DNA of 64,000 nucleotides from an uncultured Deferribacterales bacterium (lineage in GTDB: Bacteria > Chrysiogenota > Deferribacteres > Deferribacterales > Mucispirillaceae), in the NCBI GenBank assembly GCA_947853665.1, contig CANTXF010000066.1, positions 1 to 64,000 of the forward strand. Reading direction: 5' to 3'. The notes beneath the pieces were generated by a model. The model had not been told where the DNA came from, did not search any database, and was given only the letters and a program-made list of their open reading frames with translations. The first letter of the stretch is position 1, and each line of letters starts with the position of its first letter. The position numbers were made by a program, and so were the translations under genes. Below are positions 1-64,000 of this stretch, piece after piece.

Positions 1-474
1 CCTCGCTTATCTCCTCAAAGCCGTCGAAAGCGTCTTCATCAGCAGGGGCTTCGCTTTCCGGCAACGCGGGTTCGCCGGCTGACGGAATAGCGCTTTCTTC
101 CTCATATTTTTCCGGAACGGTTTCTTTTTTCTCCACGGGTAAATCCGCTTCCGGCTCAACTGCCGAGGCGGGCAAAGGTTCTTCCGACTGGGTGTTTTCA
201 CCTTGCTCCGCAGTTTCGGTATCTTTTTCCGCCTCTTCCTCGCTTATCTCCTCAAAGCCGTCGAAAGCATCTTCATCAATAGGGGCTTCTCTTTCCGGCA
301 GAGCGGGTTCGCCGGCTGACGGAAGGGCAGTTTCTTCCTCATATTTCTCCGGAGCGGATTCTTCCGCCTCCGCGGGCAAATCAATATCTGGCCCAACTGC
401 CGGGCCAGTAAGGGGCGCGGGCACCGTCTCTGTAAAAACGTCGGTTTCGCGGTTTATGTCCGCCTCCGGCATCC
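1..474 (-). repeat. Tandem 237-bp (79-codon) repeat inside the response-regulator gene
   Basis: Bases 1-237 and 238-474 are two imperfect copies of one unit, offset by exactly 237 bases, so the reading frame is kept. Both encode motifs such as AFDGFEEISEE and KYEEE..PSAGEPALPE. The first copy starts at the window edge, so more units may follow outside. Confidence 0.85.
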
Positions 475-979
475 TTTCTATAAATTCGGTTTTCATAATG
501 TCTTCTTCATCCGAAAAGCCGTCTTCCACAAAAGGCTCCGCGTCGTAGGCGTCTTCCGCCGCATCGCCCGGCTCCGGCCCGCCTTTTTCCGTTTCGGGAT
601 AGACGCCGGTTCCCGCCTCTTCACGAAAGCCCTCCGCCAGCTTCGCGTTGAGAGATTGGGAATCGAAAGGCTTTACGAGATAATCGTCCGCGCCGGTCTT
701 CTTAAGGTCGTCCGCGCCGAAACGGTCGAAAGCGCCCACAAGCAGAATTATACGGCTCTCCGGCTGGGCGCCTTTAAGCATGGCGACAAAATCCGCCGCA
801 TTTATGCCCTCCAGCTTGTTGTCAAGCAGGATAAAGTCGTATTTGCCCTCGCTCAGCTTAAGCCTTGCGTCCTCGCCGGAAAATACCTTGGTTATGTCGT
901 ATTTATCGGCGTCTATGGATAAATCTATGACGCGGTGTATGGTAACGCTGTCGTCTATAAGTAAAACTTTTTTCTTCAT
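1..979 (-). CDS. Response regulator with receiver domain and repetitive acidic tail (3' end outside window)
   Basis: The frame opens at ATG 979 and stays open to the left edge, so the gene is incomplete. Residues 1-115 form a CheY-like receiver domain: acidic pair D9/D10, predicted phospho-acceptor D53 in FILLDNKL and K103 in YLVKPF. The conserved Thr/Ser after strand 4 is not obvious (the region reads ILLVGAFD). After residue 120 the protein is a Glu/Ala/Pro-rich, probably disordered linker that includes an in-frame 79-residue tandem repeat. It lies 98 bases downstream of queA. The leader has a 7-bp hairpin at 992-1019. The output domain, if any, is beyond the window. The receiver call is secure; the signalling role is unknown. 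Confidence 0.85.
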   Translation of the reverse strand, partial: MKKKVLLIDDSVTIHRVIDLSIDADKYDITKVFSGEDARLKLSEGKYDFILLDNKLEGINAADFVAMLKGAQPESRIILLVGAFDRFGADDLKKTGADDYLVKPFDSQSLNAKLAEGFREEAGTGVYPETEKGGPEPGDAAEDAYDAEPFVEDGFSDEEDIMKTEFIERMPEADINRETDVFTETVPAPLTGPAVGPDIDLPAEAEESAPEKYEEETALPSAGEPALPEREAPIDEDAFDGFEEISEEEAEKDTETAEQGENTQSEEPLPASAVEPEADLPVEKKETVPEKYEEESAIPSAGEPALPESEAPADEDAFDGFEEISE

Positions 980-1077
980 AAGGATACCTCTGTCCGCGAA
1001 AAAGCTGCCATCCGCGGACTTTAAAAATATTGATTTTTATCCTATCATCGGCGTAATAAAAAATCAAATTTTATCAA

Positions 1078-2097
1078 TCAGCGTATGAGCATGGCGTCGC
1101 CGTAGCTGAAAAAGCGGTATTTCTCCTCAACGGCCCGGCGGTAGGCTTCCATTATAAAATCGTATCCGCCGAAAGCGGCTACCATTGCCAGCAGGGTGGA
1201 TTTTGGCAGGTGAAAGTTGGTTATCATCATGTCGGTCATCATAAAATCGTATCCGGGAGCTATCAGAAGGTCAGTAGAGTCCTTTCCGGCTTTTACGCGC
1301 CCCTTTTCGCAGGCGGCGGACTCAAGGGCCCGCACCACGGTGGAGCCTACGGCGGCAAGCCGTTTCCCCGACCTTTTAAGGGAATTTATCCTTTCCGCGG
1401 CTTCTTCCTCTATACGGTAATTTTCCCGGTGCATAACGTGTTCTTCAAGAGTGGCGGTTTTTACAGGGCGGAAAGTGCCAAGCCCCACGTCCAGGGTCAA
1501 TTCCACCACCTCCACCCCGGCTTTTTTAAGGGAGTCCAGAAGCTCCTCCGTAAAATGAAGCCCCGCCGTAGGCGCGGCGGCGGAACCGGCCTCTCTGGAA
1601 TATACCGTCTGATAGTCGATTTTATCCGACGGCTCGTCGGGGCGCGGGATATAAGGGGGCAAGGGCACATGGCCAGCTTCCTCCATAAGGGCTTCCATGT
1701 CCGTTCCACAGGAGTCCACAAGCCACACGCCGTCAGTATCTTTTTCAATAAGCACTACCCTGCGTCCAGCAGCGATAAGCTCCGAGCCGGGTTTGAAACG
1801 CCCCCTTACCAGAGCCCTGCACTTTCCGCCGGGAAGAGTTTCCGTTACGAAAAGCTCCGAACGGCCCCCGGTGGGCTTTACCGCCTCCAGACGGGCGTTG
1901 CGCACCCGGGTATTGTTTACTACGAGAAAATCGCCTTCCGTCAGAATTTCCCGCAGGTCTTTAAAAAGCATATCCCTGAAAGAACCTGACGCTCTGTCCA
2001 GAGCCATAAGCCGACATTCATCCCGCCTCGGAGCAGGTTTCAGAGCTATAAGCCCGTCGGGCAGAAAGTAATCGAAAATATCTACGGGAGTAGGCAT
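1078..2097 (-). CDS. queA: S-adenosylmethionine:tRNA ribosyltransferase-isomerase
   Basis: 339 residues, full length for QueA. The enzyme transfers and isomerises the ribosyl moiety of SAM onto 7-aminomethyl-7-deazaguanine in tRNA, giving epoxyqueuosine. Family signatures visible are the N-terminal FDYFLPDGLIALKP region, the central AAPTAGLHFT segment and the C-terminal ITNFHLPKSTLLAMV segment. The ATG lies one base after the thrC stop, and its ribosome-binding site (AAGGA) is inside the thrC end, so the two are cotranscribed and probably translationally coupled. Confidence 0.97.
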   Translation of the reverse strand: MPTPVDIFDYFLPDGLIALKPAPRRDECRLMALDRASGSFRDMLFKDLREILTEGDFLVVNNTRVRNARLEAVKPTGGRSELFVTETLPGGKCRALVRGRFKPGSELIAAGRRVVLIEKDTDGVWLVDSCGTDMEALMEEAGHVPLPPYIPRPDEPSDKIDYQTVYSREAGSAAAPTAGLHFTEELLDSLKKAGVEVVELTLDVGLGTFRPVKTATLEEHVMHRENYRIEEEAAERINSLKRSGKRLAAVGSTVVRALESAACEKGRVKAGKDSTDLLIAPGYDFMMTDMMITNFHLPKSTLLAMVAAFGGYDFIMEAYRRAVEEKYRFFSYGDAMLIR

Positions 2098-2098
2098 A

Positions 2099-3490
2099 TC
2101 ATCCTTTAAGCGAGGATATGATAAAGCTCTTCACCTCGTCCGGGTCGGCGTCCATTTTGTAAGACCTTTCCGGCATGCCCTCGAGCCTTTTGATGGCTTC
2201 CGGCTCTTCCGGCCTGAAACCCAGGGCGTCTTCTATAACCTCCGGAAATTTGGCCGGGTGGGCCGTAGCCAGGCACACTGTATCGGGAGAGGCCATTTCC
2301 ATTTTATAGGCGGCGCTTACGGCGCAGGCCGTATGGGGGTCTATCACATAGTCGCTTTTATCGTGTATAAGGCGTATCATGGCCTCTATATCCTCATCGG
2401 AAGCGTCGGAAGCTATAAAATCCCTCTGGATCTGGCCAAGATACTGCCCCCTTATCTCTATTTCTTTTTCGAGCTTAAGGTTTTCCATAGCCTCGGCCAC
2501 TTTTTCGCAGGAACCGCCATAGAGGTAGTAAAGATAACGCTCGAAATTGCTGGCGACCTGTATATCCATAGACGGGCTGTGAGTCGGGCGTACCTTTTCC
2601 ACGCTGTAATCGCCGAACTTTACGGCCCTGGTAAGTATGTTGTTTCTGTTGGCGGCAAGAACCAGCTTTATGGGCAGGCCCATCCTGCGCGCTATATACC
2701 CGGCGAAAATATTGCCGAAATTACCCGTGGGCACGACGATATTGACAGAATCCCCGACCCGCTTGACCGCCTTAAAATAAATATGGAAATAATAAACTAT
2801 CTGCGCCAGTATCCGCGCCCAGTTTATGGAATTGACGGCTCCGAGGCCGTATTCCCTCTTAAATTCCAGATCGTTGAAAAGGGCCTTTACCGTGTCCTGG
2901 CAGTCGTCGAAGCTGCCTGCCGCCGATATGCAGAACACGTTGGAATCTTCCACCGAGGCCATCTGCCTCTCCTGAATATGGCTTACCCTGCCTCTGGGGT
3001 AAAGGATAAAAACATTGACGTTTTCCTTGCCCCTCATTCCGTAAATAGCGGCGCTGCCCGTATCCCCGCTGGTGGCTCCTATTATGTTCATCCTGCGGCC
3101 GCGTTTTTTGAGTATGTATTCGAAAAGATTTCCGAGAAACTGAAGCGCCATGTCCTTAAAAGCGAGGGTAGGGCCGTGGAAAAGCTCGGCGATCTTAATA
3201 TCTCCCGCCTTTACTACCGGTATGATCTCCGGCGTGTCGAAATTCTGCGGCGAATAGCTTTTGGAGATAACCTCCATAAGATCGTTTTCCGGTATGCCGG
3301 AAATAAAGCGGCGCATGACTTCGTAGGCCAGCCTTTCGTATTTCAGTTCGGAAAAGTGTTTAAGGTCCCGCTCGCTGAGCTGGGGGAGGGAAGCGGGCAG
3401 CAGCAGGCCGCCGTCCTCGGCAAGGCCCATCATTACCGCGTCCTCGAAGGAAATATCCTTTACCTGCCCTCTGGTGCTGAAATATTTCAT
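2099..3490 (-). CDS. thrC: Threonine synthase
   Basis: 463 residues. It is a PLP enzyme converting O-phosphohomoserine to threonine. The long, two-domain form is recognised from the N-terminal YFSTRG start, the PLP-lysine region TLAFKDMALQFLGN and the phosphate-binding GATSGDTGSAA loop. The C-terminal DPHTACAVSAAY and ATAHPAKFPEV segments are also typical. GAGG precedes the ATG. It is followed immediately by queA and preceded by ndk, which has its own terminator, so thrC probably begins a separate transcription unit. Confidence 0.97.
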   Translation of the reverse strand: MKYFSTRGQVKDISFEDAVMMGLAEDGGLLLPASLPQLSERDLKHFSELKYERLAYEVMRRFISGIPENDLMEVISKSYSPQNFDTPEIIPVVKAGDIKIAELFHGPTLAFKDMALQFLGNLFEYILKKRGRRMNIIGATSGDTGSAAIYGMRGKENVNVFILYPRGRVSHIQERQMASVEDSNVFCISAAGSFDDCQDTVKALFNDLEFKREYGLGAVNSINWARILAQIVYYFHIYFKAVKRVGDSVNIVVPTGNFGNIFAGYIARRMGLPIKLVLAANRNNILTRAVKFGDYSVEKVRPTHSPSMDIQVASNFERYLYYLYGGSCEKVAEAMENLKLEKEIEIRGQYLGQIQRDFIASDASDEDIEAMIRLIHDKSDYVIDPHTACAVSAAYKMEMASPDTVCLATAHPAKFPEVIEDALGFRPEEPEAIKRLEGMPERSYKMDADPDEVKSFIISSLKG

Positions 3491-3598
3491 TTTTAAAAAC
3501 CTCGTATGTTCGGTTTCGCCCTCCGGCAGAAGGCGGAAGGCCGCGCGTTTCCGGCGGAAGGCGAAGCGCGGCTATAACCGTCCGTCCCCGGCGGAAAC

Positions 3599-3625
3599 AA
3601 AAAAAGCCCGCCTCATCCGGCGGGC
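3599..3625 (-). terminator. Rho-independent terminator after ndk
   Basis: On the minus strand a 7-bp GCCCGCC/GGCGGGC stem with a 6-base loop is followed by seven T residues. It lies about 20 bases beyond the ndk stop. Confidence 0.85.
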
Positions 3626-3645
3626 CGCTGTCTTTTATTGAAGCG

Positions 3646-4062
3646 TTAAACGAGCTCCACGCCGGAAAAGAAGAAAGCCACCTCTTCCGCCGCCGTTTCG
3701 GGAGCGTCGGAGCCATGAACGGCGTTATTGTCGATATTTTTGCCGAACAGCTTGCGCAGAGTGCCTTCCTCGGCCGCTTCCGGGTTAGTGGCTCCCATAA
3801 GCCCGCGCCAGTCTTTTATGGCGTTTTCCTTTTCCAGGCACATTACGATGCAGGGGCCGGAGCTCATAAAAGAGGTAAGGTCGTTATAAAAAGGCCTCTC
3901 CCTGTGAACGAAATAGAATTTCTCGGCGACGGCTTTGGACATGTGTATCTTTTTCATGCCTTTGATCGCGAAGCCCTCGGCTTCTATCCTGTCGATTATT
4001 TTACCGGCGTTTTTCGCCGCTACGGCGTCGGGCTTGATTATTGCGAAAGTTTTTTCGAGCAT
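3646..4062 (-). CDS. ndk: Nucleoside diphosphate kinase
   Basis: 138 residues, the usual length. It transfers the gamma phosphate from ATP to nucleoside diphosphates through a phospho-histidine. The N-terminal TFAIIKPDAV and the active-site motif NAVHGSD (catalytic His about residue 118) are intact. RBS CAGGAG precedes the ATG. A promoter candidate at 4090-4119 uses a -35 contributed by the end of repeat element A, and a strong terminator separates ndk from thrC. Confidence 0.97.
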   Translation of the reverse strand: MLEKTFAIIKPDAVAAKNAGKIIDRIEAEGFAIKGMKKIHMSKAVAEKFYFVHRERPFYNDLTSFMSSGPCIVMCLEKENAIKDWRGLMGATNPEAAEEGTLRKLFGKNIDNNAVHGSDAPETAAEEVAFFFSGVELV

Positions 4063-4089
4063 GGCTGTTTTTTACTCCTGAAAATATAA

Positions 4090-4119
4090 ATATTATTTCG
4101 CGGCTATACCTTAACGCAA
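4090..4119 (-). promoter_or_regulatory. Putative sigma-70 promoter of ndk
   Basis: On the minus strand, -35 TTGCGT (4119-4114), an 18-base spacer and -10 TAATAT (4095-4090) lie about 27 bases before the ndk ATG. The -35 hexamer falls within the terminal repeat of element A. Confidence 0.5.
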
Positions 4120-4285
4120 AGAGTTACGGCAGATAATTATAATAACCGTTAAGCCCACGCGGAAAGACTTATAAGCCCCGCGCGCCCGAGACAGCGCCCT
4201 GCCGAACGCGCAGGCTTTAATTCTTTACCGCCGTGAGCAAGCCGCAGTATTATAAATATTTCCCGCAACTTTACATTAATCTGCT
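4109..4285 (-). repeat. Dispersed inverted-repeat element, copy A
   Basis: About 177 bases, approximate ends. The right end, read on the minus strand, matches the left end of copy B closely (CAGATT..ATGT.AAGTT followed by AAATATTTATAATACTGCG and CTTGCTCA). The left end is a diverged inverted copy (GTTACGGCAGATAATTATAATAA). No ORF is inside. It lies in opposite orientation to copy B, on the other side of the cupin gene. Confidence 0.7.
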
Positions 4286-4343
4286 TGAAAGCATCGCCAG
4301 CGTATTATTCCGATTGCATTTTATATAACACTAAAATCCGGGG

Positions 4344-4688
4344 CTATTCAAGTATAAAGGCGAGAAACGTAACCGATTCCCCGTCCAGGGCCTCTATGGA
4401 GTGGCTCTCCCCTTTGCCGCAGTACATAAGATCCCCCGCTTCCACGGTAACTTCCTCGCCGTTGTCGTTATATCTGGCGCGGCCTTCTAAAAGCAGGTAA
4501 CATTCCGAATCGTTTTCGTGTTTGTGGAAGCCTATGGCGGAATCCGGGTCAAGAGTCATCATATTAAAGGTTTTAAACCTGCCTTCAAGCCCTTTCATGG
4601 CCAAGTACGGCATTGAGGCCGCCGTGCCTTTGCCGTTTCTGGGCGCGGTTATTTCGTCGGGTATTATGTCTTCAAAATTTATAACCAT
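4344..4688 (-). CDS. Small cupin-domain protein
   Basis: 114 residues from ATG 4688. A longer in-frame start at 4769 exists, but a good promoter lies between the two, and GAGGGGAG stands 10 bases before 4688. One cupin beta-barrel is evident: GFHKHENDSECYLLLEGRA (metal-binding His/His/Glu motif 1) and GDLMYCGKGESHSIEA (motif 2 His). Metal-binding one-barrel cupins act as isomerases, dioxygenases or sugar-binding proteins; nothing here selects among these. The gene is isolated between repeat elements A and B. Confidence 0.85.
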   Translation of the reverse strand: MVINFEDIIPDEITAPRNGKGTAASMPYLAMKGLEGRFKTFNMMTLDPDSAIGFHKHENDSECYLLLEGRARYNDNGEEVTVEAGDLMYCGKGESHSIEALDGESVTFLAFILE

Positions 4689-4721
4689 AAACTGTCGTCT
4701 CCCCTCATTAAAGGCTGACAG

Positions 4722-4750
4722 ATTATTCACACGGAAAAAACATAAGTCAA
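4722..4750 (-). promoter_or_regulatory. Sigma-70 promoter of the cupin gene
   Basis: Minus-strand -35 TTGACT (4750-4745), 17-base spacer and -10 AATAAT (4727-4722), about 35 bases upstream of the chosen ATG. It lies just outside element B. Confidence 0.65.
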
Positions 4751-4771
4751 CATAAATATTCGCGGCCATCC

Positions 4772-4951
4772 CCTTATACAGATTTATGTGAAGTTATGGA
4801 AAATATTTATAATACTGCGCCTTGCTCATATCAATTAATAATAAGGCTAAAAGCCTTTGGCCGGGCACTGTCTAAAGGGGCTTGTCCCCGGAGTTTGCCT
4901 TGCATGAGCAGGTCTTATTATAAAAGATCTTCCATAACTATCTGCCTTAGG
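4772..4951 (+). repeat. Dispersed inverted-repeat element, copy B
   Basis: About 180 bases with clear terminal inverted repeats: the left end reads GTTATGGAAAATATTTATAA and the right end is its complement (TTATAAAAGATCTTCCATAAC). The interior carries the family core GCACTGTCTAAAGGGGCTT followed by AGTTTGCCTT. There is no coding potential. With the downstream terminator, it fills the gap between the symporter and cupin genes. Confidence 0.85.
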
Positions 4952-5026
4952 ATATAGCCGCCTGAATATTTAAAGCCGCCCGGCCTGAAACGGCCCGCAG
5001 AGTTCATGGAAGAGAAAAGCGGCAGA

Positions 5027-5055
5027 TAAAAAGCCGCGGGTTTTACCCCGCGGCT
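5027..5055 (-). terminator. Rho-independent terminator of the symporter gene
   Basis: Minus-strand GC-rich stem AGCCGCGGGG/CCCGCGGCT with a 5-base loop, followed by a short T run. It begins about 50 bases after the stop at 5105. Confidence 0.8.
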
Positions 5056-5104
5056 CGTGGTTTCATGGACGTTTCACCGTGAAAAAGGAGCCTCTTTAAT
5101 CTTG

Positions 5105-6307
5105 TCAGGCCGCCTTTTCCGGCGTTTTTGAATTCATGTCGTATATCCTGTTTATTATGGAAGCTATGGCGCCGTCGCAGGTTACGTTCGTAGCCGTGCC
5201 GAAGCTGTCCATAACGATATAGAGGGCTATCATAAGGGCCTGGGTCGTCTCGTTGAAGCCCAGCATGGAGGAAAGAACTCCGAGAGCCGCCATTATGGCC
5301 CCTCCGGGAACGCCGGGAGCTGCAACCATAGCTATGCCCAGCATACATATAAACCCGGCGAACTGAAAAACGCTTATATCCATGCCCGTGCTCATGATTA
5401 TGGCGAGGGAGCAGGCGACGATCTTCGTAATGCTGCCGGGCATGTGAATAGTGGCGCAGAGAGGCACCACGAAACCGGCAAGCTCGGGATGAACGTTGTT
5501 TTTAAGGACCTGGGCGTAAGTTACGGGTATCGTAGCCGCAGAGGACGAAGTGCCCAGAGCAGTGGCGTAAGCGGGGAGCATATTTTTAATAAGCGTAAAC
5601 GGGTTCTTTTTTGCAATAAGGCCCGCTATTACAAATTCCGCTATAAGCAGCAGAATAGTAAGAGCAAATATAAGAACGATAATCTTTATGAAAACGGACA
5701 GAATATGGGAAATATTGCCGTTTGTAGTGATATTTAAAAATATCGTGAATATATAAAGAGGAAGCAGGGGAATTATAACCGCGGTTATCACCTTGTTGAT
5801 TATCTCCCTGAAGTCTTCCACGACCTCTTTTAGTTTTATACCCTTTATGGCGGATAAGCCGAAACCCAGCACAAAGGCAAGCACAAGGGCGCTTGTAACG
5901 TCAAGGACCGGGGGCATGGGTATGGTAAAATAAGCCGTAAGGCCACTGCCCGCGTCCGCCGCGCCGCTCATGGCACCGGGAGTAAGCAGAAAGGGATACA
6001 AAGCCCCGCATATAAAATACGTAATAAAGCCGAAGCACAAAGTGGAAAAATAGGCGATTAAAATAGTAAGTATCAAAAGCTTTCCGGCCCTGCTGCCAAG
6101 ATCGGCTATGCCGGGGGCGATAAGCCCTACAATAAGCAAAGGTATTATAAAACTGAGAAAATTGCCGAATATGGCGTTGATTACCATAAACGAGCGAACG
6201 AGCCATTCCGGAAAAAACATTCCGCATATTATTCCCAGAATAATAGCGATGATGATTTTAGGCAAAAGCCCGATGCCTTTCCGTTTTACGGTATGTTCTG
6301 CTGTCAT
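5105..6307 (-). CDS. Dicarboxylate/amino acid:cation symporter (DAACS family)
   Basis: 400 residues from ATG 6307, chosen because GGAGG stands 9 bases upstream; an in-frame start 27 bases earlier lacks this. It is a polytopic inner-membrane transporter with about eight hydrophobic segments plus the two re-entrant loops of the family. These show as the serine-rich TSSSAATIPVT (HP1) and MDSFGTATNVTCDGA (near TM7/TM8). Relatives (GltP, DctA, SstT) import glutamate, C4-dicarboxylates or serine with H+ or Na+. The substrate cannot be read from sequence. It stands alone with its own terminator. Confidence 0.9.
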   Translation of the reverse strand: MTAEHTVKRKGIGLLPKIIIAIILGIICGMFFPEWLVRSFMVINAIFGNFLSFIIPLLIVGLIAPGIADLGSRAGKLLILTILIAYFSTLCFGFITYFICGALYPFLLTPGAMSGAADAGSGLTAYFTIPMPPVLDVTSALVLAFVLGFGLSAIKGIKLKEVVEDFREIINKVITAVIIPLLPLYIFTIFLNITTNGNISHILSVFIKIIVLIFALTILLLIAEFVIAGLIAKKNPFTLIKNMLPAYATALGTSSSAATIPVTYAQVLKNNVHPELAGFVVPLCATIHMPGSITKIVACSLAIIMSTGMDISVFQFAGFICMLGIAMVAAPGVPGGAIMAALGVLSSMLGFNETTQALMIALYIVMDSFGTATNVTCDGAIASIINRIYDMNSKTPEKAA

Positions 6308-6413
6308 TTGTCCCGCCCTCCAATATTTTGACACCGGAGCGGCGGGGCGGCCGGATACGACGCGCCGGGCCGGGCCGTAAAGCGTCCCCCGGATTTTTAC
6401 AAGTTATAATGAT

Positions 6414-6429
6414 TTTACAGATTTGTAAA
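6414..6429. promoter_or_regulatory. Operator-like palindrome upstream of the symporter gene
   Basis: Perfect inverted repeat TTTACA-GATT-TGTAAA, about 105 bases upstream of the symporter ATG. No regulator can be named. Confidence 0.35.
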
Positions 6430-6460
6430 CGGCTTATATGAAAATAAACAGGATAAAAGG

Positions 6461-6492
6461 GAAAAAGCCCCGCGGCGGAGGAGCCGCGGAGC
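6461..6492 (-). terminator. Rho-independent terminator of leuCD
   Basis: Minus-strand 10-bp stem (GCTCCGCGGC/GCCGCGGGGC, one mismatch) with a 6-base loop and five T residues. It starts 8 bases after the leuD stop. Confidence 0.85.
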
Positions 6493-6499
6493 GTTAAAA

Positions 6500-7105
6500 T
6501 CAAAGGGAATAGGATACCGGCGGCAGTTTTGAATTTAAAGCCGCCGTTTTGTCCTTATTTTTCATAAGCTCGGCCAAAGGGTCGTAGGTGCCGTTTATAA
6601 GGGCGGTGCGCAGAGTGTCTTTAATATTTATGCCGTAGGTTTTTCCCGCCGCCTTGACGGAGCGGTTTTCTATATCCAGCTCGAACTCCGTTTCCGGGGC
6701 GGCTTGGGCGGTTTTTATAAGCTCCGCTATATCCTCCTTAGGCATGGTAACGCACACAAGGCCCAGAACGGAGGAGTTGCCGTAAAATATTTCCGCGAAG
6801 CTCTCGGCTATCACCGCCTTATACCCGGCCCTTTTTATGGCCTGGGGAGCGTGCTCCCTGGAGGAGCCGCAGCCGAAGTTATTGCCGGAAAGGATTATTT
6901 CCGCGCCGGAATATTTTTTTTCGTTCATGGGATGGTTTTTCTCGCTGCCGTCGGGGAAAAAACGTTCGTCGTAAAAGGCGCTTTCGCCCAGACCGTCGAA
7001 AGTGACGCAGCGTAAAAAACGGGCGGGGATAATCCTGTCCGTATCTATATCGTCGCCGGGAAGGGGAAGGGCGCGGGCTTTTATGTTTTTTACGGGTCCT
7101 AACAT
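6500..7105 (-). CDS. leuD: 3-Isopropylmalate dehydratase small subunit
   Basis: 201 residues from ATG 7105. An earlier in-frame start would lie within leuC, and GGAGG in the leuC end serves this ATG one base after the leuC stop. LeuD forms the swivelling domain of isopropylmalate isomerase in leucine synthesis. The diagnostic substrate loop NNFGCGSSREHAPQA is intact, as is the DDIDTDRIIPARFL start. It is the last gene of the leuCD operon, followed by a terminator. Confidence 0.95.
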   Translation of the reverse strand: MLGPVKNIKARALPLPGDDIDTDRIIPARFLRCVTFDGLGESAFYDERFFPDGSEKNHPMNEKKYSGAEIILSGNNFGCGSSREHAPQAIKRAGYKAVIAESFAEIFYGNSSVLGLVCVTMPKEDIAELIKTAQAAPETEFELDIENRSVKAAGKTYGINIKDTLRTALINGTYDPLAELMKNKDKTAALNSKLPPVSYSL

Positions 7106-7106
7106 G

Positions 7107-8498
7107 TTATTTATCCTCCATAAAATCGCGAACGTCCGCAATGGCGCCCTCTATGGCGGCGGCGGCGGCCATCGCCGGGTTTACGAGCATAGTTCTGCCG
7201 GAAGCCGAACCCTGCCTGCCCTTAAAGTTTCTGTTGGAAGTGGAGGCCGACACCTGATCTCCCACAAGCTTGTCAGGGTTCATGGCAAGGCACATGGAGC
7301 AGCCGGGCTCGCGCCATTCGAAGCCGGCGTCTTTAAATATTTCGTCCAGGCCTTCCTTTTCCGCCTGCTCCTTGACTATTACGGAGCCGGGCACCGCGAG
7401 AGCCCTAACGCCCCTGGCAACTTTATTGCCTTTAAGTATTTCCGCCGCTATGCGGAAATCCTCTATCCGGCCGTTGGTACAGCTGCCGATAAATACCACG
7501 TCCACCTTGGTGCCCTTAACGGGGGCGCCCTCTTTAAACTTCATATATTCCAGAGCTTCCTTTACTGCGGGAGTTGACGCGGCGGGAATGTTTCCGTCCA
7601 CGGGCACGGCCATTTCCGGCGTAATACCCCAGGTGACCATAGGTTTCATGGCGGAGACGTCGAATTTTACCGTATCGTCGAAAGCGGCGTCCTTATCGCT
7701 GGCGACGGATTTCCAGTAAGCCAGGGCTTCCTCCCACCTGTCCGCAGAAGGAGCGTAGGGCCGGCCTTTAAGATATTCGAAGGTGGTTTCGTCCGGGTTC
7801 ATGTAGCCCACCCTGGCTCCGCCCTCTATGGCCATGTTGCACACGGTCATGCGGGCTTCCATGCTCATGCTGTCCACCGCGGAGCCTGTAAATTCGTAAG
7901 CGTAGCCCAGGCCGCCGTTTACCCCCAGCCGGGCGATTACGGCAAGCACCATGTCTTTGGAGTAAACGCCTCTGCCGGGCTTGCCGTCAAGAACGATATT
8001 GCGCACCTTAAAGGGCGCTATGCCCATGGTCTGGGTAGCCAGGATATCGCGCACCTGGGAAGTGCCCACTCCGAAGGCTATGGAGCCGAACGCCCCGTGG
8101 GTGGCCGTGTGGCTGTCGCCGCAGGCTATGGTCATGCCGGGCTGGGTAAGACCCTCCTCTGGCCCTACGATATGTATCACCCCGTATCTGTTATCCTTAA
8201 TGCCGAACAGCCTGATGCCGAAATCGGAAGTATTTTTCTCTATGGCCGCCATCATCTCCTCCGCCAGAGCGTCCTTAAAAGGGCGGGCAAGGCCGTCGGT
8301 AGGAATGATGTGGTCGTGGGTGGCGAAAGTCCTCTCCGGATAGGCCACTTTAAGGCCCAGTTCCCGGAGCATGGCGAAAGCCTGGGGGCTCGTTACCTCA
8401 TGAAGAAGATGAAGCCCTATAAAAAGCTGAGACTGGCCGTTTGAGAGCCGGGCGACTTCGTGCCTCTCCCAAACTTTCTGAAAAAGGTTTTTCCCCAT
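7107..8498 (-). CDS. leuC: 3-Isopropylmalate dehydratase large subunit
   Basis: 463 residues, typical length for the bacterial LeuC type. It is an aconitase-family enzyme interconverting 2- and 3-isopropylmalate with a 4Fe-4S cluster. The HxxTSPQAF and [13 protein letters not shown] motifs, the first cluster cysteine in [12 protein letters not shown] and the CSMC pair near the C-terminus are all present. GAGG precedes the ATG. A minus-strand TATAAT at 8544-8539 is a plausible -10. No leader peptide rich in leucine is evident. Confidence 0.97.
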
Positions 8499-8626
8499 TA
8501 TATATAAACCTCTTTAAATATGGTTCGGATAAGATAATATTATAACACTCCCTTGTAAAGAGCTTTGTATGCCGCAGGAAAGCGTCCGGAACGCGCCGGG
8601 CGGCAAAAAATACATAAAATTTCCTC

Positions 8627-8655
8627 TTGATTTTTTCGCGCAAAGTTGCAATATT
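8627..8655 (+). promoter_or_regulatory. Sigma-70 promoter of groESL
   Basis: -35 TTGATT (8627-8632), 17-base spacer and -10 AATATT (8650-8655). The expected start site falls within the CIRCE operator. Confidence 0.6.
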
Positions 8656-8680
8656 AGCACTCGTTAGATATGAGTGCTAA
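8654..8680 (+). promoter_or_regulatory. CIRCE operator (HrcA binding site)
   Basis: Perfect TTAGCACTC-N9-GAGTGCTAA inverted repeat between promoter and groES. This is the canonical HrcA operator, so groESL should be repressed by HrcA and induced by heat. hrcA is not in the window. Confidence 0.97.
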
Positions 8681-8709
8681 TAAAACATATATACAGGAGG
8701 CTCATCAAC

Positions 8710-9000
8710 ATGGCAAAAATTCAACCGCTTCAGGACAGAGTGATAGTCAAACGCTTTGAAAGCGAAGAAAAAACCGCGTCCGGCATAATCATACCGGACA
8801 CCGCCAAGGAAAAACCCCAGGAAGGCGAAGTTATCGCCGTGGGCGAAGGCAAGTTTCTCGATAACGGCAGCCGCCTTAAACCCACGGTAAAAGCCGGAGA
8901 CAAAATACTTTTCGGCAAATACGCCGGCACCGAGGTAAAGCTCGACGGCGTGGAATACCTTATCATGCGCGAAGACGATATACTCGGCATAATCAAGTAA
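8710..9000 (+). CDS. groES: Co-chaperonin GroES
   Basis: 96 residues from ATG 8710, 11 bases after AGGAGG. The frame is open to an upstream codon at 8674, but that falls inside the CIRCE operator. The 10-kDa lid of the GroEL chamber is recognised from [14 protein letters not shown], the mobile-loop segment [18 protein letters not shown] and the C-terminal REDDILGII. It is cotranscribed with groEL. Confidence 0.98.
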
Positions 9001-9032
9001 GTTTTTTATAAAAATATTCTAAGGAGACATAA

Positions 9033-10679
<1,647 letters not shown>

Positions 10680-10714
10680 ACCCTCGTCCGGCACTGAAAT
10701 CCTAACAATCATAT

Positions 10715-10750
10715 AAGGGCATAGAGCCTTAAGCGCTCTATGCCCTTTTT
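10715..10750 (+). terminator. Rho-independent terminator of groESL
   Basis: Perfect 13-bp stem beginning AAGGGCATAGAGC, with a 7-base loop and a T tract. Confidence 0.95.
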
Positions 10751-10777
10751 AAGCTTTATTAAAATTTAACGCAGCGT

Positions 10778-10920
10778 CCTTTACACAGATTAATGCGGCG
10801 GCTTGCTCCAGGGTAATGAATAATCCCGCCCGAAGCCTCCGGCAAGGCGCCGCCTGAAGGCTCGGCCCTGATTTTGTATTGCCGCGCAGATCTTACTTAT
10901 GAATATTTGCGAAAGTAAGG
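10778..10920 (+). repeat. Dispersed inverted-repeat element, copy E (shortened, diverged)
   Basis: About 143 bases. The left end (CCTTTACACAGATTAATG, then GCGGCTTGCTC) matches copies A and B but lacks the GTTATGG...TATAATAC block between these parts. The right end, GAAAGTAAGGGACAGCCGCC, matches the right flank of copy C (GGGGACAGCCGCC). From here to 11115 I see no gene, only AT-rich leader sequence. Confidence 0.55.
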
Positions 10921-11115
10921 GACAGCCGCCAAATTAAAAAAGATGCTTGAAAACCGAATAAGCCGCAGATTAAACCCACGGCAAAAGATATATCTGTAAT
11001 TTATTTCGCGGTAAAACCCTTTTATCCGGCATTACGGCTATCCCCCGTAATTATCCGCGCAAGGAAATATCCGCCATTTATTTTTCAGTCAGTGATATTA
11101 AGGAGAAACAACATT

Positions 11116-11943
11116 ATGAACAAAACAATAGGATTCGGAAGTTTTATAGAGTTTGCTGTAAAGGAAATTCTCAGAAATAACTCAAACTACAACGTAGAAG
11201 ACAGCGAGATAAAAGACAAAGAAAGACAGATCGATTTTACTGTAACCGCTCCCGGATTCGACAAGAAACCCACAAGCATAGGAATTCAGGTGGTGCATTA
11301 TAACCAGATAAATATTAATAACGCCTGCGACGAAGGCGAAAGAGAGCGCCTGCTGTCCTATAAAGATAATTTCGAGCAAAAGAAAAGGAAATTTTTTAAC
11401 GGCAGGCGGGAAATACTTCAGAATGTCAGCAAAGCCCTTTATCTGGAAATAGACCTTACCATAACCGAAGGGGACGAAAGGCCCCACGCGGAGCTGCTGA
11501 AATATGTCATGAAAAATATCGAAGCGGCCATAGACCATACGATAAATTCAAAAAAAGTGATCATCAACTACCGCGTTTCCATCTATAAAATAGAGGAAAT
11601 GGATTTCCTGCCGGACGTACACCCGGTTTTCAGCGCGCCCGATAACGACGGCAAAAGCGGCGCCCTCCTGACCGGCTACATTATCAGAAGAGGCGGAAAA
11701 AACGTTACCGGGCTGTCTAACCCTATCATCGTAAGGGAGGAATCCGGCGAAACACTGGTGGGGTTCATGAGAGAACCGTATATCAGCAGAAACGATATTT
11801 CCGAAATATTGAACCTGCTCAATAATTCCGAAGCGGACGAACGCAACCACCTGTCGGAGCCGATAAAGGTAACATTCCAGCGCCAGGCCAATATTAAATC
11901 CCCGGAAAAAGGCGATATTGCGATGATATGCTCGCTGGGATAG
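11116..11943 (+). CDS. Orphan protein of unknown function, possibly a degenerate nuclease fold
   Basis: 275 residues from ATG 11116; AAGGAG lies 10 bases upstream, while an in-frame GTG at 11092 precedes that site. Not recognised. It has no signal peptide or membrane segment. The N-terminal third contains DKERQIDF and, about 15 residues later, SIGIQVVHYNQ, which recalls the Asp...(E/Q)-x-(K/V) core of PD-(D/E)XK folds, without clear catalytic residues. The gene is AT-richer than groEL, is bracketed by element copies E and C and ends at a terminator, so it looks like accessory DNA. Confidence 0.7.
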   Translation: MNKTIGFGSFIEFAVKEILRNNSNYNVEDSEIKDKERQIDFTVTAPGFDKKPTSIGIQVVHYNQININNACDEGERERLLSYKDNFEQKKRKFFNGRREILQNVSKALYLEIDLTITEGDERPHAELLKYVMKNIEAAIDHTINSKKVIINYRVSIYKIEEMDFLPDVHPVFSAPDNDGKSGALLTGYIIRRGGKNVTGLSNPIIVREESGETLVGFMREPYISRNDISEILNLLNNSEADERNHLSEPIKVTFQRQANIKSPEKGDIAMICSLG

Positions 11944-11999
11944 TTTTTTCCGGACGGTATCTTAATTAAAATCTGTACATCATCTGCGGCCTAAACGAT

Positions 12000-12031
12000 A
12001 ACGGGGCGGGCTGTTTCCGCCCCGTTATTTT
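12000..12031 (+). terminator. Rho-independent terminator after the 11116 gene
   Basis: 10-bp stem AACGGGGCGG/CCGCCCCGTT with a 7-base loop, then ATTTT. It lies 56 bases after the stop. Confidence 0.85.
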
Positions 12032-12055
12032 GCAGCGAAAAAACCGCATCTATAT

Positions 12056-12265
12056 CCTTACATAAATTAAAGTAAGGTTATGGTAAATAATTATAATAAT
12101 GCTCTTTCAGACGTCAAAAGCATTCATAATAAGACCCCCGCGGCAAGGCAAACTAAGGAGCAAACCCTGAACACTGGGCTTTATGAGAACGCATCGGGTA
12201 AGATTATTCTTTGGCATGGGCAAGCCGCCGTATTATAAATATTTTTCATAACTATCTATGTTAGG
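12056..12265 (-). repeat. Dispersed inverted-repeat element, copy C
   Basis: About 210 bases. The left end is GGTTATGGTAAATAATTATA; the right end, on the minus strand, is GTTATGAAAAATATTTATAA, then TACGGCGGCTTGCCCA. The interior has the family core in reverse orientation (CAAGGCAAACTAAGG). With the preceding terminator it accounts for the 340-base gap. Confidence 0.8.
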
Positions 12266-12283
12266 GGACAGCCGCCAAAAAAA

Positions 12284-13036
12284 TTATAGAGCCTGTTTTC
12301 CCCGGCTTTTTATACGGGCCGCTACAAATGTCTCCGACCTGGCGGCTTCCGCCCGTATCCCGGCTTCGGGATGTTGGTTTTTTATACATGTCAGTATTTC
12401 CAGCGTCTTTGCCGACGGAAAAGCGGAAAGGCATCGAACCGCTCTACGGAAAACATTAAGGTTTTCCCGGCACTTTTCAAGCACGGCGTAAATTTTTTCC
12501 GCATTTTCCGGAGTGGCAAGCTCTTTATTATGAAAAACCATAAATCCGGCCGCGTCCAGAAGCTCCGGCAGCGCGGGTCCACTTCCCTCGCAAATAGCTT
12601 CCGTTATAACGGGCAGAGCGTCCGGATTCATTTTCCCGAGGATCCTTGCGATTATATCCCCGGGCAGCGGATAAGTCTTCTTTAATGAAACCTTCTCCCG
12701 ATGCTCGCCGTATCTGCCGCGGCCGGTCGTCCCCGCAAGGGGGATCAGCAGACGGGCCGTTTCCGCCCCGCACTTTTCGAGAGTCCGGCAGATTTCAAGC
12801 CTTGTATAAAGAGCTTTTTCCGTTTTCAGCATACCGGCAAGACGCAGGGCAAGGGAGCTGTCCCCGGCAGCGTCTGCCGCAAGCAGCCTTACAGCCGCCG
12901 AGCGCTCCGGCGCCGAGCCGGATTTTAACGCCGCTTCCAGCTCCCCTCTCGAGCGCTCTTTAAGGGAAGCGATATCCTCAAAGCCATACATACCGCGCCT
13001 GCGCAGGCTCTCCGACGTACTTTTCATTCTGGACAT
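12284..13036 (-). CDS. HEAT-like alpha-helical repeat protein
   Basis: About 250 residues, with ATG 13036 preferred; an in-frame TTG at 13072 is also possible. Repeating helical pairs such as RSAAVRLLAADAAGDSSLAL and RLEICRTLEKCGAETARLL resemble HEAT/armadillo repeats, which generally act as protein-binding scaffolds. There is no signal peptide or catalytic motif. It is divergent from the DUF4272 gene, with the shared 104-base gap holding both promoters. Function unknown. Confidence 0.7.
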   Translation of the reverse strand: MSRMKSTSESLRRRGMYGFEDIASLKERSRGELEAALKSGSAPERSAAVRLLAADAAGDSSLALRLAGMLKTEKALYTRLEICRTLEKCGAETARLLIPLAGTTGRGRYGEHREKVSLKKTYPLPGDIIARILGKMNPDALPVITEAICEGSGPALPELLDAAGFMVFHNKELATPENAEKIYAVLEKCRENLNVFRRAVRCLSAFPSAKTLEILTCIKNQHPEAGIRAEAARSETFVAARIKSRGKQAL

Positions 13037-13140
13037 ACCATTATCCGTAGTCCTTCCCGTCTGAAATATCAAGAAATATTTACCGCTTTATCTTTAAATG
13101 CCCATAGGCTAAAATAGAATTATTACAGAAGGAGAGGCCC

Positions 13141-13812
13141 ATGGACGAACGGGAGAAAAGAAAAGAGCGTTCTTTAAAGATAATCAGGGAGCGCGGCGTG
13201 CCGTTTATGGAAAAGCTGCCGGCGATAGAGACGGCGGAAGAAATAAGTCCGAGAAGCGCGGAGGAAATAGCCCGCAGAGCGGCAGCATGCCTGTGCGCCA
13301 TACAGGTAGCCTGCGATCTAAACTCCGGAGACGACCCGGAAGGCTCCCGCCGCTTTTTTAAAGGCGTGCTGGAAAAATACGGCGTGGAAAACGAACTTAC
13401 CGAAAAAGAAAAAGCCGTGTTCTACGGGAATCCGGAAAAGCAGGATATTATAAATATGATATGGAAATACGAAGCCTACTGGGTTTTGCTCTGGGCGCTG
13501 GGAATAGTAGACGGGCTAAATTATCCCGACTCAATATGCGACTGCGATTTTGCCGTACGCGCGCTTTCGGACAGCGACGGCATGGAAGATTTTATGAAAA
13601 AGATAAAACTGAAGAATATAAACGAAATTCTTGATGAAGCGGACCTTATCTTCCGCTACGACTGGGCCTGCGTGGACGCCAGGCTTAAAGGGCTGGCAGC
13701 TCCGGCGGGGCTTCATCCGGGGGTGGTGTTCGAAAGGCACTGGGGCCTTAACTGGCTTATCAGCAAAAACTCCGCGAATAACGACTGGGACTCGGTTTCG
13801 ACAGACACGTAA
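13141..13812 (+). CDS. DUF4272 family protein
   Basis: 223 residues. The start RKERSLKIIRERGVPF, the middle YEAYWVLLWALGIV and the C-terminal DWACVDARLKG...V.ERHWGLNWL are the conserved blocks of DUF4272, a cytosolic family of unknown biochemical role often found singly or near toxin-immunity genes. AAGGAGAGG precedes the ATG. A -10-like TAAAAT lies in the short gap shared with the divergent HEAT-like gene. Confidence 0.85.
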   Translation: MDEREKRKERSLKIIRERGVPFMEKLPAIETAEEISPRSAEEIARRAAACLCAIQVACDLNSGDDPEGSRRFFKGVLEKYGVENELTEKEKAVFYGNPEKQDIINMIWKYEAYWVLLWALGIVDGLNYPDSICDCDFAVRALSDSDGMEDFMKKIKLKNINEILDEADLIFRYDWACVDARLKGLAAPAGLHPGVVFERHWGLNWLISKNSANNDWDSVSTDT

Positions 13813-13861
13813 TTTACGCCGGGCTTTTTCGGAAATATTGAATAAGAAGTACGGCGTGCGG

Positions 13862-15046
13862 TTATTTATCCGGGCCGTTAATATCCGGCATGACGACGGC
13901 GGAGACCAGTTTAAAGAGCCACGGGTAAAGTATGGCGGTAGCCATAGCCGCAAGCAGTATGGCGGACGATTCCCCGCGGGATATTATGCCCGCCTCGTAG
14001 CATATGGACGAAACGGCCACAAGCATGGTAAGGGGAAAGGAAAGGCCCAGGGCCACAAGTATTATCTTCTGCTTTTTAATGGTCGAGAAAAAAAGCGCCA
14101 GACCGCCCGCGGCCCTCGTAAGGAACATAACCCCCGTTATTATCAGCGCAAGTATCACCACCGAAGGCTGGGTCAGATCCGAAAAAGAAACTTTCATGCC
14201 GACGGATATAAAAAATATCGGTATGAAAAAGCCGTACCCGACGCCGCCCAGCTTTTCAAGGACGGCCTCCCGCCCGGCAAAAACGAGGGCGAAAAGCATT
14301 CCGCCTATAAACGCCCCCACCACCGGCTCTATCTGAACGGCAGAAGCAAGGGCGACAAAAAAGAAGAGTATTACGAAATTGGCCCTTATGCCCGTTTCCG
14401 TGGGGTTGCCTACCAGCAGGAAAAGGGACTGGAGGCTGGGGTTCCACCAGAGGGCCATTTTCATTATCCTCATTATAAGATATATCACTATAAAAAAGCC
14501 TACGATATAGGCCGTATGCAGCAGGCTCTGCACCGTAAAGCCGTATTTATACGTCATCGTTACGACGGTTATGCCTATAAGCGTAAGTATCTCGCCCATC
14601 ATGGCTATTATCAGCAGGTTCTGGCCGAAGTCGGTTTTCATAAGGTCCGCGTCTTTAAGTACGGGAAAAAGAAGGCCCAGACCGGTGGTAAAAAACACCA
14701 GCGTAAACGACCAGTGCAGCTCCATATAAGTGGTAGCAAAAAGCGAAGCCATGCCGACCACGGCGAACATACATAGATAAAGCCATAAATCCCTGCGGGG
14801 CATAAGGCGGAATCTGTCGAAATTAAGCTCCAGGCCGGCAAGATACATAAGCACCAGAAAGCCGAAAGCGGAAAAATACTCCACAAGGCGCATAGGCTCG
14901 CCGTTTACGTCGAAAAAAGCGCCTATCAGCATGCCGAAGATTATCTCCCCCACGGAAGAGGGCAAAAGGAGCCTCCTGCTTATAAATGGCATAAAAAAAG
15001 CCCCAAGGCTCATCAGCATAAGGACGACGGCTTCAGTTTCAGTCAT
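13862..15046 (-). CDS. CPA2-type cation:proton antiporter, membrane subunit
   Basis: 394 residues from ATG 15046, overlapping the stop of the upstream RCK gene by 8 bases (ATGACTGA). About 12 hydrophobic segments match the Kef/CPA2 Na+(K+)/H+ exchanger fold, including LPSSVGEIIFGMLIGAF, the MYLAGLELNFDRF helix, PVVGAFIGGMLFAL and FFIPIFFISVGMKV. It has no C-terminal RCK domain of its own; the overlapping gene supplies it. The pair probably exchanges K+ or Na+ for H+ at the inner membrane. Confidence 0.9.
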   Translation of the reverse strand: MTETEAVVLMLMSLGAFFMPFISRRLLLPSSVGEIIFGMLIGAFFDVNGEPMRLVEYFSAFGFLVLMYLAGLELNFDRFRLMPRRDLWLYLCMFAVVGMASLFATTYMELHWSFTLVFFTTGLGLLFPVLKDADLMKTDFGQNLLIIAMMGEILTLIGITVVTMTYKYGFTVQSLLHTAYIVGFFIVIYLIMRIMKMALWWNPSLQSLFLLVGNPTETGIRANFVILFFFVALASAVQIEPVVGAFIGGMLFALVFAGREAVLEKLGGVGYGFFIPIFFISVGMKVSFSDLTQPSVVILALIITGVMFLTRAAGGLALFFSTIKKQKIILVALGLSFPLTMLVAVSSICYEAGIISRGESSAILLAAMATAILYPWLFKLVSAVVMPDINGPDK

Positions 15047-16457
15047 TTCCGTTCTCGTCGGGCAGCACAAGCACGCTTACCCCGCTTCTTGCCGCAAGCA
15101 GATAGGGCACGTGGGGGCTAAGCACGGATATGGGCTCTCCGGAATCGGAAGATACAACAAGCAGCATATCCCTTTTGCCGTTTATAAGGTTCAGCGTCTC
15201 GCGAACCGGGTTGCCCTCCAGAAGGGAGTAATTTACCTTGCTTCTGTTAAGGTTTTCAAAATCGGTGATAAGGTTCTGGCGCGCTTTTATATCCTCCTCG
15301 TCCGTCTTTGTTTTCAGCGCGCCGGGCGGCGTAACGAAAACCACCCGGAATGGCACGCCGAAAAGAGCGGCGATTTCCGAGCCAACTTCAAGAAGCCTGT
15401 CAGGTATGTGCCCGTTGAAAGATATGAGGATTTCCGAATAAGGGTAAACGCCGCGGCATATAAGGAAAGGGCTTGAGGCCCGTTTAAAAAAATACCTCAT
15501 ACGGACGTTGAATATGGAAAACCTATCCATACCGGAAAGAGCCAGAACGCCGGTATCCTTAAGGTAGGCCGCTCCGCGGAAATATTTAAGGTCTCCGCCG
15601 CGCTTGCAGCCGTACTCCTCCAGCTCTTTTATTTCTTCAAGAGGAGGATGCTTTACGTTATCCACCTGGTAATAAAGGAATTTGCGCGCTCTCGTCTTTA
15701 CGCTGAAGCTGTGGAGCTCAAAAATATCCCTGCCGTCCAGCATATCCGCCAGCACGGCGAAGGTCTGGCCGTACTGCAGGGGAAACTCCGGAGTGCCCTT
15801 CATCAGAATGTTTACGATATTTTCTATGACCTTGGGGTCGCCTATAAGCAGGGCCCTGTCGCCGATCTGCAGCTTGAAATCTCCGTCGGGGATTATTAGC
15901 CTGCCGTCCCTGTAAGCTGCGGCCACCTTCCAGCGGCTGGGCTGGAGGTAGCGCATTTTCCTGTCCACTATATGGGAGCGGCGCAGTATGGACACCTCCA
16001 CCACTTCCCCCTGGCCAAGTCCTATGTTGGACGGCTTGGAATAGTTTTTATCGACAAGGCCCTCCACAGCCTCAACGCCTATGGCCATAGGGTTAAGAAC
16101 TTTGGCCCCGTATTTCTCGAACTCGGCCGGGGCCTGTTCGTGCCGGTACCACAATATTATAAGGGGAACGTCCAGATCGTAAACTTCCCTTGTAATGCGG
16201 CAGATCTCAAGAACCACATCGTAATCCTGCACGGAGGAAACGATATGCGATATATCGGCGGTGTTTATTTTTTTCCACGTGACAATGCTGGATGCCTCGC
16301 CCTCAACTGTTTCTATGTTGGGGGCTTCGTCCCGGAAGCGGTCCAGCAGCGCGCCGTCCGCGTCCACCACTATACAGCTGCGCGTCCTTGAGAGGGAACG
16401 CAGCAGCTCCCGCTGAAAAAACCCCAAACCGAACACCAGTATCTTTTTACCCTGCAT
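15039..16457 (-). CDS. RCK (TrkA-N/TrkA-C) and USP-like regulatory subunit of the antiporter
   Basis: 472 residues. Residues 1-130 are an RCK_N Rossmann domain (KKILVFGLGFFQREL nucleotide loop, VVDAD at the end of strand 2). Residues 140-225 are RCK_C-like (VSILRRSHIVDRKM, LQIGDRALLIGD). The last 140 residues resemble a universal stress protein domain (ILISFNGHIPDRLLEVG...MLLVVSSDSGEP). It probably gates the overlapping antiporter in response to NAD(H) or another nucleotide. A strong promoter lies at 16493-16521. Confidence 0.85.
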   Translation of the reverse strand: MQGKKILVFGLGFFQRELLRSLSRTRSCIVVDADGALLDRFRDEAPNIETVEGEASSIVTWKKINTADISHIVSSVQDYDVVLEICRITREVYDLDVPLIILWYRHEQAPAEFEKYGAKVLNPMAIGVEAVEGLVDKNYSKPSNIGLGQGEVVEVSILRRSHIVDRKMRYLQPSRWKVAAAYRDGRLIIPDGDFKLQIGDRALLIGDPKVIENIVNILMKGTPEFPLQYGQTFAVLADMLDGRDIFELHSFSVKTRARKFLYYQVDNVKHPPLEEIKELEEYGCKRGGDLKYFRGAAYLKDTGVLALSGMDRFSIFNVRMRYFFKRASSPFLICRGVYPYSEILISFNGHIPDRLLEVGSEIAALFGVPFRVVFVTPPGALKTKTDEEDIKARQNLITDFENLNRSKVNYSLLEGNPVRETLNLINGKRDMLLVVSSDSGEPISVLSPHVPYLLAARSGVSVLVLPDENGND

Positions 16458-16492
16458 TGGTTCTCCGCCTGCCGCCTTAAAATGTACGGCGT

Positions 16493-16521
16493 ATGATAAT
16501 ATTTTTCGGCCGCGTTGTCAA
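16493..16521 (-). promoter_or_regulatory. Sigma-70 promoter of the RCK-antiporter operon
   Basis: Minus strand: consensus -35 TTGACA (16521-16516), 17-base spacer and -10 TATCAT (16498-16493). Confidence 0.75.
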
Positions 16522-16555
16522 AGCGGTAAAAATAACGTTTTCATTTTGATAAAGG

Positions 16556-16585
16556 TTGTGCAGCGCCGGTAAACTCCGCTATAAT
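16556..16585 (+). promoter_or_regulatory. Sigma-70 promoter of the M20 amidohydrolase gene
   Basis: -35 TTGTGC (16556-16561), 18-base spacer and consensus -10 TATAAT (16580-16585), 31 bases before the ATG. Confidence 0.7.
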
Positions 16586-16616
16586 ACGGTAGCATAGCTT
16601 ACCGATGGAGGTTGTC

Positions 16617-17858
16617 ATGGCTTCAAAAGAACGTCTCGCAAAAGATTTTGCCAATATGGAAAAATTCTCCGACGGCGGAGAGGGTATAACAAGGCTCGCC
16701 TTTACACGCCCTGACAGGCAGGCGGCGGCCTATATAGCCGGCCGCATGAAAGAGCTGGGCCTTACGCTGCGCGAAGACGCTTTCGGAAACATTATCGGCC
16801 GCAGGGAAGGGCTTTTTCCCGGCGAAGCCCCGGTTATGTTCGGCTCCCATGTGGACAGCGTTCCTTCCGGAGGCAATTTCGACGGCACCGCCGGGGTCCT
16901 TGCGGCCATAGAAGCCATTGAAATGATGAACGAAGAAGGGTTTAAGAACGAATGTCCCATAGAGCTCGCCCTTTTCATGTGCGAGGAATCAAGCCGGTTC
17001 GGAGCGGCCACTCTGGGAAGCAGAGCCATGTGCGGCCTGCTTACGGCGGAAGATACGAAAAAGCTGAAAGACAGACAGGGCGTATCCTTATACGATGCGC
17101 TGAAAAGCCTGGATCTCGACCCGGACGGCCTGGAAAGCTCCGTATATAAGGGTAATCCCAAAGCTTTTTTTGAAATGCACATAGAGCAGGGCAAAGTCCT
17201 CGAAGCGGAGGGCAAGCCCATAGGCATAGTGACCGGCATAGCCGCCCCCACCCGCATGAAAATAACCTTTGAAGGCATGGCGGATCACTCCGGGGCCACG
17301 CCTATGGGGATGAGAAGGGACGCCCTCTGCGCCGCTTCCGAAGCCGTGCTTGAGCTTGAAAGGCTCGCTTCCGCCGAAACCGGGGTTCCGGCCGTGGGCA
17401 CAGTAGGCGTTATAAGCGTGAAGCCGGGAGCAATAAATGTGATCCCCGGAACGGCGGAAATAACCGTGGATATACGCAGCATATCGAAAGAGGTAAAGGC
17501 CTCCGTTACGGAAAGCTTTACGGCTTTTATCAAAGCCTCGTCGGAAAAGCGGGGAGTAAAGACAAATATAGAGCTCATTTCGGATGAAAAACCGGTAATG
17601 CTCCCGCAGGAGACGGTAAAATATCTGGAAAAAATATGCGCGGAAACCGGCGCGCCGCACATAACCATGCCAAGCGGAGCGGGCCACGACGCCATGCACT
17701 GGGCGGAACGCACCCGCACGGGCATGATATTCATACCCTGCCGGGGAGGTATAAGCCACAATAAGGACGAATACGCGGACATTGACCATATAGCTCTCGG
17801 AGCGGATATTCTCTGCCGGGCGGTTAAAGGAGCATCGGCAAAAGATTTCAGGTGGTAA
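16617..17858 (+). CDS. M20 family N-carbamoyl-amino acid hydrolase / allantoate amidohydrolase
   Basis: 413 residues from ATG 16617, preceded by GGAGG. This is the hydantoinase/carbamoylase branch of the M20 zinc amidohydrolases. Probable metal ligands are His and Asp in GSHVDSVPSGGNFDG, Glu in CEESSRFG, His in FEMHIEQG and His in GGISHNKDE. The dimerisation lid carries DHSGATPMG. Members release ammonia and CO2 from N-carbamoyl amino acids or from allantoate or ureidoglycine. No purine- or hydantoin-degradation neighbours are present, so the exact substrate is open. Confidence 0.9.
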   Translation: MASKERLAKDFANMEKFSDGGEGITRLAFTRPDRQAAAYIAGRMKELGLTLREDAFGNIIGRREGLFPGEAPVMFGSHVDSVPSGGNFDGTAGVLAAIEAIEMMNEEGFKNECPIELALFMCEESSRFGAATLGSRAMCGLLTAEDTKKLKDRQGVSLYDALKSLDLDPDGLESSVYKGNPKAFFEMHIEQGKVLEAEGKPIGIVTGIAAPTRMKITFEGMADHSGATPMGMRRDALCAASEAVLELERLASAETGVPAVGTVGVISVKPGAINVIPGTAEITVDIRSISKEVKASVTESFTAFIKASSEKRGVKTNIELISDEKPVMLPQETVKYLEKICAETGAPHITMPSGAGHDAMHWAERTRTGMIFIPCRGGISHNKDEYADIDHIALGADILCRAVKGASAKDFRW

Positions 17859-18266
17859 AAAACGCCCGGCGGCGCTCTGTTGAGATGTTCACGGCAAGGC
17901 GCCGGCGAAAGGAGGGGCCTTAACAAACCAAAGCGGCCAATTAAAGGCGAATAATAATTTCATGTCTGAAAGACTTATGAATTAAACGAAAATGACCGCT
18001 TCCCTCCGGCGCCCTTACCGCTTTTCTTTCACTGCGCAATGCAGCCACCCTTGGAAAGCGGGTTCTCCGAAAGTACGTCCCTCCAGCTAAAAATCATCCT
18101 CCGCCGGGGATCCGCCCAGCGGAGGCAAATTGGCTCCCGCGCCGATTTCAAATAGTCAAGGCCGAAAATTTTTTCATTACGCGGTCTGTATGCCGTTTAT
18201 CCCATGCACAGGAATACAGACGTATGCCGCGTAGCCGCCGCTTTGTCCCATGAGCACGGCTTTAAT
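17859..18266. other. 408-base gap without a supported gene
   Basis: No ORF with a ribosome-binding site and family signature was found. Two hairpins occur: 18098-18125, oriented as a terminator for the minus-strand nuclease-like gene, and a CTGTAT...ATACAG pair around 18185-18221. The region may hold decayed sequence from the insertion of the neighbouring gene. Confidence 0.5.
18098..18125 (-). terminator. Terminator-like hairpin downstream of the nuclease-like gene
   Basis: Minus-strand 7-bp stem CCTCCGC/GCGGAGG with a 14-base loop, followed by ATGATTTTTA. It lies 142 bases beyond the stop. Confidence 0.4.
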
Positions 18267-19319
18267 TCACAGAGAAGTTTCAAACATCATATCATATCCG
18301 TCTCTGGGCCGGCTTCCGCCAAGAAATGCAATATAGTGCAGCTCAATCCGGTCTGTAACCGTTTCCGGAAATTCGCTTTTCAACTCCAGACGCATTCCCG
18401 CAAAAGGAAATTCGGCGGTCGAACCTTTTGGCATCGCAGCCACCGCATTGATGATAAATCCCCTGTTCCAGGGCTGATTTTTCAGCCCCCACAGCTTCAT
18501 CCAGTCCGGGCCGGACTGGGAGCGGGCCAGCTCCCGGATAAAAACGGCATAAGCAATGGCCTGCTTAATGGCCAAACGGAAGGTTTCGGCCTCGTTATTT
18601 TCATCCTTGACCTCAATCACGGTAAGCCTGCTGCGGTTTCCGCTCCTACGGCGGCAAAATATGTCAATCTCCCCGCCGCCCATCTCCGCAATGTCAGGCA
18701 ATCTGCGGCTTACCTCGCTGGCGCGCAGCGCCGTTTTCATATGCAACCGGACACCGTCCACGCAGGTGATGGGCTGAATGCCCAGCAGCGTTTTGCCTTT
18801 ACTCTTCGTTTTGCCCAGCTCGGAAAACAAAGCGCTTTCCACCATGTGCTCTTTTTGTCTGGGAAATTTGTCCGTTTGACCTGACAAAGAGCGGTAATAG
18901 CGGCGGAATTGCTCCGCCTTTTCCCCGGCGATCCAGTCCTCGTCGGCAACCGCGCCCACCGGGCAGCCGAAATATTGCAGGCTTTTCTCCGCCGTTTCCT
19001 TCGGAATAATCAGACGAGGGATACTCTGTTTTACTTTGATTCTGCCTACGTGCTGGCCCAGAAAACGGAGGTCAAAGTCAAAATTTCCGCTCCCCTTAAT
19101 CGCTCCGATCGCGGTGTAGCAACACAGCGGTTCCCACGATTTTGGACGGCCTAACTTTTTATACTTTGCAGCCACTTTATCCTTGTTTGCCAACAGCTTT
19201 TGAGAGTACCCTGCATAGGCATCCTGCCAGCGGGCGTTACTTCTCAGCAGCGTTTGAACCTGCTCGGCAAAGTCCTGATACTCCCGGAGCATAGCCGGGT
19301 CGAAATAACCGGTTGACAT
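18267..19319 (-). CDS. PD-(D/E)XK nuclease-like protein of unknown function
   Basis: 350 residues; GGAGGGG precedes the ATG. Residues about 215-265 contain a good nuclease-fold signature: GGGEIDIFCRRR, then LTVIEVKDEN (Asp...Glu-x-Lys) and the helix AIKQAIAYAVFI with the common Gln-x-x-x-Tyr. The rest is not recognised. No methylase, ATPase or helicase partner adjoins it. It is flanked by gaps of 408 and 335 bases, and its codon choice (fewer ATA codons) looks different from neighbouring housekeeping genes, suggesting horizontal acquisition. It could be a solitary defence nuclease or a degenerate restriction enzyme. Confidence 0.75.
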   Translation of the reverse strand: MSTGYFDPAMLREYQDFAEQVQTLLRSNARWQDAYAGYSQKLLANKDKVAAKYKKLGRPKSWEPLCCYTAIGAIKGSGNFDFDLRFLGQHVGRIKVKQSIPRLIIPKETAEKSLQYFGCPVGAVADEDWIAGEKAEQFRRYYRSLSGQTDKFPRQKEHMVESALFSELGKTKSKGKTLLGIQPITCVDGVRLHMKTALRASEVSRRLPDIAEMGGGEIDIFCRRRSGNRSRLTVIEVKDENNEAETFRLAIKQAIAYAVFIRELARSQSGPDWMKLWGLKNQPWNRGFIINAVAAMPKGSTAEFPFAGMRLELKSEFPETVTDRIELHYIAFLGGSRPRDGYDMMFETSL

Positions 19320-19654
19320 GAATACCCCTCCGTTTCTGTATGACTAAGAAGTCTTGAGTATATCACTCCCGGCAAGGCTTGCGCAAGCGTGGCTGCCTCT
19401 GGCCGCCGAGGATAACAGAATATGGCCCTGCGGCGGCAAAAAATACCGCCGCTTAAAAAGTACCGTAAAAAATATTTGACGAATCCATTTCACGCCGTCT
19501 ATGACGGCCTTGCGCTCCCCGTCAGGGAAAAGAAAGGCGGCCCCGCCCCGGGAACCGCGCGGCGGCAAACAAAAAAACTTGACTTACGGCGGCGTTAGAG
19601 GATAAAAACTATTTCCTGCGGGACAGGCCGCAAGCTGAGAAAAAAAGGAAAAAT
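19320..19654. other. 335-base intergenic region before typA
   Basis: It contains a GCGGCGG/CCGCCGC hairpin near 19430-19452, GC-rich low-complexity sequence, and the likely typA promoter at 19579-19607. No gene is supported. Confidence 0.5.
19579..19607 (+). promoter_or_regulatory. Putative sigma-70 promoter of typA
   Basis: -35 TTGACT (19579-19584), 17-base spacer, -10-like ATAAAA (19602-19607). Confidence 0.45.
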
Positions 19655-21508
19655 ATGAAAAATCTTGCATCAAACGAGTCTTTACGAAACATCGCCATAA
19701 TAGCCCACGTCGACCACGGTAAAACTACGCTTGTGGACGCCATGTTCAAACAGAGCGGCCTTTACAGGGATAACCAGGTGGCGGAAGAACGTGTCATGGA
19801 CAATATGGATATAGAGAGGGAGCGCGGCATAACCATAGCCGCCAAAAACTGCGCCGTAAACTGGAACGGCACGAAAATAAACATAATAGACACTCCCGGG
19901 CACGCCGATTTCGGCGGCGAAGTGGAAAGGGCCCTTTCCATGGTGGACGGGGCCATACTTCTTGTGGATTCCTCCGAAGGCCCGCTGCCACAGACAAGGT
20001 TCGTGCTTAAAAAGGCTCTGGAAAGGGGCTTGCGCGTAATAGTCGTTATAAACAAGATAGACAGAAAAGACGCCCGGCCGGAAGAAGTTGTGGACGAGGT
20101 GCTGGACCTTTTCATAGACCTGGACGCAACGGAGGATCAGCTCGATTTCCCCCTGCTTTACGCCATAGGCAGGGACGGGGTGGCAAGCGCCTCTCTCGAC
20201 GACAGGGGCACGGACCTTAAACCGCTTTTCGACATGGTTATGAAAGAAATACCCGCGCCTTCCTACGACGCGGACGCGTCCTTTAAAATGCTTGTTTCGG
20301 ATATCGGCTATTCGGACTATGTGGGCCGCCTCGCCATAGGCAAAATAACCAGCGGCGTCGCCAAGCTCAACGACAGCCTCGTCTACATAAACGAGCAGGA
20401 TCAGGCAAGGCCTGCAAAAATAACGAAAATACAATCCTACGACGGCCTTACCCTTGCGGACAACCCAAGCCCGCAGCCAGGCGACATAATACTGCTTGCA
20501 GGGATAGACGATATAACGATAGGCGATACCATAACCACAAAAGACGAACCCTCCCCTCTGCCGCGCCTGCGGATAGACGAGCCTACCGTGGCGATGAAAT
20601 TTACCATAAACAAATCCCCGATGGCCGGCAAGGAAGGAAAGCTCGTACAATCAGGCAAAATACGCGAAAGGCTCTCTAAGGAGACACTGCGCAACGTGGC
20701 CATAAAGGTAGAAGAAGGCGACGAAAAGGAAAGCTTTATCGTAAAAGGCCGCGGCGAGCTTCAGCTTGCCATACTTATCGAGGAAATGCGCAGAGAAGGC
20801 TTCGAACTTAACGTGGGCCGCCCTCAGGTAATTTTTAAAATAAAAGACGGCAAACGCATGGAGCCGATAGAAAACGTGTATATAGACTGCGAGGACACAT
20901 ACCTGGGCATAATCACGGAAAAGCTCTCCATACGCAAGGGCCGCATGACAAACCTTGTTAATAAGGGCACGGGCCGGGTAAGGGCGGAGTTTTCCGTTCC
21001 CGCAAGGGGCCTTATAGGATACCGGGACGATTTTTTAAGCGACACGAAAGGAACGGGCATTATGAACACCCTTTTCGCCGGATACGAGGAGTATAGGGGG
21101 GATTTTCCCGTGCGGCATACCGGCTCCCTGGTCTCCGACAGGGCGGGCGTAGGCGTGGCTTACGGCCTTTTCCATCTGGAGCCCAGAGGCAGCCTGTTTA
21201 TAAAAGCGGGAGACCCGGTTTACGAAGGCATGGTGGTAGGCGAATACAATAAGGACAACGACCTTAACGTAAACCCCTGCAAAGAGAAGAAGCTCACGAA
21301 CATGAGGGCTTCCGGCAAGGACGAGGCCCTTACCCTGAGGCCTATACTGCCCATGACCCTGGAAAGGGCCATACATTTTATCGCCGACGACGAAATGGTG
21401 GAAGTAACTCCCAAATCCATCAGGATAAGAAAAACCGTCCTTTCCGCCCAGGAGCGTCGCTCTCTGCGCGGCAAACAGCTCCAGGCGGAGGAAATGGACG
21501 AGGATTAA
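19655..21508 (+). CDS. typA: Ribosome-associated translational GTPase TypA/BipA
   Basis: 617 residues, normal for the family. It binds the ribosome like EF-G and assists 50S assembly and stress adaptation. GTPase motifs are AHVDHGKTTL (G1), RERGITI (G2 region), DTPGHADFGG (G3) and NKID (G4). The EF-G-like domains and the BipA-specific C-terminal domain (LRPILPMTLERAIHFI...SIRIRKTVL) follow. AAGGA precedes the ATG. It is a single-gene unit with its own terminator. Confidence 0.97.
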   Translation: MKNLASNESLRNIAIIAHVDHGKTTLVDAMFKQSGLYRDNQVAEERVMDNMDIERERGITIAAKNCAVNWNGTKINIIDTPGHADFGGEVERALSMVDGAILLVDSSEGPLPQTRFVLKKALERGLRVIVVINKIDRKDARPEEVVDEVLDLFIDLDATEDQLDFPLLYAIGRDGVASASLDDRGTDLKPLFDMVMKEIPAPSYDADASFKMLVSDIGYSDYVGRLAIGKITSGVAKLNDSLVYINEQDQARPAKITKIQSYDGLTLADNPSPQPGDIILLAGIDDITIGDTITTKDEPSPLPRLRIDEPTVAMKFTINKSPMAGKEGKLVQSGKIRERLSKETLRNVAIKVEEGDEKESFIVKGRGELQLAILIEEMRREGFELNVGRPQVIFKIKDGKRMEPIENVYIDCEDTYLGIITEKLSIRKGRMTNLVNKGTGRVRAEFSVPARGLIGYRDDFLSDTKGTGIMNTLFAGYEEYRGDFPVRHTGSLVSDRAGVGVAYGLFHLEPRGSLFIKAGDPVYEGMVVGEYNKDNDLNVNPCKEKKLTNMRASGKDEALTLRPILPMTLERAIHFIADDEMVEVTPKSIRIRKTVLSAQERRSLRGKQLQAEEMDED

Positions 21509-21528
21509 TAAAAAAACGCGAACGCTTT

Positions 21529-21557
21529 AAGCTCCCCTCAGAACGGGGAGCTTTTTT
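21529..21557 (+). terminator. Rho-independent terminator of typA
   Basis: 9-bp stem AAGCTCCCC/GGGGAGCTT with a 7-base loop and a T run. Confidence 0.93.
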
Positions 21558-21565
21558 ATTACAGC

Positions 21566-21590
21566 AAAAACCCGCCTTAACGGGCGGGCT
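21566..21590 (-). terminator. Rho-independent terminator of mdh
   Basis: Minus-strand GCCCGCC-CGTTAA-GGCGGG hairpin followed by TTTTTG. It sits back to back with the typA terminator. Confidence 0.9.
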
Positions 21591-21645
21591 TGAAACAAAC
21601 ACACGGCGGCGCAAACGCCGCCACGGTAAAATATACGGAGAACCT

Positions 21646-22620
21646 TTAAAGCAGGCCCAGCCTTTTCATATCGTCCACAAGGGTTTTTACGGAATTGACG
21701 GACTTATCGAACATGGCCTGCTCCGTCTCGTTAAGGGAAAGCTCTACGATCTTTTCCACGCCTTTGCCGCCGATAACGGCCGGAACGCCAACATAATAAC
21801 CGTTAACGCCAAATTCCCCGTCAAGACGGGCGCATACGGGAAGAATGCGCTTTTCGTCTTTAATCACGGCTTCCGCCATCTGTATGGCTGCGGAAGCGGG
21901 GGAATAAAAGGCGGAACCGGTTTTAAGAAGCCTTACGACCTCGCCTCCGGCGTCGGCGGTTCTCGCAACGATAGCGTCCATAACCTCTTTGGCTTTGGCA
22001 GGGTCTTTATATTTGCGCTCGAGCATTTCCATAACTGGAACCCCGGCCACGTTGGCGTAGCGCACCAGAGGCACCATGGTATCCCCGTGGCCGCCGAGAA
22101 CAAGGGCGTTCACGTCTTTTACGGAAACGCCCAGCTCCCACGCTATAAAGCTGGCGAAGCGGGAGGAATCAAGAACCCCGGCCTGGCCGAACACCCTGCC
22201 GGCGGGAAAGCCGGTAACTTCCCTCATAAGGGTGACCATTGCGTCCAGCGGGTTTGAGATAACTATAACATAAGCGTCGGGCGCATATTTTTTGATATTT
22301 TCGGCAACGCCCTTTATTATTTTGGAGTTGGTGCCCAAAAGGTCGTCCCTGCTCATGCCCGGCTTTCTGGGAACTCCCGCGGTAACGATAACGACCCCGG
22401 CGCCTTCTATATCCTTATAATCGTTGGCCCCGGAAAGGGATACGTCGAACCTGTCTATGCGGGATGCTTCCGCTATGTCCAGGGTTTTGCCCTGGGGCAG
22501 ATTCTCGACGATATCGAACATAACCACGTCTCCCAGATTTCTCTGGGCCGCGAGCTGGGCCAGCACTCCGCCTATCTGACCGCCGCCTATAAGGGCGATT
22601 TTAGGTCTCTTGAATTCCAT
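21646..22620 (-). CDS. mdh: Malate dehydrogenase (LDH-like type)
   Basis: 324 residues. It oxidises malate to oxaloacetate with NAD in the citric acid cycle. Seen: the NAD loop [14 protein letters not shown], substrate loop [16 protein letters not shown] with the Arg triad expected of [11 protein letters not shown], the AGVLDSSRF segment and catalytic [15 protein letters not shown] precedes the ATG. It is a monocistronic gene functionally linked to the fumarase genes 3 kb away. Confidence 0.96.
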
Positions 22621-22895
22621 AACAAAGCCTCCTTATATAAAATAAATACGGTTTTCACAATGCTCATGTATTTTATAATGCAATTTGAAACAATAGTCTA
22701 ACGAAATAATACAAAAAAGGATTTTTTAAGGAAAAAGAACAAGCCGCCCGGCGCTTTAAAGGAGCATACTCCTTTTAAAAACGCAGGGCGGATATAGAAA
22801 CGCCGTTTTTTAGTAAGCGTTTACGGCAAGCCGCCGCGAAAACGCAAGGAGCCCCGGATAGCTCCGCGCGGCGCGGCGGATTTCAGGCTGATTTT

Positions 22896-25061
22896 TTAAA
22901 TCCGCTTCTTCCCCCCCCCGAATGTGAAACGGCGGACGCAGAAAACGGCCGCGCATCCCAGCAGCAGAGCCGCCAAACCCGCGTCCGAACCGCCGCCCGC
23001 GGAGCAGCCGCCGGAAGACGAGCCTTCTCCTCCCGGGCCGGAATTACCGCCCGAATCGCGGACCTCAAAATATTCGTAGCCGCCGCTGGCGCCCGAATCG
23101 CCGTCATCCAGAGCGGAGTAGGTGGAAGTGCCGAATATGAGCCTGCCGTCTATTACGGCGGAATTTCGCACGCCGTTGTTGCCCCCGTTGCCGAAGCCGT
23201 CCAGCGTGATTATCTTTGCGGGGCTTTCATGGTCTTCCATTACGAAAAGGTCTGCCCCGGGTATGAAGTTCTCGTTACGGCCATCTGCGGACGAAGCCCA
23301 GTCGTATATTTTTTTCATTACCGCGTCCTTCGTCCATCCGGCCTCGGCCTTATGCCTGTCCCAGGCGGAAAGGAGATAATCCCTTATCCCGCCCGATAAA
23401 TCGAAAGTGCCCAGATACAGCCTGCCGTTATGCACCTTCATGGTCCACATATATACGTTAAGCAGGTTGCCAAGCCCCATCGGGCCGAATTTCGGCTCCA
23501 TGTTTTTAAGGTTGTTTCTGACTACCCATTTTCCGGAGCGGTCCCTGCCCGGGTCGTCGTAAACCGTCATACTTTTTTCTCCGTACAGAAGCTCCGTATA
23601 CGGGGCGTTGCCCAGCTCTTTAAGATCCTCCAGCTCATCCGCCGCGGAAAAATCCGTCCGGAAAAGCATGGCGGCCCGCCACGAATTTTTAAGGGCTTCG
23701 TCGGCAAATTCCGTGTCCTGATAAGGGTTATCCGCCACTTTGGGAAGCCCCATGGCATCCGTGCCCGTAATAACGTATTCATTTATCTCCGGATACGCTT
23801 CCACGTAGTGTTTGTAGCCTGCGGAAGCGCCCACGTGCATGGTGCCCCAGTAAAGGTAATCGCCCCACATGGTCATGGCTCCCATTTCGTAGCCCTTGGC
23901 CGCCAGCGGGTCAGGCTCGAATTCGTCGTTGGAAAATATCTTTATGAACCCGGCCCTGTCGGCTGCGGTAAATCCGCCCGGAGGCATCGGAGTCGTAACG
24001 AAAAGACCGCCAGCTTTAGGCTCCATGCCGGAGCAGTCCGCTCCTTCCGGGCAGTTGGCGTAGATCGACTGGGCAGTGCCTGCCCAGGTGGAAACGACTA
24101 TACGGCGGCTGCCGCCTTTTTCATAAAGCACGAACTCGCCGCCCGCCCCTTCGTCGATATCAAATTCGCCTACCACGTCGAAGCCGTCGTTATTGACTCC
24201 TCCCGTAAACGGGCTTTCGGGAGTGCCTACCCATCTTAAAAGCACGCTTCTGGCAACGCCGCACTGCTGGGTGGAAGTATCCGGCCCCATAAAGGCGTAA
24301 AGGGCGGAGGAGCCGTCAGGATGCTCGATAACGTTAAGGCGTCTTACAGTGTCATAGGGAAATCTGCGGGAACCCATAAAGCGTTTATTTTTCACGTCGA
24401 AGGCGATCAGGGTTATATAATCCCTGCGGCCGGGGTTATTAAGGTCTGCGCAGTCGGAGCTGCCGTTATTGTCCAGAGCGCCGAAAAACACTATGCCGTC
24501 GTGATTGCCCGCCGCGCGGACGTTAATACCCTTAGATTCGCCGTACAGGGCGGAATACTCCTCCCCGTCCGGAGCTACCTGCCTGCCAATCTCCAGACCG
24601 TCGAAAACCTGGCCGTCCGGGTTAATCGCCCTGAGAGTGCCGCTATTCACGTTGTAAATAAAAAGCTGAGGGGCTTTCCCTTCGAGCAGGCCGCATACCT
24701 GCCTTGCGGACTCGAAATTGAACGCCGCCTGAGCAAGAGGAAGGCGCAGATGAGTAGACATCCAGCCGCACCAGCCGGTGTTCAGCGTGCCAAACCATAT
24801 TTCATCCCCCACCTCCGTAACGCCCCAGGCGTAGGCGGCGTTATATTTTTTCCTCCCGCTTTCGCCGGTAGCCGTATCGGCAATAGGATGCATGTCCACA
24901 TCGGGCTCGTAGGGCTTATAGTTGTTCCTGGGGTCGTTCAGGCCGAAATAGGTTTCGTCCGCCGGAGCGCGGCCGATCCTTTCGAATGAGTATTCCGCCG
25001 CAGGAGCAGAAAACGCCTGAAGCAGAACCGCCGCAAAAACAGCGGCAAACTTTTTAATCAT
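22896..25061 (-). CDS. Large secreted protein with CTERM-like C-terminal sorting tail
   Basis: 721 residues. Residues 1-22 are a signal peptide ending near SAPAA. The body is rich in beta-strand blocks with recurring 'W/YFGT' phrases (EIWFGTLN, YLYWGTMH, RLYLGTFD, RLIFGTST), suggesting a beta-propeller-like surface protein. The C-terminus has a Ser/Gly-rich spacer, SSGGCSAGGG, a hydrophobic helix and RRF...KKR. That is the three-part layout of CTERM sorting signals and is close in style to Synerg-CTERM. Nine consecutive G bases encode the three Gly before KKRI, making the tail a possible slippage target. Function unknown. Confidence 0.8.
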   Translation of the reverse strand: MIKKFAAVFAAVLLQAFSAPAAEYSFERIGRAPADETYFGLNDPRNNYKPYEPDVDMHPIADTATGESGRKKYNAAYAWGVTEVGDEIWFGTLNTGWCGWMSTHLRLPLAQAAFNFESARQVCGLLEGKAPQLFIYNVNSGTLRAINPDGQVFDGLEIGRQVAPDGEEYSALYGESKGINVRAAGNHDGIVFFGALDNNGSSDCADLNNPGRRDYITLIAFDVKNKRFMGSRRFPYDTVRRLNVIEHPDGSSALYAFMGPDTSTQQCGVARSVLLRWVGTPESPFTGGVNNDGFDVVGEFDIDEGAGGEFVLYEKGGSRRIVVSTWAGTAQSIYANCPEGADCSGMEPKAGGLFVTTPMPPGGFTAADRAGFIKIFSNDEFEPDPLAAKGYEMGAMTMWGDYLYWGTMHVGASAGYKHYVEAYPEINEYVITGTDAMGLPKVADNPYQDTEFADEALKNSWRAAMLFRTDFSAADELEDLKELGNAPYTELLYGEKSMTVYDDPGRDRSGKWVVRNNLKNMEPKFGPMGLGNLLNVYMWTMKVHNGRLYLGTFDLSGGIRDYLLSAWDRHKAEAGWTKDAVMKKIYDWASSADGRNENFIPGADLFVMEDHESPAKIITLDGFGNGGNNGVRNSAVIDGRLIFGTSTYSALDDGDSGASGGYEYFEVRDSGGNSGPGGEGSSSGGCSAGGGSDAGLAALLLGCAAVFCVRRFTFGGGKKRI
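22911..22919 (-). repeat. G9 homopolymer tract at the 3' end of the secreted-protein gene
   Basis: Nine G on the coding (minus) strand encode Gly-Gly-Gly, four codons before the stop. Loss or gain of one base would replace the KKRI end with a longer, different tail. Confidence 0.9.
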
Positions 25062-25121
25062 AATCCGTTTACCTCATTTATTATATTTTCCGCCTTCGCA
25101 TGCGGATATCCGGCAAAAACG

Positions 25122-25145
25122 CGCCGCGGAAAAACTTCCGCGGCG
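25122..25145 (+). terminator. Terminator-like hairpin without an upstream plus-strand gene
   Basis: Perfect 10-bp stem CGCCGCGGAA/TTCCGCGGCG with a 4-base loop. On the plus strand it is followed by TATAAAACATTTTT. It stands between two divergently read genes and may insulate them or act on antisense transcripts. Confidence 0.4.
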
Positions 25146-25280
25146 TATAAAACATTTTTACGGTAAACGGCCTTTTTTATCCATAATATATAAAAAAAAT
25201 CCGCCGCACGCGCAGGGCCAGGCAAAGGGAAAACTCCATAATACCCTTAATTATCGCAATACTGCGATATTTTAACGGTG

Positions 25281-25309
25281 TTGCGTTATTTTTATCTTTG
25301 GGGCATAAT
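25281..25309 (+). promoter_or_regulatory. Sigma-70 promoter of the fumarase operon
   Basis: -35 TTGCGT (25281-25286), 17-base spacer, -10 CATAAT (25304-25309), 49 bases before the ATG. Confidence 0.65.
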
Positions 25310-25357
25310 ACGGCTAAGACGGCCGAGGGCCGCAAAAAACCGTAAAAAGAGGATATC

Positions 25358-26224
25358 ATGGACTTGAAATCCCACATTCTTGAAATGATACGCCGGTCCA
25401 CAAGCGACCTGTCCCCGGACGTTGAAAACGCCCTGGCCGCAGCCGTTCAGAATGAAGCCGAGGGCTCCGCCGCCCGAAACGCCCTTAAAACCATTATGGA
25501 AAATATCGAGCTGGCGAGAAAGGAATCCACCCCTATATGCCAGGACACGGGAGCCCTGATATTTTATGTGGACTACCCGGCAGGAGGCAGAGAGAAGGAT
25601 TACACAACAGCCATAAGGGAAGCGGTGGAAGAAGCCACGGCGAAACAGTATTTAAGGCCCAATTCCGTGGACCCGGTAACGGGCCGCAATACGGGAAACA
25701 ACCTGGGCGTAAACGCCCCTTATATACATTTTAACCAGTGGGACGAAGATTACGCCCGCATACGCTTTATGCAGAAAGGCGGCGGCTGCGAAAACTGCGG
25801 GGCCCAGTACAGACTGCCGGATATTCCCCTTAACGCGGGCCGGGATTTGGCCGGAGTGCGTAAAGTGATACTGGACGCGGTAAATAACGCCCAAGGCCAG
25901 GGCTGCGCACCGGGAGTCATAGGCGTGGGCATAGGCGGAGACAGGGCTCTCTCCCACATTCTGGCAAAAGAACAGCTTTTCCGCAAAATCGGAGAGCGCA
26001 ATCCCGACCCCGTAATAGCGGAAATGGAAACGGCCCTTTTAAAGGATATAAACAAGCTGGGCATAGGGCCTATGGGCTTCGGCGGGAAAACCACCGCTCT
26101 CGACGTTCTCATAGGCGTGCAGAACAGGCACCCGGCCACTTACTATGTGTCCATAGCGTATATGTGCTGGGCAAACAGGCGCAAATCCATAATAATAAAA
26201 GGAAACGAGGTAACATATGCTTAA
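25358..26224 (+). CDS. Class I fumarate hydratase (or tartrate dehydratase) alpha subunit
   Basis: 288 residues. It is the N-terminal half of an oxygen-sensitive 4Fe-4S hydratase of the FumA/TtdA type, split into two genes as in many anaerobes. Cluster cysteines lie in TPICQDTGA, GGGCENCGAQ and GCAPGVIGVGIGGD. It interconverts fumarate and malate in the citric acid cycle; the tartrate alternative cannot be excluded from sequence, but mdh nearby supports fumarase. AGAGG precedes the ATG. It overlaps the beta subunit gene by 8 bases. Confidence 0.93.
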   Translation: MDLKSHILEMIRRSTSDLSPDVENALAAAVQNEAEGSAARNALKTIMENIELARKESTPICQDTGALIFYVDYPAGGREKDYTTAIREAVEEATAKQYLRPNSVDPVTGRNTGNNLGVNAPYIHFNQWDEDYARIRFMQKGGGCENCGAQYRLPDIPLNAGRDLAGVRKVILDAVNNAQGQGCAPGVIGVGIGGDRALSHILAKEQLFRKIGERNPDPVIAEMETALLKDINKLGIGPMGFGGKTTALDVLIGVQNRHPATYYVSIAYMCWANRRKSIIIKGNEVTYA

Positions 26225-26804
26225 GCTTACCACACCAATATCGGAAAAAGACATACGCTCCCTTAAAGTCGGCGACACGGTGCTGCTTTCCGGCGTGATA
26301 GTTACCGCAAGAGACGCCGCCCATAAGCTCATGGTAGAGGAAAAACCCGATTTTATAAGAAAATATCTGAAAGAAAGCGTTATATATCACTGCGGCCCCG
26401 TAGTGCGGCAGGATGAAAACGGCAAGTGGCATTTCGTATCGGCCGGGCCTACCACGTCCTCCAGGGAGGAGCCTTACGAAGCCACCGTAATAGGCGAATA
26501 CAACGTGCGCGCCTGCATAGGAAAAGGCGGCATGGGCAAGACCACCGCCGGAGGCCTCCGGGAATACGGAGCCGTATATTTCCACGCCATAGGCGGCGCG
26601 GGAACGCTGGCGGCAAAACGGGTGGAAAAGGTGCTGGACGTTTTTATGCTGGAGGAATTCGGTTCGCCGGAAGCCTTCTGGGTAATCGAGGTAAAGGATT
26701 TTCCCGTGGTAGTGACTATGGATTCCCACGGAAACAGCCTCCATGTGGAAGTGGCGGAACGCTCCACCGACGCGCTCAAGGAGCTTATCTCTGTAAAATG
26801 CTAA
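26217..26804 (+). CDS. Class I fumarate hydratase (or tartrate dehydratase) beta subunit
   Basis: 195 residues, matching the C-terminal domain of class I fumarases. Conserved blocks are GDTVLLSGVIVTARDAAHK, the YHCGPVV segment, AGPTTSSRE, GKGGMG and ATHE-like AVYFHAIGGAG. With the alpha subunit it makes the heteromeric enzyme. GAGG within the upstream gene serves the overlapping ATG, so translation is coupled. Confidence 0.93.
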   Translation: MLKLTTPISEKDIRSLKVGDTVLLSGVIVTARDAAHKLMVEEKPDFIRKYLKESVIYHCGPVVRQDENGKWHFVSAGPTTSSREEPYEATVIGEYNVRACIGKGGMGKTTAGGLREYGAVYFHAIGGAGTLAAKRVEKVLDVFMLEEFGSPEAFWVIEVKDFPVVVTMDSHGNSLHVEVAERSTDALKELISVKC

Positions 26805-26997
26805 AAAAATATAAACCGGAGCGGCTTCCGTTTCCATATCACTGAAGCCGGAAGGGAGCCTAAAAACGCACGGCATAAGCCTGTTGTTTTTACCGGCGAA
26901 AGAGTATAGATTATCATGCGGCTATACCCTAACCGCAGACAGCGGCGTAAAGGTAAGGCCGCCATATTTTTTACTTTACGACGGAGCGGAACCGGCT

Positions 26998-27669
26998 GTG
27001 GATTTAAAGGAAGCGATCAAAGAACGGCATTCCGTCCGGGCTTATCAGGAACGGGCGATAGACGGAGAAACCATTAAAAAGCTGGAAGCCTTCGTCGCGG
27101 AATGCAGCCGCGAAGGCGGCCTTAATATGCAGCTTATCCTGAACGAGCCCGAAGCCTTCGGCGGCTTTATGGCCCGCTACGGAAAGTTTTCCGGCGTGAG
27201 GAACTATATAGCTGCCGTCGGCCCGAAAGCCCGGGGAACTGAAGAAAAATGCGGCTACTACGGCGAAAAGGCTGTTCTATACGCCCAGACGCTGGGGCTT
27301 AACACCTGCTGGGCAGGCATGACGTACAGCAAAACAAAATCCGCCTGCCGGGTCGGGAAAGGGGAAAAATTATATATCGTAATTGCCGTGGGATACGGCA
27401 AAACCTCCGGGCACGGGCATAAATCAAAGCCTGTCAAAGAGCTGTGCCGCTTTACGGAAACCGCTCCCCAATGGTTTACAGACGGCGTGGAGGCCGCCTC
27501 TTACGCTCCTACCGCCATGAATCAGCAGAAATTCAGATTTTACTTAAACGGCAGTGAAGTAACGGCGAAAGCGGGGATCGGCTTTTATACGAAAATAGAT
27601 CTGGGTATAGCGAAATATCACTTTGAAATCGGCGCGGGAACGGATAATTTTAAATGGGCCGGGCAGTAA
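26998..27669 (+). CDS. Nitroreductase family protein (TM1586-like)
   Basis: About 223 residues from GTG 26998 (VDLKEAIKERHSVRAYQE), which has GGAG 11 bases upstream and is where family similarity starts; the frame is open back to a TTG at 26884. It belongs to the FMN-dependent nitroreductase fold, with RHSVRAY for FMN phosphate binding, GYYGEKAVLYAQTLGLNTCWAG and the later YAPTAMNQQ block of the TM1586 subgroup. The substrate is unknown. It lies alone between fumarase and the ispF operon. Confidence 0.85.
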   Translation: MDLKEAIKERHSVRAYQERAIDGETIKKLEAFVAECSREGGLNMQLILNEPEAFGGFMARYGKFSGVRNYIAAVGPKARGTEEKCGYYGEKAVLYAQTLGLNTCWAGMTYSKTKSACRVGKGEKLYIVIAVGYGKTSGHGHKSKPVKELCRFTETAPQWFTDGVEAASYAPTAMNQQKFRFYLNGSEVTAKAGIGFYTKIDLGIAKYHFEIGAGTDNFKWAGQ

Positions 27670-27785
27670 GGCGGGCCGGGGCTCCCGGATGAAAGCGCGT
27701 TACCTTAAAGGGCGACTGAAAAGTCCATAAATGCGCCCGCTTATTCCGTCTTGAAAAAATACTCGGTTGCAGTTAGACTTACAGG

Positions 27786-28268
27786 ATGAAAATAAAATGC
27801 GGAACAGGTTTTGACGCCCACAGATTCGCAAAAGGCCGCAGGCTCGTGCTTGGCGGGGTGGAGATCCCTTCTGACGAGGGGCTCGACGGCCACAGCGACG
27901 CGGACGTCCTCATACACGCCGTTATAGATTCCATAGCGGGCCCGGCTCTGGGCAAGGATATAGGCGGCCTTTTCCCCGATACTGACGGGGCTTATAAGGA
28001 TATAGACTCTAAAATACTTCTGGGCAGGGTATGCGCCATGGCGCGGAGCGCGGGCTACGAAATTTCCAACGTGGACGCGGAGATAATCGCCCAGAAGCCA
28101 AGGCTGGCTCCCCACATACCGGAAATGCGCAGGGCAATGGCCCTCGTAATGGGCATACCGGAGGACGACGTGACCGTAAAAGCCACCACCACGGAAAAAA
28201 TGGGGTTTACCGGCAGGGGAGAGGGCATAGCGGTTATTTCCTCGGCTCTTCTCGTAAAGGAAAATTAA
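27786..28268 (+). CDS. ispF: 2-C-methyl-D-erythritol 2,4-cyclodiphosphate synthase
   Basis: 160 residues, full length. It cyclises CDP-methylerythritol phosphate with loss of CMP in the MEP isoprenoid pathway. Zinc-binding Asp/His in GTGFDAHRF and HSDADVLIHAV, the DIGGLFPDTD loop and VKATTTEKMGFTGRGEGIA are intact. It begins a tight run with rnj, uppP and ftsK. This links precursor supply (isoprenoid lipid) to undecaprenyl-phosphate recycling two genes downstream. Confidence 0.97.
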   Translation: MKIKCGTGFDAHRFAKGRRLVLGGVEIPSDEGLDGHSDADVLIHAVIDSIAGPALGKDIGGLFPDTDGAYKDIDSKILLGRVCAMARSAGYEISNVDAEIIAQKPRLAPHIPEMRRAMALVMGIPEDDVTVKATTTEKMGFTGRGEGIAVISSALLVKEN

Positions 28269-28274
28269 ACGCCA

Positions 28275-29918
28275 ATGAAAGTATCAATAGCCTCCCTGGG
28301 AGGCATCGGCGAAATAGGAATGAACGTCTATGTGTACGAGACGGAGACAACGGCCTTTGTCGTGGACTGCGGCGTAAAATTCGCCGGAAGCTCCGAGCCG
28401 GGAATAGACCTTATAATCCCCGATTTCTCCTATCTGGAAACTATAAAAGACAAACTGAAATGCGCGGTGATTACCCACGCCCACGAGGATCACGGCGGCG
28501 CTCTGCCTTATCTGCTTAAAGAATACCCGATGCCGGTGGCGGCGTCACGCTATACCATGAACCTGCTTGAATACAGGCTTAAAGAACACGGCCTGAACCC
28601 GGAAAAAGCCTACCTCGCTGCGGAAGAGCCCCTTACCGTTGGGGATTTTACTATCTCCTTCATCCCGCTTAGCCACTCCATACACGGCACGGGGGCTCTG
28701 CTGGCCGAAGCTGCGGACGGTTTCAGCGCGCTGCATATATCGGATTATAAAATAGATTTCTTTCCCGTAACCTCCGTGCCGTTTCCCGCGGCCCGTTTCG
28801 CGGAAATAGGCAGGCGAGGCTTAAACTGCCTGCTTGCGGACTCCACCAACTGCGCCGTTTCAGGCTTTACCCCCGGAGAAAGGACGGTGCGCAGGGAGCT
28901 TGAAAAAATTTTTAAGGAAAGCGGAGGGCGGATATTTTTCACAACCTTCGCCTCCAACGCGGAAAGGCTGCAAACCGTGTTCGACCTGGCGGAAGAATAC
29001 GGCAGAACGGTGATAATAGAAGGCTCCTCGCTGCTGCGCAGCATAACGGAGGCCCGCAGAAGCGGCCTGCTCAAGATAAAGGACGGGAGCATATCAAAGC
29101 GCGGGGCCATGCAGAAACTGCCGGACGAAAAGATATGCGTCGTCGCTACGGGCAGCCAGGGCGAAAAGGCCAGCGTAATATCTAAGATAGCAAGAAGCGA
29201 CTACGCCTGCATAAACGTAAGGGAGGGGGACGTTTTCGTTTTCTCCTCCCGGGCCATACCCGGCAACGAGCGCAATATAATAAACGTAATAAACAGGATA
29301 TCCAAGGCCGGAGGCCGGTGCGTTACCGCGTCGGACGGCGGGATACACGTATCCGGCCACGCTTCCGGAGACGACGCCGCCATGCTGATAAAGCTCACAA
29401 AGCCGGATTATCTGGTGCCCGTCCACGGGGAATACTCCCACCTGCAAAAACACCGCCTAATCGCCGTAAAAACCTGCGGAATGGAAGAAAGCAGGGTGAT
29501 ATTATCCTCCGAAGGCGAAAAGCTTATCTTTACGGACGGCGAGCTTACCGGCAGGGAAGAAATCCCCTGGGGCAAGCGCTTCGTGGATATGAAAGGCGGC
29601 TTTCTTCTGGATAAGGAGCAGTTGAAAATGCGCAAGCGCATGGCCTCGGAGGGAGCCGTTTTCGTTTTTGCCGAGCCAGATATAAAAAAGGGAAAAATGA
29701 ACGTTACTCCTTCGGCCGCTTCCGCCGGGTTCGAAATGGACGGCGCCAGGCTGGCCGAGTTTTCCGCTTTCCTGTCGGAAGAAGCGGAAAAAGCCGTGTT
29801 CGAAAGATTTTCCGCCGAGCCGTGGCGGGAGCTTCTCATAAAGCTCTCAAAAAAATATTTTAAAAAGAAAATGGGTAGACGCCCCATAATAACGGTAACC
29901 ATAAGGGAGAAGGCATGA
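28275..29918 (+). CDS. rnj: Ribonuclease J
   Basis: 547 residues. It is a beta-CASP metallo-beta-lactamase RNase with 5'-3' exo- and endonuclease activity, the main mRNA-decay enzyme in bacteria lacking RNase E. Zinc motif HAHEDH at residues 68-73, the PLSHSIHGTGALL histidines, ISDYKID, the beta-CASP motif ATGSQGE, IHVSGHA and VPVHGEYSH are all visible. The C-terminal domain is present. It lies 6 bases after ispF and overlaps uppP by 4. Confidence 0.96.
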   Translation: MKVSIASLGGIGEIGMNVYVYETETTAFVVDCGVKFAGSSEPGIDLIIPDFSYLETIKDKLKCAVITHAHEDHGGALPYLLKEYPMPVAASRYTMNLLEYRLKEHGLNPEKAYLAAEEPLTVGDFTISFIPLSHSIHGTGALLAEAADGFSALHISDYKIDFFPVTSVPFPAARFAEIGRRGLNCLLADSTNCAVSGFTPGERTVRRELEKIFKESGGRIFFTTFASNAERLQTVFDLAEEYGRTVIIEGSSLLRSITEARRSGLLKIKDGSISKRGAMQKLPDEKICVVATGSQGEKASVISKIARSDYACINVREGDVFVFSSRAIPGNERNIINVINRISKAGGRCVTASDGGIHVSGHASGDDAAMLIKLTKPDYLVPVHGEYSHLQKHRLIAVKTCGMEESRVILSSEGEKLIFTDGELTGREEIPWGKRFVDMKGGFLLDKEQLKMRKRMASEGAVFVFAEPDIKKGKMNVTPSAASAGFEMDGARLAEFSAFLSEEAEKAVFERFSAEPWRELLIKLSKKYFKKKMGRRPIITVTIREKA

Positions 29919-30706
29919 GCGTGCTGGAAGCGATTTTTTTAGGCATATTGCAGGGCGTTACGGAGTTTCTGCCGGTCAGCAGCTCGGGCCATCTGACCAT
30001 AGCCCAGTATCTTATGAAAAACTTCGAGCAGCCGGGGATGCTTTACGACGTTCTGCTCCACTGCGCCACTTTGCTGGCGGTGCTTATATTTTTCCGCAAA
30101 CGGGTAGGGCTGCTTATCAAGGCATTTTTTGGAATATTCATCAAGCGATACAGCGTGTATTACTTTGAGAACAGGCGCTTTCTGTGGGGCATAGTGATAG
30201 CTTCCGCGCCTACCGCAATTATCGGTCTGTGCCTGGAAAAGTACGTTATGGAGTATTTTCAGACGCCGGCACCGGTGGGCTACGCCCTTATTCTTACCAG
30301 CTTTATCCTCATAACCTCGGACAGATTCCGCGGAAACGGCAGGATAACTCCCGGAAAAAGCCTTATAGTAGGCATAGTTCAGGGTATAGCCGTAATACCC
30401 GGCATATCCCGCTCCGGCTCCACCATAGCCGCAGGCCTGATGCTGGGCATAAAAAGGGACGAAATGGCGGAATTTTCTTTCCTTATGTCCGTCCCCGCCA
30501 TATTGGGCGCCGCTCTGCTCCAGCTGCGCCACGCGGAATCGGTGCCGGTTTCAGACATAGCGGCTTACGGCGCAGGCATGGCCGCCGCCTTTATAAGCGG
30601 TATGGCCGCCATAGGCTTTATGATGTATTTCGTGCGCAGCGCGCAGCTTAAATATTTTGCCATATACTGCCTGGCCGCTGGCATAATATCGGTGGTATTT
30701 CTATGA
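29915..30706 (+). CDS. uppP: Undecaprenyl-diphosphatase (BacA/UppP)
   Basis: 263 residues, polytopic. It removes a phosphate from undecaprenyl pyrophosphate to recycle the lipid carrier for peptidoglycan and glycans. Both catalytic signatures are intact: GILQGVTEFLPVSSSGHL and the later GISRSGSTIAAGL. ATGA overlaps at both ends couple it to rnj and ftsK. Confidence 0.97.
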   Translation: MSVLEAIFLGILQGVTEFLPVSSSGHLTIAQYLMKNFEQPGMLYDVLLHCATLLAVLIFFRKRVGLLIKAFFGIFIKRYSVYYFENRRFLWGIVIASAPTAIIGLCLEKYVMEYFQTPAPVGYALILTSFILITSDRFRGNGRITPGKSLIVGIVQGIAVIPGISRSGSTIAAGLMLGIKRDEMAEFSFLMSVPAILGAALLQLRHAESVPVSDIAAYGAGMAAAFISGMAAIGFMMYFVRSAQLKYFAIYCLAAGIISVVFL

Positions 30707-33057
30707 GAAAAAAAGCCGAAAGCAGGCTTTCTTCCGACATTTTACAGCTTTTCTTCGCCCTTGTGGCCATCTTTTTCTTTTTGTCTCTTATGTCTTTCTC
30801 CCCGGACGACCCGTCCACGTTCACCATAGTGGATTCGGACGAACCGGCGGTTTTTAAAAACCTTTTCGGCAACGTGGGAGCATGGACCTCCGCCTGGCTC
30901 GGAGCTATCTTCGGCTGGCCGGCCCTTTTGATACCGTTTCTTTTCGCCTACGTTTCAGTGCTGCTTTACAGATACAAAAAGGGGCTGACGTTTTTTTCCG
31001 CCCCGATAGCCGGATTTTTTTACGGGCTATGCATAATAATATCCCTGTCGGTGCTAAGCGGCCTTATAGGAGGGAAAGACCTTTTCTTCCCGAAAACCCT
31101 TACGGAGCTTTCGGGAGGCTCTCTGGGCGCGCTTTCTGCCACCTTCGTCGTTTCCGTTATAGGCAGGGTGGGCGGCATAGTGGTATTCCTGTTCCTTATA
31201 ACGGCCTTTTCCATGCTGCTTTTTTCAGTGTCGTTTTCCGATATGGGCCGTATGTTCCGCCTGATATGGAGTAAGCTCTCCCCGCTTCTGGCCTCGGTAT
31301 TTAAAAAGCGCGGAAAGGCGGAAAAACCTAAAACGGCTAAGACCCGCAGGCAGGAGGAAAGCCCCCTTTACGGGCCGGAGCCGGAAGAACCCGCAAAAGA
31401 ACGGGAGGAAACGCGCCGCCCGGCGGAGGAACCGGAAGAAAAAACCGCCGCCTCCATACTGGAAGAGGCGGAGCTTGAAGCAATAAAGGATATTTCCTAC
31501 GGCCCGGAAAACGGCGAGGAAGAAATAGAAGAAGAACCCGTCTATGAACCGGTGTTCAGGGAAATGCACACGGAGGAGGAAGCGGGAGCCGGGCCGGAAC
31601 CGGAGACGGAAAACGCGCCGGAAATAGAATTTAAAGAGCGCATAGAAACGGAAAAAACACGCTTCGACGACTATACCGTGCCCCTTAAGCTTTTGGCGGA
31701 GCCGGACAGGTCCACCCCTCAGGACAGCCGCCAGGACCTTCAGGCAAAAGGCGATATGCTGGTGCAGAAACTAAAGGATTTCGGCGTGTCCGGGGTCGTG
31801 CGGGCAATACAGCCAGGCCCCGTCGTTACCATGTTCGAATACGAGCCCGCCCCGGGAACGAGGGTAAGCAAAATATCCTCTCTGGACAGCGACCTGGCCC
31901 TTAACATGAGCGCGACTTCCGTCCGCATAATAGCGCCCATACCCGGCACGAACGCGGTAGGCATAGAGATGCCCAACAGGCACAGGGCCACGGTTTACAT
32001 AAAAGAGCTTTTCCAGTCCCCGGAGTTCGTGAAAAACACGAAACCTCTGGCCGTGGCTCTCGGTAAAGACTCCATAGGCAGGCCCTATATGGCGGACGTG
32101 GCCAAAATGCCTCACCTGTTGGTAGCGGGCACCACGGGAAGCGGCAAATCCGTGGCGCTTAACGTGATGATATGCTCGATACTTTATAAATCCTCTCCCG
32201 ATACTGTAAAATTTATAATGATAGACCCTAAAGCCGTGGAGCTCAGCATATACGACGGTATCCCCCACATGCTGGCTCCCGTGGTAACGGACCCTAAGCT
32301 CGCCTCAAGCGTCCTTAAAAACGTGGCGGCGGAAATGGACAGGCGCTACAACCTTTTTAAGGACGCGGAAGTACGCGGGATAGATTCCTACAATGAAACG
32401 GTAAAGGCAGACGGCAGCGCGGAGCCGATGCCTTACGTTGTCGTCATAGTGGACGAATTCGCCGACCTGATGATGGTGGCGGGCAAGGAAGTTGAAACCT
32501 CGATCATACGCATAGCCCAGAAAGCAAGGGCCGCGGGCATCCACCTGATAATAGCCACCCAGCGGCCGGACGCTAACGTAATAACGGGCCTTATACGCAG
32601 CAATATGCCTGCGCGCCTGGGCTTAAGGGTGTCCCAAAAGCTCAATTCCCGCATCATTCTGGACCAGAACGGGGCGGAAACCCTGCTGGGCCGCGGAGAC
32701 AGCCTTTTTCTGCCGCCCGGCTCCAGCGACCTTGTGCGGGTCCACGGAGCTTTCGTAAGCGACGAAGAGGTAAGGGATATAGTGCGCTACCTGAAGACCC
32801 TGGGAGAGCCGGAATACGATATGTCAATGGTTAAGGAAGAAGCCGAGTCCGGCTCCTTCGACGATGAGGACGAGGACCCGGAATACGAAAAAGCCCTTGA
32901 AGTGGCTTACGAAAAGGGAAGCGTATCCATATCGATGATACAGCGCCAGCTGCGCATAGGCTACAACAAAGCCGCAAGAATTGTGGAAACTATGGAAAGG
33001 CGGGGCGTAGTCGGCCCCAGCGACGGCACGGCCAAGCCCAGGCCGGTAATACGTTAG
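30703..33057 (+). CDS. ftsK: DNA translocase FtsK
   Basis: 784 residues. The N-terminal 180 residues hold four membrane helices. A charged Pro/Glu-rich linker (about 200-310) follows, then the RecA-like motor with Walker A GTTGSGKS (about 477-484) and Walker B VVIVDEFADLM, and a C-terminal winged-helix gamma domain (MIQRQLRIGYNKAARIVE.ME) that reads KOPS/SRS DNA polarity. It pumps chromosome termini through the septum and activates XerCD dimer resolution. Last gene of the ispF operon. Confidence 0.97.
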   Translation: MRKKAESRLSSDILQLFFALVAIFFFLSLMSFSPDDPSTFTIVDSDEPAVFKNLFGNVGAWTSAWLGAIFGWPALLIPFLFAYVSVLLYRYKKGLTFFSAPIAGFFYGLCIIISLSVLSGLIGGKDLFFPKTLTELSGGSLGALSATFVVSVIGRVGGIVVFLFLITAFSMLLFSVSFSDMGRMFRLIWSKLSPLLASVFKKRGKAEKPKTAKTRRQEESPLYGPEPEEPAKEREETRRPAEEPEEKTAASILEEAELEAIKDISYGPENGEEEIEEEPVYEPVFREMHTEEEAGAGPEPETENAPEIEFKERIETEKTRFDDYTVPLKLLAEPDRSTPQDSRQDLQAKGDMLVQKLKDFGVSGVVRAIQPGPVVTMFEYEPAPGTRVSKISSLDSDLALNMSATSVRIIAPIPGTNAVGIEMPNRHRATVYIKELFQSPEFVKNTKPLAVALGKDSIGRPYMADVAKMPHLLVAGTTGSGKSVALNVMICSILYKSSPDTVKFIMIDPKAVELSIYDGIPHMLAPVVTDPKLASSVLKNVAAEMDRRYNLFKDAEVRGIDSYNETVKADGSAEPMPYVVVIVDEFADLMMVAGKEVETSIIRIAQKARAAGIHLIIATQRPDANVITGLIRSNMPARLGLRVSQKLNSRIILDQNGAETLLGRGDSLFLPPGSSDLVRVHGAFVSDEEVRDIVRYLKTLGEPEYDMSMVKEEAESGSFDDEDEDPEYEKALEVAYEKGSVSISMIQRQLRIGYNKAARIVETMERRGVVGPSDGTAKPRPVIR

Positions 33058-33067
33058 GAAAGGGCTT

Positions 33068-33568
33068 TTAAAGCCCGGTTTCTCCACGCATTATTTTTTC
33101 GAGAAAGTCGGAGAAAGAGGCCGCCACCTTTTCGGTGTCTTCAAACTGAGGCTGTCTGCCGCGAACTACCGTCCCTCCGGAATCCAGGTCGAGGGCGTAA
33201 TATTTATAGCCTTTTCCATCCCTGGCAAGGGCCACGGGCAACCGCCTGTCCCACCATCTGCGGATATCGTCTACAAGGGCGCCGTCTCCCTGAGCCGCGT
33301 CCAGGCTTATAAGCTCCGGCTCGTTCCACCGGCAGGCGTAGGCGGGAGTGTCGGAGCTGAAATCGTCCTCGCACAGAAACCAGGCGTTACGCCCCTTATC
33401 GGAAAGGGATTTCACCGATTTGAGAAAAATACCGTAATCCCCCGGAATCTCCCCGTAACGCTGAATAAGCTCGCCGGGCAGGTTTACCCTGTCGGAATTT
33501 TCTTTCTTTTTCTCCAGCTTCCACTGGTTTTCCCCGGCCCAGTCGAGAAACCGCTCCAATATATTCAT
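33068..33568 (-). CDS. SMI1/KNR4 (SUKH) family protein
   Basis: 166 residues. The family outline is LPGELIQRYGEIPGDYGIFLKSV near the start, central Trp/Asp-rich strands and a closing KYYALDLDSGGTVVRG...KVAASFSDFLEKI. SUKH proteins are commonly immunity proteins of contact toxins, but many diderm genomes keep solitary copies. No toxin gene is nearby. It is 8 bases from rlpA and convergent with ftsK; a GGGCTTTTAAAGCCC palindrome at 33063-33077 may end both. Confidence 0.75.
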   Translation of the reverse strand: MNILERFLDWAGENQWKLEKKKENSDRVNLPGELIQRYGEIPGDYGIFLKSVKSLSDKGRNAWFLCEDDFSSDTPAYACRWNEPELISLDAAQGDGALVDDIRRWWDRRLPVALARDGKGYKYYALDLDSGGTVVRGRQPQFEDTEKVAASFSDFLEKIMRGETGL

Positions 33569-33576
33569 TTAAAAAC

Positions 33577-34500
33577 CTACCTTGCTATAACGAAAGCTCC
33601 GGGAAACTCGGCTTCATAGCCGGAAGCCCCTTCCTCCGCCGCCGTTTTCGACGCGTAGCCGGTTATCCACACCCTGTTCCACAGAGAGCCGTTCACGTAT
33701 CCTTTATTTATTATCGCTTTCCCGCCGAATCTGGCGGCAAGCCTCGAAGCGTTGGCAGGGTCGGAAAACGCCGCTATCTGCACGGCGAAGGAACCTTTAT
33801 CAAGATCTACCTCCCTGCCCGCGCTGACGTAGCAGTCCGCGTCCTCGGAAAGGACGGACACCCTCACTCTGGCGGTGCCCTTATCTATCATACCGAGCCT
33901 TCTGGCTCCTTCTTCAGTCAAATCTATTATGCGCCCCTTGGAAAAAGGCCCCCTGTCGTTTACCCGGACGATTATTTCCCTGCCGTTTTCAAGGTTCTGC
34001 ACGCGGACGAGGGTAGGCAGGGGCAGCGTTTTATGGGCGGCCGTCATCGATTTCTGGTCGTACCGCTCGCCGTTGGCAGTCAGTTTGCCGTGAAAGCCGG
34101 GGCCGTACCAGGAAGCCACGCCTTCTTCCGAATAGCCGTCCGCCGTATCTAAGGGATAATACTTAACGCCGCCCACATAATAGGGCTTGCCTATTTTTCT
34201 GGGGCCAGGCGCGGCCTTGGCCCGGCACACGGTTTTTGCGGGAGGGTTCTCCGCCTGCAAAGCCTCATCCGGAGCGGCGGGCGTTTTCTCCGCCGGAGCC
34301 TCAAAAATATCCGGCGCGGGCGCTTCATCTTCAGACGGTGAAACCACTTCAGACGGTGAAACCACGCCGACGGAAGCGTCGCTTTCAAGAGGAGGGAAAT
34401 AGTCCTCGTAACTTTTCACGCTTTCGGATTTCGAGCCGCAGGCCCACAGGAACGCGCACAAAAAAAGCGGAACGAATAAACGGCGGGCGGTCGTTATCAT
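33577..34500 (-). CDS. rlpA: RlpA-like septal lytic transglycosylase with SPOR domain
   Basis: 307 residues. It is a lipoprotein: hydrophobic start, then lipobox LWAC with Cys about residue 21. A Pro/Glu/Ala linker contains a tandem VVSPSE pair (18-bp direct repeat). The double-psi beta-barrel follows (EEGVASWYGPGFHGKLTANGE ... VRVNDRGPF ... IIDLTEEGARRLGM), and a C-terminal SPOR domain (FAVQIAAFSDPANASRLAARFGG) binds denuded septal peptidoglycan. It overlaps the upstream phosphodiesterase gene by 4 bases. Confidence 0.93.
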   Translation of the reverse strand: MITTARRLFVPLFLCAFLWACGSKSESVKSYEDYFPPLESDASVGVVSPSEVVSPSEDEAPAPDIFEAPAEKTPAAPDEALQAENPPAKTVCRAKAAPGPRKIGKPYYVGGVKYYPLDTADGYSEEGVASWYGPGFHGKLTANGERYDQKSMTAAHKTLPLPTLVRVQNLENGREIIVRVNDRGPFSKGRIIDLTEEGARRLGMIDKGTARVRVSVLSEDADCYVSAGREVDLDKGSFAVQIAAFSDPANASRLAARFGGKAIINKGYVNGSLWNRVWITGYASKTAAEEGASGYEAEFPGAFVIAR

Positions 34501-35006
34501 AAAGCGTCCTCCTCTTTTATATCTTCCACGCTTACTATGCGGGCGGTAAAGGAGGAGCCTTCCACCGTAAGCTCTGCGAAGGTGCCGTATTTAAGGCTCC
34601 TGTTAAGGGACGTGCTGCCCGGATTTATGAAGCGCACGCCCTCTATATCCTCGTTTATCGGCACATGGGTATGGCCGAAGATTATCATTTTAACGTCGTC
34701 GTCGCTGAAAAGGTAGCTGAGCCTGTCGATAACGTTGGCGTAGTTCCCCGTGCCGTGGGACACTCCCACACGGAGGCCTTCAATGTTAAAGACTATTTTC
34801 GGCGGCAGGTCGCTTCCCCAGTCGCAGTTGCCTCGGACGGCGTAAAGAGACCGGGAGATTTTTTTAAGCTCCGACATAAAATCGTCCGTATCGGCGTCCC
34901 CGGCATGGATTACCACATCGGCGGCCTTTATCCTTGAAATAAGGGCGGGCCCCAGTTTTTCTATTGTGCCCGCGTGGGTATCGGATATAATAATAGCCTT
35001 TAACAT
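34497..35006 (-). CDS. YfcE/MJ0936-type metallophosphodiesterase
   Basis: 169 residues. It is a calcineurin-like phosphoesterase of the small MJ0936/YfcE type. Metal ligands occur in IISDTHAG, VIHAGDAD, VRGNCDW, VSHGTGN and FGHTHVP, all in the expected order. Relatives hydrolyse phosphodiesters in vitro with Mn2+; physiological substrates are unknown. It is the first gene of a short minus-strand run with rlpA. Confidence 0.92.
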   Translation of the reverse strand: MLKAIIISDTHAGTIEKLGPALISRIKAADVVIHAGDADTDDFMSELKKISRSLYAVRGNCDWGSDLPPKIVFNIEGLRVGVSHGTGNYANVIDRLSYLFSDDDVKMIIFGHTHVPINEDIEGVRFINPGSTSLNRSLKYGTFAELTVEGSSFTARIVSVEDIKEEDAL

Positions 35007-35034
35007 CCTGTTATTCTATGTTTACGGAGAATAG

Positions 35035-36174
35035 ATGTCAACAATTACAAACGGAACCTATATAAATATGTTCGAGGATATGCCCTTCGCCGTTGAAATC
35101 AGGGAAACGGCCGCGGACATGGGGGCGGAGGTCTATCTTGTGGGAGGCTGCGTAAGGGACCTTATCATGGGAAGGCCCGCGGGAGACGTGGACGCGGTGC
35201 CTTTCGGGGTGGATTACGAAAAATTCGCAAGAGCCCTGGCCCGCAGAACAGGGGCCTTCGCCGTACCTTTTAAGGATAACGTAAGGCTCGCAAAAGGGCA
35301 AGACGTGTGCGACGTGTCCAAACCCAGAGGACGCGGCATAGAAGAAGACCTTATGAAGCGGGATTTTACCATAAACAACCTGGCCTGCGGTACGGACGGC
35401 AAAATACTGGGAGACCCGGCGGATATAAAAGACGGCGTAATAAGGGCCGTTTACCCGGAAGCCTTCGACGACGACCCGCTCAGGATCTTAAGAGGCTTCC
35501 GCTTCGCTGCGGGCCTCGGTTTTTCCATGGAAGAAAGCACCTTTCGCCTGGCGGAAGCAAAAAGCGCCCTGCTTTCATCCACAGCAAGCGAGAGGATAAC
35601 GGAGGAGCTTGCCAAAACCCTTGCCGGTCCCTATGCCCCCAAGGCCCTGGAGCTGCTTGAAAAAAGCAGGGCGCTGAAAGCCGTGTTTCCCGGTGCGGAG
35701 CTTGATTTCGCGTCCCCCGCGCGCCTTGAAAGGCACAGCTTTCCCCTGGCGGCGGCCCTCCTTGCCGGAAACGACGCGGCAAAAAGGCTTGCCCTTTCTT
35801 CGAGAGACGAAAAAACCGCCCTTTACGCCCTTAAATATTTTAATGAGGCCTCCGAGCCGGAAAAAAAGAGCCTGCGGGAAAAACGGGCCTTTTTATGGAA
35901 ACATCTGGAAAGGGCGGAGGGCCTTCTGGATTTCGCGGCGGCGAAAAGGCCAGATAAAAAGGAGGCTCTTAAAGAATGGGCAAAGCTGCTGCCAGGCATT
36001 AACGCGGAAAAAGCGGGGACAATCAACGGGGAGGTATTAAAAAAAATGGGATTCCCTCCCGGCCCCATCTTCGGCAGGATAATCGAGGACACGGCGGAAA
36101 AGCTGGCCCTTGACGAAATCGAGGAGAGCGGGATAAAAAATTACATAGAAAAAAATTACGGAGCCGCGCGATGA
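35035..36174 (+). CDS. CCA tRNA nucleotidyltransferase / poly(A) polymerase family protein
   Basis: 379 residues; GGAG lies 6 bases before the ATG. The class II nucleotidyltransferase head shows VYLVGGCVRDLIMGRPAGDVD (catalytic Asp pair). RRDF-like EEDLMKRDFTINNLA and the DDPLRILRGFRFAA neck follow. The length suits a bacterial CCA-adding enzyme or its A-adding or poly(A) relatives; the C-terminal half has no clear HD phosphohydrolase motif. It is the first gene of a compact operon with FAH, the YkgJ-like gene and coaE. Confidence 0.88.
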   Translation: MSTITNGTYINMFEDMPFAVEIRETAADMGAEVYLVGGCVRDLIMGRPAGDVDAVPFGVDYEKFARALARRTGAFAVPFKDNVRLAKGQDVCDVSKPRGRGIEEDLMKRDFTINNLACGTDGKILGDPADIKDGVIRAVYPEAFDDDPLRILRGFRFAAGLGFSMEESTFRLAEAKSALLSSTASERITEELAKTLAGPYAPKALELLEKSRALKAVFPGAELDFASPARLERHSFPLAAALLAGNDAAKRLALSSRDEKTALYALKYFNEASEPEKKSLREKRAFLWKHLERAEGLLDFAAAKRPDKKEALKEWAKLLPGINAEKAGTINGEVLKKMGFPPGPIFGRIIEDTAEKLALDEIEESGIKNYIEKNYGAAR

Positions 36175-36914
36175 AGCTGCTGCGCTATAAAACAGGAAAG
36201 CCCGAATACAGGGGCGTGCTGGACGGAGACAGAGTAAAAAGGATAAACGGCTCCATGTTTCTCGAATACGGAATAACGGAGGACTCTGCTCCCCTTTCCG
36301 GCATAACCTTTCTGCCTCCCGTGCTGCCGGGCAAGATAATAGGGCTGCGGGGCAATTACGGTTCGTCCGGCGAAGGGCCTTTCTTTTTTATGAAGCCCCG
36401 CTCCGGAGCTGCCGCCCACAAGGAAAAAATAATCTGCCCGGAAGGGCCCTTCACAATAATGGCCGAAGGCGAGCTTGCCATCGTGATAGGCAAAAAATGC
36501 CGCGGCGTGGACGAAGACAAGGCTTTGGCCCACATACTGGGCTATACGATAGCAAACGATGTTACAGCCCTTTCTCCCGCCTTTAAGGAGTCCTTTACGG
36601 AAGGCAAATGGTTCGACACCTTCACTCCGCTGGGCCCTGTAATAGACACAAAAACCGGTTTCGACGGCCTGGAAATAACAACGCGGGTAAACGGCAGGAC
36701 GGTTCAGAGCGGCAGCACCTCCGCCATGACGTTCAAGCCGCCTTTCATCGTGGCGCGCCTGTCCTCCGTAATGACTCTCGAGCCAGGCGACGTAATACTT
36801 ACGGGCACTCCGTCGCAGGCCGTCAGAATAGAGCCGGGCGACAGCGTGGAAATAAGCATAGAAGGCATAGGCACCCTTATAAACGAAGCGGAGGCGCAGC
36901 TTGGAGGACGGTAA
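36171..36914 (+). CDS. Fumarylacetoacetate hydrolase family protein
   Basis: 247 residues. This is the FAH fold; metal-binding acids appear in the EGELAIVIGKKC and YTIANDVTA segments, and the GTPSQAV loop near the end is typical. Relatives include 2-hydroxyhepta-2,4-diene-1,7-dioate isomerase, acylpyruvase and oxaloacetate decarboxylase. The housekeeping location without aromatic-degradation genes favours the acylpyruvase/oxaloacetate type, which is inference. It overlaps the CCA gene by 4 bases and the next gene by 14. Confidence 0.9.
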   Translation: MKLLRYKTGKPEYRGVLDGDRVKRINGSMFLEYGITEDSAPLSGITFLPPVLPGKIIGLRGNYGSSGEGPFFFMKPRSGAAAHKEKIICPEGPFTIMAEGELAIVIGKKCRGVDEDKALAHILGYTIANDVTALSPAFKESFTEGKWFDTFTPLGPVIDTKTGFDGLEITTRVNGRTVQSGSTSAMTFKPPFIVARLSSVMTLEPGDVILTGTPSQAVRIEPGDSVEISIEGIGTLINEAEAQLGGR

Positions 36915-37143
36915 AACGGAATGTCTTATGTGCGGAATATGCTGCACGGCTTACAGCATATCCTCCCTTAATAAGCCGGCGGGCATCCGGTGCTCCCGCC
37001 AGCTTCCCGACGGCCGCTGCGGGGATTATGAAAACCGCCCCCAGGTATGCCGCGATTTTAAGGCGGACGCTTTCTGCGTGCTCATATCCACCCTTACGGA
37101 AAAGGAAAAGCTGCGGGTAATAAAGAAGGTATACGGTGAATAG
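36901..37143 (+). CDS. YkgJ-type cysteine-cluster protein
   Basis: 80 residues starting at TTG 36901, supported by GGAGG 6 bases upstream. Cysteines form CLMCGICC, then CSRQ, CGDYENRPQVCRDF and a final Cys, the pattern of the zinc/iron-chelating YkgJ family, whose role is unknown. It is embedded in the operon between FAH and coaE, overlapping both. Confidence 0.85.
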   Translation: MEDGKTECLMCGICCTAYSISSLNKPAGIRCSRQLPDGRCGDYENRPQVCRDFKADAFCVLISTLTEKEKLRVIKKVYGE

Positions 37144-37765
37144 ACTGCGCATAGGCATGACAGGCGGCATAGGCACGGGGAAAACCGCCGCCGCCGCCGC
37201 TTTCGCGGAGCTGGGTTTTTACGTTATAGACGCGGATATTCTGGCAAAAAAAGCGTCGGAGCCGTCAGGAGCTGCGTATAAAGAAATAGTCGGGGCTTTC
37301 GGGCGGGAAATACTCACGCCTTCCGGGGAAATAGACAGAAAGGCGCTGGGAAAAGCGGTATTTTCCGATACGGAAAAAAGGCGGCTTCTCGAAAGCATAG
37401 TACACCCCGCCGTATGGGAGCTTGAAAAAAAAGAAAGAGGCAGAATACTGGGGCGGGACGCTGGAGCCCTTATAATAACCAGCGCGGCTCTGCTTGTGGA
37501 AACGGGGGCTTATAAAAATTATAACCCGCTTATAACGGTGCACTGCTCGCCGGAAAACCAGCTCCGCAGGGTAAAAGCCAGGGACGGCATTACGGAGGAG
37601 GAAGCCGTGATGAGAATAAACGCCCAGCTTCCCTCGGAGGAAAAGCTCAAAGCCGCCGGTATAATAATAAATAACGACGGGGACGAAGCCGCCCTTAAAG
37701 AGGAAGTCCGGCGGGCGGCCGCCCTGATACGCCAGATAGACTACGCATTAAGGCACAGAAAATAG
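37136..37765 (+). CDS. coaE: Dephospho-CoA kinase
   Basis: 209 residues from GTG 37136, overlapping the previous gene by 8 bases. It phosphorylates dephospho-CoA in the last step of CoA synthesis. Walker A is GGIGTGKT (residues 10-17; the family usually has GSGKS). The DADILAKKA and HPAVW blocks and the R..RDG lid follow. It is the last gene of the CCA operon, 9 bases from the convergent HxlR gene. Confidence 0.95.
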   Translation: MNRLRIGMTGGIGTGKTAAAAAFAELGFYVIDADILAKKASEPSGAAYKEIVGAFGREILTPSGEIDRKALGKAVFSDTEKRRLLESIVHPAVWELEKKERGRILGRDAGALIITSAALLVETGAYKNYNPLITVHCSPENQLRRVKARDGITEEEAVMRINAQLPSEEKLKAAGIIINNDGDEAALKEEVRRAAALIRQIDYALRHRK

Positions 37766-37774
37766 CCGCGGGCC

Positions 37775-38152
37775 TCATCGGGAAAGGTAATCGCAATTGC
37801 GGCACCGGGGAGAGGAAGGGCTTTCTCCCTTATGGTAAGCCCCCGCCCAGCGGCATATTTCCTTAAGTATGGGAACCGCGGACAGGCCTTTTTCCGTAAG
37901 GCGGTATTCCACCCGGGGCGGTATCTCGTCGAAAGAGCGTCTTTCTATAATACAATCCCCCATCAGTTCTTTCAGCATGGAAGCAAGCACGGCGTCGCTG
38001 ATATTTATCATTTCCCTGCGCAGGGCGTTATAGCGCATAGTGCCTTTTTCCGCAAGGACGCATATTATGCGGGATTTCCATTTGCCCCCGAAAACATCCA
38101 GACCGTATTCCAGCGGACACCTTATATCCTTATCCAGCTTGCGCTCGTACAT
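37775..38152 (-). CDS. HxlR-family winged-helix transcriptional regulator
   Basis: 125 residues from ATG 38152, preceded by GGAGG; an in-frame ATG 21 bases earlier is less well placed. The HxlR core CPLEYGLDVFGGKWKSRIICVL, then RYNALRRE...ISDAVLASMLKEL and RVEYRLTEKG, is intact. The C-terminal CRNCDY pair adds to the N-terminal Cys and may sense redox or electrophiles. The gene is divergent from 38346-38636, the likely target. Confidence 0.93.
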   Translation of the reverse strand: MYERKLDKDIRCPLEYGLDVFGGKWKSRIICVLAEKGTMRYNALRREMINISDAVLASMLKELMGDCIIERRSFDEIPPRVEYRLTEKGLSAVPILKEICRWAGAYHKGESPSSPRCRNCDYLSR

Positions 38153-38259
38153 TTTAAAGCCTCCGTTTTCCATATTGGCGGCGGCTTATTATAGCGGCGC
38201 CGGGCCGGCGGAACAAGAGACTATTAAAATTATTAGTTACTTATAAATTTGCCGGTATC

Positions 38260-38288
38260 TTGCGCCCCGATGCGCCTCGCGCTATATT
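38260..38288 (+). promoter_or_regulatory. Sigma-70 promoter of the HxlR-adjacent gene
   Basis: -35 TTGCGC (38260-38265), 17-base spacer, -10 TATATT (38283-38288). An AGCCTG...CAGGCT pair just downstream and the AT-rich ATTAGTTACTTATAAATT upstream are operator candidates. Confidence 0.6.
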
Positions 38289-38345
38289 CCCTTTAGCCTG
38301 AGGGCCCGCAGGCTAAAACAAATCCAAAAACCCGGAGGAATTAAA

Positions 38346-38636
38346 ATGAATACAGGCGCGTATCTTGAAATAACCATGAAAATAAAAGAAGAAAACCGCC
38401 CGGCGGCGGCAAAGGTATACGGAGAATATAAAGAGCCCTTTCTTAAAGGCGTAAAAGGCGCTCTTTCAAAAGACCTGCTGATAAGAAAAGAAGACGTGCA
38501 GGTACTCCACGGCTTCGACGGAACGGAAAACGCCCTGGCCTACCTTACCTGCGAATTATTTAAAAAGGATGTGCTGGCCGGGCTTTCTCCCCTGCTGGAA
38601 GGCGAACCGGAAATAAAAATATACGAAACGGCCTGA
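38346..38636 (+). CDS. Small conserved-looking protein divergent from HxlR
   Basis: 96 residues; GGAGG lies 7 bases before the ATG. Not firmly recognised. It starts LEITMKIKEENRPAAAKVYGEYKEPFL and ends PEIKIYETA, a compact alpha/beta layout compatible with a dimeric ferredoxin-like (ABM/NIPSNAP) fold; that is inference. HxlR regulators usually control the gene opposite them, so this is the probable regulated target. Its own promoter and terminator show that it is monocistronic. Confidence 0.75.
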   Translation: MNTGAYLEITMKIKEENRPAAAKVYGEYKEPFLKGVKGALSKDLLIRKEDVQVLHGFDGTENALAYLTCELFKKDVLAGLSPLLEGEPEIKIYETA

Positions 38637-38649
38637 ATCCGGGCATGAG

Positions 38650-38674
38650 GCCGCCCGCAGAAAGGGCGGCTTTT
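38650..38674 (+). terminator. Rho-independent terminator after the 38346 gene
   Basis: 7-bp GCCGCCC/GGGCGGC stem, 7-base loop, TTTT. Confidence 0.85.
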
Positions 38675-38709
38675 CCGTTCACTTCCGAAGGCAGGCCCCG
38701 GTCCGCTTT

Positions 38710-39603
38710 TTAAGGGCGCAGCCCTTTGAAAAAACAGGCCGCCCCGCCCAGAATTCCAGCGTCGTTTTTAAGGCCTGCGATTTCCAGCTTTACCCGGCTT
38801 CTATACATGGGAAAAAGCTCCGCGAAAAAGTTTTCGGAGCAATCCGCCATAAAAAAACGGGACAATTCCGAAAGACCGCCGCCCAGCTTTATTTTCTCCG
38901 GACAGAACAGGTTGGCGGCGTCAGCAAGGCCCCGGGCCAGATAGACGGCGAAGGATTTAAAAGCCGCGGCAGCGGCCTTATGCCCCTTTTCCGCAAGCAG
39001 GGCAAGCTCCAGCGGTTCGGAAATATTTTCCCCGCCTCCGGCGGCGGCGTATTCCGCCATAAGGCCCGCAGTAGTGCAGTATTCGTCCATACAGCCCTTT
39101 CTGCCGCAGCCGCATAGCCTTCCGCCGGGAGCAACGCAGATATGTCCTATCTCAAAAGACGTAACGGCAGAGACCGGAAGCCCGCCGTTTATTATCAGGC
39201 CGCCTCCCGCTCCGGTGCCCAGAGTCACGAACATCATGTTCCTTATGCCGCCTTGCTCGATAAAAACGTATTCTCCAAGGGCCGCCAGGTTCGCGTCGTT
39301 TTCCGCCATTACTGGCAGAGACGCGGCTTTTTCAAGATCGGCCCTTATATGCCTGCCGTTAATGGAGGGCAGGTTAGGGGCGAAAATCTCGTCCTTTTCA
39401 AAATCGTATCCGCCGGGCAGCGCCGCCGTTATGCCAGCGGGGGCTTCCGGCAGACCGGCGGCAAGGCCCGCAAGGGCCGCTATAAGCCCGTCGTAATCCT
39501 TAGGGGTGGGGATCCTGCTTTTTGCCTCCATTTTTCCCTTTTCGTCCACAAGGGCGCTTTTTATATAAGAACCGCCTATATCTACGGACAAGACCTTAGC
39601 CAT
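38710..39603 (-). CDS. ROK family sugar kinase (glucokinase-like)
   Basis: 297 residues from ATG 39603, preceded by GGAGG. ATP-binding VLSVDIGGSYIKSALVD, the sugar/metal signature TLGTGAGGGLIINGG and the zinc-binding histidine/cysteine cluster EIGHICVAPGGRLCGCGRKGCMDEYCTTAGL (given as overlapping blocks EIGHICV, CGCGRKGC, EYCT) identify ROK. No helix-turn-helix precedes it, so it is a kinase rather than a repressor. Glucose or N-acetyl sugars are likely substrates. Confidence 0.9.
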   Translation of the reverse strand: MAKVLSVDIGGSYIKSALVDEKGKMEAKSRIPTPKDYDGLIAALAGLAAGLPEAPAGITAALPGGYDFEKDEIFAPNLPSINGRHIRADLEKAASLPVMAENDANLAALGEYVFIEQGGIRNMMFVTLGTGAGGGLIINGGLPVSAVTSFEIGHICVAPGGRLCGCGRKGCMDEYCTTAGLMAEYAAAGGGENISEPLELALLAEKGHKAAAAAFKSFAVYLARGLADAANLFCPEKIKLGGGLSELSRFFMADCSENFFAELFPMYRSRVKLEIAGLKNDAGILGGAACFFKGLRP

Positions 39604-39779
39604 ATAGCCCTCCTTTTGCCGTTTTATTATTATATCTCGCCGGGCGCGGCAATTCAAGGTCTCCGGCGCTTTAATAAGTGTACCTTGCATTTCATATTGT
39701 AAATATATAAAAAAAGATATAACTTTACTATTTATAAAACTTTATTTTATATATTCTGAAACGGGGAGGTAAGGGGGAA

Positions 39780-40520
39780 ATGAAAGAGCGCTGCCTTAAA
39801 AGGGCCACAATGATAATCGACAGGCTCAAAGCCCAAGAAAACGCCGAACGCAGCCAGGATATGCGGAAATACTTTAAAAACGCCGCCAGGCATTTTCTGG
39901 GAGTAGGGATCCCCGCCGTTCAGAAAACAATAAAAAAGACGCTGACGGAATTTTCCGGCGCGAGGCACGACGATATAACAGAAACGGCGGACCTGCTTCT
40001 TAAAACCGACATAATGGAGGTTCAGATAGCCGGAATAGAACTGCTGTGCGCTTTAAAGGAAAGGCTTTCCGTAAGGGAAGCCTTTTTCAGAACGGAAAGG
40101 TGGATACTGGACGGCAGGATAAACAACTGGGCTTCCGTGGACGCGGTATCCACCCATCTTTTAGGCTGGCTTGCCGGAAGGGATAATTCCCTCTCGGAAG
40201 AGACCATGCGCTGGTCTTTATCGCCTAATTCATGGCTGCGCCGGGCCTCCGCCGTAACGTACATACTGCCCGCAAGGGAAGGCAGGTTTCTCGACGTGGT
40301 TTACGAAACCGCCCTGCGCCTGCGCTCCGACGAGGACGAATACGTCAGAAAAGGCGCCGGATGGGTTCTGCGGGAAGCGGGCAAAACGGATATGGAAAGG
40401 CTTTCCCGCTTCCTTTACGAGCACGGCGGGGAAATGGCCCGCGTTACCCTGCGCTACGCCGCGGAAAAATTTCCGCCGGAGGAGCGCCTAAAGCTGCTGG
40501 AAGCTACGAAAAAAGGATAA
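39780..40520 (+). CDS. AlkD-like DNA alkylation repair protein
   Basis: 246 residues. It resembles the HEAT-like-repeat DNA glycosylases AlkC/AlkD, which excise bulky or cationic alkylpurines without base flipping: MRKYFKN..RHFLGVGIPAVQKTIK near the start, NWASVDAVSTHLLG in the middle and EDEYVRKGAGWVLREAGK near the end. AAGGGGG precedes the ATG. It stands alone and converges with mtaB, 8 bases away. Confidence 0.88.
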   Translation: MKERCLKRATMIIDRLKAQENAERSQDMRKYFKNAARHFLGVGIPAVQKTIKKTLTEFSGARHDDITETADLLLKTDIMEVQIAGIELLCALKERLSVREAFFRTERWILDGRINNWASVDAVSTHLLGWLAGRDNSLSEETMRWSLSPNSWLRRASAVTYILPAREGRFLDVVYETALRLRSDEDEYVRKGAGWVLREAGKTDMERLSRFLYEHGGEMARVTLRYAAEKFPPEERLKLLEATKKG

Positions 40521-40528
40521 AAAGCCCT

Positions 40529-41779
40529 TTAAGGAATAATATCCCCCGTAAGAGAGCCGTTCTCATCGCCTGTGATCAGCACGTTTACGAAGCGGTTAGG
40601 GGGAATATCTGCGGAAAGGACCACCGGCATATAGTTGTCTGAACGGCCCTTTCCGCCGCGCTCCGTAAGGACCCGGCATATTTTGCCTTTCATGGCCCGC
40701 ATGGAGGCAAGAGAAACTTCGTCCCACATACCGCGCAGCAGGGACGCCCTGGCTTCCTTTTCCCCCTTGGAAAGACGGCCTTCCATACCGGAAGCGGCCG
40801 TGCCCTTTCTCTCCGAATAGGGGAAAACGTGTATAAAATCCGCCCCGGCTTTTTTCAGGGTTTGTACCGTGTCCCCGAAATCGGCTTCCGTTTCGCCGGG
40901 AAACCCTACGATAACGTCGCTGCCTATCGTAAGATCCTCCACCCGCTTTGCGGCGTTTACGGCCGCGTTTATATAATCGGCGGCAAAATATCGTCTGCCC
41001 ATGGCTTTAAGTATTTTATCGGAACCGCTCTGGAGGGGTATATGCAGATGGGGGCATATCCTTTCCCTCCGCTCCGCCATAAGGCCTACGAGCTTATCGG
41101 TTATCTCCCCCGTTTCCACGGAGCTGAGCCTTACACGGTAATCCCCGGGGATTTCCGTAACGGCTTCCAGCAGCTCCGCAAGGCCGTATGGCGTTCCCCT
41201 GCCGTACATTCCTATATGTATGCCGACGAGAACTATCTCTTTAAAACCCCTTTCCACAAGCAGGGCGAAATCGGCCAGAGCCTCTTTGTAAGGCTTGCTG
41301 CGGGGCTTTCCCCGGAGGGAGGGTATTATGCAGTAGGCGCAGCCCGCGTCGCAGCCGTCCTGTATTTTGAAAAAGGCTCTCGTTTTAGACGTTCCGACGG
41401 AAGGGCCCCCGCCGTAAAAGGGAGCGTTTTCCACAGGGACGAGGCCGTCCGTAAGAGAAATGATATGCTCTTTAAGAGAACCCTTGGAGCCGTTCGTAAC
41501 GACCGCGTCGGCGCCCAGGGCTTTAAAATCCGTACCGGAAAGGCCCGTAAGGCAGCCGGTAACGATTATGCGCGCTTCGGGGCGTTTTCTGCGCATGGCG
41601 GACACGCAGGAGGCGCACCTTTTAGCCGCCGTTTCCGTAACGGCGCAGGTGTTTATCACAATAACGTCCGCCTCCGCCGGGGGAGCCGCGGCAAATCCGA
41701 GAGCCGCCAGCTCTCCGGAAACGAACTCGTCCTCCGAAGCGTTTACCTTGCACCCGAAAGTCATAAACCCTATTTTCAA
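40529..41779 (-). CDS. mtaB: tRNA (N6-threonylcarbamoyladenosine-37) methylthiotransferase
   Basis: 416 residues from TTG 41779 (LKIGFMTFGCKVNASE), with GGAG 6 bases upstream; the frame is open to 41947 but similarity begins here. It is a radical-SAM enzyme adding a methylthio group to t6A37. The N-terminal MTTase domain carries three cluster cysteines (FGCKVN, NTCAVT, TGCLTG), the radical-SAM motif is CDAGCAYC and a TRAM domain closes the protein. It probably improves decoding of ANN codons. Confidence 0.94.
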   Translation of the reverse strand: MKIGFMTFGCKVNASEDEFVSGELAALGFAAAPPAEADVIVINTCAVTETAAKRCASCVSAMRRKRPEARIIVTGCLTGLSGTDFKALGADAVVTNGSKGSLKEHIISLTDGLVPVENAPFYGGGPSVGTSKTRAFFKIQDGCDAGCAYCIIPSLRGKPRSKPYKEALADFALLVERGFKEIVLVGIHIGMYGRGTPYGLAELLEAVTEIPGDYRVRLSSVETGEITDKLVGLMAERRERICPHLHIPLQSGSDKILKAMGRRYFAADYINAAVNAAKRVEDLTIGSDVIVGFPGETEADFGDTVQTLKKAGADFIHVFPYSERKGTAASGMEGRLSKGEKEARASLLRGMWDEVSLASMRAMKGKICRVLTERGGKGRSDNYMPVVLSADIPPNRFVNVLITGDENGSLTGDIIP

Positions 41780-41970
41780 GAATATCTCCGTTATTAAATT
41801 TCCCGGCGGCTGCTCCATAGCCCGGATAATTATGAAGGAAAAGGCTGTAATCCCCCTGTTAAAATACGCGCCGCCATGCCGGAGCTTACGCCCGATCACC
41901 GGCCGGGTGCAGGCCGCCGCCCCGGCGAAAACCGCCCGCAGCCGCAAATTCCTTTTATAAAAAGCGATAA

Positions 41971-41987
41971 TATGTTATATTAACATA
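41971..41987 (+). promoter_or_regulatory. Perfect palindrome over the promoter of the FliL-like gene
   Basis: TATGTTA-TAT-TAACATA, directly before ATG 41990 and overlapping the only -10-like hexamer, TATATT (41976-41981). No Shine-Dalgarno is visible, so the message could be leaderless with an operator at its start. Confidence 0.5.
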
Positions 41988-41989
41988 CC

Positions 41990-42502
41990 ATGAAAGAAAA
42001 CAGTAAATCAGCAAAAAAAATCCTAAAGACGGCTGTAATCCTGCTGGCCGTTCTGGCTTTAGCCGTGGGAGCCTGGAAGGCGCGTTTCATCTTTAATTTT
42101 TCCGACGCAAAAATAGATATGTTCACTAAGCCCTCCGCAAAAACGGCAAGCGTGTACGGCTCCTACTCCGTAAAGGTGCAGAAAGCCGCTTCCGGCGTAT
42201 ATTACGTTAAAATAAAAGACCTTATATGCGACGCCGCGCCGGACGACGACGGCGCTCCCCATTATTTCCGGGTGGATTTAACGCTGGAAACGGCGGACGA
42301 AAAAACGGCGGAACTTTTAAAAAAGGGTGAAAAGGAGCTGACGGCGGCTCTCAGAAATACCATGAAATATTTACGCCTGCGAGACCGCAACGCGGAAAGG
42401 ATAATGGACTACATAAAAGACCACGCCGAACGCAGCGCGGAAAGGATAGCCGGGAGGGGATCGGTGCGGGGAGTTTATTTCGAATCTTTCCTGAGCCAGT
42501 AG
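41990..42502 (+). CDS. FliL-like single-pass membrane protein
   Basis: 170 residues: short cytosolic start, one membrane helix (residues about 13-28) and a periplasmic domain ending VRGVYFESFLSQ. That end, together with FRVDLTLETAD and a run of helices in between, follows the outline of FliL, the stator-associated flagellar protein, though overall similarity looks weak. It lies 3.6 kb from the flagellar block. A stomatin-like or unrelated function remains possible. Start lacks an obvious RBS. Confidence 0.5.
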   Translation: MKENSKSAKKILKTAVILLAVLALAVGAWKARFIFNFSDAKIDMFTKPSAKTASVYGSYSVKVQKAASGVYYVKIKDLICDAAPDDDGAPHYFRVDLTLETADEKTAELLKKGEKELTAALRNTMKYLRLRDRNAERIMDYIKDHAERSAERIAGRGSVRGVYFESFLSQ

Positions 42503-42521
42503 GGGCGATTTCATGTACGGC

Positions 42522-42550
42522 TTGACTTAATACGGCCGTAAAGGTAAAAG
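42522..42550 (+). promoter_or_regulatory. Putative sigma-70 promoter of the sensor-kinase gene
   Basis: -35 TTGACT (42522-42527), 17-base spacer, -10-like TAAAAG (42545-42550), 35 bases before the ATG. Confidence 0.45.
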
Positions 42551-42584
42551 GGGTAAGGTCCGTATGGGGAATCTTTATTAAAAA

Positions 42585-44018
42585 ATGAGAAAAATCTATC
42601 TTAACCTGCCCACGCTTAAGGAGCTGGAGAAGCTCCTGTCGGAAACCTTTTCCCTGTCGGATACCGTTACGGGCGCGGATATCGTAATTACGGAAGGCGA
42701 GCTGGATTTCATAAGCGGAAAGCTTGTAATCTCCCTTTCCGACGAAAAGCGAGATTCCAGGGGCACGGTATATATAAGCGGCCGCCTTTCCACGGAAGCC
42801 ATATACAGGGCTATCCGCGCCTCGGTGGACACATACTCCGTCACCGCAGGCCCCATCCCTTTAAGCCCCGCCTACCATGTGCTCAAAGACAGCGACCCCA
42901 AGGTGGGCTATCTCGTCAAAAAGCTTGAAAACATCCTCAACGCCGCAGCGGAAAGCATAGTGGAAATAGATTACGACGGCAGCGTGCTTTTCCATAACAA
43001 AAAATTTGCGGAAACCTACGATTCGGCAAATTCCGTAATAGAAGGGAACATATACGCCATTTTCGACATAGAAACGGTAAACGTGCTGCGTCAGGCCATA
43101 TCCTCCATGACGTCGGAAGAACCCGTCGATTTCTCCGGCCGCATGAAAAACCGCTCCGGCTCCATGATACTTATAGAAGGCCACATATCCGCCCTGCCGG
43201 GTGATACTTCCCACTATGAAATAATATTCGAGGACGTTACGGAAAAGCTGCGGCGTATGCAGGAAACGAAAAAAATGGAGGAACGCTCCATAATCGCCGG
43301 TTTTTCCCGCCACCTTTCCCACAACGTAATGAACGCCCTTACGGCGGCCGGGGGTTTCATACGCCGCGTAAGGGCCAAAACGGAAAACACCCTGCATATG
43401 CAGAACCTCTGGCATATAATAAACGACAAGCTGCTGCTTATAGAGGAAATAGTCGCCGGATACAACGACTATACCCACGCCATATCCTTGAGAAAAACGG
43501 AAAAAATAGACCTGGCGGCTTTTTTCGAGGAGCTTGTAACAGCCGTCTCACTAAAGCGGGTGGACAGGAGCTTTACCGCCTATCTCTACAAATTTACGGA
43601 CAACTACACCCTTTCCTACGACTTTTCAAAGGCGGCACCCTTCGAGGCGGAAGGCAGCCGTATGTTTCTGAAGCTGGCCCTCTGCTATATATTAAAGGAC
43701 AATATCAGATATTTTTCGGGAAACCTGCCTCTCGAATACGAAATAACGGCGGAAACGGGAGAAGATAACTTCGTACTTTCCATACTGGTAAAAAATGTGG
43801 AAGTGCCAGAGCAGATAATAGAAACCATGCTCAAGCCCTGGGACCACCAGATGCTTACCCAGAGCTTCGACTACTGGGGGGTAATGATAGCCGCCGCCGT
43901 AATGGAAAACCACAACGGCAGGGTAACGGCATTCCGGAGCGGCTCCCGTCTGAGGCTCGACATGGTATTCGACAAATATCAGAAAACATGGGAACCTTCC
44001 CCCCCCCGAAACAAATAG
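42585..44018 (+). CDS. PAS-containing sensor kinase with degenerate ATPase domain
   Basis: 477 residues, cytosolic. Residues about 110-220 form a PAS domain (ESIVEIDYDGSVLFHNKKF ... YEIIFEDVTEK). An H-box-like FSRHLSHNVMNALTA follows, with H246 the probable phospho-acceptor. The region where HATPase N and G boxes belong (LCYILKDNIRYFSGN onward) keeps an N-box-like stretch but no GxGxG loop, so autokinase activity is doubtful. No response regulator adjoins. A C9 tract at 43999-44007 lies four codons before the stop. Confidence 0.75.
   Translation: MRKIYLNLPTLKELEKLLSETFSLSDTVTGADIVITEGELDFISGKLVISLSDEKRDSRGTVYISGRLSTEAIYRAIRASVDTYSVTAGPIPLSPAYHVLKDSDPKVGYLVKKLENILNAAAESIVEIDYDGSVLFHNKKFAETYDSANSVIEGNIYAIFDIETVNVLRQAISSMTSEEPVDFSGRMKNRSGSMILIEGHISALPGDTSHYEIIFEDVTEKLRRMQETKKMEERSIIAGFSRHLSHNVMNALTAAGGFIRRVRAKTENTLHMQNLWHIINDKLLLIEEIVAGYNDYTHAISLRKTEKIDLAAFFEELVTAVSLKRVDRSFTAYLYKFTDNYTLSYDFSKAAPFEAEGSRMFLKLALCYILKDNIRYFSGNLPLEYEITAETGEDNFVLSILVKNVEVPEQIIETMLKPWDHQMLTQSFDYWGVMIAAAVMENHNGRVTAFRSGSRLRLDMVFDKYQKTWEPSPPRNK
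43999..44007 (+). repeat. C9 homopolymer tract at the 3' end of the sensor-kinase gene
   Basis: Nine C within the last codons (reading Ser-Pro-Pro-Arg-Asn-Lys-stop). Slippage would only swap a few terminal residues. Confidence 0.9.
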
Positions 44019-44033
44019 CTTTATAAATACAAA

Positions 44034-44059
44034 CGCCTTACCGGTTTTTCCGTAAGGCG
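44034..44059 (+). terminator. Terminator-like hairpin between sensor kinase and argB
   Basis: 8-bp stem CGCCTTAC/GTAAGGCG with a 10-base loop, followed by CGAAATATTTTT; the T run is delayed, so efficiency is uncertain. Confidence 0.5.
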
Positions 44060-44086
44060 CGAAATATTTTTCCGGAGTATCATCAG

Positions 44087-44965
44087 ATGCGGGATATAGT
44101 TGAAAAAGCGTCCGTACTGGCGGAATCGCTGCCTTATATAAGGAAATTTTACGGCAAGACTTTCGTAATAAAATACGGCGGCCACGCCATGGAGAACGAG
44201 GAGCTTCAGTACTGCTTCGCTCAGGACGTTACGCTGCTTAAATTTATCGGCATAAATCCGGTAGTCGTTCACGGAGGCGGCCCCCAGATCGGGGAGCTGC
44301 TGAAACGGCTGGGCGGAAGCAGCGCATTCGTAGGGGGCATGAGGGTCACGGACGAAGCCACCATGGAAGCCGTCGAAATGACCCTGGCCGGCAAAATCAA
44401 CAAAAGCATAGTAACCCTTATAAATAAAGCCGGCGGCAAAGCCGTGGGCCTTTCCGGCCGGGACGGCGGCATGATAAAGGCAAAAAAACTCCTTGTGGAA
44501 ACGACGGACCCGGACGGCAGCAAAATAAAGGCCGACATCGGCCTTGTAGGGGAAGTAACCGGCGTCAATACGGAAGTGCTTGAAACCATGGCGGGTCATT
44601 TTATCCCGGTTATAGCCCCCGTCGGCGTGGGGGACGATTTTAAGGCCTACAACATAAACGCCGACTCCGTGGCTGGCAGCATAGCAGCCGCCATAAAGGC
44701 GGAAAAGCTCCTGCTCCTTACGGACGTGGACGGCGTGAAGGACGGAAGCGGCAGCCGCATATCGACCATTTACTTAAGCGAAATACCCTCCCTTAAGGAA
44801 AGCGGCGTCCTCTACGGCGGCATGATACCCAAAATAGACTGCGCCGCCACCGCCATAGCGGGCGGAGCGGGCAAGGCGCACATTATAGACGGGCGGATAA
44901 AACATTCCCTGCTGCTTGAAATATTTACCGATTCTGGCGTAGGGACGCAGATACTCCATGACTGA
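44087..44965 (+). CDS. argB: Acetylglutamate kinase
   Basis: 292 residues. It phosphorylates N-acetylglutamate in arginine synthesis. Amino-acid-kinase motifs are TFVIKYGGHAM, VVVHGGGPQIG, the substrate loop RVTDEATMEAVEM, NINADSVAGSIAAAIKAEKLLLLTD and GGMIPKIDCA. The extended N-terminal helix (RDIVEKASVLAESLPYIRKF) is the type linked to arginine-inhibited hexameric enzymes, so feedback control is likely. The pcm gene overlaps its 3' end by 8 bases. Confidence 0.96.
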   Translation: MRDIVEKASVLAESLPYIRKFYGKTFVIKYGGHAMENEELQYCFAQDVTLLKFIGINPVVVHGGGPQIGELLKRLGGSSAFVGGMRVTDEATMEAVEMTLAGKINKSIVTLINKAGGKAVGLSGRDGGMIKAKKLLVETTDPDGSKIKADIGLVGEVTGVNTEVLETMAGHFIPVIAPVGVGDDFKAYNINADSVAGSIAAAIKAEKLLLLTDVDGVKDGSGSRISTIYLSEIPSLKESGVLYGGMIPKIDCAATAIAGGAGKAHIIDGRIKHSLLLEIFTDSGVGTQILHD

Positions 44966-45569
44966 AAAAACGCCCCGAAGGTTTATCGAGGAAATCGTCT
45001 CCCCGGCCTGCAATGGGGACAGGGCCGTAATAGCCGCTTTCGAGGCGGTGCCGCGAAAGCTTTTCGTGGAAGCGGCCATGCAGGCTCAGGCTTACGAAGA
45101 CCTTGCCCTGCCGATAGGCATGGGGCAGACCATATCCCAGCCCTCCACCGTGGCCCATATGCTTTCAAAGCTAGAGCTGTCCCCATCCGATTCCGTTCTT
45201 GAAATCGGGGCTGGCTCCGGGTTCGTGACGGCCCTGCTTTCCTTTATGGCAAAGCAGGTATACGCAGTAGAGAGGATACCGGGCCTGCTTGAAAAGGCCA
45301 GGAAAACCATAAGGGCCATGGGTATAAAAAACGCCCTTTTCCGCTCCGGCGACGGAGGAGCCGGGTGGGACGAATTTGCCCCTTTCGATAAAATAATCGC
45401 CTCGGCGGGGGCAAACTCCCTTCCAAAAGCCCTGCCGGAGCAGATAAAGGACGGCGGCATAATCCTTATCCCGGTAAAAGGCCGCCTTATGCGCTATCGC
45501 ATGGAAAAGGGAGCCATAACTGAAGAAAAGGGTGCGCCCGTGTCTTTCGTGGATTTTATAGGCAGCTGA
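44958..45569 (+). CDS. pcm: Protein-L-isoaspartate O-methyltransferase
   Basis: 203 residues. A SAM methyltransferase that repairs isomerised Asp/Asn residues in aged proteins. Features are LPIGMGQTISQPSTVA (substrate segment), motif I VLEIGAGSGFVTALL, VERIPGLL and IIASAGANSLP. It is cotranscribed with argB. Its stop precedes the sigma-54 promoter of flgI by 21 bases, so flagellar transcription restarts there. Confidence 0.93.
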   Translation: MTEKTPRRFIEEIVSPACNGDRAVIAAFEAVPRKLFVEAAMQAQAYEDLALPIGMGQTISQPSTVAHMLSKLELSPSDSVLEIGAGSGFVTALLSFMAKQVYAVERIPGLLEKARKTIRAMGIKNALFRSGDGGAGWDEFAPFDKIIASAGANSLPKALPEQIKDGGIILIPVKGRLMRYRMEKGAITEEKGAPVSFVDFIGS

Positions 45570-45590
45570 CAGGGCGCTTTTTTAAGGTTT

Positions 45591-45606
45591 TGGCACGCGG
45601 TTTGCT
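45591..45606 (+). promoter_or_regulatory. Sigma-54 promoter of flgI
   Basis: TGGCACGCGGTTTGCT: the -24 GG and -12 GC are 10 bases apart, matching the RpoN consensus, 37 bases upstream of the flgI ATG. Confidence 0.88.
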
Positions 45607-45643
45607 ATATCATTTTCGTAAAATCCCTTTTGGAGCGAAAGTG

Positions 45644-46735
45644 ATGAAACGAGCCATAGCGACAGCATTTTTTATAATATTCACGGCCACGGCCTCCCAG
45701 GCGGCGGTTAAACTGCGGGATCTGGCCCAGGTGGAAGGAATCAGGGACAACCAGCTTATAGGATACGGCCTTGTGGTGGGCCTTAACGGTTCCGGCGACA
45801 AAAACAATACGGAATTTACCGTCCAGTCCCTCGTGAACATGCTGGACAGAATGGGCATCACCGTAAGCCAGAACGACGTTAAGGTCAAAAACGTGGCCGC
45901 CGTTATGGTAACGGCCAAGCTGCCTCCCTTCGCAAAATCCGGCAACAAGATAGACATTACCGTTTCCTCCATAGGGGACGCCAAAAGCCTGGAAGGCGGC
46001 ACCCTTCTCCTTACGCCCCTTCTGGCTGCAAACGGCCTTACCTACGCGGTAGCCCAGGGGCCTCTTTCCGTAGGCGGCATGAACGTTTCCGCAGCAGGCG
46101 CGGGAGTGATCAAAAACCACCCGACAGTAGGCGTGATACCCAACGGGGCAACCGTTGAAAAGGAAGTCGATTTCGCTCTCGACCAGAACTATTTTAACCT
46201 GGCCTTCAATACCATGGGCATAGCCGACATCGTGCAGGCCAAAAGCGCCATAAACGGCTTCATAGGGGCCAACGTGGCCACCATAACCTCCCCCACCAGC
46301 ATACGCGTTGAAGTGCCGGGGGAATTCAAAAACAATTATTACGATTTTTTAAGCAGCCTCCTCAACATAGAGATACAGCCGGAAACCTTCGCCCGGGTAA
46401 TAGTAGACGAAAGAACAGGGACCATCGTCATGGGGGCCGACGTGCGCATAAGCACCGTAGCGGTAGCCCACGGCAACCTTACCATAACCATAAGCAACCA
46501 GGTGGAAATCAGCCAGCCTAACCCTCTCTCCATGGGGCAGACGGTAACGGCCCAGACCACCCAGGTAAACGTGGCGGAAGAAAAATCCAAACTGATGATA
46601 GTGCCGGAGGGCGTTACCATATCCGACCTTGTAAAGGCCCTGAACGCCATAGGCGTGACCCCGAGAGACCTTATATCCATATTGCAGGCCATAAAGGCCG
46701 CAGGCGCCCTGCACGCCGACCTGGAGCTGATGTGA
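45644..46735 (+). CDS. flgI: Flagellar P-ring protein
   Basis: 363 residues from ATG 45644, preceded by GGAG; the frame is open further upstream but only through the sigma-54 promoter. Signal peptide MKRAIATAFFIIFTATASQAA exports it to the periplasm, where it forms the P ring around the rod, implying a diderm envelope. Strong family blocks are VKLRDLAQVEGIRDNQLIGYG, LVVGLNGSGDKNN and DLISILQAIKAAGALHADLE. Stop and the next start overlap (TGATG). Confidence 0.97.
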   Translation: MKRAIATAFFIIFTATASQAAVKLRDLAQVEGIRDNQLIGYGLVVGLNGSGDKNNTEFTVQSLVNMLDRMGITVSQNDVKVKNVAAVMVTAKLPPFAKSGNKIDITVSSIGDAKSLEGGTLLLTPLLAANGLTYAVAQGPLSVGGMNVSAAGAGVIKNHPTVGVIPNGATVEKEVDFALDQNYFNLAFNTMGIADIVQAKSAINGFIGANVATITSPTSIRVEVPGEFKNNYYDFLSSLLNIEIQPETFARVIVDERTGTIVMGADVRISTVAVAHGNLTITISNQVEISQPNPLSMGQTVTAQTTQVNVAEEKSKLMIVPEGVTISDLVKALNAIGVTPRDLISILQAIKAAGALHADLELM

Positions 46736-47145
46736 TGAACCTGAGCATAACGCAGACGGAAACCGCCCTTAAACCAACGGAAGAAAAAACAAGGGCCCAG
46801 AAAGACAAGGAGCTGCGGGAGACCTGCGCAGCTTTCGAGGGAATGTTTTTGCAGATGATGATGAAAACCATGCGTCAGGCTTCCGTGGAATCCACCCTGG
46901 TAAAGAAAAGCGGCGGAGAAAAGATCTTTACGGAAATGCTGGATCAGGAATACGTGAACCTGGCCGCCAAAAACGGCAGCTCCGGCCTGGGCGGGACTCT
47001 GTACGAGCACCTGAAAAACACCCTGCCGGAATACAGGGAGCAGGGAAATTATTTCCCCGCCGATGCGGGCATCAGAGCCTACGAAGCGGAAAAGGCGCTG
47101 AAAACCGCCGGAAACACAGGCTCCGCCGTGGATTTTATAAAATAA
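46735..47145 (+). CDS. flgJ: Rod-binding domain protein (FlgJ N-terminal type)
   Basis: 136 residues from ATG 46735, coupled to flgI by a TGATG overlap. It matches the rod-capping half of FlgJ (CAAFEGMFLQMMMKTMRQ ... GGEKIFTEMLDQEY) and lacks the C-terminal muramidase domain, the usual condition outside gamma- and betaproteobacteria. Another enzyme must open the peptidoglycan. It ends just before the flgM promoters. Confidence 0.92.
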   Translation: MNLSITQTETALKPTEEKTRAQKDKELRETCAAFEGMFLQMMMKTMRQASVESTLVKKSGGEKIFTEMLDQEYVNLAAKNGSSGLGGTLYEHLKNTLPEYREQGNYFPADAGIRAYEAEKALKTAGNTGSAVDFIK

Positions 47146-47153
47146 AAACGGCG

Positions 47154-47169
47154 TGGCACATATATTGCT
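47154..47169 (+). promoter_or_regulatory. Sigma-54 promoter upstream of flgM
   Basis: TGGCACATATATTGCT: GG and GC are 10 bases apart. It stands about 160 bases before flgM, 125 bases upstream of the sigma-28 promoter. Confidence 0.8.
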
Positions 47170-47278
47170 TTAGAAATAAACAGGAGAAAAATACACGTCT
47201 GCCGAAAGGAACGGCGGAAAGATTTTCTTAAAGGAAAAAGGGCGAAAGCCGTTTTTATAAAAAACTTGTAAAAACGGC

Positions 47279-47305
47279 TAAAGTTATTTAAACTTGTGCC
47301 GATAG
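47279..47305 (+). promoter_or_regulatory. Sigma-28 (FliA) promoter of flgM
   Basis: TAAAGTTA (47279-47286), an 11-base spacer and GCCGATAG (47298-47305): near-perfect FliA consensus, 24 bases before the flgM ATG. Confidence 0.9.
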
Positions 47306-47329
47306 GGTAAACAGCACCTGGAGGAATCC

Positions 47330-47644
47330 ATGAGAATCGACGGCAAAGCACAGTTGGGTACGGAACAGCTTGAATACGCCTCCCGCAGCAAAAAGACGGA
47401 TAAAAAAGGCGTAAACGGCGAAAAAGCGGCCGATGCCCGTTCAGCGTCCGGTTCGGACGCCGTGGTAATCTCCGGCAAAGCCAAAGAAACCGTATCTCTG
47501 GCCCGCGCCCTGAAAGAAATGCCCGAAGTGCGCAATGACAAGGTGGCCGAGCTTAAAGCCCGCGTGGCCGACGGCTCCTACAACGTTTCCGGCAGAGATA
47601 TTGCCGAAAAAATAGTGTCTTCCGCCCTTAACGGTCTGTTTTAA
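47330..47644 (+). CDS. flgM: Anti-sigma-28 factor
   Basis: 104 residues, mostly disordered start, then VVISGKAKETVSLARAL and the sigma-binding helices VAELKARVADGSYNVSGRDIAEKIV. FlgM holds FliA inactive until exported through the finished hook. GGAGG precedes the ATG. The double promoter (sigma-54 and sigma-28) provides early supply and late autoregulation. flgN and flgK follow. Confidence 0.93.
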   Translation: MRIDGKAQLGTEQLEYASRSKKTDKKGVNGEKAADARSASGSDAVVISGKAKETVSLARALKEMPEVRNDKVAELKARVADGSYNVSGRDIAEKIVSSALNGLF

Positions 47645-47713
47645 AGAAAATCCTTCCACGGCTTTGTAAAATAAGCCTTCGCCCGTTCTCCGGCCCGACA
47701 CGGAGGACAAATT

Positions 47714-48199
47714 ATGGAATCGGTTCGGAATCTTATCGAGCTTCTCAAATCTCAGCTTGCCCTTTACACGGAAATAAAGGACGCTCTCGCCCGGGAAAAG
47801 CAGGCCATCGTTGAATGGAAATTTACGGACACGCCCCGCCTTATCAGGGAGAAGGACGCGCTTTTCAGCAAAGAGCGCATACTGGAAGAAGCAAGAAAGA
47901 CTCTGGCCGGACGCACGGCGGAGGAATACGGCATATCCGAAACCAACCTTCAGGCCATAATCGAGGCCTGCCCCGACGAAGAAAGCAGGCGGGAGCTTTC
48001 CTCCCTGCGGGAAAAGCTCTACGGCACGGCAGTGGAAATAAACAACGAAAACCTTTCGCTTAAAATACTTTACTCCACAAACATACGGCTGATAAACGAC
48101 CTTTACGCGAAAATGGGATACAGCCCCACGAATAAATACGGCATGGAAAAAGCCAGAAACGCGGCCGCCAGGCCGTCGTCCATATCGGCGCTGGGCTAA
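47714..48199 (+). CDS. flgN: Flagellar export chaperone FlgN
   Basis: 161 residues, all-helical with heptad-like patterning, matching FlgN/YvyG-type chaperones that pilot FlgK and FlgL to the export gate. Motifs LIELLKSQLALYTEIKDALAREKQAI near the start and ENLSLKILYSTNIRLINDL near the end are typical. GGAGG precedes the ATG. Its position directly before flgK and after flgM is the standard gene order. Confidence 0.88.
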   Translation: MESVRNLIELLKSQLALYTEIKDALAREKQAIVEWKFTDTPRLIREKDALFSKERILEEARKTLAGRTAEEYGISETNLQAIIEACPDEESRRELSSLREKLYGTAVEINNENLSLKILYSTNIRLINDLYAKMGYSPTNKYGMEKARNAAARPSSISALG

Positions 48200-48213
48200 G
48201 GGAGCATGATAAA

Positions 48214-49974
48214 ATGAGCAACCTTTTCGGAATGATATGGACCGGGGTTTCCGGCATAAACGCGGCGCAGGTAGGGCTGGACGTAACGGGCAACAACATC
48301 GCCAACATGAAAAACGAAAACTATTCCCGCCAGTCCGTCGCTCTCGTAAGCGGAAAGCCTCAATATACGGTAAACGGGCAGATGGGAACGGGCGTCCGGG
48401 TGGAAAGGATAGAAAGGGCCTACGACGAGCTGCTGGCAAAAAGCGTGCGCAATGAAACATCCGCGTACAGCTATTATTCATCCCTCCAGGGCTCGCTTAA
48501 AGAGGCCATGCTTTATTTTAACGAGCTTGAAGCAGGCTCTGGACTGGGAGACGCCCTCCAGGATTATTTCGACGCCTGGCAGGACCTGGCGAACTCCGCA
48601 ACGGACGGCTCCGATTCCCCCACTATAAAAAGAACCACCCTTCTTGAGAAAGCCACCACCCTTACGCGGAAAATACAGGAAGGATACGCCTCTCTGAAAG
48701 ATTTGAAATCCAATGCCGATTATAATATCCAGAGCGATATATCAAGCATAAACCTGAAAATACAAAGCATTGCCGACCTGAACAAGCAGATAGCCGCGGC
48801 GGAATTTGCCAACCAGCCCGCCAACGACCTGCGGGACGCCAGGGACGCTCTCGTTGACCAGATATCCCAGTTTACGAGCGTTACCACTTACGAGCGGGAA
48901 AACGGCCAGATAGCCCTTATGGTGGGAGGCCAGGCCATAGTTGACGGGCCCAGCGCCTATATGCTTGAAGCGGTGGAAAACACCGAGACGGGCAAGCTGG
49001 AAATATTGTGGAAATCGGGAAACAAAAACGCCAACCCCGTTAATATAACGGATAATATGTCCTACGGCACTCTGGGCGCCAACATAAAAATGCGCAACGA
49101 GCTTCTGGACGGATATATGAACCAGTTGGACGACCTTGCCTCCACCATAATAACCGAGACGAACCGCATACATTCCGCCGGGCAGGGTCTGGAGCGTTAT
49201 TCGCAGATAACGGGCACGAACGGGGTGGAAAACCCGAAATTCACCCTTGGCTCCGATTTGGGAAAACTCCCTTACAAAATAGAAGAAGGCACTTTCCGCA
49301 TAAGCGTGCACTGGTCCTCCACCAACGAAAATGGAGAGGAAACAGACAACGAATTCAATATAGATATAGACGTGGACCCGGCCAAAGACAATATGTATTC
49401 CATCATAGATAAGATCAATATGGCTTCGGGCGGCAAGGTTACGGCGTCCCTCTCTTATGAAAACGGACTCAGCCTTACGGCGGGAAGCGGATATACCATA
49501 GCTTTCGGCGAGGATACCTCCGGCTTTCTCGTGGCGGCGGGGATCAACGGCTTCTTTACCGGCACATCGGCCAGCGATATAGACGTATCCAGCGTAATAG
49601 CCGATAACCCTCAGCTTATAGCCACCTCCAAAACGGGAGCGGAAGGAGACAACCAAAACGCGGCCCTTCTGGCGAAGCTGGGCAATACAACGCTGGCTTC
49701 CGCAGGCGGAACCACCTTAAGCGGCTTTTACGGCGCGTTTATAGGGCAGATGACTTCGGAAAAAAGCCAGGCCGACGTTTTCGCCGCGACTAAGCAGATG
49801 TCCTCCGAGCAGCTTTCCACAAGGCTGCAATCCATACGGGGCGTTTCTGAAAACGACGAGCTTCTGAACATGAGCCTTTTTCAGAGAGTGTTCGAGGCAA
49901 ACTCCAGATACGTCAACACCGTGGACGAAATGCTCAACACCCTTATAAACGGTCTTGGCTCGGCTGGCAGGTAA
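48214..49974 (+). CDS. flgK: Flagellar hook-associated protein 1
   Basis: 586 residues. The N-terminal rod/hook signature GVSGINAAQVGLDVTGNNIANMKNENYSRQ and the C-terminal helix VFEANSRYVNTVDEMLNTLIN form the conserved D0/D1 coiled coil. The middle holds the variable surface domains. FlgK is the first junction protein between hook and filament. Translation signal GGGAG; flgL follows after a 184-base structured leader. Confidence 0.96.
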   Translation: MSNLFGMIWTGVSGINAAQVGLDVTGNNIANMKNENYSRQSVALVSGKPQYTVNGQMGTGVRVERIERAYDELLAKSVRNETSAYSYYSSLQGSLKEAMLYFNELEAGSGLGDALQDYFDAWQDLANSATDGSDSPTIKRTTLLEKATTLTRKIQEGYASLKDLKSNADYNIQSDISSINLKIQSIADLNKQIAAAEFANQPANDLRDARDALVDQISQFTSVTTYERENGQIALMVGGQAIVDGPSAYMLEAVENTETGKLEILWKSGNKNANPVNITDNMSYGTLGANIKMRNELLDGYMNQLDDLASTIITETNRIHSAGQGLERYSQITGTNGVENPKFTLGSDLGKLPYKIEEGTFRISVHWSSTNENGEETDNEFNIDIDVDPAKDNMYSIIDKINMASGGKVTASLSYENGLSLTAGSGYTIAFGEDTSGFLVAAGINGFFTGTSASDIDVSSVIADNPQLIATSKTGAEGDNQNAALLAKLGNTTLASAGGTTLSGFYGAFIGQMTSEKSQADVFAATKQMSSEQLSTRLQSIRGVSENDELLNMSLFQRVFEANSRYVNTVDEMLNTLINGLGSAGR

Positions 49975-50158
49975 TTTGCTAAATAAAATTCAGCGGACGG
50001 AGATTCCGGCGAACACGGCTTGCCCGCGGTTTTAGGAAAAGAAAACCGGGCAGGAACCGGCAAAGGGGAATTTTAAAGAACCGGGTTCAGGATGAACACG
50101 GCTTATCGCCGGTTTTCAGGAGAGAAAACCGGCGCACATCATATATCAGGAGTATATA
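49975..50158 (+). promoter_or_regulatory. flgL mRNA leader with five GGA-loop hairpins, candidate CsrA-binding region
   Basis: Five short stems present GGA in the loop. (1) CGGA/TCCG at 49994-50008 with loop CGGAGAT. (2) 50022-50051, a 10-bp stem with a 2-base bulge and loop AGGAAAAG. (3) GTTC-AGGAT-GAAC at 50085-50097. (4) 50107-50134, perfect 10-bp stem with loop CAGGAGAG. (5) ATATA/TATAT at 50141-50157 with loop TCAGGAG, which is the Shine-Dalgarno of flgL. Hairpins 2 and 4 are parts of two similar 40-base units 83 bases apart. AGGA in a loop, with one site on the RBS, is the classical CsrA target design. No separate promoter is seen, so flgL is probably read from flgM/flgK. Confidence 0.75.
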
Positions 50159-53100
50159 ATGCGTATAACATTCAATATGCAGGCCAACAAATATATGAGC
50201 AGTATCGGAAACAGCCTTTCGGCCATATCCGAAGCCCAGGACAGAGTGAACCTGAAGCGCAACCTGCTGAATCCGGAGGACAACGCCTCCGCATATATCG
50301 CGGCGTACAGCGTTCAGCGCATGATAGACGACCTGAAACAGTTTACGGTAAACGGGGAAAACGCCTCAAAATGGCTTACCGATGCGGATAACGCATTACA
50401 GGAAGCCATGGAGCTTATATCCCAGGCCAAAAACGATTACGCCGTCGGAGGAAACTCCGACTCCAACAACGCCGAAAGCCGGGCCGCCATGGCGGAAAAG
50501 GTTCTGGAAATATACGACACCCTTATGGACATAGCCAACTCCACGTCTATGGGGCAGTATCTTTTCAGCGGCTTCGCAACGGGCACAAAGCCTTTCCAGA
50601 GCGGCGGCAACCAGGTATCGGCCGTTACCTCCCTTTCACGCAACGGGGGAGAGGTCTCCTCAAAGTCGGTTTTCAGCGACCTGCCGGAGCTTAAAAGCGG
50701 CAAATACACAGCCAAAATAACGGTAAAAAACGGCATCGGCACTCTGACCCTGATAGACGATTCCGGCAATAAAATGATCCTAGATTCCAACGGTTCAGAC
50801 GAATCCGGCACGAAAGGCAACGGCTCCTCCAACGAGCTTACTTTCGAATACAAACCGGGGGCGGTAATAAACACGGGGCGCGGAATATCCATAACGCTCC
50901 CCGATTCGGAAGAATCCTCCGTCAATCTCCAGTTTACCTATAAAGCCGGTTCCGAGATGAATTACGCCGGGGACATGGGCTCCATACTGGCGCAGATCGG
51001 CTATAATCAGGACGTAGCCATAAACGTGCCCGGCGGAAATATTTTTACCCAGTCCTACAAAACGCTGACTGGCACCAAACTGAACACGGTAAACGGGCTT
51101 GCCGCCACCCTGTCCAGCTATTTCAGCCAGCTTGACAAAGCAAATTCCAATATAGGCGATTCCATAAAGATCTCCGGCACGGACCACATGGGAAACCCTG
51201 TGGGCGCGGCGAAAGTCCTTTCACCGATAAATCCGGACCTTAACCTTTCAAACGCGTCGGAAAAAGAGCGCACCCTTATGGTGGGCTACGGCGATAAAAT
51301 GTATAAGATAGTAGTGCCCCAAGGGGCCTACGCGACGGCGGACGACCTGGCGGCGGCAATAAACAACCAGCTTAAATATGCCGAATACGTGGGCAATATA
51401 AACGTGCCCGAAGCCGGCTACGACGATATGGACCACTACTCATCAGCCGTTATGAACCAGATTAAAAACGGAGCCTTCGAAGGGGAGCTTACGGAAGCGG
51501 ACAGGCAGAAATACTCCGTGGACCTTTCCGGGGAAATAAAAGTCGGCACCGACGGGGACAGGCTCCAGTTTGTAACGTCCAAAACCGGAGACAACGTGCG
51601 CATGACGGTTTCCGGCCTTGATCAGAATATGCTGGGCTTTAAAAACATGACGGCCGGGGGCGAGGGCAAGGACACCACCTTCGAAATAGGCTACGAGTTC
51701 CATAAAGAGGGGGTAAACCAGATAAAAACCACCCATTCGGATATGGACCTCAGCGGAACCAACTATACCTTTTTCATAAACGGCACCATGATAAGCCTCA
51801 ACAAGCCCGCGACGGTAATAACAAACAATGAACTTCAGAACCAGACGTTTCCCACGGGAGCGGGAGACCCGGACTATGTGATCAATATAAACGGCAAGGA
51901 AATAACCGTCCCCGCCAAAAATTTCGACGGCACGGACACGGGAGCCCTCGCAGCCATAAACGAAGCCATAGAAGCGGCCGGGCTGGGAGCGGACGCGCGG
52001 GTAACGAGAGTGGATACGGCGCAGGGAGAGCTTGATTACGATACGGCTTCTCCCTCCGCAAAAGAGATAGAGTTCGAGCTGGATAAGGCGATAAAGGCGG
52101 CCGGGCTGGGGTTTTCCTTCGGAGCAAGCGTTACCCAGGCTGCCCCTCCCGCGGCCCTGGGCACATACGACGTTTCCTTTACCATGAGCAACAACAATAT
52201 AGACAGGGACACCCAGCTAAGCACGTCCTTCTACGACACTACAACCGTGCCCCCTTCCTCCAGCATGGAATCCTACACTCCGGACAGGTTCGGCACGAAC
52301 GTGGCAAAAGAGCATACGCTGAACGACCTTGCGGACTTTATAAAGGAGCTTTACGACGATTCCGTATCGGTAACCATGGATGGGGGCAAGCTGGTGATAA
52401 AGGACCTGCGCAGCGGCTCCAGCAAGCTGAACGTAAACATAAACGGCCTTAACCAGGGCATAAGCCATCCTACCGACCAGTCTACGGTAATGGGCGGCAA
52501 ATACGTCGGCACCAAGGACGACGAGTGGCAGGTGAAGGTAATATCCACCCTCACGAACTCCGGCCAGAGGGACGTTCGCGTGGTAATAAGGGATTCCTCC
52601 GGCACGGAAATATACAACCAGCTTACGGAAAACTATCTGGGCGGGGAAATAAAGCTCCCCTACGGAGTGACCATAACGCCTAACACCATGGGCATACCAA
52701 ACCCGGCCGACCCCACGCTTAAGGAAAAAATTTCCGAATTTGACATAACCCTTACGGCTAAAGGCAACGTGGGCTTCGGAGATATGAACGTTACAGAGGA
52801 CGGAAAAAACGTAAATATCTTCCGCTCCCTCCAGAACCTGGCCAACGCCCTTAAATATAATATCACGAAAAACGGCTTCTCGGAGCCTTCCGCCTGGAAG
52901 GACGAAAGCCTTTCATCCACTGCCAGCCCTTATTTCGACGGAACGTTTAAAGGCACCTTTAACGACCAGTGGAAATTTGAAATAGAGCAGTACAACGGCA
53001 AAAACGATATTTTTCTGCAGAACGAGTACACGCAGAGCTCCGGGGAAATAAAATACGAGCAGAGCCTTATAGATAAGCTGGGGAGCGAAATATCCTTCGG

Positions 53101-54511
53101 CGTGGATTTATACGACAACGTAACGGGCGATTCCTCCAGAGTGGACGTAAAAATCGACTTTTCAAAGGCAAAGCCCCCCGTGACGGACTCGGCCTCCGCT
53201 CAGGAATACATACTTAAAGAGCTGAACTCCAACGAGGAGCTTATAAAGCAAGGCGCGCGCTTTGTGGCTTCGGACGGAAAAATAGTGATGCAGTCCGGCT
53301 CCGGCACCAAAATAGCCACCTTCGCAAACACCGCCACGGGAGGCGCAAGGGCCCTTACGGCCTCCGTAATGGGCTTCGACGCGGTATCTAACGGCAAGCT
53401 GGGAGAATTTCCCATGACTATGGCCGCGGACGCCGTAATACATATTTCAGACCCGGGAGCGGCTAACGACCCGGTAGCTTCCCCGGCTTACCCCTTAAGG
53501 GACATTACCATACCCGCCGGAACATACGACACCCCGGAGGACCTTCTCGCCGCCGTAAACGCGGAGCTTGCAAAAGCGGAGCCGGACGGCGCATCGGGCA
53601 GGATAACGGCGGTCCTCGACGCTTCCGGCGGCATACAGTTTAAAAATCAGGACGGCACCTATGTGGAAACCACTGTGGACGCCGGAGCCGCCAACCCTCT
53701 CAACATCGCCCTCGAAACAGGCCCCGGCGGACGGGCGGACGTATTCGCCCCGGCGGCCCAGAAGCCGAAAACGGACCTCAGCGAAGCGGGAGAGGAAGCA
53801 AGGACGCTGAAATTCACATATACGGAAGGCACGCCGCCCCAGGAAAAAACGGCAATAATAACCCTCGACAAAAAATCCTACGGCTCTACCGAGGAAATAG
53901 CCCTTGCCATAAACGAAAAACTGGCGGCCCAGGGTATAGCATCCGCCGATATGAAAGCGGTGGTGGGAAGCGACGGCAAACTGACATTCGCCGGAAGCAG
54001 CGGCAATATATCCAACATGACCGTGCAGGGCGACGCGGACGCCACATTAGGCTTTACTAAAGCCGGAGACGAGGCAAAAATAAAAATTACCGGCAGCGAC
54101 GGCTCTCTTGTGCAGGAAGTTACCCTTTCCACGGCAAACCAGACCGTTCATGTTTCGGACGGCCTTTATCTGGGCTTCGACAAAGGCACTCTTAAAGCCA
54201 CCGATTCCTTTACCGGGGCTGTCGGAAGCGGCATAGAAAACGAAATAGGCGTTCTGGACCAGGCAGAAAAGCAGATACTCGAGGCCGTTACTCTCGTGGG
54301 CAACAGGGGCTCCCGTGTCGAAAGCGTGGCAAAGTTTCAGGAGACCCTGACCACCTCCGCCGAAAACACGAAGGCCCAATACCTTGGCTCCACGGACCTG
54401 GACCAGATAAAGGCGGCCACCGACCTGCAAATGGCAAAAACCGCCTACGAATCCGCCCTTGCGGCGGCCAGCACGATTTTATCAATCTCTCTGCTGGATT
54501 TCTTGAATTAA
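50159..54511 (+). CDS. flgL: Giant hook-filament junction protein FlgL (hook-associated protein 3)
   Basis: 1450 residues, three to four times the usual FlgL. The N-terminal 140 residues (MRITFNMQANKYMSSIGNSL ... MDIANSTSMGQYLFSGF) and the last 90 (GNRGSRVESVAKFQ ... ILSISLLDFLN) are the conserved D0/D1 coiled coil. About 1200 residues of beta-rich, Thr/Gly/Asp-rich sequence between them form an expanded surface region. This includes flagellin 'hook IN'-like modules, for example around residues 360-410 (SNASEKERTLMV...ATADDLAAAINNQL) and 1205-1260 (SEAGEEARTLKF...STEEIALAINEKL). fliW and csrA follow directly. Confidence 0.9.
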   Translation: MRITFNMQANKYMSSIGNSLSAISEAQDRVNLKRNLLNPEDNASAYIAAYSVQRMIDDLKQFTVNGENASKWLTDADNALQEAMELISQAKNDYAVGGNSDSNNAESRAAMAEKVLEIYDTLMDIANSTSMGQYLFSGFATGTKPFQSGGNQVSAVTSLSRNGGEVSSKSVFSDLPELKSGKYTAKITVKNGIGTLTLIDDSGNKMILDSNGSDESGTKGNGSSNELTFEYKPGAVINTGRGISITLPDSEESSVNLQFTYKAGSEMNYAGDMGSILAQIGYNQDVAINVPGGNIFTQSYKTLTGTKLNTVNGLAATLSSYFSQLDKANSNIGDSIKISGTDHMGNPVGAAKVLSPINPDLNLSNASEKERTLMVGYGDKMYKIVVPQGAYATADDLAAAINNQLKYAEYVGNINVPEAGYDDMDHYSSAVMNQIKNGAFEGELTEADRQKYSVDLSGEIKVGTDGDRLQFVTSKTGDNVRMTVSGLDQNMLGFKNMTAGGEGKDTTFEIGYEFHKEGVNQIKTTHSDMDLSGTNYTFFINGTMISLNKPATVITNNELQNQTFPTGAGDPDYVININGKEITVPAKNFDGTDTGALAAINEAIEAAGLGADARVTRVDTAQGELDYDTASPSAKEIEFELDKAIKAAGLGFSFGASVTQAAPPAALGTYDVSFTMSNNNIDRDTQLSTSFYDTTTVPPSSSMESYTPDRFGTNVAKEHTLNDLADFIKELYDDSVSVTMDGGKLVIKDLRSGSSKLNVNINGLNQGISHPTDQSTVMGGKYVGTKDDEWQVKVISTLTNSGQRDVRVVIRDSSGTEIYNQLTENYLGGEIKLPYGVTITPNTMGIPNPADPTLKEKISEFDITLTAKGNVGFGDMNVTEDGKNVNIFRSLQNLANALKYNITKNGFSEPSAWKDESLSSTASPYFDGTFKGTFNDQWKFEIEQYNGKNDIFLQNEYTQSSGEIKYEQSLIDKLGSEISFGVDLYDNVTGDSSRVDVKIDFSKAKPPVTDSASAQEYILKELNSNEELIKQGARFVASDGKIVMQSGSGTKIATFANTATGGARALTASVMGFDAVSNGKLGEFPMTMAADAVIHISDPGAANDPVASPAYPLRDITIPAGTYDTPEDLLAAVNAELAKAEPDGASGRITAVLDASGGIQFKNQDGTYVETTVDAGAANPLNIALETGPGGRADVFAPAAQKPKTDLSEAGEEARTLKFTYTEGTPPQEKTAIITLDKKSYGSTEEIALAINEKLAAQGIASADMKAVVGSDGKLTFAGSSGNISNMTVQGDADATLGFTKAGDEAKIKITGSDGSLVQEVTLSTANQTVHVSDGLYLGFDKGTLKATDSFTGAVGSGIENEIGVLDQAEKQILEAVTLVGNRGSRVESVAKFQETLTTSAENTKAQYLGSTDLDQIKAATDLQMAKTAYESALAAASTILSISLLDFLN

Positions 54512-54535
54512 TTAGGGTAAAAAGGAGTTCCTATC

Positions 54536-55009
54536 ATGGATACCAATTCGGCGGCAGCCGCCGGTAAAGAGGAGAAAATGGGCTTACTGAAAATCAATTC
54601 GCCAAAATTAGGCCCCATCGAATATAAAGAGGACGACCTTATAACCCTGAGCTCGCCTCTTTTGGGATTTCCGGAGCTGAACGATTTTCTGCTTATCTCC
54701 AACGACACATCCTATCCCTTTCTCTGGTTTCAGTCGGTGGAGGACCCTAACACCTGCTTCATACTGGTGGAGGCCGGCACCTTTTTTAAGGACTATAAGC
54801 CGGTTATAAATAAAAGGGAATCCAAGGTGCTTGCCATAAGCGATATGAAGGAAGTAAAAATCTTCTGCATCGTGGTGGTGCCGGAAAACCCTAAAATGTC
54901 CACGGCCAACCTGCGGGCTCCCCTCGTGATAAACTTTGAAAAAAAACTTGCAAAACAAATCATTCTTGATGATGATACGTGGAAAATAAAAACTCCACTA
55001 TTCCAATAA
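54536..55009 (+). CDS. fliW: Flagellar assembly factor FliW
   Basis: 157 residues from ATG 54536 (AAGGAG 8 bases upstream); an inner ATG at 54578 is also possible. Signature blocks are [32 protein letters not shown] and [19 protein letters not shown]. FliW binds either CsrA (blocking its RNA binding allosterically) or flagellin; export of flagellin frees FliW. It lies between flgL and csrA, completing the regulatory module. Confidence 0.96.
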
Positions 55010-55019
55010 GCGGGTAACA

Positions 55020-55250
55020 ATGCTTGTACTGTCACGGAAGACAAACGAAAGTATAATGATAGGGGACTCTATCGAGGTAAAGGTCGTGGACGTTATCGGC
55101 CGCACCGTCAAGCTGGGCATCGAAGCCCCCAGGGACGTGGCCGTTCACCGTAAGGAAGTCTACGAAGCCATCAAGGACGAAAACCTACAGGCCGTTCCTA
55201 AGGAAAATATAATCTCGCTGCTGGAATACTTTAACAAACAGAAAAAGTAA
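55020..55250 (+). CDS. csrA: Carbon storage regulator CsrA
   Basis: 76 residues. Core [22 protein letters not shown] is given here in two blocks, [14 protein letters not shown] and [22 protein letters not shown], with RNA-binding L4 and R44 regions intact. The extended C-terminal helix is typical of species whose CsrA is antagonised by FliW. It binds GGA loops and represses translation; the flgL leader upstream is the obvious local target. The stop overlaps the next start (TAATG). Confidence 0.97.
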
Positions 55251-55954
55251 TGCGTCCCAAACACAGCGAAACGCCGGCGGAACTGCCGTTAAAAGATTTA
55301 AAAATACCGCCCGAAGCCATCAACTGTCTGGAATCCATAGAATTTGCCGGGCCTATCGTCCTTGTGGACGATGAAGAAACGCTGCAATACGCCTTAAAAC
55401 GCATTAAAGAAGCCCGCCGTACCGGTTTCGACACGGAATCCCGCCCGGCATTCATAAAAGGGCAGAAGTTTCCCGTTTCCATAATACAGTTTTCCCTGCC
55501 CGACGAGGCTTTTATAATAAAGCTGAAAAAACTTGGCCTGCGGAAGGAAATAAAAGAAATACTTTCCGACGCTTCCGTGGAAAAAATAGGCGTCGGCGTA
55601 TGCGACGATATCAAGCGGCTCCAGGAGCTTGGTTTTTTCAGGCCCGGCGGTTTTACGGACCTTGCAGATATGGCGAGAAAAAAGGGGCTTATCCAGTCCG
55701 GAGCAAGATCCCTTACGGCAAGATACCTTGGCAGAAAGCTCGTAAAAAGCTCCCAGAAAACCAACTGGGCCAGAGACGGGCTTACGGAACGCCAGCTGCG
55801 CTACGCGGCCACCGACGCCTGGATATGCCTGCATCTTATATCCCCCCTTAATGCCGACCGGACTGATTATTTCGCCCTGCGCAGGCAGGAGGAGACCGGC
55901 CTTGAGGAAAACGGCGGAGAAAACAGCCAAGCCGGTGCAGGCGTTGAAGCGTAA
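55250..55954 (+). CDS. DEDDy 3'-5' exonuclease (RNase D / WRN-exonuclease-like)
   Basis: 234 residues. DEDDy motifs are FDTES (D61, E63), GVGVCDD and YAATDAW. There is no HRDC domain, so it is the compact type related to the 3'-5' exonuclease domain of RNase D. RNA trimming or DNA end processing are both possible. It is translationally coupled to csrA by a TAATG junction and overlaps the following gene by 53 bases, so RNA-binding regulator and nuclease are co-expressed. Confidence 0.88.
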   Translation: MRPKHSETPAELPLKDLKIPPEAINCLESIEFAGPIVLVDDEETLQYALKRIKEARRTGFDTESRPAFIKGQKFPVSIIQFSLPDEAFIIKLKKLGLRKEIKEILSDASVEKIGVGVCDDIKRLQELGFFRPGGFTDLADMARKKGLIQSGARSLTARYLGRKLVKSSQKTNWARDGLTERQLRYAATDAWICLHLISPLNADRTDYFALRRQEETGLEENGGENSQAGAGVEA

Positions 55955-56828
55955 GGTCCTCGTTTTCGCTTCCGGCCTTATGGGAGAGCTGACACTGAAG
56001 CTGCTGGCTTCCCGCGGGCGTTTTCCCGAGGTGGCTTCAAACCCGCCGGAATCCATGAGGCGCAGAGCCACGGGAAAAATTTTCTCCCTTTCCGATAAAT
56101 TTAAAATATACGAAACCGGCGGAGCAAAATTTTCCCATGCGGAAGGCTCCCTGCCTGAAGCCGACTGCGCCGTTACCATAGACTGGGCAAAAGATTTTTT
56201 TCACGGCTGCCCGGCTCCATATCCGGTTTACCACACACATCCCAGCCTGCTTCCCCTTTACAGAGGGTATGGCGCAATAAGCGAGCAATTTCTGCGGGGA
56301 GTAAAAATATCCGGCCTTACGGCCTATCTGGACGGCGAAGGCATCGACGCGGGAGACATAGTCTTTCAGGAAAAAATCAAAATATCCTACGGAGACATCC
56401 CGGCGGATTTCATAAGAGCCTGCGCCGCTTCATGCGCCCGTTTCATAGGTATGCTGGAAGACGGGGCGGAATTTGAGGCCCGGCCCCAGAACCACGAAAA
56501 AGGCTTTTACATGGCCAGGACAAGAGGGCGGCAGACGGTTATAGATTTTAACGCCTCGGCAGGAGCCGTATATAATTTTATTACGGCTTATGCCTACCCT
56601 TTTTCGGGAGCCGTATTCTACCACGGGGGCGCAAAATGCAGAGCGACCCGGTGCGCAGTGGAAAAATGGGCGGGGGAATACGGAGAGCCGGGCATGGTAA
56701 CAGCCAAATCGGACTACGGCATCGAGGTGGCCTGCGGAGAAGGCACGGTAGTAATCGGGGAAATATATAAAAACGGCCTTATAAAAGCCTCCCGCTCCGA
56801 TATAGAGCCGGGCGACACGGTTTACTGA
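55902..56828 (+). CDS. Formyltransferase family protein (Fmt-like fold)
   Basis: 308 residues from TTG 55902, supported by AGGAGGAG 7 bases upstream, although it lies inside the preceding gene. The catalytic core YHTHPSLLPLYRGYGAIS (active-site His with SLLPxYRG) and the DGEGIDAGDIVFQEKI block match 10-formyl-tetrahydrofolate-dependent formyltransferases. The C-terminal domain (IDFNASAGAVYNFITAYAYPFSGA) resembles that of Fmt. It may formylate an amino sugar or another amine rather than Met-tRNA; the flagellar and regulatory context makes glycan modification an inference worth testing. Confidence 0.85.
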   Translation: MRKTAEKTAKPVQALKRKVLVFASGLMGELTLKLLASRGRFPEVASNPPESMRRRATGKIFSLSDKFKIYETGGAKFSHAEGSLPEADCAVTIDWAKDFFHGCPAPYPVYHTHPSLLPLYRGYGAISEQFLRGVKISGLTAYLDGEGIDAGDIVFQEKIKISYGDIPADFIRACAASCARFIGMLEDGAEFEARPQNHEKGFYMARTRGRQTVIDFNASAGAVYNFITAYAYPFSGAVFYHGGAKCRATRCAVEKWAGEYGEPGMVTAKSDYGIEVACGEGTVVIGEIYKNGLIKASRSDIEPGDTVY

Positions 56829-57347
56829 TTAAAGATCGGAAACCTTTTCTTCAAATAAGCGTTCTTTCATTAAAAATCTTCCATCCTTTTCCATACATTT
56901 AGTTTTTAATGCGGCTTCACCTCTATATATAATATTAGGGCATCTGCCTTTACCGGAAATTATCCGCACATGGAGTTTTTTATAATTATTAAGTAAACCT
57001 TTCAACTGTTCTATCGTACTTAGCATTTGCTCGATAGCTTTTTTTATATCGCGGCCGCCTTTAAGCTCTATAAGGCAGGCAGTGTTTTTTTGGCACATAA
57101 AAAGCCCGTAGTCGCATCTTTTTAAACCGTCACTGCCATATAAGCCGCCGTCAATTTTTACTTTTGAGATGCAATCTCCCATATCGTTCTTTAGGCGGTA
57201 TTCCAGGTTATTTTCCTTGCATAATATTTCACTGCTATGCAAAACCGGAAAATCTTTTATACGCTCTCCCGGAAAACTGCCCGCCCTATGCCAGCATTTT
57301 CTGCTTCCGATAAGGCATTCTGTTTCTTTTTTCTTATCGGGCATCAT
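56829..57347 (-). CDS. Small PD-(D/E)XK-like partner of an SMC-like ATPase
   Basis: 172 residues, start overlapping the ATPase gene by 14 bases. The middle reads KVKIDGGLYG...RCDYGLF, then NTACLIELKGGRDIKKAIEQM: Asp, then Glu-x-Lys and a following Lys/Gln helix, the layout of a PD-(D/E)XK nuclease core. It has many Cys and Lys. No known family was recognised. With the ATPase it forms a two-gene cassette of AT-richer sequence, and a nuclease effector in phage defence is the best inference. Confidence 0.65.
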   Translation of the reverse strand: MMPDKKKETECLIGSRKCWHRAGSFPGERIKDFPVLHSSEILCKENNLEYRLKNDMGDCISKVKIDGGLYGSDGLKRCDYGLFMCQKNTACLIELKGGRDIKKAIEQMLSTIEQLKGLLNNYKKLHVRIISGKGRCPNIIYRGEAALKTKCMEKDGRFLMKERLFEEKVSDL

Positions 57348-58635
57348 ATTTTATTTCCAAAAGTCTATCGTATTCGCTTCTTATGGTTTCAGAAACTTCG
57401 TCTATTGCCTCCGCCTTTATCATATTAAGCTCATAGTCGAAAATATCTTTCACCTTACCATCATTTAAGAAATATGCGGAAACCTTTTCTTCCGGCAGCC
57501 AAAAAGCCCTGTCGATGATTTTATCGGTTTTTGTAGCGTCCACTTTTCCGGAAATATTTCCTGCAATTAAATTATTTATGGACGTCAATATATACGGGCT
57601 GTGGGTGGTAATCATTATCTGGCTGTTGTTTACATAATTTTTAAATAAAACCAGCAGCTTAACTATATTATACTGCGCTTCCGGGAATAAATGGGCTTCA
57701 GGCTCTTCAAATATTGCAAAGGCGCTTTGTCTTTCAATAATAAGCACATATACCATTGCCAATATCCATAAGGACTCCTGCTGGCCGGAAGATGATACTG
57801 ATAATTTGGTATATTTATTTCCGCTGTGGTATATTCTTTCCTCGCCGTCTGATTGCTTATACTCGCCGTTAAGAACGCTTTTTATCAGATTTCTGGCTTT
57901 TGCGGCAATGGCACGGTCGGGAGCGCGGTTTATTTGTCTGAAAGTTCTTTCCGCTGCTTCAAGCCCTCCGCTTACCTGGGAGCTTATCCTTTGAATAGCT
58001 TTTAAAAAATCCTCCGTGATAAAATCGGGAAGCGTAATATTTTTAACAATCTGCCCTGAAAGGAGAGTTAAAAGCGAGCGGCCGGCAGGAACGAATACGG
58101 GAGTATTTTTAGAATTAAAGATTTTTGACGCTTCATCATAAAAAGATTTTCGCTCGAATTCATCAAAATCTTTTATTTTAGCACTTAAAAAGCTTATATG
58201 TTTTTCACTGTTTTTTTCATATCCATTTACTCTGAGCAGCAAATGCAGGACTTCATCCCGCGTAGTCCTGTCAAATCTGATATTTATGTAAGATTTATAG
58301 TCATCTTTTCCCGGTCTCTGAGAAATCCCTACCCACCTGTCTTCCGACTCGTTAAAATAATACGTTATCTCCATAAAAGGCTCATGAAATACCGGGCCAA
58401 AAAGAGCGATAAATTTACTTTTAAGATATTTATTGAATTCCCTTATAATATATTGTTCCCGTATATTTTCATCTTTATAACCGGCGATCCATAAGGGTAT
58501 GGATTTAAAAAAATACACCAGCTTTGCGATAGTGCTTTTTCCGCTGGCCTGCCTGCCTATCAATATGGTAAAATCGTTTAAATTAATATCGCATCTTTCT
58601 ATGGGGCCAAAATTTTCTATAGAAAGTTTTGCCAT
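57334..58635 (-). CDS. SMC/RecF-like AAA ATPase (AAA_15/AAA_21 type), candidate defence sensor
   Basis: 433 residues; AAGGAGG precedes the ATG. The N-terminus KLSIENFGPIERCDINLNDF leads into Walker A IGRQASGKST. The ABC signature is SVSSSGQQESLW, Walker B FAIFEEPEAHLFPEAQ and the switch His lies in ITTHSPYILTSINN. There is no TOPRIM domain, so it is not OLD. The architecture is that of ATPases in Septu, PARIS, AbiL-like and retron systems, which sense phage and release a partner. Its partner is the overlapping nuclease-like gene. Element copy D lies directly upstream. Confidence 0.85.
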   Translation of the reverse strand: MAKLSIENFGPIERCDINLNDFTILIGRQASGKSTIAKLVYFFKSIPLWIAGYKDENIREQYIIREFNKYLKSKFIALFGPVFHEPFMEITYYFNESEDRWVGISQRPGKDDYKSYINIRFDRTTRDEVLHLLLRVNGYEKNSEKHISFLSAKIKDFDEFERKSFYDEASKIFNSKNTPVFVPAGRSLLTLLSGQIVKNITLPDFITEDFLKAIQRISSQVSGGLEAAERTFRQINRAPDRAIAAKARNLIKSVLNGEYKQSDGEERIYHSGNKYTKLSVSSSGQQESLWILAMVYVLIIERQSAFAIFEEPEAHLFPEAQYNIVKLLVLFKNYVNNSQIMITTHSPYILTSINNLIAGNISGKVDATKTDKIIDRAFWLPEEKVSAYFLNDGKVKDIFDYELNMIKAEAIDEVSETIRSEYDRLLEIKYDAR

Positions 58636-58662
58636 AAAGCCTCCTTAAAAAACGCGGCTATG

Positions 58663-58868
58663 CCTTTATATTTATCAAAGTAATGTATGGAAGATATTTA
58701 TAATACAGCGGCTTGCGGCGGCAATAAACAATAAGACCGAAGCGTTTGGCAAAGCACTGTATAAAGGGCTTAGCCCGAGTTTGCCTTCCCGCGTAGATAT
58801 TATTATGAATGCTTGCGATACCTTAAGAACTGATACTATAAATACCTTCTATAACTAGCTACGTTAGT
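58663..58868 (+). repeat. Dispersed inverted-repeat element, copy D
   Basis: About 206 bases. The left end has GTATGGAAGATATTTATAA, then TACAGCGGCTTGC; the right end reads ACTATAAATACCTTCTATAAC, its inverted counterpart. The core GCACTGTATAAAGGGCTTAG and AGTTTGCCTT matches copy B in the same orientation. It lies between the 8-heme cytochrome stop and the ATPase start. On the minus strand TTTATT-N17-TATTAT near its end could promote the ATPase operon. Confidence 0.8.
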
Positions 58869-58921
58869 GGATAGTTACTAAAAAAATAAACTAACTAAGA
58901 CGCATTTTCAAGGTATTTCAG

Positions 58922-60058
58922 TTACTGATTTATAAGCCTTTTTACCTTTTCCATTTTCTCAAGGTATTTTTTAACGTATTCGGGGGTTTTTCCGTTTATG
59001 CGGGCCATTTCCTCCTCCGTAACGAAGCGGCCTCCCGCAAGGGTAAAGCCTTTCCCGTTATAAAAGGATTTAAAGGGCAGCCCGTCCTTATCAGGCTCAA
59101 GAACCCGGTCCACCTCCCTTTCCAGCATAAAGCGGCGGTCGTTTCCGTGGCAGGCCGTGCACAGCGGGGTTTCCCGCCTTACTGTATGGGGTGTAAAGAC
59201 CTTCCACCGGGCCGCTAGGGGCCTGTTCTCCATACCGACCACAAGGTTCTTGTAAATATCCGTGGCGAACATTATAAAGGACGGCTTTATGGGAGCGTAT
59301 TTTCCGGAGGTTCCGTCCACTGCCAGAGGGGGCCTTTCGTTGACACGCATAAAGCTGCTTTTCAGATACTCCGGCGAAAGCTCCCTTATCCCGTCGAAAT
59401 ACTGCCTGTAAGAGCTTTCCCGCGTGCGTATGTAAAAAGTGCCCAGCTCCATAGGCGCCCAGGCTGCGTGGCATGAAACGCACTCCAGCTTATCGTGGCC
59501 TTTTATGCCGTGGTCGGTAACGCTTTTATCGTATTTGTGGCAGGACAGGCAGTCTTTTGCTTTTTCCGCGCCCATTATATTTTTCATGGAATGGCAGTCG
59601 CCGCAGGTCATGCCTTTTTCATAATGGACGTCGGGGAGCATTTTCATATAGTTTTCTCCCATAAATTCCGGCCCTCTGCGGTAGCGTTCGTGGTCCTCCC
59701 TGATACCCATGCCGGCGTATTCCGCCCCGGTAAAAACGTCCCGGTGGCATTTAAGGCAATCGTTTACGGAGGGCTTTGCGGGCCTGCCGTTATTTTCACT
59801 GTGGCAGTCTGAACAGGAAGAAACGTGGCAGCCGGAGCAGTTTTTTTCAGAAAAATCCCCGTCGAACATACCGGCGCTTGAAGCGATAAATGCCTTCTCA
59901 GCGCTTTTTGAAGCCATAACGGATTCAAGAGCCTTTTCATACCCTGCGTGGCAGGAAAGGCAGTCGGCCCCGGAAGCGCATTTTACCCCGTTTCCCGCAG
60001 CAAGTGCAAGGCTAGCGAAGGAGAGGCTTATGAATATTATCGTTAAGAATTTTATCAT
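58922..60058 (-). CDS. Octaheme c-type cytochrome, periplasmic
   Basis: 378 residues with a signal peptide (IKFLTIIFISLSFASLALAA) and eight CXXCH motifs (CLSCH, CSGCH, CSDCH, CLKCH, CGDCH, CLSCH, CVSCH, CTACH). The last heme is separated from the others by a 115-residue heme-free segment, and 90 more residues follow it. RBS GGGGAG. Its start overlaps the 12-heme gene by 47 bases. Together with it, the porin and the rhodanese gene, it likely conducts electrons across the periplasm or outer membrane. Confidence 0.9.
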   Translation of the reverse strand: MIKFLTIIFISLSFASLALAAGNGVKCASGADCLSCHAGYEKALESVMASKSAEKAFIASSAGMFDGDFSEKNCSGCHVSSCSDCHSENNGRPAKPSVNDCLKCHRDVFTGAEYAGMGIREDHERYRRGPEFMGENYMKMLPDVHYEKGMTCGDCHSMKNIMGAEKAKDCLSCHKYDKSVTDHGIKGHDKLECVSCHAAWAPMELGTFYIRTRESSYRQYFDGIRELSPEYLKSSFMRVNERPPLAVDGTSGKYAPIKPSFIMFATDIYKNLVVGMENRPLAARWKVFTPHTVRRETPLCTACHGNDRRFMLEREVDRVLEPDKDGLPFKSFYNGKGFTLAGGRFVTEEEMARINGKTPEYVKKYLEKMEKVKRLINQ

Positions 60059-61871
60059 AATCTATCTCCCCGCCGTAATACCTGCGCTCGCCCTTATCGT
60101 GGCATACTATGCATTTGTTGGCGTTTATCATATTTGTTATCTCTTTTCCGGAAAGGACGCGGGAGCCTTCCCTCACCACGTCGGACGATACGTTCAGAGA
60201 GCCGTTGTCCATATAATATAAGGGCAGCAGGGGAACGTCGCACCCGTCGCATATTATGGGGGCAGTAAAAAGGCCGTATTTTTCGGAAAAAAGGCCGTCC
60301 CCGAAGCCGTAAAACATGGGGTCGGAATGGCAGCCGGAGCAGGAAACGGCTTTTTCTCCCACATTATGGCCGAAAAAGGGCGCGAATTTCAGCTTTTTCG
60401 CCCCCCTGAATTCCAGAACGAAACCCTCTTTAACCTTCTCCCCTTTACCGTCTATATGGGTGAGAAAGGTCTGGCAGCCGGGAGTGGCGGGTGTAATCCG
60501 GCCTTTCTGGTCCACAGCGAGGGGAAAGGGATAAAAAGTGCGCAGATCTTCCGTTTCCGTAAAAAGGCCCGGCGTGTCCTCATTTTTGACATAATCGCGC
60601 ATGGTTTCGCGTTCATCGTATTCCACGTGGCAGCCGTAGCACTGGATAACCGCGGAGGAATGGCAGGTATGGCAGGCAAGGCGGCCGTGGCCCTTTATAT
60701 CGTGCTCCTGGGTGCCAGTTATTATTTTTACGGGGCGTTCCCTGCCGGAGCGTTTGCCAGCAAGGTAATAAGCGCCGTCCCTTTTATAGACGTTTGAATA
60801 CATGCGCCCCTTGTCCGTAAGCACCATTTCATCCCCGAAGGAAACGGGGTTTTTATAATTTCTGCTTTCAAGGAGGGCTGGCATATTCTCCCTGTCCACT
60901 ACGGCGGTTTCAGGCGGTTTGGACGGGCTGCCGTGGCAGCTTTCGCAGGATATTTCAAGCTGGTCGTACATATTTTCGTAGTAATAGCCGTCGCCCATTA
61001 TTTCGGACGAGGTATGGCAGTCTATGCACTCCATACCCCGAAGAAAATGAATATCCGCCTTCATGTGGCGCAGATTGCGGACGCCGCTCGTAAGAAGGGG
61101 CCCTGGCAGAGCGTCCTTAGTGGGCACAAGGGAATTGTTGCCGTCGTAAAGGCCCTCGTAGGAAAGAGCTATGCGGCCGCTTCTGTTATGGCACACGGCG
61201 CATACCCGGTTGGGCGGCAGCTTTTCCATCCTGTGGCTGGCGGCGTAGCCCTCCCGCCCCTTTATGGCGGCGTCTACTCCTTCGTATTCCCCAAATTCCC
61301 CGGCGGGGAAATGGCAGGCGGAGCAGCCGTCCGAATGGGCGCCTTTATAGCCCATATCCGCAGGGCTTCCAATATGGCAGGCGGAGCAGAATTTACGGTA
61401 CATATCGGCGGATATTTTATCCGTATCTGCCACGTTTTCTATGCGGAAGGGCTTTCCGCCCGCGTCTCTGGGGCCGGGCGGCGGCAGAGGGGCGTAAAGG
61501 CTTCCCGTTTCCTCGCCCCATGCGGCGAGGGTGTTTTTTATTATGCCCGTATTAGTAAGCATAATCGTGGAAGCGGCCCTTTTTACCTGATATTCGTGGC
61601 AGGTTCCGCAGGTTTTTTCCCAATGGGCTGGGGAAGCCGGGTTTTTGCCCCCGGTCATGCCCTTATGGGCCTCCTCCGCGGAAAGGGCTTTGCCGTCTCC
61701 CCCGTGGCAGTCCTCGCAGGCCATAAGGTGGTTTTCTGAAACCTCCTCTATGCCCTCGTGGCAGGAAACGCAGGAAGACACGGCTTCATCCGCCGTAAAA
61801 AAGCGGACTCCCATGAACAAAATAAATGAAATGAAAATTAAAAGAATAAAAACGGTTAAAGCGTTCTTCAT
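60012..61871 (-). CDS. Dodecaheme c-type cytochrome
   Basis: 619 residues. One N-terminal hydrophobic segment (TVFILLIFISFILFMGV) acts as signal anchor or signal peptide. Twelve CXXCH motifs are spread from residue about 35 to 600, in pairs, with a heme-poor block near 420-520; an extra CDGCD lacks the His. No lipobox is seen. Spacing and neighbours (porin and small periplasmic protein upstream, 8-heme cytochrome downstream) suggest part of a trans-envelope electron conduit. Confidence 0.9.
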   Translation of the reverse strand: MKNALTVFILLIFISFILFMGVRFFTADEAVSSCVSCHEGIEEVSENHLMACEDCHGGDGKALSAEEAHKGMTGGKNPASPAHWEKTCGTCHEYQVKRAASTIMLTNTGIIKNTLAAWGEETGSLYAPLPPPGPRDAGGKPFRIENVADTDKISADMYRKFCSACHIGSPADMGYKGAHSDGCSACHFPAGEFGEYEGVDAAIKGREGYAASHRMEKLPPNRVCAVCHNRSGRIALSYEGLYDGNNSLVPTKDALPGPLLTSGVRNLRHMKADIHFLRGMECIDCHTSSEIMGDGYYYENMYDQLEISCESCHGSPSKPPETAVVDRENMPALLESRNYKNPVSFGDEMVLTDKGRMYSNVYKRDGAYYLAGKRSGRERPVKIITGTQEHDIKGHGRLACHTCHSSAVIQCYGCHVEYDERETMRDYVKNEDTPGLFTETEDLRTFYPFPLAVDQKGRITPATPGCQTFLTHIDGKGEKVKEGFVLEFRGAKKLKFAPFFGHNVGEKAVSCSGCHSDPMFYGFGDGLFSEKYGLFTAPIICDGCDVPLLPLYYMDNGSLNVSSDVVREGSRVLSGKEITNMINANKCIVCHDKGERRYYGGEIDYDKILNDNIHKPLLR

Positions 61872-61951
61872 CCGGGTAAAAATGAAGGCGTATATCCCTG
61901 CCGGCCTACGGCCCGGCCGGGAGCTCCGCCAGACGGAAGCTGAAAAAATAA

Positions 61952-61978
61952 TTGCCGGAGGGGGCCGGCCTCCGGCAA
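61952..61978 (-). terminator. Rho-independent terminator after the 69-residue protein gene
   Basis: Minus-strand 10-bp stem TTGCCGGAGG/CCTCCGGCAA with a 7-base loop, followed by TTATTTTTTC. It lies between the small gene and the cytochromes, so it may be an attenuator that lowers cytochrome expression relative to the porin and small protein. Confidence 0.8.
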
Positions 61979-61983
61979 AATTT

Positions 61984-62193
61984 TTAGCAGCCCTGCATCA
62001 TGGGTTTTTTGGCTTTTTTAGCGCCTTTTTCAGCGTCTACGCTTACGCTGTCACCGGCTTTAAGGTCGTTGCCTTTAAGTTCGATAGTGACTTTGTCGCC
62101 GTCAACGCTGATAACTTCGCCTTTTTTAGCGGCCGCGAAAGCGAAAGTAGCTGCCATGAGCATAGCTACAACCATTAAAAGAACCTTTTTCAT
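61984..62193 (-). CDS. Small secreted protein with C-terminal cysteine
   Basis: 69 residues: signal peptide KKVLLMVVAMLMAATFAFA, then a 48-residue mature protein, AKKGEVISVDGDKVTIELKG..LKAGDSVSVDAE, a small KOW/SH3-like beta barrel outline, and a Lys-rich end PMMQGC. GAGAGG precedes the ATG. It sits between the porin and the cytochrome genes, the place taken by the small periplasmic ExtJ in Geobacter ext clusters; homology to it is untested. Confidence 0.8.
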   Translation of the reverse strand: MKKVLLMVVAMLMAATFAFAAAKKGEVISVDGDKVTIELKGNDLKAGDSVSVDAEKGAKKAKKPMMQGC

Positions 62194-62243
62194 AATTCAC
62201 CTCTCTATTTTACGCGGAGGGGTCTGCCCTCCGCGTTATTAAA

Positions 62244-63443
62244 TCAAAATCTGAACTGAGTGTAAAGCTCGAACGTGTTAAAGTTCTGGAAGTTGGGGTC
62301 GTTTTTGTCTTCCTGGTCGAAAGCCGTGTTGGAATACTGGAAGGTTATTTTAATATTCTGCCCCTTTATGTAGTAGTTTGCGCCCACGCCCACGAAATTG
62401 ATTTTCTGGTCGTAGTACCACTGGTTGGAAGCGCTTTTCATAGCGGCGAAATTAAAATAATCGTACCTGGCGAATATCTGAAGCGGTATATTGGGCAGCA
62501 TGTAACCCAGCTTGCCGTAAACGCCTTCTTTCTGGCCGTTCTGCCCCATGGAGCCGACGGACGGGTCGTCGCCCAGATACGCGTCGTCAAAATTCATGTT
62601 TACGTATCCGGCGGAAGCCGTGATCGTACCGAAGGAGAAAGGCTGCTCATAGAATATATCGAAAGAGTAGGCCAGGTAATCCTTTTCGTCCCTTTCGCCG
62701 GCCACGTCTCCGTAAACCACGCCGGGCTCATACTGTACGGCCGCGCCTATGGTAAGAACGGTTTTGTTGCCGCGGTAAGTTCCCGCAACGCCGTATCCGG
62801 TTTCTTTATCCTCAAGGAGGGAAGCCTGGAGACGGGCGGTGTAGCGGAAGTTGGAGGAGCTGGCTTTAGCGTCCCCGCCTCTGCCGGATTTACCTTCCAT
62901 AACGTCTATACGATACTGGAGATAATCGTAGAGAAAATTACCCCACACTGCGACCCCTATATCCCGGCTGGTTTTATAAGGCGTGGCGATAAAGAGGGAC
63001 CTGTCGAGGGTAAGAGGCTCGAAGCAGCCTTCCAGGTTTTCCCTTGTAAGGTTGTGCTTAAACTTACCGAGGCGGAATTTCAGAAAGCTTAAAGGCTCGT
63101 AGCGTATCTGAGCGTCCAGTATATAGAAGTTCTGGTTATCCCCGTCCTGCGATACGGAAAGGGGGTTGATGATCCTGTTTTCTATATATTCCATCTGGAA
63201 ATAGAAGCTCAGAGCCTCGTTATAGGTGCCTATAAAGCCCAGCCTGTTCCTTCTGAAATTAAAGTTAAGGGAAGCCTGGTCGTTTTCCATGCCGCTTCCG
63301 GTATCCCTTGCGGTAAAACCGAACTGCGCGTCGTAAAATATTTTAAGATATTTGCCTTCGCCCAATTCTATGGGGTCGAACGCGAAAGCCTGGGCGGCGA
63401 AGGTCATAAAAGCCAATACGTATATCAATAAACGAAATTTCAT
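62244..63443 (-). CDS. Outer-membrane porin (phosphate-selective porin O/P-like)
   Basis: 399 residues: signal peptide ending AAQAFA, then alternating beta-strands with aromatic girdles and a terminal Phe (ELYTQFRF), the mark for BAM insertion. Segments such as LSFYFQMEYIENRI and FLKFRLGKFKHNLTRENLEG resemble the OprO/OprP-like porins found beside respiratory cytochromes. AAGGAGG precedes the ATG. It follows the rhodanese gene by 32 bases and may serve as anion channel or as sheath for a heme conduit. Confidence 0.88.
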   Translation of the reverse strand: MKFRLLIYVLAFMTFAAQAFAFDPIELGEGKYLKIFYDAQFGFTARDTGSGMENDQASLNFNFRRNRLGFIGTYNEALSFYFQMEYIENRIINPLSVSQDGDNQNFYILDAQIRYEPLSFLKFRLGKFKHNLTRENLEGCFEPLTLDRSLFIATPYKTSRDIGVAVWGNFLYDYLQYRIDVMEGKSGRGGDAKASSSNFRYTARLQASLLEDKETGYGVAGTYRGNKTVLTIGAAVQYEPGVVYGDVAGERDEKDYLAYSFDIFYEQPFSFGTITASAGYVNMNFDDAYLGDDPSVGSMGQNGQKEGVYGKLGYMLPNIPLQIFARYDYFNFAAMKSASNQWYYDQKINFVGVGANYYIKGQNIKITFQYSNTAFDQEDKNDPNFQNFNTFELYTQFRF

Positions 63444-63475
63444 CGTATCCTCCTTAGTTGTTTATCCGCCGGTTA

Positions 63476-64000
63476 TCAGCAGCCGGAAGGCGCGCCGCCG
63501 CCGGCCGCAGGATTATTAACCTCGCCGCCGGAAGAGGAGGCGTCTTTATTTTCCTGATATTCCTTATCGGCTTTATTTATCTCTCTGGCGTCGCCGGAGT
63601 AATCATTATCGAAAGCAAGAGTATCAGCCGGGCCGGTAACGTTAAGAGTGAGGTAATCCGTATAGCGGGAAGTATCGAAAGCGGCGTTTGTAAACTGGGT
63701 GTTTTTAAGCTGGTTTCCGTTCAGAGCCGCATTTGTAAGAGAATCAATATAGTTATTAATGGAAAAATCCCATGTCAGATACGAACTCTGCACGGCTCCG
63801 GTGCCCCTTGCAAAGGTTTCTGCGGCGCTGGAAGGAATAAACATCGCGAGGTTCCCCCACTCGTTCCAGGAACCGTCGTAAATAGCAGTATTGGCATATC
63901 CCAAGATTTCTTTAATAACGAAAAAATGAGGGGAAGTCGACTGACCGGCTCCGCAGTGTACTATTATACGTTTCATCTTATCAGCCGGAAGAAAATGAAC
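63476..64000 (-). CDS. Rhodanese-domain sulfurtransferase (5' end outside window)
   Basis: The frame is open through 64000, so the visible ATG 63976 is internal (preceding residues read HFLPADK). Active-site loop IIVHCGAGQSTSPH holds the catalytic Cys, and ILGYANTAIYDGSWNEWG is the conserved C-terminal rhodanese block. About 110 further residues follow, Asn/Thr/Asp-rich, ending in GGGAPSGC. It is first in the visible rhodanese-porin-small protein-cytochrome series, as extH is in Geobacter. Export of the protein cannot be judged without the missing N-terminus. Confidence 0.85.
   Translation of the reverse strand, partial: VHFLPADKMKRIIVHCGAGQSTSPHFFVIKEILGYANTAIYDGSWNEWGNLAMFIPSSAAETFARGTGAVQSSYLTWDFSINNYIDSLTNAALNGNQLKNTQFTNAAFDTSRYTDYLTLNVTGPADTLAFDNDYSGDAREINKADKEYQENKDASSSGGEVNNPAAGGGAPSGC

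Follow-up and report, generated by a model that had tools for sequence, protein, structure and literature searches.

The minus-strand genes at the end of the window, by which we mean the whole stretch of 64,000 nucleotides that was analysed (C66:1-64000), raise the question of which electron acceptor they serve, since they had been likened to extHIJKL of Geobacter sulfurreducens and extracellular metal reduction had been proposed for the organism. The host genome (G000) measures 2.43 Mb and is 97% complete, and the named relatives within its family are Mucispirillum MAGs. All five genes of the original prediction, a rhodanese, a porin, a small protein and two cytochromes, were found at the predicted positions on the minus strand, and the proposed homology to ext was borne out by the NCBIfam models, with scores far above chance. 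The genes code for an ExtN-like multiheme c-type cytochrome of 378 aa (58922..60058; NF040967, 413 bits against a cut-off of 200), the c-type cytochrome ExtM of 619 aa (60012..61871; NF040943, 887 against 800), the small exported protein ExtJ of 69 aa (61984..62193; NF040942, 64 against 52.5), the outer-membrane porin ExtI of 399 aa (62244..63443; NF040900, 481 against 150) and the rhodanese-like lipoprotein ExtH of 481 aa (63476..64921, cut by the window end at 64000; NF040901, 169 bits, below its cut-off of 200). CXXCH counts agree with the 12 hemes predicted for ExtM and the 8 predicted for ExtN. The parallel with extHIJKL held for I and J and, at a score just under the cut-off, probably for H, whereas the two cytochromes match the ExtM and ExtN profiles, scores that rule out their assignment to ExtK and ExtL. 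As the ExtKL model (NF040886) had no match in the host genome, we filed the cluster as a KL-less variant and not as extHIJKL proper. The model NF040968, named for the ExtO iron-sulfur subunit (416 positions), matches the ExtN cytochrome (58922-60058) as well as NF040967 does and leaves the Rieske protein unmatched, and is probably mislabelled. Elsewhere in the window, a stretch of lower GC (0.449) at 56829-58635 carries an AAA ATPase (PADLOC AriA, 128 bits; GajA/OLD-like) whose gene overlaps with one of 172 aa that belongs to no known family, possibly a defence pair, and at 50159-54511 a very large FlgL-like flagellar hook-associated protein (1450 aa) followed by a FliW-like gene were named by eye. 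Rfam gave no match within the window.

We read on to the end of the contig, keeping the numbering of the window. Past the window lies a second extH on the minus strand (65265-66599) and, beyond it, a plus-strand operon in the order MoA-MoB-MoC-ExtO-P-Q-S diverges from the minus-strand ext genes. This operon codes for the molybdopterin oxidoreductase MoA, of 839 aa and with a Tat signal (67107-69626), the 4Fe-4S protein MoB (69623-70435), MoC of cytochrome b561 type (70439-71131), the Rieske protein ExtO (71128-71505), the cytochrome b ExtP (71498-72115), ExtQ (about 72106-72522, with an uncertain start) and ExtS (72504-73289). The partners resembling extM-S that had been sought to the right of the window are thus represented by a bc-like OPQS module, in which ExtS exceeds its cut-off (222 against 100 bits), ExtO carries a Rieske domain, ExtQ was recovered by phmmer and ExtP was placed by synteny at 219 bits, below its cut-off of 290 as in all 51 genomes of the phylum. 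There is no divergent LysR gene upstream of extH, where the second extH and the divergent MoA gene are located; a minus-strand Rrf2 regulator gene (73252-73680) stands at the far end. Judged from sequence, it is near certain that the window genes are homologous to ext and belong to a cluster of the HIJMN plus OPQS kind.

AlphaFold predicted 16 strands both for the ExtI of the window and for that of a Desulfuromonadota-type relative, with pLDDT values of 78.6 and 77.7, respectively, the two models being built on one shared sequence set. The closest solved structures to the ExtI model in Foldseek were 16-strand porins, including the phosphate porins OprP and OprO as well as OmpF, and MtrB was not among the 50 best PDB matches; searching the PDB with the ExtI and ExtM sequences yielded nothing useful. 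On the predicted fold we rejected an MtrB-like sheath, and the models do not support the published estimate of '21 transmembrane' segments (PMC6148476). Nine basic residues on the strands are invariant and the long stretch behind strand 5 contains more of them, a pattern that fits an anion pore without proving it. In ExtH, the catalytic cysteine of the rhodanese was conserved in all 24 aligned sequences, and the copy at 63476-64921 combines a rhodanese domain with a plausible lipobox. The two host ExtH proteins are mutual closest relatives, as are those of Mucispirillum, and the duplication, or a gene conversion, must therefore have been separate in the two genera. Isolated extH-extI pairs, with the rest of the cluster not nearby, occur in L098 (genome G249; 11377-15097) and L100 (genome G294; 5569-9201), where ExtH is very long (831 and 801 aa, respectively), which suggests that ExtH and ExtI can work without the cytochromes. 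As to the latter, all 12 heme columns of ExtM are common to its relatives, and the alignment of heme columns showed that the 8-heme ExtN is without the two N-terminal hemes of the 10-heme ExtN.

Among enzymes of solved structure, MoA matched PsrA of Thermus thermophilus best, at 183 bits. In the tree, MoA forms its own clade with 100/100 support, whose members come from four Deferribacterota families and a Nitrospirota MAG; this clade is loosely sister to Psr/Phs, with no more than 85/90 support and a long branch (1.15 changes per column), and no enzyme with a known substrate is more than distantly related to it. The metal-ligand column holds cysteine in all MoA sequences, and a cysteine ligand is common to the Psr/Arr/Ttr group (PMC7331816). 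Since the PhsA model scored far below its cut-off (277 against 694 bits) and MoA is placed outside Psr/Phs, we rejected a plain thiosulfate or polysulfide reductase. MoC is b561/FdhI-like and not an anchor of NrfD type; PhsC of Salmonella is a b-type cytochrome as well, so that the type of MoC is not decisive against Phs. An identity with the 'uncharacterised reductase' AYGZv1_260003/4 induced in Mucispirillum schaedleri during colitis was unsupported, MoA of Mucispirillum G040 being 25% identical to DmsA compared with the 32-36% reported for that protein (PMC5285517). MoABC was found in nine of the ten Mucispirillum genomes searched. In two Mucispirillum genomes, MoABC copies without OPQS have as neighbours a dnaJ-like gene and small exported proteins in pairs (L076, 12122-12902; L086, 86-956). 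About 26 molybdopterin oxidoreductase genes exceed the Pfam cut-off in the host genome compared with 9 in G040, a repertoire that is unusually large for a gut-family genome of 2.4 Mb. MoABC appears to represent an undescribed molybdoenzyme family, and its link to ext was not found in the part of the literature covered, which does not prove that no description exists.

The distribution of these modules was compared by tblastn across 33 related clusters from a collection of one genome per species, many of them MAGs, and all counts are uncorrected for shared ancestry. ExtKL was present in 8 clusters and a molybdoenzyme in 15, with no cluster containing both; neither was within the sequence compared in the remaining 10, six of which have a molybdoenzyme of the same kind elsewhere in the genome. 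ExtKL exceeded its cut-off in none of the 51 Deferribacterota and Chrysiogenota genomes searched, whereas ExtI occurs in 21 of them. In clusters of Desulfuromonadota type, ExtKL is inserted between J and M. What adjoins OPQS or separates the two halves in other Deferribacterota is a molybdoenzyme of Psr type, accompanied by Fe-S and NrfD-like subunits, and G003, G207 and L049 share this arrangement. In 24 of 26 genomes, ExtP lies at most 13 kb from a molybdoenzyme, a figure likewise uncorrected for ancestry. Within families f2-f6, Psr of the ext type was detected in 13 of 13 genomes with ExtI and 2 of 11 without it (Fisher p=4e-5, uncorrected for relatedness); in the Mucispirillaceae, MoA accompanies ExtI in all five ExtI-bearing genomes, which is not significant alone. 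The ext-linked Psr enzymes, which score 484 bits against PsrA of T. thermophilus, fall at three places in the Psr tree and MoA in another clade, suggesting from the three lineages sampled that Psr was recruited repeatedly by ext clusters. The HIJMN and MoABC-OPQS modules are adjacent in the host genome, unlike in Mucispirillum, where ExtH2-MoABC-OPQS forms a separate locus that also occurs in species without ExtHIJMN and where MoABC alone is found in others. The divergent arrangement recurs in a Nitrospirota MAG (L062), whose MoABC, an orthologue at 810 bits, points away from extHIJMNOPQS.

We give about an even chance to the reading that the KL-less ext cluster and MoABC together carry out a porin-fed periplasmic respiration of chalcogen oxyanions or sulfane sulfur, such as selenite, tellurite, polysulfide or thiosulfate. 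ExtI would be an anion-selective porin that admits the oxyanion or sulfane-sulfur anion to the periplasm, where the ExtH lipoprotein with its intact active-site cysteine and the soluble second ExtH may bind or carry the chalcogen. Menaquinol would supply electrons to MoA, for molybdenum-dependent reduction, by way of MoC (b-type) and MoB (Fe-S protein). ExtO, ExtP and ExtQ (Rieske/cytochrome b) would draw further quinol electrons, which would run towards the outer membrane via ExtS, ExtN and ExtM; near that membrane a second step or the removal of a zero-valent product could take place. Energy would presumably be conserved, and the process would be respiration rather than detoxification. The extracellular metal reduction of the original prediction would instead require a conduit that delivers electrons outside the cell to solid acceptors such as Fe(III) or Mn(IV), a task to which the 20 hemes of ExtM plus ExtN could be suited. 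It is opposed by the predicted 16-strand solute porin, which as a barrel of OprP/OmpF type makes a classical extracellular wire unlikely, by the lack of an extracellular cytochrome in the cluster and by the absence of ExtKL. In addition, the G. sulfurreducens extI mutant reduces Fe(III) citrate normally and is defective on selenite and tellurite (PMC5877670), and deletion of extI or extHIJKL has little effect on Fe(III) (PMC5877670, PMC6148476), so that we regard such a conduit as improbable. The mutant phenotype, the parallel with the srr operon and the papers on porin and rhodanese genes led us to favour periplasmic respiration of chalcogen anions over extracellular metal reduction.

Whether the chalcogen would be selenium or sulfur is hard to separate at the level of genes. 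Rhodaneses typically handle sulfane sulfur, and guts hold far more sulfur anions than selenite, which counts for a sulfur respiration in which polysulfide, thiosulfate or tetrathionate, once taken up and bound with the help of porin and rhodanese, is reduced by the molybdoenzyme, the selenite and tellurite effects being side activities. In Deferrivibrio and Deferribacter, a porin and a rhodanese beside an operon annotated as Psr/Ttr have indeed been read as polysulfide uptake, with ext unmentioned (PMC11896075, PMC6896113), and the score of the ext-associated Psr against PsrA agrees with this. On the other hand, most psr-bearing Deferribacterota fail to reduce S0 (PMC6896113), the extI mutant phenotype concerns selenite and tellurite (PMC5877670), and MoA is outside the Psr/Phs clade; we rate a sulfur-based process as a serious but clearly less probable option. 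Slightly less credit still goes to the view that the ext module and MoABC-OPQS are merely neighbours and functionally independent, the latter serving another acceptor. The different loci in Mucispirillum and the occurrence of MoABC-OPQS without ExtHIJMN, or of MoABC alone, show that the modules are separable and count against porin-fed periplasmic respiration, as do the two termite-gut genomes with ExtI and neither molybdoenzyme and the distance of MoA from characterised enzymes. Independence is opposed by the co-occurrence of MoA with ExtI in the Mucispirillaceae, which alone is not significant, by the own ExtH in each module, by the same juxtaposition in the Nitrospirota MAG and by OPQS being part of the ext cluster in Geobacter.

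We know of no phenotype for any ext gene of Deferribacterota and, to the best of our knowledge, no terminal reductase has been established for the ext pathway. The mutual exclusion of ExtKL and molybdoenzymes offers a testable prediction on which subunit does the chemistry. We tentatively propose, while leaning slightly against it, that ext is not an electron conduit and may be a general porin-rhodanese-cytochrome platform for chalcogen respiration with an exchangeable catalytic unit, this being ExtKL in Desulfuromonadota, Psr acquired several times, and MoABC in gut Mucispirillaceae and the Nitrospirota MAG. Our comparison joins two literatures on the same genes, that on ext and selenite in Geobacter and that on porin, rhodanese and polysulfide in Deferribacterota, and places a possible chalcogen respiration in a family of vertebrate-gut bacteria that has been associated with inflammation.

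With regard to known systems, the cluster shares an outer-membrane barrel and multiheme cytochromes with the MtrCAB and Pcc conduits, but its barrel has 16 predicted strands compared with the 26 of MtrB, a large barrel with a cytochrome inside, and no extracellular multiheme lipoprotein is among its genes. The srrABCDEF operon of Bacillus selenitireducens, the only characterised respiratory selenite reductase operon, encodes a Psr-type catalytic subunit and rhodanese-domain proteins (PMC12481199). It resembles the host locus in bringing together a MopB catalytic subunit with a Cys ligand, an Fe-S subunit and proteins with rhodanese domains, and differs in having neither multiheme cytochromes nor a porin and in that MoA is outside the Psr clade, SrrA being compared by description only. 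The extHIJKLMNOPQS cluster of G. sulfurreducens (GSU2940-GSU2930) has homologues of H, I, J, M, N, O, P, Q and S, the same internal order of HIJMN and of OPQS and a 12-heme ExtM; in the host, by contrast, ExtKL (a five-heme cytochrome with a predicted selenocysteine; PMC5877670, PMC6148476) is absent, ExtN has 8 instead of 10 hemes, ExtH is present twice, OPQS follows MoABC on the other strand, and the divergent LysR gene found upstream of extH in most Desulfuromonadales clusters is missing. Psr-containing ext clusters of other Deferribacterota, e.g. that of a Seleniivibrio woodruffii MAG (L035 in G029), likewise combine ExtHIJMN, a molybdoenzyme and OPQS without ExtKL, but in place of the 839-aa MoA and b561-type anchor they have a PsrA-type enzyme of about 735 aa and, after it, an NrfD-like gene of 295 aa. 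The cluster of the Nitrospirota MAG UBA2233 (L062) has two OP sets and small rhodanese-like genes beside MoA, and shares with the host an orthologous MoABC divergent from the ext cluster.
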